Below, in pieces: positions 1-64,000 of a stretch of DNA of 64,000 nucleotides. Each line of letters starts with the position of its first letter. The stretch's first letter is position 1. This DNA comes from Onchidella celtica (taxonomy: Eukaryota > Mollusca > Gastropoda > Systellommatophora > Onchidiidae), in NCBI GenBank assembly GCA_963931925.1, contig OZ007581.1, forward strand, positions 17,912,450-17,976,449, in the 5' to 3' direction. The translations under genes were made by a program, and so were the position numbers. A model generated the notes under the pieces. That model ran no database searches, was not told the DNA's origin, and was given only the letters and a program-made list of their open reading frames with translations.

Positions 1-469
1 ACAGACAGCATATATACTTCTGTCCAATGGCGAAACTAGGTCACGGAGTAACAAGAATTAGAATGGACCATCTTCACCAAAGACAGCGCATATCTATCTA
101 CTGTGGTTTGTTGTTATTTTTGGATTGATTGTAACTCTTTAGAGCTGTTTGTAAGCTTTTATGCTCGGTGGAAATGTACAATCGAGCACTGTTTACCGCT
201 GCGACCTAATTTCCACTTCATGCTACAAATGGTTTCGCAGAGCCTCCTGTGTCTCATGGTGGAAATCAACCAATAGTGATTTCTCTCTATAATTATATAC
301 TCGCTGGTTAAAACTAAAAAAATACCATGGCTAAGGATAACTGATATTTTCCATCAGGCAGAATTTGATATATTTATTGTATCCATTGTACGATCAATGT
401 AAGTAAAATTATTCACCTTGTTAAGTTAAAAATGTGATTGCTTCCTTTGATTTGTAACATACACCTGAA

Positions 470-948
470 GGAAGTGTATATTAGGCCTAATACGGCCTAT
501 ACAACCCGGTGCTGTGCTATTTGGGCCGAAGGTATTTTAGGCAAGGGAGTGCCAATTGCCACCACCGAATACGGTGTCCATTGTCGATTCAAGTGTGCAT
601 TAGAATGGTCAGATGGACCTGGGGGCGTGAGGGTCTAGTCAGTTTGTATCAATGGGCGGTAATCAGATAAGACTAATCAGGCGAAAAGGGGCTGGGGTAG
701 CCACTGGCGATCGACATAACCATCAATTTTGCCACCGCAAAATGCGGAGGTGATTGACACTACCGCCTACCGGAAAATGAGGTGGTAATTGACGCTACCA
801 TTAGGCAATATTGTACAGACACAAATTCTGTGCTTTTAAAAAAACACGCCAGAACATTGCAAACTGCAAACTCGCACTATCGGCCCAAATAACCTTGAAC
901 CAGGGTTTTGTGCTATTTAGGCCATATTCGGCCCAAATATACCTAGAC
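470..948. mobile_element. MITE with 10-bp target duplication, Mutator-like
   Basis: A 479-bp non-coding element flanked by the 10-bp direct repeat TACACCTGAA (460-469 and 949-958). Its ends form imperfect inverted repeats (GTATATT..GGCC.AATA.GGCCTA on both sides). A 9-10-bp duplication is typical of Mutator-like elements; the superfamily call is inference. The interior has GC-richer direct repeats (GGTGATTGACACTACC / GGTAATTGACGCTACC). Confidence 0.65.
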
Positions 949-3900
949 TACACCTGAAACTAAATTTCAAAGTTATATAACTCAATCAATAACCCTGGGT
1001 TGTTTCCAACAAGTCCACCCACTCTAGGCGTAATCATTTCATACATCCATGGAGAGGAGTTGGCATCTACCACAGAACAACAATGCGCTTAAATATATTA
1101 ATATAAACAACACAAGCATATTATAATCCAAAAAATTAAATTCTACAACTCAGATAAGAATCTCTTTATAACTGTTCACTCAAAAATCCCATAACCAATA
1201 TCAATATTACTATTTCATTTTTTTTTCATGCATACTTTACGTATGGTTACTGACAGAATGAAATCTATCCTAAACCAAACTCTAGTGCTGTCTTGATCTG
1301 CTGGTTATTTTATCATTAATAATTTCTACAGTCACTGAAGTTCTATTGAAATGTCTACAAACCGCTCAACAACCCCAAAATTATTTTTGGAATAAGAGAA
1401 CCAATAACTTACAATCACACAATTAAACTTGCTAATCCTATTTTTTTGTATGATTAAAATAATTTATTCACATGTATACATGTGTAATTTTAAAAAGTAA
1501 TCAAAAACCAAACTTTTTCATATAAAACTAACATAATCCATAGTCTAACATATCGTATTCAATAACTAATAATTTTTTTTCTACCATAATCAAATCTACT
1601 ACAGTGTGGCCCTCTTCAACTTTATTGTCTCTATGAATTTGCCTCACACATAATTCTTTTATGTCAAAGGCGGATAGATTAACTGCTACCGAAACATTTA
1701 TATGGCTATGCCATGCTTTTTTTTTGCGTTTTTCTCAAAACTACGAAATCAGCACATGTCGCTCTCTGCCTTTGCATGGCAGTACTGGTGCAAACAATCC
1801 TTAAGACTAGTATTATATCACTGATTTCATTATTTTTTTTATTAACTACATAGTTACGATGCTATAATGAAGGATAAAAATATATGAAGTATACAAAGAA
1901 ATGTGATTTTTAAAAAAATAAAATATAGTTCTTGATTTTTGGGGGACTGCCTCTGAAGCTACCAATGCTGACACCTTGGCAGGGGGTAAAAAAATGTAAA
2001 TACATGTACTCTGCACTGAAATTTTGACAAAAATTATGGACAGAGTTAACACTGCCAATGAGCTAAACTTTCAGGTAAGTCAAGGACACACAATAATTCA
2101 CTTTACACTACCATAAACACTAAGTTTTAAAGTTTCAACCGTGGCGGCTGTCTTATTTTAACTTTTCTTACATTTCATTCACCCTACTGTTTCAAAATAA
2201 AGAAAGAAATTAAACTAAAAGTAAATGAATAAATAAATTAAATAACAATGACAACAAAAACAAATGTAAAACTCACATTGAAAAAAAACAAAAAAACTTT
2301 ACAGTTCAACAGGCCATTATTTTGATTACTGGTAAATTTGATTCTATACACTAATTATTAACTGGCAACTGATAAAGGATAAAAGCACTGGATAACACAC
2401 TAACAACAGACACCAATCCAAATGACTACAGCCTCCTGGCCAGTACTACTGTTCTAAGCTGGCCACCATTTTAAGTTATCATGAAAATAAATACCTGACT
2501 TGATGACTTTTACTGTGTCACTAGAAACACGCTCTCAGCAATGAACAAACCCTTGAAAATATATTTTCAAGGTGATTTTCAATGATTCCATCATGGTGTG
2601 TTATAGTATAATGATTCTTATACATGGGCTGCCATCATAAACAATCCATGCAACTGCTCCGTGGATAAGAGTAAACTGTATATATGTAAAAATGCTAGCG
2701 GATGAATTAAAAAAAAACAAAACCAGAAAAGGGTAAAGCAGAAAAAGAACAAAACCCGAAGATATTAAAGAAAGAGAAAAACAAAATTGGGCTAACTGTC
2801 AAACAGAAAATATCACATCACAAGCAATGAATGAAAAAAATAGAAGCACTAGAAAATCATCTGCAATATACACATGGAGAATTCTATGAGGTGTTTTAGA
2901 TAGCGCATTTGGAAGAAACATAACTGTGAAAGATGAACTTTGTAATGTGGTTGACGGGACTGTCAGGTCTTCTCGTGCAGCAAAACTAGCAGAGTCCAAT
3001 CGTTTCTAATTCTACTGCTATAACTTGTGCTAATGCTATGCAAATTCTGCGGCTAATCTTGTGATGCTGCTCAGTAATGCTAAATGATATTACCCACTGC
3101 CAGAAAAGCAAATTTACAATACCATTATCAGAAACTCAAAATGACTAAGGATTAACTTATGAGTAAATGAAAAATGAAGAGAAATAAAATCTGTTCAGCG
3201 AGTGATGGAAAAACTAAGGAACTCAATTGTACAGATGGATCACAGTAAAATTTTCATTATTAAAAAAATATGATTTTGAATCACAGCAGTTTTTTTTTTT
3301 TTTTTTAATCTGAGCTCTCTAGTTTTAGCCTCTAACCCTGTTTCTGCCTCACTCCAATCAAATCAGTCAATTTTTCAGTGCTGTTATGTTAAAATCCATG
3401 AAAACAGTTTCTGTGAATGTATGCAATGCTTTTGCTGGGTTCGTGCGTCAGTGCAAACCCCACATATCAGATTTTACTTTACCCTGACTGCACAATAATT
3501 TCCCCCAATTCCAATAGGTTATTTTTTTTCATCATCCTTAAGATTACTTTCAGCTAAGCTGGGGACACTGCCCCTGGCTTTCCTTCCAATACTTGAGCTT
3601 ATAAATACATTGCCATAATGATTTGATTCCAAGTCAAATCAAGCAGTGGTTATCAATACCTTGCCAAAGTATCGGCTCAAGATAGTTAGATAGGCAGGGC
3701 ATCTGTATACTATATATGACAGTCTATGACACAAATGCAACCACATCTTACATGAACAAAGAGTTTGGCTCAAAGTAGCTAGATGCAAAGGGCGTTTGTG
3801 AGTCTGACACTGTGAGTATGACACCCTATGACACAAATGCAGTTCTACTTCTTCCACGAGCAAGGGTTTCAGCTCGAGGTAGCCAGATAGGATGGGTGTC

Positions 3901-6900
3901 TGAGGGTATGACAGTATGTGATGCAAATGCGGCCATGTGAACAAAGATGCAAATGCCGCCATGTGAACAAACAGCATTTTTTTTTTTTGCAAACATGAGA
4001 ATGACCATGTATGTTGAAAGAGACGTGGTTTTCAGTGTGTTCAGATCAATGCAAGACAGCAACAACAACAGTCCTATATATACCAAAAGCAGCCACAATT
4101 CCAACCTGGAACAAAGACCAACATTGGATTAATTTATATGTACATTTCTGTGAAACGACATCAACAAATCAGATGAAATTATGAAACTTTGGAGCACTTT
4201 CAGATTTGACATTCTGATTGCTGCTACATCTCATTTTATCAAATTTATTTTTTTTAGTTTCAATTTGTTGGAATTTTCTTTTAAGGATACTACGGATGAG
4301 TTTAAATTAAGTGGTTCGTGAGTGAAGATCTGACTGGGTCCTAATCAAACAAATCTCCTCACCCCCAAAGCTGTAACTATCATTTCAGCTCTCATTTCAT
4401 TAAAAAAAAAAGCCTTTCAAAAGAGCCATTTGTGCCCCCTTTATCTCCAGTTGTCTCCCCTGACTCCCTCTGCCTACCTGATACTGGCAAGTTTCTGATG
4501 ATCCTGCAACACGGAATAACATCTGGAGTGAGACATCCTTTGGCACAAAAGCAATTATGTCCCAATTTCTTTGAGTCTTCCCTTTCAATAATTATTTATT
4601 GTTACCAAATGACACTTACAGACAAATATATTTATATCATACTAGCATTGTGCAACTGCAGAACTTGGGTAAAAAACTAAATCCGATGGTAAACTATCAT
4701 ACCTCGACTTACATAAAAACTTGGCATGCTTGTAGCCTTTGATAAGAAGTATGATGTAAGTAAATAAGTGTTCAATAACATTTTAAAAGATCGTAATTAT
4801 TAAGCCTGTAATTATTAAATAGTGTATTCCTTCTGCTGGAAAATTTGTAAAAATGAAGTTATGACAGTTTACCACATAGCCTTCAAAATGTAAGTAAAAA
4901 CTCCGAGCAAACATTGACTTCAGATGGGCAAGTCTGATAGCAGATGTTACTGTGATATAACATTTGATGAGCAAATCACAATGCTGCCAATGTAAAGACG
5001 TTTTTCATGTCTCCTGTCAACCTAGGCATATGTTCAGTAATCTGGTCACAATCAAGACATCAATAAAAATTTGTGCTTAAATATGTCTTTAACACCATTT
5101 ATAACTTTTGAACTTTTGCACAATAAATTAATCTGAGCGCTTTTAACTTAGCCTGCTTTTTAAATCTGCTTAACGAAGTTGTCTATATATATTCAGTTGA
5201 GCATCTACTCCTTTTACTGAAAAGGCACAAGCTAAAGACTTATTTCAACCACTATACTAACTCAGATATATGCTGCATAAACAGGAAATTCAAGTTACAA
5301 ATTCATGCCCAGGTTATATATCTGCCACAACCTAGCTGAATGATACCATCTTACGAACCACCAACCAGTTCATCCTCGCATCATTATTAATCAGGTGCTA
5401 CTATTACACTAAATTTCTTTACACAAGCTTCTAATCAATAACTTACTGACAGTAAAACAAAAGCCGACCAGTTCCGAAAATTAGACCTGGTTCATTGAGA
5501 GAGCTAAACTATGGTAAAATCTGCACTAACAGAACGATTTCACCAAAAATACATGTGGAACATTTACTCCTGGTGTCCTTAGGCTATATGTTTTACTTAA
5601 TTCTGACTTCTCACAATGTTTTACTTAATTCTGACTTCTCACAAATCCCTGAAAACTCTTTTTCCTTGTCTTTGCTTCTGTTACAATGTGGTAACTCCCC
5701 ATCTAATATGCAGTGACTGTTTGTGACTTCAAATTAAATCCATGTGAACATTTGAGAAGGTAACTTGCAAACCCTGCTAGGTGACTTTACACTGATTTTG
5801 AGACAACATGCTACTCTTGACACAGCATAATACTGAATTTGAGAGGGTACATACATTTTGAATGAAAAACACATTGATTTTGACATTTTGATTGCCATAA
5901 TGCTTTAGTCGTCAACAGCTGTCGACGGATTTGAAATTAAGGACCGCAACTCATTTTTTTTTAAAATGTGACTTTGCAGGTTTTGCAAGTTACCTCCTCA
6001 TTTGTAATTTCAATCTGCCATCCCCAATACTATAATTTCATCATCAGCCCAAAACAATGATTACCATCATTTATAACTGCGGTTTACTATCTTTAATTCA
6101 GTGGCAACTCCCAACACTGACACTACCTCTAGCTAATATCTTTCAGGTGGCACTGGCCAATTCAGAAAAAGGAAAAATAATTGTTCTTGAAATAACACTA
6201 AAAGACTATCTTAGGATGGAAATTGCATAAATCCATTCAATCATGACTCCTGCCATCATACAACATGTCTCTAATGGGGCAGAGTGTTTTCTATGTGTAG
6301 CTTTCCAACCAACCCCTTTGTACTTTGGTTTGAATTTATGTCGTTTTTGCCGTGACCAAACTATGAATTCAGATCCATCAAACTCCTGTTTTGTACTGCT
6401 ACAAGCTGTATAACATCAATTCTATTCTAGGCCAAATGATATAAGCTCAGATGGCTGTTGGGTCGAACAGCAAAGTATCCTATCTATTATTACAGTCTTC
6501 TCCCCTGACTACCGCTGTTTGATCATGAATGCTGTATTAATTATTTACAAAATTATGCACAGACAAATTACAAAAATAAAACCACGTTTGTATGTACACT
6601 ATATCCTCCATGAGTTGCAATGTATTCACAGAATTCACGACATATAAATACTGGACACAATTTAAAAAAAAAAAATCCATGTCTACACACAAAATGAATT
6701 TCACCCTCACATAAGACAGATACCTTGCTCAGTGAAATTTGATTCAAACATTAATTATAAACATATTGACAATTTACCATACATTTTGAGAAATTCTTGA
6801 CGAAACTTCATTTTCTTCCAACAAAAATTGCAACGCTGCAAGTTTTGGAATATTCAAAACCTACTTTTTCCGTTCATCACTTTTCATATGTCAAGGGAAA

Positions 6901-7215
6901 AAAATACCCGACCTGATGAAATATAATTAATATGAATATTATTATTGTCCTACCAGGACACGAGCAACATGACAATACAAAAGTGGCTCACACAAACTTA
7001 AATAAAAATAAATAGCACTGCACTGCATAGCTGAAAATACCCCGCAAAAACACCATAAACCGTGGAAATTTTTTCCCAACCCCATCAATCCCCGGTGTCT
7101 TCCAGACTGTGATCATGCAAAAATCACTGAGTATATCTAAATACTAGACTGCAACAAAACTGTATCACTTGATCTCTGACATAGCAACAATATCAACACA
7201 GACAACTAAAATGAA
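949..7215. other. AT-rich non-coding stretch
   Basis: No gene recognised on either strand. Open frames here are short and have no family features or splice structure. It contains poly-A/T runs, a 28-bp tandem duplication (ATGTTTTACTTAATTCTGAC... twice at 5588-5643) and the minisatellite listed separately. It is either intergenic or part of a long 3' flank of the deubiquitinase gene. Confidence 0.6.
3659..3975. repeat. Diverged ~100-bp tandem repeat, three copies
   Basis: Copies start near 3659, 3752 and 3858. Each contains GGCTCAAG/GGCTCAAA/AGCTCGAG followed by TAG..AGATA, then TATGACA and ATG(A/C)ACAAATGC. A shorter partial copy follows (GATGCAAATGCCGCCATGTGAACAAA). The open frames on the minus strand simply reflect the repeat. 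Confidence 0.65.
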
Positions 7216-7219
7216 TTAA

Positions 7220-7989
7220 CCCATACCCTGCGCGCTACCCGTAAAGCCCACTGCCCTGTCAGTGACCTTACTCACGGAGAATCTTATCTGGGGTCACTGA
7301 CCCGTGCCACTAAACGATGACCACATACGCTGTCCACGTGGTTCGGTTTTTATTGATCGGTATGAAAACATTCGCTGCTATGCCTTATCACGCTTGATAA
7401 TGAATTAACCAGCTAAATCTTAGTCTGTCAGTCCCTAACCAATGATCTGACTTATGATTCCAAACTGACAGCTGTAGTTTTCGTGAGAACGAAGCATTAT
7501 AACTAGCCACGCCCTCCCAAGCCCTACACAAATGGTTCATCCTGATTGACACATACTAATAAACCAATGTGGGCATTTGGGGCAAAGATTATTTCAGAGC
7601 TTGTTTCTGATTGGTTCTTAGATACAGACAACTCCAGATGGTGGTCAGCTTGTGAGAAAATGAGATAATATTGCAAATTTGTTGAGCAACAGTTCGCATG
7701 TCGATGTTACATCTTCTGAAAGTGTGGGTAGAGCCTTTGAAAGCTTAGTCTTTGTGATTCCGACCAGTGGTTCATGGGTTAACATGTCCATGTCACAATG
7801 CGTTTGATTTAGAAGAGATACAGTGAACAATAACACGGTGGTTACGTCTCAAAAAGGTCAGTGACCCGACGCCTGAAAATAGGGCTTGCGTGTGGCACGG
7901 TCAGCTTGACCTGGGCGACTTTTGCCGCCCGTGGGGCGTGAGCGCTTGCAAGTCAATACCGACTATTGCCGCCCCGCGCAGGGTGAGGG
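7220..7989. mobile_element. 770-bp TTAA-flanked MITE, copy 1 (piggyBac-like)
   Basis: The element sits between TTAA sites (7216-7219, 7990-7993). Its ends are inverted repeats: CCCATACCCTGCGCG on the left and the complement of CGCGCAGGGTGAGGG on the right. It is non-coding and contains several CAGTGACC motifs in both orientations near both ends. A near-identical copy lies at 23666-24436. TTAA duplication and CCC ends indicate piggyBac-type mobilisation. Confidence 0.8.
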
Positions 7990-7993
7990 TTAA

Positions 7994-10900
7994 TATGTGG
8001 GAAAATTTTTTAAAAGCATAACCTAACAGCCGATGATGCATGAAACAAATACCTACAAATAATGTCCTGACAAAACAATTTAAAAAATTAAATTTAAAAC
8101 ATAAAAATTTATACAACAACTACAAAATAAATATGAATACAATCACTACAAAACAAACTAAAGTCAAGAGGTATAAATACATTTTATCACATGTGCAGCT
8201 TAAATGCCTTTTGTTTTCTTTTTTTCTTTAATGTTTTTTTTCTATGTCACTTCAGGTTACTTATAATTGTCAAATAGAGATATACTGATGATATATATGT
8301 GTGCCCCCTTGCAAATTAGCTACAAACCACAAGTCTTTCTCACAGCATAACTAACTACAAGGCACTGTCTTTTCCACCTCTGTCATCTCCTCCCTGTCTC
8401 ACCATACCAAACAAAGTTCGTTATTGGTAACAAGAATTGCATCCATTCATACCATAGGGTAACTTTCATGCGACTACCCATGTCTTGCCCATTTACACAA
8501 AATTTAGTCTATTTAGTCACGACCTTCATACTGTCCACTTTTTATTTTTTTAGTATTTTTTCCAGGGTTTGTTCATTTGGTTTCATAATCATCATACGGC
8601 AAAGAAATTCAAGTCATCCTGTCCCCTCGTATATTGCAAAAATCTTTCGCCGTGCCTCCATTTTTGTCTGTTATTGAATGCTACGAACAAGAGATATAAT
8701 ATGTTTTAGACAATTAGTGCAGAAGCTTAATTCTTTACAACTCTGGCTATTTTACAGTTATTCTGCATTCAAAACACTAAGAAATAGCACATGGTACCTG
8801 TTACAAATAGATTTCATAAAATGTCATTGGCTGAAGTCTCTTATTCATTCACCTCAGACATGTGTAGCTCCTCCCCCAGATTCATAGCTTCTCACCTATA
8901 TCTTCTTTATTCTCTTATGCCAAATTTTAATGAAAGACCTGAGCAAATTACAGTTTTTTTTTCAAATTCCTAAAAAAAATTTTTTGCACGATTTTACAGA
9001 CCTCTGTAATGTCTTAACTTGACTAAGGTTCAAGGAACTGAGAGCCTGCGTATTTTTTAAAAAAAAATTATTTTTTTTTGGTGGTGCATCATTTATTGTC
9101 TTAAAGTTCGTATTTTTGTTTTTGTTTTTATTTGTCGTGGCTCATTTATTGTATTAAACTTTTTTGTTTTGCTAAGTTCCAGCTTTGCAAAATACACTTT
9201 TTTTTCTTTAGTCTCTTTTCAAATTTGTCCAAGGCCTTCCATTATTCAAAAGCTTTCCTGTGATTTTTTTTTTTTTCAACTTGTTCATTTTTTCTGCATC
9301 ACTTGCACAAGTGTCTTTCCCTCAAGCCCAACACAGGCGAAACAATTTTCACTGCTCACTACTGAATTTCAACATGTACAGTTCCATAAATTGATACAAG
9401 AACCAACAAGTTGTTCAAATCCATGTCAGAACACACAAAGAAACTGACTTGCTAGATCAGAATACTGTAAGTAGGTGGGTGAATGAATGATGATTAACAG
9501 TGGAGTATAACAGCAGAAAGACGCAGAAGAGTATTTGGGTATGCAAAGAGAAAAAAAAAACAGAATGTCAAGCCTTCAGCAATTCTGAACGTTAATGAAA
9601 TGCAGTCTTCAGTAGGGTACGGCTGGGTTTTAATGTGTAAAGCAACAGAAACATCAAAAATTCATCAAGAGGTAAAGACAGAGTGTTTCCATGTGTAGAG
9701 AAACGGCAGGAAAACATTCTCTCAGTTTCACTTCTTGAAGGATTTTCTACGCTTCCATTGCCATTTCCATACACAGAAAAACCAAGCCTATAAATGAACG
9801 TTTACACAAAGCTCTCAGTCTCGAGTGACAAAAGCTTATCTTTACTTTGTACATCTCAAACTTAATTGTTATTTATAAATACCCAATGGAGAAGATGCTT
9901 CACATCATAGTATCCTCAAACATCCTTTTTTGGAGTAAAAAGGCACCCAGACAGCCATGGTATTCTCAAACGCGTAAAAAAAAAAACCAACACAAAAGCA
10001 ACAATACAAAAAGAGCCAAAAAAACTAGGTTAATATTAACAGATTTAAGATCAAGAAGTGCAAATATAGAAGACTGGAAAACTTTGCCTTTCAGCCTCTG
10101 CAATCCAAGCTTGAGATAGCTACCGATTCCTTCTGTAAGATGACTGACATAGTTAGCTTGAAGTAACAAAGAAATCGACTCCCCAGAAATGTATACTTTG
10201 TTGGGAGTTTCCATGCCACTGAAAGTGAAAGCTCCTAATACAAAATTCATAACATTACCATTTGCAGCTTCTAAAACCTTCAGAAGCAATGTTGGCTCTA
10301 ATTTTTCCAAACCATTGAGCACAACTTTTGATGCTTTGAGCAAAAATATTCTGAAATCAAAGCTAGTGCACGACATTCAAACTTTTGTGCAGCATTTTGA
10401 TGTGCATGGCACCAATACAGCGACTGTGTTGCCGCAACCTGTGCAGCTAGAGTGAACACTGCTTAAACAGGAACAGTAATCCTCTCCCTAGCTGCAGTAG
10501 GATAAAAAAAAACAAAAAAACCTATAAGTCCATTTTCCCAAGAACAGCCAAGCAAAACTTACAAGACCTTATCCTCCAAACCCTGAACTTCCACTTGTTC
10601 TTAGCATAAAACAGGGATGTAGGTGGTCTTTGTGTAAAAAGCAGAAAAATCCCAAACAAAAATTCACTGTATGTGTAATTCTTGCGTTACATGACACCTT
10701 CAAAAATACTTCTCACTTTCCATTGCTCACGCCTATGGCAAAAAAATTGGAAAACTGACAAAATTCGGTAAACTTACATCCCTGGTAAAAGCAATCTTCA
10801 TCGCTTCATATATCTACATCTCTCTCATTCTCACTGCAATATGTTAGGTAACTTATTAGGTAGAGGTATAGACTTTCTCACTACAATATTAACTTTTTAG

Positions 10901-11084
10901 GTACAGACTTTCAAGCATAAAAAATGCTCAGGTAAACCTAACACAAATAAACAGGTTTCCAAGCTGACCAATAAATAAATAAATGATAAATCATGCCCTT
11001 CTATCATAAAGGTCTGAATCACATTCAATGTTTAGCAATATTTTAAACTGCTGTTTCCCCCACTTGTTGACTCTATGATCGCCG
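7994..11084. other. Non-coding flank downstream of the deubiquitinase stop
   Basis: AT-rich, with poly-T runs at 9050-9270 and one MITE (9621-9788). No further exon or second gene was recognised. It probably contains the 3' UTR of the minus-strand gene in its right part; the polyadenylation site was not identifiable. The longest frame here (minus, 9966-10376) shows no known family. Confidence 0.55.
9621..9788. mobile_element. Short inverted-repeat MITE, 'AAGCTG' family copy 1
   Basis: The left end GGCTGGGTTTTAATGTGTA and right end CCATACACAGAAAAACCAAGCC are inverted relatives of each other. The interior has GGAAACGG- and ATCAAGAGGTAAAGA-like segments shared with copies at 26859-27036 and 37581-37740. 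This is the most diverged of the three. Confidence 0.6.
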
Positions 11085-11272
11085 CTAACTTGTCCCCATC
11101 CAGGCTGTGAGCCCTTCCTTCTCTTTCAACTTCCTCATTGCACCGACGTATCTCTCATGAAGGGAAGCTGTAAGATCATTTGTTCTCACTTGCTTGGGTT
11201 CCTCATCGATTACTGTACCCCCACCTTCAAACATCTTGGACAAAAAGTCCTGCAGCCTTTCAATTTTCTCCT
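11085..11272 (-). CDS. USP25/28: USP25/28 terminal exon with stop
   Basis: This 188-nt last coding exon reads [17 protein letters not shown], then [20 protein letters not shown] and ends WMGTS followed by TAG at 11085-11087. Family C-termini have the same pattern (L..FLP.LLD......EPP.......LC.RF). No AATAAA-type signal could be assigned with confidence, so the 3' UTR end is unknown. Confidence 0.92.
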
Positions 11273-14200
11273 CTGAAAAAGACATATCAATAATATCAAT
11301 GACTCAAAAATAAACAAACTTGCAATGGCTCCACAACGCTGCATGGGCAAAAATTTACACCTGTCATAAGTGACAAACTACATATGTAATTCACAAATTC
11401 TCCACCTCTGCTCGCAATAGGCTTTTTTATCATGCCACCTACAGTAATCAAATTTTGCATTTAGGTTTCAAGTAACTTGGAGGGTGCACCGAAGATTGGA
11501 TTTTTTATTGGTCTTGTTTTTCAATTTTTTTTTTTTGAGTTTGCTTGTGTCGCTGACTGCTCAGCTCCAATCTCTGTTCTTCATGAGCACATGACGCTTG
11601 ACATGAACGCATCCTGCTGACTGACTTAAGCTATTTGATGTGCTCATGGCTAAAATTAGATCACAGGAATACCCTGATGCTTCCTTTGGGAATTATTTGT
11701 GCGGCCTTTAGCCTTATATAATCTAACCTGGAGATGACCCATCACAGTTCATATCAAATTAGTCTGAAAGGGATAATAATTTTACATTTAACAGGTACGC
11801 TCTGACCACAATATATGGAAATGCTGTATGGCATTTAGGAAACAATTTGTGCAGCCGCCTGACAAAATGAGGCGCATCTCGGCACCACCCAATTTGAGAA
11901 AATCGTTAAAAGGCATCATAGGGTCAATTTTATCAATTTTCAGTATTTTTTAAAAGTTTAACCTCTTTACTATTCTTTTTCCAAATGACAATGCTCGTTG
12001 AGAACAGTAAATGCCTCAAAATTGATTTTAATTGAGTCATCATCAACAATTTGTTTTTCTAAGCTGAAACTTTAAAAGCGTTTTTCTCAAAACTAGGGTA
12101 GGGTCACCTCCTGTCTTTGAGAGCCATTATCTTCTCAGCTAATTAAGTTACAGCAATCATTTTTTTACCGTATGAAAGGGCTTTGAATGACATATTTGGT
12201 GATACCAATATCTCCATCCCACCAAAATGCGAGAAGTGCCTCATTTTGTCAGGCGGCTACACATTTCATTAAATAATTAAGCATACTGAGATTATGTGGG
12301 CACTGAAACTGCCTAAACACTGAAAAAATTATGTAAATATGCAGACACCGGCTCTTGTGCAACTCTTCGATACTGATTAAGTTTCCACATAAATTTTCAA
12401 AACCATTTTTAATCAACACGTGTCGAAAGTAAACACAGGTGTAATCTAGTGAGACTGCTGGTATACAATCATTTTATAAAAATAAAAGGTGATAAAAACG
12501 GGTTTTGGATGTCGTCAATGGGATCATTTTCTCATCACTGAGCTAATGACTGGAGGGAGCCCTTCATACTGTATGCAAAAAGTCAGAAAAAAGCACACAG
12601 AGTATGACTCCATAAATGCATCCTGGGCTAAATAATCTACAACAACCAACACTTAGTGGATCGCACTTAAACCTACCACTGAGATCTTTCTCCAGAAACT
12701 GGCACCAAGCACCTCGCACTTCTTCCACTACAGCCTCATCCTGGGGGATGCCCGACGCCGATATGTGCGCCAGGGACGGCAGAATCTGTTGTGTCATCAC
12801 AGTCAGGGCATCTGTCATGTCGTCGTCACTCTCAAAACTTTTCAAGGTCATCGCATTCAGTTTCTGTTGAAAAAAGAAATTCATTCTTCAGATGCATAAA
12901 TGTACAACACATGTAGATCTAGCTCCATCTTCACTCCCCAATCATAAACCCTGCAAAGTCATGCTTTAAAATCAGCCAACAGTAAAACTATACCGTTTCC
13001 CGCGGAATTTGTAAGAAGATATTGGGTTAGAATTACAATACATAACTTGTCCCCAACTCCCTGATCTTAATCCTTCAGACCCTGACCTCCCAATTTTCCT
13101 GTAGGCCTACCATATGCCTGGCCTCTTTAGCTCACTGGAACAAATTTGAAAGCATTAAACACCCATCTACCAGTGAATAGGTACAGACAGCACAGCACAC
13201 CATTAATACATCTGTGAAGAGGGTTCATCATGTAAGGCAATTGCTTTGAGACTCTGATAAAGATTTTACCATTCATCCCACAAAGAAACAATAGTTATTG
13301 TTGCGGTTTCCATGGTAGCAATGGATAAATACTAATTTCAAGGTTTGACATATTCACTGGCTGTTTCATTCTGCTTTAAGATGTTTGCTTTTCACAAGCC
13401 GAGGTGAAGTGTCACTAAAAAAAAAATAATAATTTTATATCTAGTTGTAGTTTTTTTTTCACAAAGTGAGCATCACATGTGGTGGTGGTTCAGGTAGGAG
13501 TTTCATTTCTCTGGGACTATTTCAAGAAAGAGAAAAGAATGTCTTGTGTGGATGACAATAATATCACAAGACTTCCTTGCCACAATAATTTTCCTATCAT
13601 TAATTCAATCAATAATGATTCATTCATACACCTATCTACTGTTTGTTAGGTGATCTAAAATCAATTATCTCCTCATTTCAAACTCTTCAATCATCATTCC
13701 TACCTGCAAACTACTTCTCCTCAGGTATGCCAACATCTGAGGGTTGATACCACTGAAAGCCACATTGTCCAATGTCAAACCAGGTTCACAGTTGTGTAAC
13801 CAAGCTTGATGAAGATATGGAAGCGCCTCTTGGAACCTGAAGACAAAAATTTACCAAAATAGTTAGACAAATAAGAACTGTCTAAATGAGAATAATACAT
13901 GAGGGGCTGAGATGCAAAAACCAACAAAACATTATGGGTTTTAACATTGTGAATGATTCACCCCTATACTGTCTACTTACTCTATAATCATGAAAATTTG
14001 ACGAGTAGGTCATAGAAATTTCATACAATGAAGAATTTTTATTTATATTGTGTTCAATTCCTCATTTTTTTTGTAGGTTATCTGGATTTGCCTCAAACGG
14101 CCATGTGAGTATATCTAATTATGAAATGAAAACAGTTTTCAACAGTGAATTATTCTGTTTCAAAAACTTACAGATTCTTACTGATTCCACATGAGGAAAT

Positions 14201-17200
14201 GATGCCCGCTTAGAAAACCCAAAGAAGAGATTGGAGGATAGGATCGACCAGGCATGTCAAACTGAAAAGTGCTTGTGGGCACTTCAGTTTGACATGCCTG
14301 GTCGATCCTATCCTCCAATCTCTTCTTTGGGTTTTCTAAGCGGGCATCATTTCCTCATGTGGAATATATTTGAACCAGACTGTACTACCCGTAGATACAA
14401 CCCATCTTTAATTTTCTCAAATATTCCATTTCGGATTTATGTTTCTGCATGCGAGCCCCTCATGACATTATCACACTAAATTTCAATCCTGATGAATATT
14501 TTCTTGCACAATTCTAAATATGTCTTCCAATTAAGTTATATTATTTTTTCAGTCCCAGTTCTTTACAAGTCCGTCAACCAATCAGCAAACAAGCCTAGTT
14601 CCTGATCTATTCAGTTGATTGCAGTCCATACCCTTCTGTGTTGAGGTCTTTATTTCCGTGTTTAATTTTTCCTGTTCTTGTTGTGTTTGCATACTTGTTT
14701 GATCCCATTTGGGAGGTGGGTGGTAGGGATTAGTTTCTTAAATTTTGCCCGGGCAGCTGTCCTTGCCAGGCCTACTCTTCTCAATTTCCACCTGCCAAGG
14801 TATTTTTGACATGCCCAGCATGCACATGGGCCATCCAAGTTTTTTATCCTTTTCTGAGAAGACTAAATGCTCGGTCCTACCTACCACAGAACCAGGGACA
14901 GGAAATTCCCCCAAATTTCTAACATACCTGCGCCGACCGGGCACCAAACCCCGTACCTTTGGCATGAGAGGCGAACACCTTGCCTCTAGACCAATGTGCC
15001 CATGGTCCATAGCCAACTGTGGGCACACCTTCATTCGTTACTCACCTGTCAGCACAGTAAGCCTTGACTCCCTCAGATAACATGCAGATAGCCTGCCTAT
15101 AGTGGTTGTAACGTCTATGCCAGAACTACAGGAGAAAATAAAACACAATATGATGTAAATCTTCCAATACCTCAAGCATAAGTCTAGTTTTGCTCTGTAA
15201 ATGGCCATTATTATACTTAAAATTTCAGGTACATCTAATTTAACATGAAGTTATTTTCTTTTATATACTGCTAAAATATCATATTTGAAGGTACATCTGA
15301 TTTATCATGAAGTTATTTTTTTTTAACTTATTGCTAAAAAAAAATATCAATCCTTCAAGGAAAGACAGAAACAAAGAGAAAACAGGGAAGACCACCCATT
15401 ACATATCACGATAACATCAAGAAAGTCAGCCAGCTGGAAATAAGTGAACTAACTAGGAAAGCTAAGGACAGGATTGGGTGGAGGAGATTTTGTCGTGACA
15501 TCCACTGTAGCAGCTAACATCGATGACGATGAAGCCGACAGGTGACAGGTGAGGTGCTAAAAAAAATGCTCAGCAGATGAAAGAGTAAAATTACTGAAAA
15601 TACCTCAACAAAGTAAAAAACCAACAAAAAACAGATAAGATAACAATCTACAACATTCGAATGTATATAACATACTACCCACCACAGCCCATTGAGCATT
15701 TACTCAGAACCACCGTGTGGCACTACTGACAGCCTCAGAGATGATACCTATAGTCATCGTGACATCATCAGCAACATACCTATCAGTCTATATTGGGCGT
15801 GTCAAACGCATGGCCCATGAGCCACATGCGGCCCTTCATAAACTCAAGTGCGGCCCACAACAAGTCTAATTTTCTTATCTTCGATGCTCATTTATTTACC
15901 AAAAAGCTGTTACATTATAAAAAGCTAAAAATTGCTTCGACTGCTTAAACATTGGAAAGTGCACCACAACAATATAATAAAGCTTAAACAAACCACCCAA
16001 ATTCACAATGCTAAAAATTTTTTCTTGGATAAGATTTCTGTAAATATTTTTTTTCATAATGAATACATTACACTGTAACATGTACATTGTGTTGTATATT
16101 AAGCTGTATTCTTCTGAATCACAGAGATGCCAAATGATTTTTGCAAAAAAAACCTGAAAAATGAACATGTCATCGTGTTTGCACCAAAACAAAACATTTT
16201 TTAAACAATTTTAAATAATCACTAACTCTCGCAACTGATAACAAAAAAACTGGAAAAATCGGGACTGACGGAAAAACCGGAAAAAAAATGACTTTTGTCA
16301 TCCCTGGAATGGATCCTATGGTCCACTGCTATTTTCTGTGTATGTGTAGCTGAATCAAATCAATCCGGCCCCTATGATAACATGTTCTTACAATGTGGCC
16401 CACAAGCACTTTTCAGTTTGACATGCCTGGTCGATCCTATCCTCCAATCTCTTCTTTGGGTTTTCTAAGTGATAAAAGATAAGCAAACCCTCTGCCTCCC
16501 TAAGACTTACCTCATAACATTCAATCTGCTCAGGTTTGGACTTCTCATAGCCAAACTTGTAGGCCTCATGAGCTTGTTGTCTGACACCCTTCACTCTGAA
16601 AAATGTGTAAAAAAAAATTCAAAAATACAACTTGTCATGTGCGGACATCATCTTCACCAAATCACCTCATACTAAAATCATGCTAACATCTTGTAAGTGC
16701 TTACATCCTTGTGGGTTCAAGTATTTTTCATGTTTTTTTTTCACCTTTCACAGACTTCTAGTTTTTTCCATTCCCAAATAAATAATGTGAATTTGTACAG
16801 CAGCTGTCAAAACCACCTGAAGCTGTCCATCAATGTGAAAGGTTGAAGGTGACAAAAAGCAGGTCATCTTAGGTAACTGTCAAATGAACATTTGAACACA
16901 AAAACAATGTAACCACTTTACAGACAGTGACTACTGAATGTTGTCAAGGCCTGGCTACAAAGGATCACGTCAAGTAAAAGTGAGATCAATTCAGCAGCAA
17001 GGTATTTGTCTTCTTTTTTTTAACTTCATTTCATGTAACAATGGTTGCATTCCTCACATTTTTTTTTTTAGTCAAAGGCTATAGAGATAATTTTGAAAGA
17101 TTTGTTGTGACAATATTGCAAATTAATTATAAGACATTTGTATTGCCTCCAGGACGCAGAAATTGTAATTAAATATTAGGAAAAAAATCTAAATGACTTA

Positions 17201-20200
17201 TTGGTTTCATCTGACCTCAAAAAATTGTTCTTCTTGAATTTCTTAAATCCCTTTGACTGAGACTTCTAAATCTCAATTTTAATAATGTAAATGAAACACA
17301 CTGATTCCTTTGCTAACTGTCTGTTGACAGCATATTTTGTATTTGTGTTTTGTATCATTTGTACAATTCATTGATCCCATTTGGGATATTTGCCATTGCA
17401 GTGTCATTGCTGATCAGTTACAACCGGAGCTGACATATCGTCGACACAGTGCAATGCTGGTCACCGCTTTTCTGTTGTTTTTTTTTCTGAGAGGGCAGGG
17501 GATTAGTTTTACAAGTTCTACACGTTTATAAGTTATACAAGTTTTCTTTCACTGAATGGGTCTCTTCTGAAAGATGACCCATATGCATGATCAATGACAA
17601 ATTTAAGAAAAACAAAAAAAAAAAAAAAAACAGCCAGCACCAACTAGTGTTATCATCTAATACAGAGGGAAAAAAAGACACATAATCACAGTTGTTTATC
17701 TTACTTGGTGGCTGAGTCCAAGAGCACGCAGAGAGAGAATTGCTCACTCAAGATGACAGTAGTGGTATGGGTATCTGCCTGACTACACAGCAAGTACAGC
17801 ACTATGTGGTTTAGCCGCAGATCCTCAGCTGGTAGCTTGGTATTCAAACTGCGGGACATACCCTTCAGCCGCATGTATTCCCTCTCTGTTGCCTGTTGGT
17901 TTTTTGGGTTTTTTTGCACAACAAAAACAAGACAATGACAAAATCTATATCTTCTTTATCTAATTGCCTGTGCATGTCACCTAGATCCCCCTAAATAGCA
18001 TGGGGTGTCATAGTAAACCCAAATACAGTGGAAGAAATGACTTAACCCTTTCAGTGTCACAGAGCTCCATGGAGCGGTCGCCGGCATTTTCCTAAATTGT
18101 GCTCCAAGACTGCTATAGTGGTAGATCAGGGGTAGGTTGGATCTACGATAAAGTATTAAGCAAATACGAAAGAAGACGTTATAATTCCCCTTCCATGAGT
18201 TTCAGGGGAGATTTTGGGGTAATATAATTTGCTTGTATGTCCCAGGGCTGTGACACCGCAAAGGTTAAAGATAGAGAGAGTCTGAGATGCCTCTATCCAC
18301 ATTTCTTACTGGATTCATACACACTTAAGCAAATAAAAAGATAACTGGCTTTAGCCAAAAACATTTCCACACAGAACTTTCATTACCTGCATGTTTCAGG
18401 CATATCCGAGAAACATACCATTTCTATCTCAATAATTCCAAAATATGACATATCAGCTTTCCCACAGCCAAAATTCTTAGAAATTGTATGATCTACAGCA
18501 TTTATGACAAACATCCTCAGTATTACAAACCGACATTTTCATCACTGCTTTCCTAGCATAGACAGAGAAATTAATTACCAGTTTGATAATATCCATAGGA
18601 TTGTTGCTAGCATTAGCCCCTTTGTTGACCTCTATAACTACCGATAGTGTGGCCTGCAGTGACAACTGAGCATGCTGTTCAGCCAGCCGGAAGACACGAG
18701 GATTCAGCGGACGAATGATGGAAGCTTCTCCTGGTGAAATACAACAGACAATGATGAAAAAAAGTGTAACTGATATTCATGAAATCAAAAACAGGCCTGT
18801 ATCCTACTGTATTTGTGTGATTTGCTGGGTATTCTGCCATGCAAAGGTAGAGTGACATTTGTGCTCGTTTCATAGTTTTGAGAAAAACACAAAAAAACTT
18901 GTATGGCATAGTCTACACACATATAAAATATGTTTTTATTTATGAGATTGCCATACTAGAAACTACTATTTACACCGCAGATATGTACATCTGCCTTTGA
19001 CACAAAAAAATTATATGTGAGACACATTCACAGAGATAATAATAATAGTTCGTCCATCAGGTATGATGATGACCTTAACAACACCAGAGGAATAAAGAAC
19101 AGAAATTGTTGAGAATTTCAACACATGGACAATAAAGAGAACTAAAGGACACAGAGGACAGAATGGAAAGACTGTTCTTTCATGACTTATGGCTTCTCAT
19201 GTGACTGATAAGTCCTATTTTTGCCCTGCAGACCCTTCCGCATAAATGACAAGAGTGCTCCGTTGGTTCAGTACCACTGGGCCTTTTCTTGCGCCGTTCT
19301 CTTTTTTTGATAGCCTGCTGGACTCTGTCAGCTTCCCATGCTTTGCTGCCTCTGGTAAGGGCCGCCCTCCAATTTGCACGATCAAGCGAGAGCTTTTCCC
19401 ACTCACTCACATCAATGGCAAAGGCCTTCAGTGATTGCTTGAGAGTGTCTTTGTAACGTCTCTTTGGGGCCCCAACATTCCTCGTTCCATTGGAGAGCTC
19501 AGAGAAGAAGATTTGCTTAGGGAGTCTGGAGTCGGGCATTCTGACAACATGTCCTGCCCAACGTAGCTGAATTTTTTTCAGGTGGCAGAAGATGCTCAAT
19601 TCCTTGGCACGATTGAGGACCTCAGTGTCTGGAATTTTATCCTGCCATTTGATCCTTAGGATCTTTCTAAGGCAGGCCAGATGAAAGTGATTTAGCTTTC
19701 TGGCATGCGATTGGTACACTGTCCAGGTTTCAGCCCCATAGAGTAGGGTGGGAAGGACCACAGCATTGTACACTTTCAGCTTAGTGTCTGTGCGAATGCC
19801 GGCAACATCCCACACTCTCTTTCGAAGCCTGCCAAATGCAGAGCTGGCTTTGCTGATTCTTGAGAGAATTTCAGTATCAACACGAGCCGCGGAAGACAGT
19901 GTACTGCCAAGATAGGTGAAGTTCTCCGACACCTTCAGAAGACTGTCATGGACTTTGATATTTGGGGTCACAGGATACTTGTCGTCTGGAGTAGGCTGAT
20001 GGAGCACTTCCGTCTTCTTTGTGCTTATTGTGAGGCCAAAGTTGTCACAGGCACTAGAGAACTTATCAACACAGTTTTGCATGCTATCCTCATCGTGTGC
20101 CAGAAGTGCACAATCATCAGCAAATAGTAGGTCACAGACTTGAGTACTTTTGGTTTTGGTTTTTGCCTGAAGTCTCCTGAGGTTGAATAGACTGCCATCA

Positions 20201-23200
20201 GTTCGGTTCTTGATGCTTACCCCTTGAGGAGGAGAGCTAACGGCTTCTTGTAGCATTGCAGAGAACATGATGCTGAACAGAGTTGGGGCTAAGACACAAC
20301 CCTGTTTTACCCCATTTGTGACAGCAAAGGGCTCTGAAACACTGCCGTTGCTTTTGACTGCAGCTTGCATGCCATCATGAAACTGGCGCACTATTGTGAT
20401 GAATTCGGGTGGACACCCAAACTTCGCCAAGATTTTCCAGAGGCCTTCACGACACACTGTGTCAAATGCTTTTGTGAGGTCAACAAATGTGATATACAGC
20501 GCTTTATTTTGTTCCATGCATTTTTCCTGAATCTGTCTGGCAGCAAAAATCATATCCGCCGTTCCCCTCTCTTTACGAAAGCCACATTGGCTCTCGGGAA
20601 GCAAGTCATTTGACGAGAGGTGATCAAGAAGGCGATTCAGAAGCATTCTTGCCAATATTTTGCCAGCAATTGAAAGTAGAGAGATTCCCCGATGGTTGTC
20701 ACAGACTTGGCTGTCCCCTTTGTTTTTGTACAGATGGATGATTGAAGCATCTTTGAAGTCCTGTGGCAGCTTCCCTGCTTTCAACATATGATTGAACAAC
20801 TCGGTCAACCTTTCAATAAGCTTTTCTCCACCGAAGGCATACACCTCAGCAGGAATTGAATCCACGCCTGGTGATTTGTTAAAGGACATCTGATTTGTGG
20901 CAGTTCGGGTCTCATTTGCTGTGAATGGCCTGGCAAGAGCTGCATTAATAGGAGTCTGAGGGAGGCGGTCAATGGACTCAGTATTTATATTTGATGGCCG
21001 ATTTAGCACACCTCCGAAATGTTCTGCCCAACGCTGAATTATGGCATTCAATTCAACAATGCGTGTTGAACCATCTGACGCAAGAAGTGGTGTAGTGCCA
21101 GAGCGGGATGGTCCAAACACAGCTCGGAGGCTCTCAAAGAACTTTCTAGTGTTGTTTGTGTCGGCATATTTCTGAGTTTCTCTTACTCGCTCTTCAAGCC
21201 AGTCATTTTTCAATTTCGTCAGCTTCTTCTGGAGTACACCCTTACATGCACGCAGTGCATCAGCTTTTGCTGTGGAAGAGGGGTCACTGCAGTGAGCTTG
21301 GATGAGACTATTTTTTTCTTTGATGAGCACTTTGATTTCATTATCATTATCATTGAACCAGTCCTGGTGCTTGCGGACAGGAAAACCAACTGTGCTGCTG
21401 GCGCAAGAGTGTACAGTCGTATTTAGGTCAGTCCAGCTCTGTTCAATGTTCTCAGGGTCAAAAGTCACACAATCCAATTTTGAGGAGAGTTCTGATGAGA
21501 GCTCGCTCTGTTTCTCAGCTGAGCAGAGTTTTGAAACATTTAGGCGTTTAGGTGGCGCTTTCCCTTGAGGGCGTCTATTGTGCCTCAATGTTAGTCTGAG
21601 CTTGCAAACAATGAGTCTGTGGTCAGTTCCACACTCGGCACCACACATCGCCTTTGTTACAAGGACATCCTTTCTGTCAGTCTTCCTCACAATGACATAG
21701 TCTATGAGATGCCAATGCTTTGAGCGGGGATGCATCCATGACGTTCTGTTTCTCACGGGGAGACTAAAATTTGTGTTGGTAATGAACAGGCCAAATTCAG
21801 CGCACAAAGTAAGTAAGCGCAACCCATTGTTATTGCATGAACCAACTCCATGAGGGCCCAAAACATTTGGCCACGCTGAGATTTCGGAGCCAACCCTAGC
21901 ATTGAAGTCCCCCAAGAGAATCAGCTTATCAGCTGCCGGGACAGAGCATATGACAGATTCTAGATCAGAATAGAACTTGTCTTTGGCTTCATCTGGGTTT
22001 GTCATGGTGGGCGCATATGCGCTAATGAGGGTGGCTGACTGGCTTTTCCCCACTGGGATCCTGAGTGTCATTAGCCTGTCATTTATTTCAATTGGCATGG
22101 ACTGCAAGTTCCTGACAAGGTCATTTTTAATTGCAAACCCAACACCATGCTGTCTCGGTTCGACTGCACCCTTGCCTTTCCAGAAGAAGGTGTATCCACC
22201 ACTGAGCTCTTTGAGTTGGCCACTATCAGGGAGTCTGGTCTCACTGAGTGCCACTATGTCCAGGTTGTACCTGCTGAGCTCAATGGCAATAAGTGCAGTG
22301 CGTCTTTCCGGGTTGTTTGAGTTGTCCTGTAGTGTGCGTATATTCCAGGCTCCTAGCCTGAGTAAGCTGAATTTCTTTTTGTTTCGACCGCAAAAAGGGA
22401 TCCCCACTGGTCGCGGTATACCAGTCAGGGTGATGTGAAGTGGGCTTTCTTTAGGGCACCTTTTCTAGCCCCTTCCTCGGTTGAGGTGAGCAGTGCTATC
22501 CTTAAATAAGGCTGCTCAGCTACTGTGGGTGCTGCCTCCCCACGCCTCCACTTCAATCGACGATGAAGCGACCATAGCCCACAGCCACCAACGTGTAGGT
22601 CTGTGCTAACAGCTTCCAGTCTATCCAAACCTGCTGCCACCGCACTCGCCCATCGCCGTTGGAATTTTGAGAGGAAAGAAGACGAGACAAAGATGAAAGA
22701 AGACGAGGTGAGTGTTAAGACTGGCGCAAAGAATTTGTTTTTAGTGAGAAAGAGCTGCGCAAACATCAGACTCACTCTCTCGCCTGGACACAACTTATCC
22801 AAGTGGCAAGACAGGGTCAAGACGACTGGAAATGTATCCAGGTGCAGGAGGATGCCAGAGGGACAGTCATATTGCCTGACCGGCTGCCTGTAGGCTACTC
22901 CACAGCCTCGCAGTCCCAACTGACTAGGGTGAAAGACCCAAACCAAAGAACACCAATACTGGTGGATGCTCTGTGTCACGATATCCAGGCCAGAGTGACG
23001 GTATATTGCCATCTGCCCTATCAATCAACCACTGGCCTGCTGCCGCCAGCTTCGAAGCTGCGTCCGGGAAGTTTGCTCAATTCTTCGTCTGTGATTTAGG
23101 CAAACAAGCCTATGACCACACCGCTACCGAGGGCCAATATGAAGGACTCAAGTACTGAGGGTCACATTGTGCCCTAGCATGTGGCCGTTGGGTTAGATGA

Positions 23201-26200
23201 AACCTCCTCCGCCTTGGCCGTTTGCACCGACAGGTGCACGCCCACTGATACCATGCTAGCGTACCAGTTCATGAAACAGGTTGTACTGGATTACATGTTA
23301 CCAGTAGCAGATTTTTCTGACCTGACACCTTGTATTCACAGAGATACTAAGAAGAAAAAGGCCTTGTTGTCAGCTATGACATTCTGCTTTTGCACAGCAG
23401 TACTGTCCCTGAAAGACTAATCTGTGGAGCTAACAGTAATGTGACACACATTTTGGAAATCAGTCTTATAAAAAAGAAAATACTGGCTACAGTTAATTAC
23501 TATTTAAGGATCTTCAAATGCAAGAAAAAACTCCAACAACATCTAGATAATATCATACAAAGAAACATACACAAACAGAAATGCATTTTCCATTGTAACC
23601 CGGCCCTATTCTGTTCTTGCGGAATTTATAACTAGGTCTAAATTATTTAAAGTAATGACAGTTAACTCATACCCCGCGCGCTACCCATAAAGCCCACTGC
23701 ACGGTCAGTGACCTTACTCATGGGGAATCTTATCTGGGGTCACTGACCCGTGCCGCTATGCGATGACCACAAACGCTGTCCACGTGGTTCGGTTTTTATT
23801 GATCGGTATGAAAACATTCGCTGCTATGCCTTATCACGCTTGATAATGAATTAATCAGCAAAATCTTGGTCTGTCAGTCTCTAACCAATGATCTGACTTA
23901 TGATTCCAAACTGACAGCTGTAGTTTTCGTGATAACAAAGCATGATAACTAGCCACGCCCTCCCAAGCCCTACACAAATGGTTTCATCCTGATTGACACA
24001 TACTAATAAACTAATGTGGGCATTTGGGGCAAAGATTATTTCAGAGCTTGTTTCTGATTGGTTCTTAGATACAGACAACTCCAGATGGTGGTCAGCTTGT
24101 GAGAAAATGAGATAATATTGCAAATTTGTTGAGCAACAGTTCGCATGTCGATGTTACATCTTTTGAAAGTGTGGGGAGAGCCCTTGAAAGCTTAGTCTTT
24201 GTGATTCCGACCAGTGGTTCACGGGTTAACATGTCCATGTCACAATGCGTTTGATTTAGAAGAGATACGGTGAACAATAACACGGTGGTTACGTCTCAAA
24301 AATGTCAGTGACCTGATGCGTGAAAATACGGCTTGCGCATGGCGCGGTCAGCTTGACCTTCCCGACTTTTGCCGCCCGTGCGGCATGAGTGCTTGCGAGT
24401 AAATACCGACAATTGCCGCCCCTCGCAGGGTGAGGGTTAAGCTGCAGGGTACACTTTTGACTCCAAAAATTTCCATAGGTTTTCCATAGATTTTCCATAG
24501 GCTCATTTGGATTTTCCAGAGCTAAATGCAGTATTTCGACGCGAATTTCACGTACTTCAAATCTCTTAACATAGGCTAAAAAAAATATGATTAAAACTCA
24601 AACAATTTAGAACTGACTAATAAAACTAATAAGAATTTTCATTAGTTACTAAATTACATATACCCAAATTATACTTATGTGCACACAGAGTTTCATGTTA
24701 CTATCTTTGTAAATATATTCAATATAGTCTTAAAACTTCTGCTGATTCGGCTATTTATATTGTGATATGATTTACAAAAAACTATGTTACAATTTCCTGT
24801 TTAAACACTCTGCTCTCAATTTCTATAAATTACAATTCGTTTTACATGTCAATTTGGAACTGGTCTCTCAGAAAAAATGTAACCACTTAAACAGACTTAA
24901 AAAGAAGCATGGCAATATTTATTCAGTACATCATGATGAGTAAAGTATGTCTCATGTGAGGTTCAGGGGTATGGATGTATTCTAAATTTGACGCGAGAGC
25001 AATATTTTACAAATTTAATTATTTAATTAATTCCACCAACATTGTCGACTGCTCAAATTCGGGTGCGCTCATTGTCACGTGTTATTTACCATGCGGGACG
25101 ATCAAAAGGATTTCTAGAGCAGTACAGTTCGGAGAATGAGCAAACGGGTGGCCATTATTTCCCACGTGGACGGAACGAGAGTGGCAATGGATTTTATACG
25201 AAATATAGATTTAATCGTGTTTACGGGAAACAGACGGTCAGCACCAGCAGGTCTATGAAGGCGTCACACTACATTGTAATCACTTCGGTCATCCCTCGGT
25301 AGGTGAGATGTTACGTAAGGTGTGGCGCCACGATGCGCATGTTGCCGTAACAAGTTGGTGGCAAGCTCAGAAGGAATGCACGGCCGGAGACCAGTCTACC
25401 ACAAGGAGGTTATAGATAGCACTTTATAACCTCCTTAGTCTACGAACAGGTCGGGCCAGCCCGGGTTTGAGAGAGAAAGGAGAAAAAAAAAAGGTGTGGG
25501 TAATCTCGGCTTGAAGGTTGTAGACTGTCACTTGCACGAAGTCTATCAGTATTAGAATGCAACTTTCCAATTATCGCATAGCATCGCATTATAAACAGAT
25601 TGGGCTGACCAGACTCCTTTTAAATATCAGCGCAAAACCTGTCTCTAGGTTTTTTTCAGTCAGGGGTCGCATTATACACGAGAGTAGCATATTTACCCTC
25701 ATTTTCAGCACTGAATTAGGAGAGGTCCTATAAGTATTAAACACGCTTATCGGGAGGAGTACTGTCAGTTACAGAACTTTATTCAGGCACATATTATATG
25801 ATGTTCCGAGTGTTAATTACTGAGCCCCGCATTTACTATAATTTAGTATAAAACTATCCATAAAGAGGACTGACTCGCCTGTCCCCTGCGACCCCCCCCC
25901 GCCCCGCTCACAGACACTCCTGAAGTCACGTCTCTGTAGCCTACATGTAGTATGTAACTCAAATGGATCTCCTCCCTGCCTATCTGGGGTATACATGTAT
26001 TATTTCATGTCCTTAGTAGCCACAGCACTGTATGCGAGTTCGTATGTCTGACCTTGATCCCACTTCGAGTATCACATCGCCTGTGTGTCTTTGTCTTCCA
26101 TACCTGCATTAGGCCTGTTACTATCACGCAAAATATATTATCGCTGGATAAAATCTGATATCCCCCCACCCCCATATGAGCGAAGGAAAAAAAAAGTCTG

Positions 26201-29200
26201 CTTCGCCCAAGGCTCCTTGGCTTCGTCTCATCGTGAGTTCAAGTTGGACTAGATCTAGATCTAGACTCGTGTAATAGCGTAAGAGTGGACCAGTCACGTA
26301 CATGACGGTCTCGGTAGTCGTTTTATGTTGTTGTTTTTTTAAAATCGAGGTGTGTTTATGCTTCTTAGTAGGCCTACTGCTTGTTTCGAACACACCATGT
26401 ATGAAATGCTACCTCGGAAAATCGGAACGCGGTTTTCAGGCGAAAATGCAGTGACTTGAGCGAGTCGATTGTTACGGCATAGCTTAGCAGAAGGAAAAAC
26501 TCGTGTGATGTACGTTTCCACCTTACGGGTATCACATATCGTATTGTTAGGATTTCGCCCACATGGGTGTTGACCCACACGATGCTGGCTCCTCGTGAGC
26601 CTGACGCTAGTGCCTCGAGAGACAGAGACAGAGAAGATCACATAGTCCATGACTTTTTTTGGGGCTCGAGCTCGTGACTTTCTTTTTTTCTAAGGGGAGT
26701 CTTGACCACTCTAATTCTGACCACTATCTTTTTAAAAATTCCATAGTTTTTCCATAGGTTCTGACCGATTTCTCAAATTTAATAGATTTTCAACACATGA
26801 AATCTGAAATCCAAAATTCCATAGATTTTCCAGAAATTCCATAGGTGTACGAACCCTGAAGCTGTGTTTTCATGTGTACGGAAACGGAAATGGCAAAATT
26901 CCATCAAGTAGTAAAGAGTGTTTACATGTACATAGAAATCATGTTTCCGTACACTACAAAACATTCTTTTTATTTCACTATTTTGAACATTCTTGATGTT
27001 TCCGCTGCCGTTCCCATACACATGAAAACCCAGCTTTACAAAGTGCTAAAATGTTAAACAGACTTCAACTGTACAGTGACCAAGTCTTACCAGGCCTCTG
27101 CTCCCCTGTACACACAACATCCTGATCATCAGATCCTGATCTTCCCCGCAGCTGACCTGGTGATGGACTGTCCGTCAACTCATGTTCTGCTGCAGGCCTC
27201 CACTGCGCCAGCATCGACGGAGATGTGATAGTTGATGATGAGGATGACGATGATGGTGTCATTGTTGATGCTGTGGCGGTCGCAGTGGCGGCTGTTGATG
27301 CTGTTGCAGCCGCAGCTTTCCTTCTTTGTTCCTCATCCCAGGACAAGATTTCCTGCCTGAAGATGGCATTATCCTCCTCAACTATCTGCCGCAGGTCAGT
27401 GGGAAGTGATGTAATATCACTGACACTAGTAGCACTCGTATTGGAGTCTCCTGGAACGAGATGTGAAGATATCCTCGATCCAAATGGCATGGATTCATTC
27501 ACAACAAAACATTTCATGGAACAAACTCTATTAAACAGGTCAAATTGTACAAATACAAAATGCCCAAGAACTTCTTTCCTCTATATTCAATTATCTCCCA
27601 AATTAAAAGTTGCAACACTCCAAGCTTTTTCATTTCTCAACCAACATTTTTGGTCTTTTATTTCGTCTCTTTTACATATACTTGCTCGCCCAATTTGTTT
27701 CAAATCCTCAAAATTTCCTTTCAGCTTTCTTCCAAATTTCAATTCCATTCTTTTACTAGACCATTTTCTACAATCAACCATCTCAGTGTCTTCTGGTTAT
27801 GCTTAACTCATCTGCTTGCAGGTTTTCGCTTCCCCCTTGGAGGCCGCTTTATTTGGTTATATAGTTATTTTCAAAATGAAAGTTTGTCTGAGTTATAATT
27901 AACAGCAAATACAACTAAAATGCATAAGTTGTTTGGACATTAGGTGACAAGATTCTACAGCTAAGAATTTATACAAACTCAAAGGGTTCACTAAGCAATA
28001 TTTCACCATCTCCTTAGCAAAGAAAAACACTCAGATATCCTGGCTTTCTCACATCAACTTCTCTACTGACCTTCTTCATTTACTCCTCAGAATACATGCC
28101 CTACAACTTGAGTGGACAGTCATTTTTCAACACTAATACCTAAGCCAACTCTTCAAAATATTGAACACAGTTCATTGATTTTCCTTTACTTTGATGGATG
28201 ATATATTATGCCTTGAGTTCAAACAGAATGGGAGAAAAACCATCTTTGAATCATTCCTAAATTTCAAACTGGATAGTGTTGAGGGTTCCCATTCACACCC
28301 ACAAAAGTTACCATCAGAAATGAGTTAACAAATGTTTTTGCTTCAATTCTGGCTCTTGTTACCCCGGCATTATCATAGGTAAACACATTAGGACATACAA
28401 ATGCAGACATGTAAAACAGTCAGTGAACAATAATTTGACAATTTTGTTAAGACTTCTGACTTCAATTCCAATTTCTCAAAACTTAAGAGATCCTTTCTCT
28501 GGAATACAAGTAAGAATTGTGTATGCATCTTTAAAAATGCACCTTCAGTGGGCATAGGAAACAATACTTTAACACTATTTGAACCAGCTGTCCCCAGACT
28601 TGCCAACGAAATCGCCACATCAATAAAGCACATCTCATGGGGCACATGTACAAGGCCCTATAAAGGCCAACTGAAACTATAACACAAATACAAAACATTG
28701 TACTTCACAGGTCCCATAATGCACTCTATCATGTGAATACGATCATCACTGTCTTCAGGCCTGTACTAAAGTCCTACAAAACAAACTGAAACTACAACAC
28801 AAACACAAAATATTGTGCTTCACAGGTCCCATAATGCACTCTATCATGTGAATACCATCATCACTGTCTTCAGGCCTGCACCACAGCCCTATAGGTAGAA
28901 CGCACATATCCACCATCTTTGCAGTAAGGACCCATGCATCACCACAGTGATTGTGGCATTGATTTTGAATCGTTATCGGATTTGCACTGCGAGCACTTGA
29001 GGCGTCACGAACCAATCGGAGGCGAGCTAAAAGTAGTTCACTCTAGTAAACAATGGCACATGTGTACATGAGAGATGTTCTGTCAATTCTTTCACTTCCT
29101 CTCCCTTGTTTACACGTATGGTAGGGAATCTGACCAGCTTGGTCCATCCTTTCCCCCTGACATAACAGTCAACTACAATGCAACCAGCAGGCATTTAACC

Positions 29201-32200
29201 GTTTAGACATGTCTCGAAGTTACACTAATCAGTTGATCCAACAGCCATCTTGTGTGTCGGAAGAACAAAACAAAAACACTCTGTGACGTCATGTGCATTC
29301 TACCTATAAAACAAGCTGAACCTACAACACAAATACAAAACATTATGCTTCACAGGTAACACACAACAGATCTATAATATGAATACCATCATCAATGTCT
29401 TATACTTTACTAGACAAGCCTTTACCTTCGAACCTGCCAGGAATTCATCTTTTTCACATTAAAAATAAATTCTTCTCATGTTCTTCCCAACACCCTAACC
29501 ACAGGACAGTTGCGTAAAGGAAAGGACTATTGGCACGCCTGCATCTCCAAGTCTCACCTTGTCCTACTTCCAGCCGTGATCTGTCAATATACATCAGGCA
29601 GTAGGCACTGGCATTGTGAAAACCTCCAACACTTTCCTTGTGCATTTCCTCTAGAGAAGACTCGGACACAGTGATGTCATTAAATTTGAGCCACTTTCCC
29701 CGCCGGTCATCGTAGATGAAGGCCCAGTAGTGGCCAGACACAGCCTGTCCCTCATGGACTAGGACAGCATGTAAGTGATAGGGGAACTGTGGATTATGGA
29801 ATCAATGCAGCAGGTTATACCAGCTTAATATTGGAGGTAAAAAATCTTAAATAGGAATTTTTATTTACTTCCTGGTTAATTTTCAACCCCAAAAGTTTCA
29901 GTTTAAGATTTTCTATCTCTAGAGCTGGGTCCTCACTGAGAAGGATTCTCTATGACATTGAGCAAGCAGAATAATGAAAACAAAATCTGAAACAATAAAC
30001 GCTGAGGTCACGTTTCCCCAGCATGGCAATCACTTTGTCAGGTATTTTTCGTATTGCTATGTGCATTTTTGCCTTTTTGAGAAATTCGAAATGAGGGTAG
30101 AAAGTTGGAAGAGTTGTGTAAAATCAGGCTTTTGTTTGATGTGCTCCAAAATCGAAACTTGCATAAACATGCCCACAAAAAAATACACCCATATGACACT
30201 TACATATAATTAACTTTGGAATGAGAGAACCCACTTTCGTGACAAGATCTCAAAATCAGCACAATGTCACATACGACAACACCCCTCGACATGTAAAGAA
30301 TGGGTCACTGTGTTGTGACAAAATGGGGATATGCGACATCTCAAACCTTACAGCTCCAGACTAACATGTCTATGTTCTACTACCCATGGCCAGATAGGAC
30401 CGACAGGCCGGCAATATTCACAAGATGAAGCCAATAATAATTCTGAATACCACTGCAAATGGGCTTTCTTTGGTAGGACAATATCAAAATTTTTATCCTA
30501 TATCTACAATGCCATTCATTTTATTGTCACAATGAAATTTTGACTGAGGTATAATTAATTGCAATTGATTCTACAAGTTCTTTTGGCATTACATGATAAG
30601 ATTTTTCAGGAGAGAAGTACAAACTCAAAGAGTTCACTGAGCAGTATTTCGCCATCTCCTTCCTGACGGAAAACACTACATATATCCTCGACACCACAAA
30701 CCCCTCTACTCACCTTCTTCATATACTCCTCAGAATACATGCCATCCAACTTGTTCTCCAAGGCAGCTATGTTCCTCTGGAGCTCTGGGTAAGAAGCAAA
30801 CAATTCCGGATGAAACAAATGCACTGTCTCAAAGGACTGGCTTTTATTTAGCTTTTCTAGAACACCATCACATTTCATGTACTATACCACTGGTACCAAA
30901 ACTGTCTCTAAATTTCTTACATTTCTATACACTAGTTTGAAATCCGGCATTCTCAGTGGAATGATAGAATAGACAAACCAGAGAGAAGAAACTTTCCAAC
31001 ATCCAGAGTTTTCATATTGGTTTCACAGATACTTTTATGTAGTATTTCCTTTCAGAAATTGATCATTCTCTTCTTCCAATAAATTGTCATTCAAAAATGT
31101 CGTCCTTCTTTTAAAGGTCAAATCATTAATGTTAAACCACCTCAAATATATTTTACATATGACAAGCACTGAAGAAGGACTGTGCTCGGCAAGAAGAGTC
31201 TAAATAAGAATTTTTGTCTTAAATGATACCATGTCTACAGAAGCCTCACATATACAATACACGATATATTCTCCAGAGCAAGCTGTTACATTTCATCTGA
31301 AATTGACATGGACTTGAACCTATTGTGCTTACAATCGTCACAAGGAAATGCATCTTATAAGTATAAAAGCATATACAAGCTAACTCAGGAACTGTAAAAC
31401 TACTGAGATACACCTTGTCCGGTAAAAAAAAAAAAAACTTTCTTAAAGGGTGTGTTGGCAAACCTCTGACATCTGTCTCCACTTCCTCTCGCCATCTCTT
31501 CAAGCAATCTTGCAGCACTCTCAACTCCTCAGTGCTCACACTGCGGGGATGGGGATCCACTGACAGATCTGTATGGGGATGCTGGGATGGGGTTTGCAAT
31601 ACTGCCGATGCAAATGCCACTTGTGAAGAACTAGCAAGGACTGATGCTGGCATTAATTTCGCATCAAATTCCACCTGAACGGAGGAATCCTTAAATTTTT
31701 TTGCTTCGGGAACTGGGGAAGAGGGAACAGAACTAGAGGAAGACTGGGCGTGTGCAATTTGATCGTCCACACATGTACTGAAAGAGGCCGTGCCAGTAGG
31801 GTCAGCTAACGTTGCAGCTGGTGCTGGATGCAATAAAGTAACAGATGTTGCAGTTGTGGAGGTGGTGGTAGTGGCAAATGTTGCAGCTGTTGCAGTCAGA
31901 AGAGGTTGAGGGGATATGGAGTCCACTCCTGTGGTGACGCTGGCATATTCTATCGTTTGAGACATCGATACATCCTGAGAAACTCTTTAAAAAAAATAAT
32001 AAATAAATAAAAATGAGATCCTTCTGTGTAACTTTTCCATTCAGAAATTGTTCATCCTTCTCTTCCAAGTTAACCCTTTGAACGCTACTGCCATCTTAAC
32101 TCTCGGAAGACTGGGCTATTTTCCATCAACGACTCGGATTCAAATACTGATGTTGTATATTGGCCCATATGTGCCCCTGATCTTATTAGAAATGCCTTAT

Positions 32201-35200
32201 GTCATATAGGGATGTGTTCAGAATTGAATAAGCTTTAATTTGATGTATAATTTAGGGCTGTTTACAGTAGTGTCTCCACACCAGGACATAAAATATGGCT
32301 GATCATAAATAAAAAAAAACACATAAAAACGTGCCCAGACAATATACACAAAGCAGAAAAAAAAAAGTTTGATGCAAAAGATCAAAATTTTATTACTTGT
32401 TTCAAAGAACCTTCAATTTCACATAATATATCCAAAAATGAGACATGTAGCATGGAATCTTAGGTAGTTATGAGCATTTTTGCAATATATATAAAACTGG
32501 ACATTAGTCGTGAAAATAGCTACTCAGTTACAAAAAATGAAAAATATTTCTACCTGGTCAACAAAGCATACTAATGTTTTAAAAACCAAAATACAGTATA
32601 ATTCAGTGAATAATAGTTACAATCTGCTTTCAGCAATTGACTGATACCAGAATTTCATGTATGATATTATGACAAAATAGTAAACATGTAACTGCAGAAA
32701 ACTGGTACCGACAGATTCTCTCCAACATTAGACATTCAAAAACATCACTCAGGGGATGTTCCCAAAAGCCTGCAATTTCTTGTCTGGTTAAGTCACAGAT
32801 GTTTATCACACTTTCTACAAGCAAATTTACTTTTCCTCTCCATTTTCTCTAAATGATAACAACGCACACAATTCAAAGGCTTATCTGTGGGTACAGGCAC
32901 AATATGGTGGTCTTCAATCAGTACTTGTTTTTTCTCATAGAGCGGAACTTTCTTATTTTCATCAAATCCTGCCATTGCAAATAAAGAGTCTGAAGAAAGC
33001 TCCTGCAAGTAAAAGAATGGGAGAAAAAAAACAAAAAAAACATGAGTATCGGTACTTGACACGCAGCAAAAGATGAGATACAAGTATGATGAACCAAAAC
33101 AAGAAAAAGATTTCGTAAATGAATATTATGTAAACATCAACAAACCCAAAAGGTGAATAAATCATGTTAACAAATAAACAAATGCAGAACCTAAATTCTT
33201 AAAACATATGAGTTGGGTAAGGGAAAAAAAATCACAAACATCTTCCATATACTTCTCACCTGTGATGTCTTCTTGCATTGCAACAACCTTTACTACAAAA
33301 GAAAATAAGAAGGGTCTAGCATCCACTTAGACTGCTTACCTGGTGTTAAAAATTGCTTACAATCTGCCCATGTCACTACCTCTGGCAGATGCAGACTTGG
33401 AGGTCTCTCCGGACGAAAGTCTGGCAAGGGATATGATGTTGTGCCCTCACCTTTGTGACCGAATGAATTTTCACTTTCACCGTCAGGTTGCGAGCTGCCG
33501 AAACAAAAATGAATGAAAATTATTAGATGTAATATTATGGAAGTTGAAACACAGATCTAGATCTATTTTGAGTTGATAAAATAGAGCTGAAGGAAAATTT
33601 TCATTAAATCCCAGGCTTTATATCTATTGAAGTCCATAATGCTAACTATAAACAATGTCAGGTCCCACCCTAGCAACATCTGTTGAGTGATTTTGATCAA
33701 TCAGTGAGCTACATGATTGTAACAAAACAATCAAATTAAGCCTACAAAGACACTATGGTATAATGTATAATGTATTATAGTATGCTAGGGCTGCTGGTGA
33801 TGCTTTTAGTAGGTTTAGTGGAGTGGGATCATCATGGCATCAAAATAAACAATATGACTCACCTCAGGACACCCCAGGTCTAAAGTACTGGCCGCTAGTT
33901 TTGGAGGTCTATTTTCGTCCTCCGACGAGTTACAACTCTCATCTGGTGACCATTCGTCAGAACTGCCACTTACTGACTCGTTCAATGTAATGTCAGAGTT
34001 GTCTGAATCCATTTTCAGGTGTAAAAAGTGCTTTTATTGGTCTGCTGTGGGTCTACCGATCGATCGGCTTAGGCAAAATGGCGAACGAGGAAACCCCCGG
34101 AAAAGCGTCACTTCAAATACAAAAATAAACGTCTTCAGAAACCTGGACTGGACAAAATCCTGGATTTTATTTAATATTTATCATCCCCCTATCGGAAAAT
34201 ACGCTCAGATCGGGAAAATCGAGGCGGAACGCAACACGATCGGTGCATTTCTGGGCCCTTATCGCTATCGAAACAATTTTTACGATTTCCCTATAGTCAG
34301 TCTTCCGGGAGTTAAGAGGGCAAATTTTCCGGATACAATTTCCTTGCTGCCCGCTTTACCTTCTACAAGACGTGTTGGCACTACTGGTGGCCTCACAGGC
34401 TTTTTGTCAAAATCATGATGTGGGCATGCTAAATCTTCATACACTTACCTTCACTTTCCTTCCATTACTGTTATGTTTGTTTGGTGTTTTTGACGCCGCG
34501 AGTACCACATATAAAAACTGGCCAATTTTGGCCAAGAGCCCAGGGATGTAAGCATGTAAGGGTTAGGCCGCCAGTGTTCAAAGGGTTAAATAAAGAATTT
34601 AAACTACCGGATATAGATTTGAGACATGACATGGAATGAAAAAAGAATATACACTGCAAGAAGAAACTAAATGAGAATTTTTTTTCTTCCTGTACATTTT
34701 TCGAAGTTGCCTTTGTGAAAAGTCTCAATTCACTTGCTCGGTCTCCAAGTTCCATGTATTTTAGGCCACACTGCAAAATTCAAAAGATCACTGCATTTTT
34801 CATAACAAATCAGTTTTCAGCTTCTATTCAGCATTTCACATTCACCTCTCCTAAAGGAGACTTGAAGTTCAAAACACGAAAAAAATAAGTTTACTGGTTT
34901 ACACTTGGAATACCTTCATCCATACTTTCTTCAGTGTCTAAACATACCTGGAACATGGCACGGGAGATTCCATTTCAACATCATGTGGGTGGTGAAATGT
35001 GGACGGCGTAGAGGGAAGCCGATGTGATGGTGAGCTCTCTGCGAACTCGAGGGCATACTGTAAAACATCTGGTAGCGGATATCTTTTGTTGCTAGACCCG
35101 TAATTCATGAACCTGAAATTGTTTTATGTGCAATTCCCATAAGTCAAAATTCACCACCTGAGGGTCTGTGTTTCAAATCTACTGGGAATATCTTTGCATC

Positions 35201-38200
35201 TGTTCCAGTTAGATGGATTGCTCTAACTACATACATAATTAAACCAAAAAAACTCCACAGAGTTTGCCTCGAATTCATGTTAATGTCTTCAAACTCGGCC
35301 TAATGCATTACTCAAAATATGACATAAAATGATAGAGAAGCAAATTGAAAAAAAAAGGGAAGAAAACCTTAAGCTGTCCTGGAATAAATACATGCTACCC
35401 CACAAAAGATCTGCGATATGGCAAAGAACTCACTTATCCAGCCTGGCCCGCAAGCTGCTAAGTTCATCTTTCAACTTTCTCGCCTCTTCTCTCTTCTGTC
35501 GTGTCATACTTTTGTTGCATTCAAGATATCTGGGCAAGAAATCAGCAATATTATGATGTGAACCATACTGACGATTTTCTCTTTGAGAACCACTGTTATT
35601 TCATAAGCACGATGAACAGATTCTGAAATTAGCTTTTCATCAACTCATTCAGATACCATACAGTTTCATGAACTGTTATAACGTACATTCTTTTGTTAGT
35701 GTAACACAATATAAAATTAAAAGTGACTTTCATATTATTATGTTGTTCCAAATGTAAAGTCACACAGACAACAAATTGAAGAAATACTGATTTACCAGTT
35801 TAACAGAATATATCTCTTCAAAATTGTGTATTCCACATCATATAAACAAAAAGAGCAATGATAGTGTGCTTTTTCATCTGTATTTTATAAAAACAATGAA
35901 AATGATGGCCCTGAGATTGACAGTGGAAATGGGCTGGACATGTGGAAAGGATGAATGATAATCAATGGACAAAACGCTGCACGGAATGGCAACCAAGGAC
36001 AGGAAGAAGAACAAGAAGATGACCAGGACGAAAATGGCAGGATGACATTAAACAAAGAGAGGGAACAACATGGATGAGGAAAACATCAGACAGAAAAGAA
36101 TGGAAGATACTGTCTACATCCTGCAGAGGACGAGCAATCCCTGGGTGAAAGGTGAAAGACTGACAGGAACAGCAAAGCTAAGCTCATTGCTGAAAGGTAC
36201 AGATCTGATGTTAAAAGCGATGTTCTGACTGCCTTTGGACATAGCCACAAGACAGTGTGTGTTGTTTATGGAGAAACAGAGGAAACAGATTTGGTTTCCC
36301 TGTCACGATAACTCACCTATCTACATATATTACAGGAGGAAAACTGAGCTGCTGGTGAATTTTCTCTGCACGATTCAGTTGCTGATTGAAACCAAATCTG
36401 GACAGTTCAAAGGTTAGGACCATCGGCAAGTGCGTGAACCAGATCTAAATAGGAGTTGAAAGTAGATATAGTCAAGGATTGGTTGAATTGTCAGCGGGAT
36501 TATAGTTGCTATACACATTACAACAGTTGTAAAATGGTTAACAAATAGCAATAGCCTTTGAAGTTTAACATGGTTAACATATAAATAGCAATAGCCTTTG
36601 AACTTTAATATGGTTAACATATAGCAATAGCCTTTGAAGTTAACTGGAAGAGTTGCCGCGGAAAAAATGAACTTCTTTTCATTAATTATTTCTGTTTTCA
36701 TAGTATTTTTTACATGTTTTTTAACACACCAAGAATATTAAATTACATATCTGAGTCAATAAAGGAAGCATTCTGTCCCTCCTCCACTTTTTTACAGTCA
36801 ACAGCTACAGACCATTCCACACATTCCCCATGTCTCTTATAAGAGTATTAATTTCATACATTAATGAAAGAACTCTGCGCTGGTTCTAAAATCTGCCCAT
36901 GATAAGTAAAAAAAAATAATTTCAAAGCTATTTTATGAATCTTTCCCAGTCTGAAAAAAATTTAATTGTTTCTGCAGAATAACATGCCCGCTAACTAAAT
37001 GACCACCTCCACCTCAACCGAGATATCTCATCACTGCTCTACGATAATGGCATATGTCAGACTAATGCCAAGAGGTAACCGATGGTTCACTGCATTCCTA
37101 AGCATGACAGCTATCGGATAATATTTATAGAAAAAGAAATATGCCAATAGGAAAATGTAATAATCCAACAGAATCACAATGGCATAAGTCACCATATGAC
37201 AGCAAAAGACAGTTTTTTTCTTAATATATCGAAAGTGTCAAAAATTACATGCCATTAGCATACAGCAGTGGCGATATACCCATGCCCTATAAAGGAAAAC
37301 TGAAACATTCATTTGGTTTATGATTCCACAGAGAGAAGAACACAAATACATAACACTGTCACATGCATCATAGGTCATAAAATGTACTCTATACACTATA
37401 CATACTATTCTCAGATGAATACTGTCACCACTATCTTCCATTTCACTGGACTGGTACTTATCCTCAAACCTGGAAGGAATTTCTTTTGTGCAAATTAGTT
37501 ATGAGCTTCCCAACACCCTAAATACTGTATGGTCTTACAAAATAAGGGACAGCGCACCTGTGTGGTCAAGAAACACAATTAAGCTGCGCTTTCATATGTA
37601 TGGAAATAAAAACACCGATAGAAACATAAAAAACTCATCAAGTAGAGCAACAGAGAGACTGTTTTCATGTGTATGGACATACCATTTCCTTTCTCTTTAC
37701 TCCTTTGTGGACTTTTGCCATTTACATGAAAACACAGTTTATGGACAATGAAATCCTTCATGTAAACAAACCTCCTGTCCTGATTTCTGACTAGAGTCAC
37801 CACTAACTGTCTCAATTTCACCCTGAGCTGTCGTTGCTTCCAGGCTCTCATGAATGTCACAGAAACCCACAACATTCAGCGGATACTGGCCAAAGGTCAC
37901 TTCCTGAGTAAACTGTTTGCCTGAAGTAAGCGAAAATCAAATTATCTGTTATTATGTGTCATGTAAAAAATGACTTTATTTATATGATCCAGCAGCTATC
38001 TGAACTTGAACCCTTCAATCTGCTAATATAGCAAGGAATTTGCCGGTTTTCAGCATTTATGTTTTGTCTCCATAGAGGGTATTCCCAACATCGACTGTAG
38101 AGAATAGCTAGGTACTTCGCATGTCACTTTAACTTAAAACTATTGGATAAATCTGTAAAAATCACTGTATTTCCCATAGCTCCATTTGCTGGGCTTTAAA

Positions 38201-41200
38201 TGCATCATATGAAAACAAGATTATTTCTAAAGTCACAAGGAATGACATGCAAGACCCATGCGTGTGGATATCTAATGCCCCTACTCCCAAATACCTCTTT
38301 TAACTGCTGGGAAACTGCATGTACCAAATAGCAACTGAAACAGTGCACTTCCTTTTCGCACATTCACTTTACTGATAAAGTAATTCTTCATACAAACCTT
38401 CGTGAAAACCTTCTGCCTTGTACTTTCCTTGAAACAGTTGGTGGACTGGGTTTTCGTGACTCCGAGCAGGGACCGTGCTATGGAAATAATGGGGCAAAGA
38501 TGATAATACTGCCTGGAAAAAAATCCAGGCTCCTGGTTATCATTATCACAATTTGACACAAGTTCTCACAAAGTAATATCTTCAGGGTCATTCCGCAACT
38601 GCCTAAGTCATGTTTTGGTGTTTTTTTGAAAATCAATGAAAACTGTTTACATCGAATATAATGGCAGCTGTTTTTAGGGGAACAGTACTATAGAAAGCTT
38701 TAACTGAAAAGTGAACACAACTCAGTATTTTTCTATTTGGCTTTGTAATTAGACTTCGCTCCCCTAGCAACAGTCTAAAATGGTGATTTAGATGGATGTG
38801 GGCTTTCATTTAAGGTCAGCTTAAACCCCTAAATGGATTCTTAAAGGAAATTGATTCCATAACCTTTTCTTAATATTAGTATGGGATCAAAACAGCTGAG
38901 AAACATGCATCAACACCTCTTTCATTTCAAATTTGGGCAAAATGGGCAGGAAAGGGGCCCGACGTGCATGAAAATTAGTGAAATCGAAGGGGGCACTTGT
39001 ACCATGATATCTTAATAATGGATCATGTTACACCCTTGAAACTCTCTGAGAACATTAATGACATCCAACCAAGTGTATTGAACCTCAGAAATTTATGGTA
39101 GGGTATAAATACTTATGTAGTGATATTTTAAAACATATTTTTGGAAAAATAATTGTTTTTGATAGGGGTAGGGGTAAGCGAAATGACTTTATCCTGAATA
39201 TTAATGAGTTTAGTTTCCATCTTTTAGGTTTAGTTGCTGCAGTATACTTAAGGTAAGCTGCATGCAAAGTTTGATTGAATTCTGTCCATAACTTTTTGAG
39301 ATATCATGGTACAACTGCCAACAAATGAACGAAAATGCAGTTCTGAGAAAAACGTGAAAATGTTAATAAATCCTGTGTAACTTTTTCTTTTCTTACCCTA
39401 ATGGCCCCCAGCTACATATGAATCATCATCAGCATGTTCTGCAGCAGCCTGAATCCTTTTCTCAGCTCTCTTTTCCTTTTTGTCCTTTGCTTGGTTGGTC
39501 TCTGAAGCCTTCACACGTTTACTGTCAATCGCTCGTAATCCCTCAGAACAATATGATCCAAATTTCAACCCGAGGTCTTCAAACACTGCTTTCCTTCTCG
39601 ACTCTCCATCATTAAACACAATAGTGGCCTCATTCACAGCTATTTCCAGTCTATTTCTTCCCACAAATGTGGTTTTGGGGCACCTGTCCCAAATCAGATG
39701 GTGGAATGCTTCATTCGCATTTTGTGTCCCTCCGTGAACGCACTTCTTCAACAAGTCCTCTCCTCCCAGAAAGCTGAATACCGGTTTGATGGCCTCAGTA
39801 ACAAAGTCTGGTAACCTATTCTTTTCTTTGTTATCTTCTCTGCACCATGTCCCACAGTCTTCATGTTCTCCTTTCCTGTACTTCCATATGGCCCACACTG
39901 ATTTCTTCATCTGTTCTAGGTTCCCGGCATTCTTCCGAATCGCACCACCGTAATGTCCTTGGATCCTCTTTATTGCATTCTTTGTCAACCGACCTGCGCC
40001 ACCTATTCCTTTGTATTTCTTTCCTTTCACCATAAATGTCTTGCTCTTGTTTTCATCAACCTTGTCCATCAATCTCTTGCCCATACGCTTCTGTATGTAC
40101 CCGCAGCATTCCAATTTGGTAATTTCCTTGTTTGAATAGATTGGAGGATCTGACACTGCCACATACTTATAGCTCTTGGAATCACCATCTCCAAGATATC
40201 CAGTGAACCGTAGGCCATGTACTCGCTCACTCCGTTGAAAAATTCTCTTCATGCCGTGGAGCTCCATTTGACCAGCCGAGCCCTCGTGATTCTGATTGCA
40301 GGCCACCTTATGGTTCTCTCCCCACTCAGCAAATTCCTCGGCAGACTTTTTTACTTTCATTTTCTTACACGAGTCACAGTGGTTGCTCATTGTCTCAGTG
40401 TCTACAACCTTTGACGGTATCTCCTTGTGCACAGATAGGCATGTTGCCACACCATTCTTGCTGCTAAAGCCCCGACGCTGCCATGTGCCATCACACGAAA
40501 CAGTAACATCTTTACCTCCAACAGCTTCTTTCAGTTGTTCCCCAGCTTTCACCATACTTTCTTTTGCTATCTTGCTCATTGAATCAGCAATTCTGTCTCG
40601 AAAAACTGAAGCTCTAACAGAGGAAACTGGTGGTGGCATGTCCATTGATGCTAAAAATCTCCTGCACTTTGTCTCATGGCAGCCTATTGAGAACATCGAC
40701 ATCAGCAAACGCAAATTCACATTTTCACTGTTGGTCAAAACCAAAGTTTCTTTACACAAAGTGCAAGTTAAAGTCAGCCTACTGTTGATTCCACTTAGTG
40801 TCTCTGATACATGATAGGTGTCTCCTTTACGTGAACAAGGAAAGCAAGCAGGACATGGGAATGCCTGAATAAAGTTGATAAGATCCTCGATATCGAACAG
40901 CCTTTTTCCGGACAACTTGACTGATTCATCATTAGATCTAGAAGTGCTGGCTGATAGATCTAGCTTCATAAAAGAAGATCCATGCTGGTGGTGTTCTTCA
41001 TTTGATTCAGAATCCATTTAAATTTTGAAAATCGGGTAATTAGGAAACGAATTATGGCCTGTTGAAGTTCATGCATATTTAATGAGGTAAATAAACTTGG
41101 TTGTCATGGAAATTAAAATTGAAAATAAAATACTTAAAACGAAAATTTTGTAAGTTTGTATGAAAGAAAGGGTGCAGAATAGGTTGGTATTTAGTATGTA

Positions 41201-44200
41201 GTGGTTTTTAGAATTCGCAATTTTTCATCCTAATTCATTATATTATGGGGTTTAAGCTGACCTTAAAAATTCATGGGTCAACGAAACAAAACAATGCAAC
41301 CGTTGAGCGGTACAACGTGATTCTTTGATTGAGGGGTGCATTTCATCTCAAAACACCAAAAAATTTACTTTGGCAATTATGGAATGACCAATATGATACA
41401 TTAGTTTAACAGCAAAGTTACTATTACTATATGATTAGCTGATGGCAATGTTGTGTATAAGAATTTTGTCTTTCAATCAAGATTTCTGCCAAACAAGATG
41501 TTCGACACTTCAATGTCTCATCTACCATATTTTCATGTGCTTTGAGAACCTTTAAGAGTTTGAAAACCTGTTATCACTCCACGGTGGTATGAATTGATCA
41601 TTGGGGAATTTGAAATGGCAGGAAAATCAAGAATTTTAAAAAAGACATACCTGGGGCAGCTGGGAATATTGAAAGCTCCTTCCAACCAATCTAACAACTT
41701 GTGCTGAAATTCACTCACATCCTGAAAATACACAATCAATCAACCATGAAGTTCATTATGAGTATGCATGTTTACATATCAGTATAAAAAAATCTGTTGA
41801 CAATACAAATAAATGCAAACGTATATCATCAAAAAACGTATCTATTTACTTTGTACTTGTATTGATCCATACATGGAAGTGTTATGTCTACTTTATCTCA
41901 TGGGACCTTGAACCTACATTTGCTCTTATAAAAATTTTTTCCATAATAAGTTAAATTTCGAATTTATCAACAAGTTTTTTTTCCACATATTGTAAATAGC
42001 ACTCATTTTCAGAATGAAAGCTAAATATACACAAAGAAGTAATTATGGATAGGTGTAAACCATGTTACCCAGTTCTCATATTTCTCTTTAATATCCATCT
42101 TGTTCCCTTCAACCAGTTTTCATAAAATGTTTATGGCAGGTTAAGTATGAGATGGAAAACCTGAAGGTTCCATAAATGTGTACAAGGTCCTACCTGTTGG
42201 CCATCAAGTACAGCTGTGGATGAGGCTTCTTTCAGAATATCTACTGCTTTGCTGGGATCAACATATTTTCTTTGAGAGCCCACCATCAGTGCAAACAACT
42301 GGCGTAATTCTGAAACAAACCTCAGGTTCCGGCTCACCTGCAAGAAAAAACAATCAGTTCATAAATTGTACATATCGATGGTGAAACTCGCAAACCGTGT
42401 AAGTCCAAAAGTAGGTCAACTCTGATTTCTTGCTAAATGGCACCACATGACAATTGTGCACCATCTACATCAATATTCTGTGATAAAACACCAATAGAAA
42501 CCTTTGTTTTAGTCATGTGTTTACTTGAATGGTTCTCAGACTGCATTTGAACAGCAAAATAGTTTTTTGCCATTTTCTCAAAACAATGGAATTTAGAGTT
42601 ACATGGTTTGCGAGTTTCACCGTCGATATACTGTGAGCGGAAACACTTGAGGTACTCAAATTTCAATCAAAATCCTAATCTGCAGAACAACAATCCAGTA
42701 CAGGTCAGTTCAGGCAATCACATTTAAACTGAACATCACAATTTGGAATACTGGGGGAACTTGCACTTGCACATTTTTCCTCATTACCTAAGTAACTTAT
42801 CCACAAAGACTGAAAATGGAATCCTTCTCCTCCTGAAAAGCATATTATACTTCTAGGCTGAATGTGCTTTCTTCTTAATGAAATGTGTTCTAACCAAACA
42901 AAATGGACCATCCGCCTTATATGATGGAATGTTGGCAACTAAACTTTGCTGGGTAACATACTGAAACCTGAGACAAGACATATGAGCCATTCTCAAAAGG
43001 TGGGTCTAGGCATAGTGCCTCTTTTTGTTCAACCCTGACAAATGGCAGAAACGAGCAAATTGTATGAAACCAAGTTTGCAGGACTGAGAAATGACCAAAT
43101 AGATAGTGTGAGATAGGAAAAAGACCAAATTCTACAATTAAAAGAGAAAAATATTGTTGACTGTGGAAATGCCTTGTTTTTCGTCATTTTTTGTTGCATC
43201 CCGAGGTGTCTATTTTTACATGTGAACCACAGAAACTGAAGCAATAAGGCACTCAAAGGGTGGACAAGTGAAAAGAAAAGAGGAGTTTACATGAAACATT
43301 TCAATCTTTATTTTATTCTACTTTTTTAAATAGAGAAGGTTTAAAAATGCAGACTTGGGTGTAACAGGGTGTGTCACAACATCACTATTTTTGTTGGAGT
43401 CATGCGTACCTGGTCAGCTGGCCAGAGTTAATCATGAAAAAACACCCAGACTTTGAGTATATAGTTCTACGAGTGTATGCAGTGAAATAAAAAAGCTCTC
43501 TGTGACTGAGGCTTCATGCAGAAGACCAAATTAAGGTACTCGTACACATGTGTGTCAAATGTTACGTACAAGTCTTCTCCCCTGTCGGCGTTCAAAATTC
43601 GTTCCACACATTTGTATTTACGATATACGGAACTACGCCAGACTAACTCTTCATTGTACTGAAAACAATTATTACATCGCCACTCAACAACGAGAGCTCT
43701 CGATCCAAACACGTGTGTCAGCACAAAGAAAGCGATGACGTGCAAGTGGGTGTTACGTGCGAGTGAGCGCATGGTTAGCTCGGTCGGCAAACTGCGGGGA
43801 ATTTCTCAGTTGGAAAGACTTATCATCATTCTGTGTGGCAGACCTACGAAGACAGGCCCATAAACGTGCCGGATTTATTTGCGATGATAATTTCTCGCCC
43901 ATAATGGGTAAGTATGACATACTAGACTTGAGTGTCACCAGTTACATCGGAGATTATAATTTGTACGTCATAGTCATTCAATGGTTCAACATGTGTTCAC
44001 AACCAATTCAGTGTTTATCTAATCGGAATTGGGTACCTTGATAATGTTTAGAACGTGGCAATCATCTTTAAAGTTAAAATCATAATAAAAACACTGTACA
44101 CTATGCTACTTGCACGTAACTTAATCCATTGTGACACCCAACACACATGGGTCATTGTTACATGCAAGATCTGACAAGACAGGATTGAAATGGTATTAAT

Positions 44201-47200
44201 TATTGGTATAGATCTAGGCTTGGCTAGATCTTGTTTCTTCTTTTTATTATAGGCAAAGCTCCAGATCTAGTTCTAGATCTAGTTTTTAGATCTGCAGCAT
44301 GTTTCAATAAGGACTTTAGGTGTGTCTTAAAACTGCTTTTATCATACTTTTGAAAAGTGATTCATTCATCTAAAATTGTGAAACATTGAAATAATAATAG
44401 AGTTAGAAATTTGCCAGTGTATGTATATAATGTTGCACTTCATGTCATGCTTGAACTTCATGAAAAGACAGTGTTAGTGGACATGGGCTATATTATTTTA
44501 ACTGAATGTGTAGACTCCATGTATCCAAAGAATGCACTATGCCTGCCGATTCAAGGAATAGATTTATTTTCTGACATGGACTCGAAACGCAACCTGAGGC
44601 TAAGTAGTAAGATTAATAACTTGATTTATAACTTTTCCCATTTACAAAACTTTTTCCAGATATTCTAGAGTATGCAAAATGACTTTTTAGAATTTTACCA
44701 ATGTGATTATAAATAATATGAATGTGGTTCTATGTTTAACTTGAGAGCTCTGAATACAAAGCATAATTAAAGGACATGTGTATCCAATAGACCATGAAAG
44801 GTGCAATGTGGCCATTATTGTGCTGATGCGCCGTAAAACCAAACTCAAGCTCATCACATTTCTCTCTTTCTCTCTCAGAACGACCCAAGCGCACACCTGC
44901 CAGATAGCTTACCTATCAGGCCGAGTGTATTGAGAAATTGAAGAAAGAGAAGAAGCAAGAGCAAAACAAACGGTATAGACAGAGAATAAGAGATGATCCA
45001 CTTCTGTACCAGGCTGCATGTGCAAAGGACCAGGAAAGAGCGCGGCAATACAGGAGATTACTTTCAGAAGAACAAAAGGCTTATCAGAGAGAAAAGAGTC
45101 GACTTCGCATGGTTACTTACCGGTGAGATATTTGATTATTGTAGCAATCTTTTGAGCAAAAAATGCAGCTTTATGAATAAAATAACATAATTAACTTTCT
45201 CTTTTCACAACTAAATGTACACAGTTCAGTTCTTACCATGACAGAGAGTAAAATTCTTGAGAATGTATCCTTAATCTCTGCTGTGCCTGCAATTTCCATC
45301 GTGAAATATGATCAACTTTTTTGTTTTTAAATAGTGTAAAGCTGAAGCTAGTTTCTGGTGTATAGTTAATTAGTTAAATTAGATTAGCTGTTCAGTGTTC
45401 TATCACCATGTTGCTTGGTGCCTGGAATTTCCATTGTGAAATGTGATTGACTTTTTGGTTAATTAGTGCAAAGCTAAAGCTAGTTCCTGGACATTTAAAA
45501 TTTAGATTAGCTGTTCAGTGTTCTATCATCACGTTGCTCTGTGAAGGCAAGTTCCGTCATGAAATGTGATTATTTGGCTCGAACTAGTTCCTGATGTGCA
45601 ATGGGATTAGATCTAGATCTAGTACAAAAATTATTTTTTTTTACATAGATATTATATCCGTGTGAATGGAACTCGCCTGACATCTGGTGACAGAAGGCAT
45701 AATTTTCTTAACAACAATAAATGTTACATTTAGTGTTGAGAATGTGTGTGATAACTGACATCATGTCTAAGATTGTTTCCAGTTCGTGTTTCCATCTAAC
45801 CTTTCCTCTTTCATCTTCCCCAACACCTCTTTTCTTTTACTCAAGGGCCAGGACAAAGCGTAAGAAAGAACAGGACAAGGTCAGGCAAACAATGGCTGTG
45901 TGACCAGCTCCACAGACGAGGGCGTCATCAAAGCAATTGGAGGAGAGGAAAGAGAAAAACAGATTAGCCCAACAGGGGAGAAGGGCAAACATGTCATCTC
46001 AGAAGAAACGGCGGGAGAAGGAGAAAAGGGCAGAGTACAGGAAGCATAGGCGTGGAGTGCTTAATGACGAATCTACAATATCAACAAGAACAGACGACGT
46101 TCACGACCACATACCCTCACCATCTGCATCACGTTCAGCAACCTGCCGCATTAAGAAAAAGCTTGGTTCAAAGTTTGTGTTAGCGTTAAAGGGGCTTGTT
46201 CGCTCAATTCATAAGAAAACTCCACAAAAACTGTCTCACCATGGGATCATTTATGAATCCCCAAGGAAAAAGAAAGCAAGTAATTTTTCTGATGTTTTAG
46301 GCAATTTGAAGAGACAAAGGGACAAAAGTAGTCTGAAATTGAAAAAACTCTTTGTGGAAACTGCCAATCAAGACGATGTGAAAAAAAGTAGGTTTGAAGC
46401 CACAAAGTAAGTCTCTCCCTTATGTGAGAACATCAGATGTTAAGGGAGACAAAGTAAGAAAATATTTTAATGACAAATCCCAGTTTGTGTCAGGAAAGAG
46501 GGCAGTATCAAGAAAATCACTGCAATCCAAAAAAATCTTGGACAAAGCCATGATACATCTCTACAGTGATTTCATCGCAGAACATGGCTCTTTAGTGTCT
46601 AAAGCAACATTCTTTAAAAAGCGCCCAAAAAATATCATATCGTTCACAAAGACACCTTTCAGGCAGTGCCTTTGTGAACTCTGCCTAAACCCTATGATGA
46701 AGATGAAAATTTTGAACAGACATTTACAGGCTAAAGTGGAGACACTGAAAGATATGATAAATGTGACATTGTGTGAAGGTGAACACTTCTTATGTATGAA
46801 GAGAGGGTGTACTATGTGTGGGGTGGGAAAATTTGATCATTTGCTTTCTGATGTAGATATGACTATGTGTGTAGAATGGCAGAGGTGGGAAAAAGTTACA
46901 AAGAATGGCTCGTCCAGAATAGACCTAGTCAAGAAGGAGGGATCCTTAGAAGAGCTTATGAGGGAACTGAAGGGAGAGTTGGGAAAGCTGCCAATGCATG
47001 ACTTTACATATCGCTGGCAGCGAAACCAGTACCAGGAACTTATTCAGAATATGCCTGACAATTGGGCTGTGTTGACACTAGACTTCGCAGAGAACTACCT
47101 CTGCAAGCAACAAGACCAGCCACAGTCAGCCTACTTTGGTTATAACCAAGTTACAGTTCATCCGTGTGTGCTCTACTATCGCTGTTCCTGTGGAGAGAGG

Positions 47201-50200
47201 AAAACTGAAAATATAACATTTTTCTCTGATGTACTGGTCCATGATGCCAACATGGTCGAGGCCATTCAGAGAATTACAATGAGCCATCTACCACAAAATA
47301 TAAGTAAATTGTGCATCTTTAGTGATGACTGCGCAGCACAATACAAGTCAAAACTTCCCTTTTTTTATCTTTCAAAATATATAAGTGAGAATCTTAAAAT
47401 TGAACGGTCTTTTTTTTGGCGCTCGCCATGGGAAAAACCCCTGTGATGCCCTTGGTGGCCTTATCAAGCAATCAGCCTCTAGAGCTGTTCAGTCACGGCA
47501 GTGTACTATTCAAAATGCTTCTGACTTACATAAGTTTGCTGTGGCAAATTTAGAACCACAGTCTGATGGAAGTGTGTGCATGCACATGACACGGACACAT
47601 TATCTGCTGAACAAAGAAAGTATTCCTCAAAAAAGTTCTTCTGGGTTAAAAACTCTCCCGGGAACAAGGGAAATTCATAGTTTGATTCCTGCCGATGGGG
47701 GGATGCTCATCAGAAACTTATGTTTTTGCAGTTTCTGTGTTCAGGGTTCTTTCACTGAGTGCCTAAATAAGAATTTTGTAGACAGTTGGAAACATGCGCA
47801 CATTAGTGGCTCATCCAAGCGAACAGCATCAGCTTCTATTCTGAATGATGCTTTCATTGAGTCTCTTAACAGTTGCAGTGCAGCACATAGTATTCAACCA
47901 AGGGATCAGTTTTTTGATGGATTACTTCAGAAATTTGCAGCATGCGACTCTTACTCACAGCTGAAATCTCTTGTGTGTGCAACTGACATTGAGCTGTCAA
48001 ACTATGATCTCCCAGCTTTTTGTCGCAGGAATATTTTTGATTGTGGTGCCACAGTGGACAAGATGGCTCTCCGTCACATGCCTGATGATAGAGAAGTTTT
48101 TCCGCTTTCAATTATTCCAGATGGCAACTGTTTGCCGCATAGTTTGAGTGTTTTTGTCTTCGGTAGTCAAGAAAGACATGTGGAGATTCGATGCAGAATT
48201 GTCACTGAAATGGTGAAAAACTCTATGTATTATCTGTCACTGCCATCTCATGAGCTGAATTTAATTGTGCGTTTATCCAATAAATATTCTGATGATGTCG
48301 TTCAGACATACCAAGATGAAGTTCTTGAAATATGCCGGGTGGGTACTTACATGGGTATGTGGCAGCTCATGGCAGCGACAAATGCGTTATCTGTACCAAT
48401 ATTGTCTGTTTACCCTGACCTAGGGCAACAGTGTTACATTAAATTTTTCAACAAAATTCTGTATCCCCAACATGGCGATAGAAGAGCATCCTGTTATTAC
48501 ATCATCCTGTGGACGTCATCAAGAACTGACATGAGGCCGGAGTACTGGGTTGCTAATCATGTTGTACCGTTATTGCCTTTAACTTCCATGACTGGAGAAG
48601 TAGAGGTAGTGGAAGATGGTAGTGAACAGTAGAGGTTGTGGAAGATGGTACTGGTAGTGAGCAGTGGTGGTGGTGAAAGTTAGCAGCCTGAAGGGGTGCA
48701 AATAATATTCAATATCCCATAAACTATAGTATCTTTTGAATAGCTGAGCATGATAAAGCAGCAAGTTTTTATGTTCATCAGGCACCCTGTACCTTAATTT
48801 TTGTCTCTGGAGAAATTAGTCCAACTTATCAAAAGAACTGAATGTTTTTCACTTTTTGTTGGATCGATGATTCAGATCTGGAAAGCTACTGTTGTTTATA
48901 TTGTGTTTGTAATTTTAAAGCTATAGTAAACTTCTGGTGGTCTGACAGTGACCATCCAGTTTTGTGAGCGAAGACAATTGACATAAATGCTGTTGGGCAT
49001 TTGGGTGCGTGTTGGGATTGAAAAGATTTTATGTTCGAGAGGCCTGCTTCCATTGTTTAATTGTATGTCCTATGTTGGTGCTCATTTGATGTATACAATT
49101 GTGGTGATTGCTACAAATGGTATGCTAGATCTGATTTCCTTCACTGATTTTTAATTTACTTGATTACCACAGAGTGTCTACTATTATTAGTATTAAAAGT
49201 CTTCTGTCCATATCAAATTTTGTTGCATGTTTTCTGTATTAACTTGAAATTTCTTGTAAAATTTCAGGCCTTAAAATCTGCGGTATACTCCTGCAGCCTT
49301 TATAATCCATTGTCAAGACAACAGATACTGAATTACATAAAAAAAAATAGCCTAGAGGGAAGTTCAACAGTGTGTTCAATAAGTGTGTCACAGTTACATG
49401 CGAGCCTTCTTTTCATGTCCTGAAGCACAAGAAAGTCACAGCACTGAAAAATGGAGCAGGTTTAACTTCTCTACAAAGATATAAAACAAAAGCCACTGCA
49501 AAACTTCAATGAGATTGCTTATCTTGTTTTCAGTAGAAACTGAAAGATTGTAGTTTGTCACGGGTGTAACCGTGACACACACACATACATAAAACTCTAG
49601 AGAATGTCTTAAAATCCAACATTTTTTTGTTTTATCTCATAACAATACATATTAAATAGTATTGTGGAGGCATATAAACCAGTGTTGTGTCTCATTACCA
49701 TTCACAATGAGTAAATATGTGGGTCATCAGTTACACCCGAGCCAAGGGAACCCGCTCTCTTTAATCAAGTTTACTGCACAACTGTCTTGCTCAGTTATCT
49801 TCTAAACTTGAAAAACCAACAAACAACTTCCTAAAGATTACATAAAAGTTTACAAAACTGAAATAGTCCTTGTTTTAAAATTTGGGTACATTGCAACATT
49901 TTTATGCCAACCTTTTGAGAATGACTCATATATTAATTAGTGAAATGAAAAAATAAAGTTTTTCTAGGAGATGGTGCAAATGCTGGCTGCTAAAAACAGT
50001 TTTCCAGCTCAAATTTGCGGACAGAGCAGTACCTATTCAGCTGGCCAGGTTTTGAACTTCCTCAGCCTATAGCAGGCCCTGGAGCTGTCAAACTTAATAT
50101 TACAAACTGTTATTAACTGTGTTAAGTTATTATACCAACAAATGTTCTGCACTTACTTGAAAAAGCAGTCCAATCTTTATCTCATTAGCACTATATTAAT

Positions 50201-53200
50201 ATGTAAATCATTTTTATGTGTGACTGTTTGTTGGTTGCCATCTAGTGTTAGCAAAGGACAATATGATTCCCAACTCTTTACAACTACTAGCAATGATACA
50301 AACCTCATTTTCCACCAGTGACCGACTGTTGTAGTTCAACACAAGATCCCTGAATTTTCGTAAGTGAAATAACGACTGAAATGAAACATAAGTACATGTC
50401 AATCATCAAACAAAAACATATTCTCCTCCTCCCTACAATTAATGTGACAATCATAAGATAAATGGATATGAAGACACTGATTTAATTCACATGGCTTAAA
50501 AGAAATGTTGACATTTTTTATAGTTAAAAAAATCCAAGGCAAAAATGTTACATCGCAAGTTATCCGCAACTTGCTGCTGATAAAAAGAACTGAAAAGTGA
50601 AATTGGCCTTTCTTGTCATTTTGTTTAATCATCGACTTCCTCTTGAAGAAAAGAAAATGAAGATCACAGTTATCTGATATGTGACTAATGTATTGCTGAC
50701 AACAACCAGGATAAGGCTGCTATCAGTTGAAGCATCAGCCAGAGATGAACATTCCCTCTTACTGTCAGCAACATTCCTATTCCCATGCTGGTAAACACAG
50801 ACATAGGCGGTCTAACGCACTCAAATGGCTCTATTGTTGAGCATGGTTAGAACAAGTTGCTGATAAAGTTAACAGAGACTTTTGGAAACTTTCCTTCGTC
50901 AAAACAGAATGCATCATCCCACCGTAACTTAAGTGATGGTCAAAATGTGATGAATTCAAGTGATATCATTTGGTCAGAAAGACATAATCAATGGTAAGTT
51001 TGAGACTGAGTTTAGATTTTATCGCACATCAGTTTGACATCACTCTTGCTGTATTAAATGACGTTAAGATTGGGCCCATTTTTTAGAATATGAAATATAC
51101 TTGCAGAGCAGGTTATTCGAATGATCCAAATATTTCAATGCATTTAGAATAGTTTACACAGAATAACTCCATCATCATCATCATCATTGCCTTTCTCACC
51201 CTGGATCAGGGTATAGGCCACCAACAAACACCTTCCATCCCTCTCTATCATGGGCCAGCCTCTTTACATTATTCCAAGTCTTTCCGCTTCGTTGCACATC
51301 ATTTTCTCTGGCTCTTCTCCACGTTCCGCGCGGCCTTCCTCTTGATCTCTTGCCCTGGGGATTCCAGTCCAATACCTTCTTCGTGATGCTGTTTCCTGGC
51401 CTCCTGAGAGTGTGGCCGATCCATCTCCATCGCCTCCTACCAATTTCCTCTCTGACTGGGTTCTGTCTTGTTCTTTTCCATACAATTTCATTGCTGACCT
51501 TGTCTGTCCATCTGATCTTAAGTAGCTTCCTCAAACATCTGTTGATGAAAACTTGGATTCTCTTTATGCAGGCCTGGGACGCATTCCAAGTCTCACATCC
51601 ATACAACAGGACTGACTTCACGTTCGAGTTGAATATCCTCAGCTTTGTTTTTAGAGATATATCCTTGGTTCTCCAAATCTTGCTTAAGGATGTGAAAGCT
51701 GCCTGTGCCTTTCCAATTCGTGCTTTGACTTCTGCCTCTGTTCCTCCCTTATTGTCGATGATACTACCAAGATAGCAGAAGGACTCTACATCTTCCAGTG
51801 GTTGATCTCCTACTGTGACTTGTTCGCTTAGGGGTGCAACAATTTTTAGGACCTTCGACTTCGCGGGATGTATCCTCAATCCAATAGATTCTGAAATTTT
51901 GTTTAGAGCTGTAGTCTTTGCTTGCATCTGGTCGTGTGTGTGCGACAATAGTGCCAAGTCATCTGCAAAATCTAGATCGTCCAGCTGTGTCCATGGGGTC
52001 CATTGTATGCCATTTCTTCCTCCACTGGTGGTTTCTTTCATAAGCCAATCAATCACCAGGATAAACAGAAATGGGGACAGCAAACAACCCTGCCTAACAC
52101 CAGTCTTGATATCAAAGCTGTCAGTAAGCTCACCATCATGTACGACTCTGCAACTTGTCCCCTCGTACATGCTCTTGATAAGATTCACCATCTTCTCTGG
52201 GATTCCATAATGTCTCAATATTCTCCACAGTGTTTCTCTATCGATGCTATCAAAGGCCTTCTCGTAGTCAAGGAAGTTCACTATCAGTTGGGAGTTCCAC
52301 TCTAGCGACTGCTCTAGTATGATTCTCAGCGTGGCGATCTGGTCGGTGGTTGATCGATTACTCCTGAAACCAGCTTGCTCCTCGCGAAGTTTTTGGTCTG
52401 TTGCATTCTGTATTCGCTTGAGAATAATCCGATTGAAAACCTTTCCTGGGATGGAGAGAAGTGTGATTCCTCTGTAGTTACTACAATTGCTGAGGTCCCC
52501 TTTTTTTGGGAGCTTCACGAGGTGTCCTTCCTTCCAGTCCTTTGGAAACTTGCCTCCGATCCAAATCCTCGAGAATAGTGAGTGCAGACCCTCTGCAGCC
52601 CCAGCAGCATCTGCCTTCAGCGCCTCTGGTGGGATCTGGTCTGGTCCAGCTGCCTTGCCTCGATTTAACTGCTTTATGGCATCATTAATCTCTGCTTTAG
52701 TCGGAGGGTCGCAACTGATCGGTAAATCATTTCTTGCGGGTAGAATGTCGGGTGGGTTGCTTGGTGGAGGTCTGTTCAAGAGGCTGTTAAAATGTTCTAT
52801 CCATCTTTTTGCCTGAGCTTCCTTTCCAAAAATAGCCTTCCTGTTGTAATCCTTGACAGGAACTTCAGGTTTTCCATATTTTCCAGCAAGAGTCTTTGTA
52901 GTCTGGTAGAAGATCCTCATGTGTCCTCCTGTTGCTGCCTTCTCTGCTTTCTCTGCTAACATTCCTATGAACTCCTCTTTGTCTTTTTTAATTGATTTTT
53001 TGACCTCTTTAGCTGATGCTCGGTACTCTTCCTGGTTACCAACTCTTGAGCTTCTTGTACGACTTGCATTTACCCGTTCTTTTAGGTCTCTTCTTATCCT
53101 TATCAAGTCCAGTGATTTTTGACTGATCCATTCCTTGTGTTCCACTTTCTTTTCCCCAATAACATCCTGACATGTCGATGTAAATACTCCTTTTACCTTA

Positions 53201-56200
53201 GCCCAGTGAGTCTCCAAATCTACCGTCTCTTCGAGGTCAACAAGGGGTTTGAATCTATTCCTCAGTGTCAGCTGGAACTCTTCCTTCTTGTCTCCATCCA
53301 GAAGGCTCACTTGAAACTTTCTCCTCTTTGTTCCTGCTCTGGTACCTTGTTTCTTGAGGCGGAGTTTGAGTCTTGCCAGCAGCATGTGATGGTCAGATCC
53401 AACATCTGCTCCTCTCTGTACTATGACATCCTCTAGTGAACGTCTGAATCGTCGGGTGATGCAAAAGTGGTCAATCTGATTTTCAGTTACTCCATCCGGT
53501 GAAATCCAAGTGGCCTTATGGATCCTCTTGTGTGGGAATACTGAACCTCCAATCACATAGCTGTTAAATGCGCAGAAACTTGCAAACCGCTCTCCATTCT
53601 CATTCATTTGTCCTAAACCATTGCACCCCATAATGTCCTCATACCCTGTATTGTCCTGTCCTATCTTGGCATTGGCGTCTCCCATTATAATGTTCACATC
53701 TTTTCTTGGCAATGTGTCAACTATTTCCTGAAGCTGGTTGTAGAAGTCGTCCTTGTCCTCATCGGTTGCTTCATTTGTTGGGGCGTATATCTGCACAATG
53801 TTCATGTTGATGTTCTTGTTCTTAGTAGTAAATGATGCCAATATAATTCTCCTTCCATAGGGTTCCCATCCCCTCAGTGACCTCTGGGCGTGCTTGCTCA
53901 AGATGATCGCTACTCCTTCTGTATGCTTTTTGTCCTCCCTTCCAGAATACAAAATCTTTTCCCCAGTATTAAGTTGTTTCAGTCCGGACTGTATCCAGCG
54001 GGTCTCGCTAACTCCAAGTATGTGCAGTCTGTATCGCCTCATCTCCATTGTAACCTGGGCACTCTTTCCTGCTTCATACATGGAGCGGACATTCCACGAC
54101 GCAATCCGGAGTGACTTGCTTGATGAAGGAGCAGTCGGGCCAGTGGCGTCCTTTCGGCTTTGTCCATTGTCCTTCATTGAATCTACAGGTGCAGATGCTC
54201 CCCCTTCTCCCAAGATAAAAGACTGATTTGAAGTATTTGCTTGTGTTTCTGTAACTGGTTTATTTTTACAGGGTGGGTAGTTGGCCCACCGCCAACTGGC
54301 TCTTCTCGGGAGACCAGGACCTTTGCACCTTTAGTCGCCTCTTACGACACGCAGTATCACGTCAGATGTATTCTCTGCTGTCCCTCTTCTACAAGAGAGC
54401 CCCGCATCTGCACGGGCGAGAATAACTCCAGAAACACCTTTATTTAGAAAGCTGTGTAGAAAGTTTCTTCTGCACCTCACTGAGATTCCATAATGTATGA
54501 AATGCCAGACTCTCAAGATCTATACGCCATATATATAATGACAGACAATGAATATGAATTGTGACTTTCCCTCCAGTCACTCCTCAAGTACCTGAATAAC
54601 CGCACTAAACCAACATGTGTTGCCAACATTCTTCAGGCCTACCGGCCATCCATCCTGCCTCCTTCGCTCATGAGGGTTCAGGGGGTCAAAAAACCAGAGC
54701 TCCCCACGTTTTCTCTTTGTACTCCCTTTACTCTCAGCAAGACTGGCCTCTAATACTCTGGAAATGGCACGACACAAAAAAAACAAAAAACATTACATTT
54801 AAACAACACACTCTTTGTACTCCTTTACTCTCCCCAAGACTGGCCTCTAATACTCTGGAAATGGCATGACACAGGAAAAAAAACCCATTAAATAATACAC
54901 TTTTTGAACTCCCTTTATTCTCAGCAAAACTGGCCTCTAATACTCTGGAAATGGCATGACACACACACAAAAAAAAAAAAACATTAAATAATACACTTTT
55001 TGTCCTCCCTTTACTCTCGGCAAGATCGGCCTCTAATACTCTGGAAATACCACAACATAAACAAAAAAATTTTTTTTTAACCACCATTAAATAGCACCCT
55101 CTTTGTACTCTGTTTACTCTCAGGAAGATTGGCCACTAATACTCCGCAAAAGGCATGCCAACAAAAAACAAATTAACAAATAATACACTGAAAGTAGTAA
55201 GCTGATCTCCCACTATCAACAGATCTATTAGCAATGCAAGTAGTTTGGTGACTCATCAGTGACAAAAGTATGCACCATGGGAACACTGGGATGGTTTGAG
55301 GCAAAGTAGGTGATTTTCCTTATCCTTCATTTTCATTTTTCAACAATGCACTATTTTCACTGACAATGACTATTCACTATGCACACAGGTTACTACCTTA
55401 AATTTAGCACAGAGGTAGAATAGAAATGACTAGTCCATTAGCTATGAACTGTGCCACCCGTCTTTGGCAGTTCTACTAATCCCTGCCTAATGAACTTGCT
55501 TTGGATCACAGAAACAAGCAATTATTGTTCTGTAAAGTATAGTAAGGATGATATTCATATGTCAACCGTGGCATATAATACTATGTTTGTATCTATTTAC
55601 GGAAGCATTTTAGATGGTTCAAACTCTAACAGAAGGCTGAGGAACTGTTAGCAATATAATACAGTTGAGCACGAAAAACTCGAATTCTTCGGGGTGGCTT
55701 CATCGTTTGGGTTTGCCGAATTTCGAGGAATACGTGAAGCATTAATTATGAAGTATTATTGTTGCATATCCAAGGAACCTAATACAGCTTACAACATGTA
55801 CCATGGATTACCTCCTTTAACTCACTGACGCCCGTCATCACACAGGTGCGATTTTCTCACTGCGACGGCAGCTGCCCGTCATCGTATATGTGTGATTTTA
55901 CTGTCAACAATGAATAGCTCGTAAAGGTAATGTAATAGTGCGATGACTGTGGCACGGGTGAATTCTAGAGTCATTTCCCTTTCACTGAGTACCCGGATGA
56001 GCTCTCTAGCGTGAAAACTAACGAAGTTACGATCGTTTTTTGTACTGCTTCTCCCCCTTGCTAAAAATCCTATGGTTGTTCTGGCTTCAAGTACAAAAGT
56101 ACAAAAAATGTGTAGATCTAGCTCTATACGGCCTTCTAATGATGCAGTAGCCTCTCAGGGTAGTAAACCAGATAGTATAACAGCTACATATAGACCTAAA

Positions 56201-58651: not shown

Positions 58652-58699
58652 CTGCTCGAAATAAGAAAATAAGTTTAAACAACACAAAACTAAGTAGCA

Positions 58700-59776
58700 A
58701 TTACTCATAATTTCCTTATACAGACCTGCCTACTTCGAAAGTTAATAATTAGTAATGGATTATCAATTTTTAGTAATTTCAGATAAAAACTAGTAATCCC
58801 TTGTAACGCGCACGGAGTAACACTAAGAAAGCAAACAATTGCGTGCCATACTATGTCAACAAAGATAATTGTTATGCATGTTTATTTGGTGTTTGTTGAT
58901 TTGATGATGTTGCGCATTGAGTTTGAGGAGGGGTAAGTAAGAAAAGTCCGAGGAACACAATGTGCAAAAGGCATAGGTAGGAACGACACGCAACGTTACA
59001 ATGCAAGGCCATTCTTCAGTGTAGACTTGTCAAAATGTCTGTCTGCCTGTCTTCTTCATCTTATTTGGTGGCGCAGACAATCCTTAAATCTAAAAAAAAT
59101 CAGAAGTAGGGAATACTCGGGCTGTACGATAAAAATCCACGTGCTTGCAGTGTTCAGCGAGAACCAAACAACGTCAACTCAATGAAACGCTCCCGCTTGA
59201 GCTTCACAATTGCCAGGGAGGGGCCGAGATCTAGATCCGTGGAATGACTTTTTTTAAAATTTGGAATCAAACTGAGCCAAATGAAGGAATATTTGAAGCA
59301 AATAATGAACTTAGCGCTCGAAAGAGCAAAACCCAATCGGACAAACTGGCAAACTACAGGTACAAGAGGTCAAAAGTTTATTACAACTTCTGGTTCACAT
59401 CGGCAACTCTGTGATTCGAATTTCAATAAAGAACTCCATCCATTTGTACCGCATCGCCCGTAATTCCACAAAAATGTTGAAAATTCGTAGAAATTCGGAG
59501 GATTTCGTAGTTCCGTAACGAGGATCGGAATTTCGTATAAATTACGGAAATTTCATAAAAGTAGGCAGGTCTGCCTTATCAATGATTTACATATATGCAA
59601 AAATTCTCAAAATAAAGGTAAGCAACTGTTTATTGACAGGTCGTGCATCATTCTATCACACATCACTTAAACAACCAGTGATGTGGCAGCAGATTAGTAG
59701 AAATATTTTCAAAGTATTTCATGAAAATGATCAGAGTACCACTACTAGTCTTCCAGGAATCTTAGTTTCATTATGA
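58700..59776. other. Non-coding stretch upstream of the first recognised deubiquitinase exon
   Basis: No exon of the missing N-terminal part could be recognised here. It contains TTCGGAATTTCGTA-type repeats around 59475-59560 and a GAGATCTAGATCC motif at 59228. The gene's promoter is therefore not placed. Confidence 0.5.
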
Positions 59777-61175
59777 CCTGTTGGAACCATTTCAATCTGC
59801 TTACAGAAGTAACCACAGTACTGAAACTGCACTATTAAGAATCATGAATGACATATTAGTAAAGGCAGATTCTGGAAATATTACTCTGCTAAATTTGTTG
59901 GATCTATCAGCAGCGTTCGACACCATCGATCACGAAATCCTGCTCAGAAGGCTAGAAACATCGTTTGGAATCAGAAGGGTCGCCCTTAAATGGGTCGAAT
60001 CTTACCTGTCAAATCGCCACCAATTTGTTGTAACCAACAAAATAAGATCTTTTTCTTATGCGCTTCAGTATGGCGTACAAGGCTCAGTGCTTGGTCCTAT
60101 TTTGTTTACTATCTATACTATTCCACTTGTACATGAAATAAAGAAATTTAATTTACAATATCATTTCTATGCTGATGATACCCAGCTCTACAGTTCTGCC
60201 TTGCCATGCGATGTTGACAGCCTTCTGCAGCAGGCTGGAAACTGTATAACAGAAATTAAAAGCTGGATGAACCAAAACAAACTGGCACTAAATGAGGATA
60301 AAACTGAGGTTATTTTATTAGGCCGTGAGCGGGTTCTGCAAGAAGCGGACAGAACTGAGATGATAATTGGCACTAATTCAATAGAAATTTCAAAAAAAGT
60401 AAAAAACCTAGGGGTTTACATTGATTCAAATCTTTCTATGTCATCTCAGGTTAGTCACCTCATTCGTATTCTATACATGGAAATCTGGAAAATTGGTAAA
60501 ATCAGACATCTTATTTCAACTGAAACTGCGGCTGTTTTAGTAAATTCTTTTGTACTTTCAAAGCTTGACTATTGCAACTCCCTTTTGGCTGGAATTTCAC
60601 AAAAAAATATTAGAAAACTCCAAATTGCTCAAAACAATGCAGCGAGACTTGTTTTGAAGAAAAAGAAAAGAGATTCAGCACTGCCACTTCTGCAGAGTTT
60701 GCACTGGCTGCCAGTCGAGAAAAGAATAATGTACAAATTGTCATCCATTTGTCACAAATGTGTCAATAATACTGCTCCATCGTACCTAGTTGATTTAACT
60801 GATTACTATGTTCCATCTCGTCAACTAAGATCATCATCTGACACTACAAAATTGAAAGTACCTAAAATGAATCTGTCCACTGTAGGAGAAAAGTCCTTTT
60901 CATTTCTTGGCCCTACCATCTGGAACACTCTTCCAAAGACAACCAGGGAAATTAATGACATTGGTTCTTTCAAACGCCATCTGAAGACCCATTTCTTTCA
61001 GACAAACTAGGCTAGGTGTTTTTCGGCAGCAACAATAGTAAATATTTTTGAATTTCTTTTGTGTATGCGCGTGTGTGTGTGTGTGTAAGAGTTTGTTAAA
61101 GCGCCCAGAGCTTGTCATCGACGGGGTTGGGCGCTATATAAATGCAATATATTATTATTATTATTATTATGATAA
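59777..61175 (+). mobile_element. 5'-truncated CR1/L2-like non-LTR retrotransposon
   Basis: It begins inside the reverse transcriptase and runs through the C-terminus to a 3' tail with GGGCGCTATATAAATGCAAT and (ATT)n at 61131-61172. Truncation at the 5' side is the usual outcome of target-primed reverse transcription. Confidence 0.85.
59781..61010 (+). CDS. Partial reverse transcriptase, 409 aa (CR1/L2-like)
   Basis: Reads EPFQSAYRSNHSTETALLRI, LLDLSAAFDTIDHEIL, VQGSVLGPILFTIYT, YADDTQLY, then WMNQNKLALNEDKTEV, LDYCNSLLAGI, LHWLPVEKRI and ends FKRHLKTHFFQTN and TAA. The catalytic Asp residues of motifs A and C are present. The endonuclease and the first RT motifs are missing, and the usual GVPQGS has lost its Pro (YGVQGS). 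No true start codon is expected; the frame begins at the truncation. Confidence 0.92.
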   Translation: MEPFQSAYRSNHSTETALLRIMNDILVKADSGNITLLNLLDLSAAFDTIDHEILLRRLETSFGIRRVALKWVESYLSNRHQFVVTNKIRSFSYALQYGVQGSVLGPILFTIYTIPLVHEIKKFNLQYHFYADDTQLYSSALPCDVDSLLQQAGNCITEIKSWMNQNKLALNEDKTEVILLGRERVLQEADRTEMIIGTNSIEISKKVKNLGVYIDSNLSMSSQVSHLIRILYMEIWKIGKIRHLISTETAAVLVNSFVLSKLDYCNSLLAGISQKNIRKLQIAQNNAARLVLKKKKRDSALPLLQSLHWLPVEKRIMYKLSSICHKCVNNTAPSYLVDLTDYYVPSRQLRSSSDTTKLKVPKMNLSTVGEKSFSFLGPTIWNTLPKTTREINDIGSFKRHLKTHFFQTN

Positions 61176-61312
61176 ATCCTCAGGTAGGCCCGTTTCCATG
61201 ACAAATATGTCACAATTTCAAGCACGAAAGTTTCCTAAGCAAACCAGAGTTCAGACCATATTATTCCTCGTTAACGCCATCTACAATTAATTTTAGTTCG
61301 ATGAATGATGAT

Positions 61313-61528
61313 GTAATGTATTGAGTACCGTAGTATATCTAGTTAGTAATAATATGAATGAATGAATGTACGAAGAGACGAGTGTATTGTGAAACCTTTT
61401 CAATATTAAATAAACACTTCCGTTTCCTGTGAGAATAACAGGCCGGGAAAAACATGGAGAAGATGTGTTGAATTAAGTTCGTTCGGTATCTACCATAATC
61501 GGGGTTTAGGCAATGTCAAACATGACAT
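61313..61528 (+). repeat. Probable 5' LTR of a Ty3/Gypsy element
   Basis: A TGT...ACA sequence just before the primer-binding site. It has AATAAA at 61409, and the 3' border is placed at CATGACA before the primer site. The left border is uncertain (TGT at 61313 or at 61208), because the matching right LTR lies outside the window. Confidence 0.5.
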
Positions 61529-61530
61529 AT

Positions 61531-61541
61531 TGGCGACGAGG
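61531..61541 (+). promoter_or_regulatory. Primer-binding site, tRNA-Ser type
   Basis: TGGCGACGAGG is complementary to the 3' end of serine tRNAs whose acceptor ends CCTCGTCG-CCA. It is the expected minus-strand priming site for Mag-like Gypsy elements and fixes the end of the LTR. Confidence 0.75.
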
Positions 61542-61659
61542 ATAAAGTAAAGATAAGTAGAAAACTTACTTGTGATAATATAGGTCTAGATGCTTAGTAG
61601 TTATTGATTAATCTCCGTTTAGAAGAAAGATCTAGATCTAGTAGAAAGAAACTAGGAAG

Positions 61660-64000
61660 ATGAATTTCGGACATTTAGAGCAATTTGATGAACGCAATGA
61701 GACATTTACTGAATATCAAGAACGTGTAGAACTATATTTCATTGCTAATCAGATTGATGAAGAAAAGAGAAAGAAAGCCATTTTTCTGACCTTAGTTGGA
61801 CCACACCAGTACCGGCTCTTGAGAGACCTATGTGCGCCGACCCCGATTACAGAAAAATCATTCATCGACCTTTGCACCTTAATGAAAGAACATTTTGAGC
61901 CGAAACCACAGAAATATGTTCAGAGGACTAAATTTGAAAACCGCAACCGCCATCCTTCTGAAACTGTTAGCCAATACGTGGCTGCACTTCGACACCTCAG
62001 CGAATTCTGCGAATTTGGCAGGAGCCTTGAAGAGAGACTTTGTGAACGCATCGTTCGTGGCATCAACGATGAGAAGATCCAGAGACGCCTTCTTTCTGAA
62101 GTAGACCCAAACCTTCAGAAAGCTATACAGATCGCCCAAGCAGTGGTGACGTCAGAAACCGGGGCAAAGGACCTACATGCCCACGACAAACACATTACCA
62201 CTACCGGTAACTCGTCTGGTCTTCATCATCTTCACCGAAAGCCTAACTGGTATGACCACAATCGTAAACCGACTCCAGCAAACACGTCAAAATCCAATAC
62301 CGGATCTAAGACAGCTCCTTCGACAACACCGTCGACATCATTGAAATGCCATCGTTGTGGCATGGATCATCGTGGTATTCCCTGCAAATTCACAAATTCT
62401 AAATGCTTCCACTGTGGAAAAATAGGCCACATCGCAAAAGTGTGTAAATCTCAAAAAGCATCCCCTTCGTCTGCTTCATTTTCTACGGTTACGCCTAAAC
62501 ACGCTCCCAAACAACACCATAATGGAGGAAGGGAAAGGTATAAATGGAACTATTCATCACGCTCCTGTTACAATATTGATAATGATTCTAGCAACGATTC
62601 TGAATTGTTTGGACTGTACCACACTCGTCCAGACCCCAATTCCAACAAAGCCATTTGGATACCTTTAAATGTAGAAGGTAAGGAGATATTATTTCAATTG
62701 GATACTGGTGCCTCCGCTACTGTTATACCTATGACCATGTATTGCGATTTATTTTCTTCATACGAGTTGAAACCAACCAAAACGTCACTTAGAACCTACA
62801 CTGGTGACAAGGTACACATCCTAGGACAGTTATGCATGAACATTCAGTACAGTGAACAATCACTTGAACTGCCATTGATAGTGGTAGATTCGCCGGGACC
62901 GCCGCTTCTAGGAAGAAACTGGCTTCAGGAAATTAAGTTGAATTGGAGTAGTTTATTCCATACTACATCTCTGCATGACGGGTTCCGATCAATAACGCTC
63001 AGCTCAACACTATCCAAATACAGCAGTGTTTTCAACTGTGACGCTGGTCTATTGAAAGATCACCTGCAGCATATCAGTCTTAGAGAAAATACCTACCCCA
63101 TCTTCAAGAAAGCCAGACACCCACCATTTGCTCTTCGCAATAAAATTGAAGAAGAGTTGGACCGCCTTGTTCAGACCAACATTATCGAAAAGATAGAACA
63201 TTCTGATTGGGCAACACCGATTGTTCCAGTCCTCAAAAGTGACTCTACACTCAGAATTTGTGGAGATTACAAGGTTACCGTGAATAAAGTCATAGCCAAA
63301 GAAGGACATCCAATACCGCGAATCGATGAATTAGCGAACAAGTTAGCTCATGGTAAGAAATTCTCCACCATTGACTTCAGTCATGCATACACACATATTG
63401 CACTGGATATTGAAAGTCAGAATGTAACAACCATCAATACCCACTGTGGTCTCTATAGGTATAAACGGCTTCCATATGGAATATCATCTTGCCCCGCCAT
63501 TTTTCAGCGTACTATTGAGTCTGTGTTCAAGGATATTCCCGACACTGTCATTTATTTTGACAACCTCTATCTGACGGGCTGCAATGACGAGGATCATTTG
63601 AGAACGCTCAAAATGGTTTTGAACCGTTGCAAGGAAAAGGGACTCAACATCAAGCGCTCCAAATGCGATTTTCTGAGAGATGAAATCGATTTTCTTGGCT
63701 ATCGTCTCACAAGACATGGAATTCAGCCACAGCCAAAGAAAATAGAAGCAATCCATAAGGCCCCTGAACCAGTCAATGTTCATGAACTGAAATCTTATCT
63801 CGGAATGCTGAACTACTATTCGAAATTCCTACCGAACCTTTCACATGACCTCTCACCTCTGTATGATTTGCTGAAGAAGGACACCAAATCGAAATGGACA
63901 TCAAAACAAAAATCAGCATTTGAAAAGTCCAAGAAACTTATTTCTTCAGATAAGCTCTTGGTACATTATAACCCACAAGTTCCTGTTGTGTTAACTTGTG
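61660..64000 (+). CDS. Gag-Pol polyprotein of Gypsy element (gag, zinc knuckles, protease, RT; partial)
   Basis: An open frame of 780 codons from ATG 61660 to the edge, without stops. Order: gag-like region starting MNFGHLEQFDE; two zinc knuckles (CHRCGMDHRGIPC, then CFHCGKIGHIAKVC); aspartic protease LDTGASATVIP (Asp codon at 62701); reverse transcriptase with DYKVTVNK, FSTIDFSHAYTHIALD, LPYGISSCPAIFQ and LGYRLTRHGIQ. The catalytic box reads YFDN instead of the usual Y-x-D-D: AAC at 63562-63564. If real, that change should abolish polymerase activity of this copy. RNase H and integrase would lie beyond the edge. Confidence 0.92.
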   Translation, partial: MNFGHLEQFDERNETFTEYQERVELYFIANQIDEEKRKKAIFLTLVGPHQYRLLRDLCAPTPITEKSFIDLCTLMKEHFEPKPQKYVQRTKFENRNRHPSETVSQYVAALRHLSEFCEFGRSLEERLCERIVRGINDEKIQRRLLSEVDPNLQKAIQIAQAVVTSETGAKDLHAHDKHITTTGNSSGLHHLHRKPNWYDHNRKPTPANTSKSNTGSKTAPSTTPSTSLKCHRCGMDHRGIPCKFTNSKCFHCGKIGHIAKVCKSQKASPSSASFSTVTPKHAPKQHHNGGRERYKWNYSSRSCYNIDNDSSNDSELFGLYHTRPDPNSNKAIWIPLNVEGKEILFQLDTGASATVIPMTMYCDLFSSYELKPTKTSLRTYTGDKVHILGQLCMNIQYSEQSLELPLIVVDSPGPPLLGRNWLQEIKLNWSSLFHTTSLHDGFRSITLSSTLSKYSSVFNCDAGLLKDHLQHISLRENTYPIFKKARHPPFALRNKIEEELDRLVQTNIIEKIEHSDWATPIVPVLKSDSTLRICGDYKVTVNKVIAKEGHPIPRIDELANKLAHGKKFSTIDFSHAYTHIALDIESQNVTTINTHCGLYRYKRLPYGISSCPAIFQRTIESVFKDIPDTVIYFDNLYLTGCNDEDHLRTLKMVLNRCKEKGLNIKRSKCDFLRDEIDFLGYRLTRHGIQPQPKKIEAIHKAPEPVNVHELKSYLGMLNYYSKFLPNLSHDLSPLYDLLKKDTKSKWTSKQKSAFEKSKKLISSDKLLVHYNPQVPVVLTC

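Follow-up and report, generated by a model that had tools for sequence, protein, structure and literature searches.

A degenerate transposon of Onchidella celtica and its open-frame relatives, which join a predicted DDD transposase to an OTU-type domain

The window analysed here (64,000 nucleotides of Onchidella celtica contig OZ007581.1, positions 17,912,450 to 17,976,449, forward strand) carries a degenerate copy of a DNA transposon whose better preserved relatives in the same genome encode a predicted DDD transposase and an OTU-type domain in a single frame (Table 1). The protein of these open-frame relatives would consist of an N-terminal basic region, a Cys-rich and probably zinc-binding region, the DDD core and a C-terminal OTU domain; the transposase would bind the termini, the element would then be excised, and insertion into AT-rich targets (ATAT being preferred) would follow via a 4-bp stagger. 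We put the probability of this anatomy and of the cut-and-paste reading at about 0.75, a figure that does not cover the target of the OTU domain.

Table 1. Features of the element, by position in the window (TSD, target site duplication).
Feature	Position	Strand	Remarks
Whole element	42984..49927	+	6,944 bp; degenerate copy; delimited by termini and genomic matches of both ends
Left TSD, 4 bp, ATAT	42980..42983	.	flanks alike on both sides
Left terminal inverted repeat GAGCCATTCTCAAAAGGTGGG	42984..43004	+	19/21 against right end; recurs in other copies
Predicted coding exon 1	43904..43907	+	ATGG, then GTAAGT donor; prediction only
Predicted exon 2	44879..45122	+	basic N-terminal region; GT-AG borders; TAG inside
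Predicted exon 3	45846..48632	+	basic region, transposase, OTU; TGA and frameshift inside
ORF with predicted catalytic Asp 1 (LDFAENY) and Asp 2 (FSDD) and a Cys-rich, probably zinc-binding region	46382..47446	+
ORF with HGKNPCD (predicted catalytic Asp 3), then a Cys-rich motif and OTU with ANHVVPL	47385..48632	+
Run of eight T	47410..47417	+	frames diverge here; C16 copy has the same run
A20/OTUD1-like OTU domain	47889..48590	+	DGNC (predicted catalytic Cys), WVANH (predicted catalytic His)
Right terminal inverted repeat CCAACCTTTTGAGAATGACTC	49907..49927	+	19/21 against left end
Right TSD, 4 bp, ATAT	49928..49931	.	flanks alike on both sides

The window copy itself is unable to make this protein, owing to two in-frame stops in its spliced gene model (TAG at 44905-44907 and TGA at 45901-45903) and a frameshift. 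A preliminary description, made from the letters of the window, had named motifs that are indeed present (LDFAENY and the second Asp motif in the first ORF of Table 1, DGNC and ANHVVPL in the second), but the one product it read from 46394 to 48632 spans different frames: the two Asp motifs part from the HGK...D/OTU portion at the run of eight T. Programmed frameshifting at this run might be considered, as the run is common to two independent insertions, the window copy and a long copy on C16. Both of these also have stops, however, so inheritance from an already broken source, mobilised in trans, is the simpler account. It is the relatives in the same genome, and not the window copy, that show the fusion in a single frame; of these, L041, L043, L044 and the C16 copy (L040) also contain a stretch homologous to predicted exon 2 (tblastn).

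The ends of the element recur in the genome, and this recurrence is not chance: there were at least 40 match rows for its first kilobase (40 of 174 candidates scored; the rows include the window copy and a copy split into two pieces) and at least 42 for its last 900 bases (40 of 130 candidates scored). The inverted termini flanked by ATAT were found as first described, and their match rises to 25 nt at 92% when these flanks are counted. Among the 30 3'-end loci fetched, 16 copies had both ends resolved; identical 4-bp flanks were present in 11 of them and absent from the other 5. Over all copies, the duplications were ATAT, ATTT, ATCT, ATAA and AAAT, of which ATTT, ATCT and ATAA are non-palindromic. 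The C16 copy is flanked by ATTT/ATTT, the copies of a family with a 944-aa frame by AAAT/AAAT (on C1) and ATAT/ATAT (on C3), and the C10 copy of a 1050-aa family by ATAT/ATAT (the C4 copy of that family has no 5' terminus). The termini proposed for the window copy are thus shared by other copies with a clear target duplication, and one relative element measures 6,620 bp. A search of the genome for the empty site of the window insertion gave no match beyond the two halves of this locus.

In one of the open-frame, OTU-bearing families, near-identical copies sit at separate sites and have differing duplications, which indicates that the family moved recently. Within the 944-aa family, the copy on C1 is open but departs from its two sister copies (both broken by a stop) at a Cys that is otherwise well conserved and at a position next to the predicted catalytic His. 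Relatives sought in collections of viral contigs and of genome contigs yielded 27 and 77 pattern matches, respectively, none of them confirmed.

Alignment of the transposase region in 10 members revealed exactly three all-acidic columns, each Asp in 10/10, with the spacing D(79-84)D(36-41)D. On these invariant residues and their transposase-like spacing the protein is classed as a DDD transposase, with catalysis predicted. The RNase H-like character claimed for it agrees with the Asp spacing, and we infer that fold, although the transposase profile matched nothing relevant in the PDB up to E=10. Pfam and NCBIfam searches of 10 relatives matched no transposase family, and no Pfam integrase match was obtained at E<=1 in the 10 relatives or in the window ORFs. 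AlphaFold models built from window sequences alone (the second ORF and its OTU part) had a mean pLDDT of 33.

The C-terminal part was proposed to be OTU-like, and it does match OTU families by sequence. The window copy matches Pfam OTU (PF02338) with E=2.8e-4 and 21.8 bits, below the cut-off of 23.3; five copies of a 1030/1031-aa family pass that cut-off with 30.3 bits. Pfam OTU matches 3/10 relatives (best 1.7e-5) and, at E<=1, none of the other 7, the long L041 protein included, but most of these Pfam-negative relatives can still be aligned with the rest at DGNC and the His. These two predicted catalytic residues are invariant in 9/9 aligned sequences (the window copy and 8 relatives), an alignment that leaves out P0009, which lacks an OTU domain, and P0010, whose frame stops early and which has NGDC. 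Against the PDB, the OTU profile found OTUD1 (2.2e-7), A20 (4.6e-4), OTUD5 (4.8e-4) and OTUD7B (2.2e-3), its best solved relatives and likewise OTU domains with DGNC, in alignments covering just 36-84 profile positions around that motif. These four are cellular enzymes that are not known to carry a transposase, and all of the profile matches at E<=0.01 are cellular deubiquitinases. Deubiquitination is therefore a likelier predicted activity than processing of the transposase, which had been the first suggestion for this domain. That the OTU-like part is a protease cutting a transposase polyprotein now appears very improbable: cysteine proteases in general can process polyproteins, but nothing else speaks for it, the PDB matches at E<=0.01 are all to ubiquitin-cleaving enzymes, and inspection of the alignment by eye showed no conserved site in the linker, the segment ahead of the OTU domain being variable in both length and sequence.

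Transposase and OTU domain were said to share one protein, and this holds for most of the open-frame relatives if not for the window copy. Where the transposase-bearing frame is open for at least 800 aa (32 copies, spanning 800-1,050 aa from stop to stop), the OTU domain lies in the same frame in 26. The fusion is thus a lasting part of this transposon lineage, as it is carried by better preserved and recently moved relatives in the same genome. An accident of a single copy was rejected, since divergent families have the same order and catalytic residues. In the most improbable of the readings we considered, the OTU domain was picked up from a host gene by chance and serves no function; transposons do capture host sequence and the window copy is dead, but order and catalytic residues are kept even though the OTU parts of some families share only about 30% identity with the first, the distant P0010 lineage has an OTU domain too, and the distances of the two domains correlate across 8 families (Mantel r 0.75; 10 of 5000 shuffles gave a value this high). 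The transposase is the more alike of the two in 26/28 pairs (that is, the OTU domain diverges faster), and the two trees disagree in detail. Between the window copy and L041, the OTU part has a pN of 0.45 with synonymous sites saturated, a comparison that speaks for constraint over a long time; short-term dN/dS for the same part is 0.47 for the pair of dead copies (some 15 changes) and 0.68 for L041 against L042 (6 changes), in both cases too few changes to prove constraint.

As to what the OTU domain does, we favor, with less certainty than the anatomy and at somewhat under even odds, protection of the transposase or the transposition complex: the domain would strip the transposase, or proteins at that complex, of ubiquitin, and the transpososome would thereby survive proteasomal clearance. 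It is possible, if doubtful, that the enzyme instead works at sites of excision or insertion, where taking ubiquitin off histones, PCNA or repair factors would ease repair or chromatin access; a one-polypeptide fusion would carry the enzyme to the DNA, and Ginger1 has the same pairing of domains, which its authors propose to be connected with DNA repair (PMC2836005). Against either role stands a multi-copy family of 817 aa (5 open-frame copies) without an OTU match, which implies that the OTU domain is dispensable in some elements or works in trans. A role in countering ubiquitin-dependent silencing or surveillance by the host in the germline is unlikely; the VTD deubiquitinases of transposons, another class, are discussed as an aid in the male germline (PMC9741609), and the OTU domain changes more quickly than the transposase, as could be the case for a part that faces the host, but this faster change may only reflect weaker constraint. 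Shielding of the transposase is no less plausible than the countering of ubiquitin-linked silencing.

Helitrons are not known to have terminal inverted repeats (TIRs) or TSDs, and the element here, with TIRs, a TSD and a DDD transposase, is not one of them. What it shares with Helitron/Helentron transposons is a transposon protein with an OTU-type domain; these are rolling-circle HUH/helicase elements in which OTU or VTD domains occur (PMC9741609). Ginger1 is a cut-and-paste element whose transposase, an integrase of the Gypsy type with YPYY, an H2C2 zinc finger and GPY/F, bears an OTU or Ulp1 domain at its C-terminus (OTU in members from Hydra, Aplysia and aphid); its TSD is CCGG or CCGT and its TIRs measure 44-270 bp (PMC2836005). 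Cut-and-paste movement, a 4-bp TSD and a C-terminal OTU domain are common to both; the present element differs from that description in having no integrase match, an AT-rich TSD, TIRs of about 20 bp and DDD in place of DDE, and on the integrase and the CCGG/CCGT duplication we do not assign it to Ginger1. Kolobok and piggyBac resemble it in their 4-bp TSD and RNase H-type transposase (a fold inferred here), but their TSD is TTAA (PMC9587614), a sequence found in 0/11 of our resolved duplications.

The preliminary description could place the element in no named superfamily. The lack of a match to any Pfam transposase model agrees with this, but the definition of Sola (PMC10741241) fits: a DDD transposase, a 4-bp TSD, a length of mostly 2-9 kb and TIRs of 11-1124 bp, which makes Sola a candidate placement by published definition. 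In the literature searched, neither an OTU domain in Sola nor the peptide motifs of the present family were found among the matches listed. We regard it as a speculative possibility that these elements make up a DDD transposon superfamily of their own, as yet undescribed, in which an A20-like OTU domain was a founding part of the transposase protein, retained by very divergent families and missing from one or more multi-copy families.

Deubiquitinase-like domains are already known in Ginger1 and Helitron elements, and the VTD paper describes the OTU domains of transposons as not yet tested for activity (PMC9741609). Should such a domain also belong to a second DDE/D-type lineage, one whose transposase has no integrase match, this would be independent evidence for a benefit of ubiquitin editing to DNA transposons. 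Within one genome, open-frame relatives that moved recently stand beside an OTU-less family, which makes the OTU question testable and, if the superfamily reading is true, the O. celtica genome would hold a natural comparison of transposons with and without the OTU domain.

The inverted termini of the element, on contig C15 of a 1.14-Gb genome, are identical at 19 of 21 positions, with ATAT adjoining both ends. The preliminary description had taken them for transposon ends, and copies elsewhere that share them with a clear target duplication, which we looked for, were found. The first kilobase has at least 40 matches in the genome (40 of 174 candidates scored) and the last 900 bases at least 42 (40 of 130 scored), lower bounds that count the window itself and copies split in two pieces. 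One long copy on contig C16, interrupted near its 5' end, is ~95% identical to the window element; the other matches are 69-86% identical. Both ends were resolved inside the fetched stretch at 16 of 30 3'-end loci (the best-ranked of the last-900-base matches); these copies, of 1,074-2,034 bp and mostly ~1.64 kb, are non-autonomous relatives, a sample from stretches too short for longer copies and thus no survey of lengths.

The four flanking bases are identical in 11 of these 16 copies (eight ATAT, plus ATTT, ATCT and ATAA), the five others being kept in the count; identical flanks of five, six and eight bases occur in none, one and one, respectively. Among the five misses, one (L021) has six identical flanking bases and two (L027 and L033) have an ATAT-like flank displaced by one base. 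ATAT alone might belong to the repeat, but the non-palindromic flanks demonstrate a true duplication. In families of relatives named by open-frame length, the 1050-aa copy on C10 is flanked by ATAT (the 5' terminus is missing from its sister on C4), and both 1014-aa copies, seen at the 3' end only, are followed by ATAA.

Searches with the first and second ORFs gave at least 117 matches (115 of 442 candidates scored) and at least 115 (101 of 324), respectively. Ten families, compared with the first, are 20-39% identical over the full length and 23-48% in the transposase core, where 30 columns are invariant and exactly three are all acidic, each Asp (LDFAENY-type, SDG/SDN-type and HGKxxxD). Their spacing, 79-84 and then 36-41 residues, is by sequence that of a DDD transposase, presumably with an RNase H fold; Cys-rich motifs lie on both sides of the core. 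Pfam and NCBIfam searches returned no transposase family, and a PDB search no relevant chain for the transposase. Judged on the integrase and on CCGG, the element falls outside Ginger1 on both counts. With Sola, described as DDD transposons with a 4-bp duplication and mostly 2-9 kb long (PMC10741241), it shares all three traits, a likeness to that description; we therefore class the element as Sola-like, a DDD transposon bearing an OTU domain, rather than as a proven Sola.

The OTU-like part, also proposed in the preliminary description, does match OTU families by sequence (Pfam OTU; OTUD1 and A20 by PDB profile). The window copy scores 2.8e-4 (21.8 bits, below the cut-off of 23.3) against Pfam OTU; three of ten relatives match (best 1.7e-5), seven have no match at E<=1, and the cut-off is exceeded in the 1030/1031-aa family, by five copies. 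A profile of nine OTU regions (the window and eight relatives) matches OTUD1 (2.2e-7), A20 (4.6e-4), OTUD5 (4.8e-4) and OTUD7B (2.2e-3) in alignments that span 36-84 positions around the DGNC motif; all nine regions retain this motif and the C-terminal His.

We counted fusions from 38 transposase matches (frames of at least 700 aa) and 39 of 115 second-ORF matches, entered by hand. A transposase-bearing frame of at least 800 aa occurs in 32 copies, and in 26 a same-frame match reaches the OTU catalytic His. The other six are five 817-aa family copies (no OTU in the one fetched) and an 852-aa copy whose frame closes after an OTU has begun (NGDC) and in which further OTU-like sequence lies in another frame; elsewhere, relatives of this divergent lineage do have the OTU end (C6:8776504, C1:111914973). 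Two families (proteins P0001 and P0004) have, behind the OTU, a C-terminal domain of ~75 residues (VGDFFxVDWEGKxYIAQV...SWExF) that looks SH3/Tudor-like by eye; the 817-aa family (locus L055) has this domain without an OTU.

In 26 of 28 pairs among eight families, similarity is higher between the transposases than between the OTU domains. The distances of the two domains are correlated (r 0.75 between the matrices, reached by 10 of 5000 shuffles), with trees that differ in detail. Between the window and a relative, L041, pN is 0.45 in the OTU part, with synonymous change saturated, and 0.29 in the transposase part (proportions of counts). We read these correlated distances and the faster OTU divergence as one probable old fusion, mostly co-inherited. 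For L041 against L042, dN/dS is 0.37 in total and 0.68 for the OTU half, each value from few changes.

The 944-aa, OTU-bearing family has transposed recently: its copies on C1 and C3 agree at 99.8% of positions in a 3.9-kb central stretch, at 99.8% in 481 bases of the 3' end and at 99.3% in 2.2 kb of the 5' end. Both have the terminal core of the window element, and each occupies its own site and has its own duplication (AAAT on C1, ATAT on C3). In the C1 copy (6,620 bp, open frame 944 aa) two conserved positions differ from those of its sisters, and a single stop interrupts the C3 copy.

The predicted gene of the window copy has GT-AG introns, and three further families (L041, L043, L044) have a homologue of its exon 2 upstream. 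Two stops (TAG and TGA) break this copy, as does a frameshift where eight T form a run. The C16 copy (L040), inserted elsewhere with its own duplication (ATTT against ATAT), shares this run and also carries stops; both are dead, and their common source seems already to have had the run. Between them dN/dS is 0.53 over 237 first-ORF codons, 0.31 over the whole second ORF and 0.47 in its OTU part (few changes). The frame is thus split by the same run in two independent insertions, for which slippage and the mobilisation of a broken source in trans are both possible.

Coordinates of the element's parts and of other mobile sequence
Feature	Position	Strand	Basis
Inverted termini	42984-43004, 49907-49927		
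Exons of the gene model	43904-43907, 44879-45122, 45846-48632		predicted
Run of eight T	47410-47417		
LINE type, long open frame, endonuclease + reverse transcriptase domains	19180-22464	-	
Mutator-like transposase, 539-aa open frame	39398-41017	-	Pfam PF20700, E=1.8e-52
LINE type, long open frame, endonuclease + reverse transcriptase domains	51196-54330	-	
Reverse-transcriptase-like ORF	59766-61010	+	by eye
Gag-pol-like ORF, runs off window	61645-63999	+	by eye
188-aa OTU-half frames	C4:42263339, C1:92467577, C12:25351230, C2:49719209, C15:9939403, C10:42325594		

The Mutator-like frame, another DNA transposon type, lies ~2 kb from the element. Genome-wide, OTU-domain matches at E<=0.001 number at least 86 (150 of 171 candidates scored), and several of them lie in 650-aa frames that are themselves multi-copy, which suggests further OTU-bearing mobile elements. 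Multi-copy short frames of 188 aa match the C-terminal half of the OTU only (query residues ~303-410), with no transposase nearby among the first-ORF matches listed; they are perhaps an exon of another element.

From this anatomy, the predicted DDD transposase would excise the element and insert it with a 4-bp stagger. Helitrons also have OTU domains, their activity given as untested (PMC9741609). The transposases of Ginger1 have an OTU or Ulp1 domain at the C terminus, for which the authors propose a role in repair (PMC2836005); action at repair ranks second among the explanations here, and action on silencing third. We favour, at a probability of about 0.4, a putative OTU activity that would keep ubiquitin-dependent clearance from removing the transposase or transpososome. 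Since the OTU-less 817-aa family is itself multi-copy, the OTU may be helpful to these elements rather than indispensable, or may be supplied in trans.
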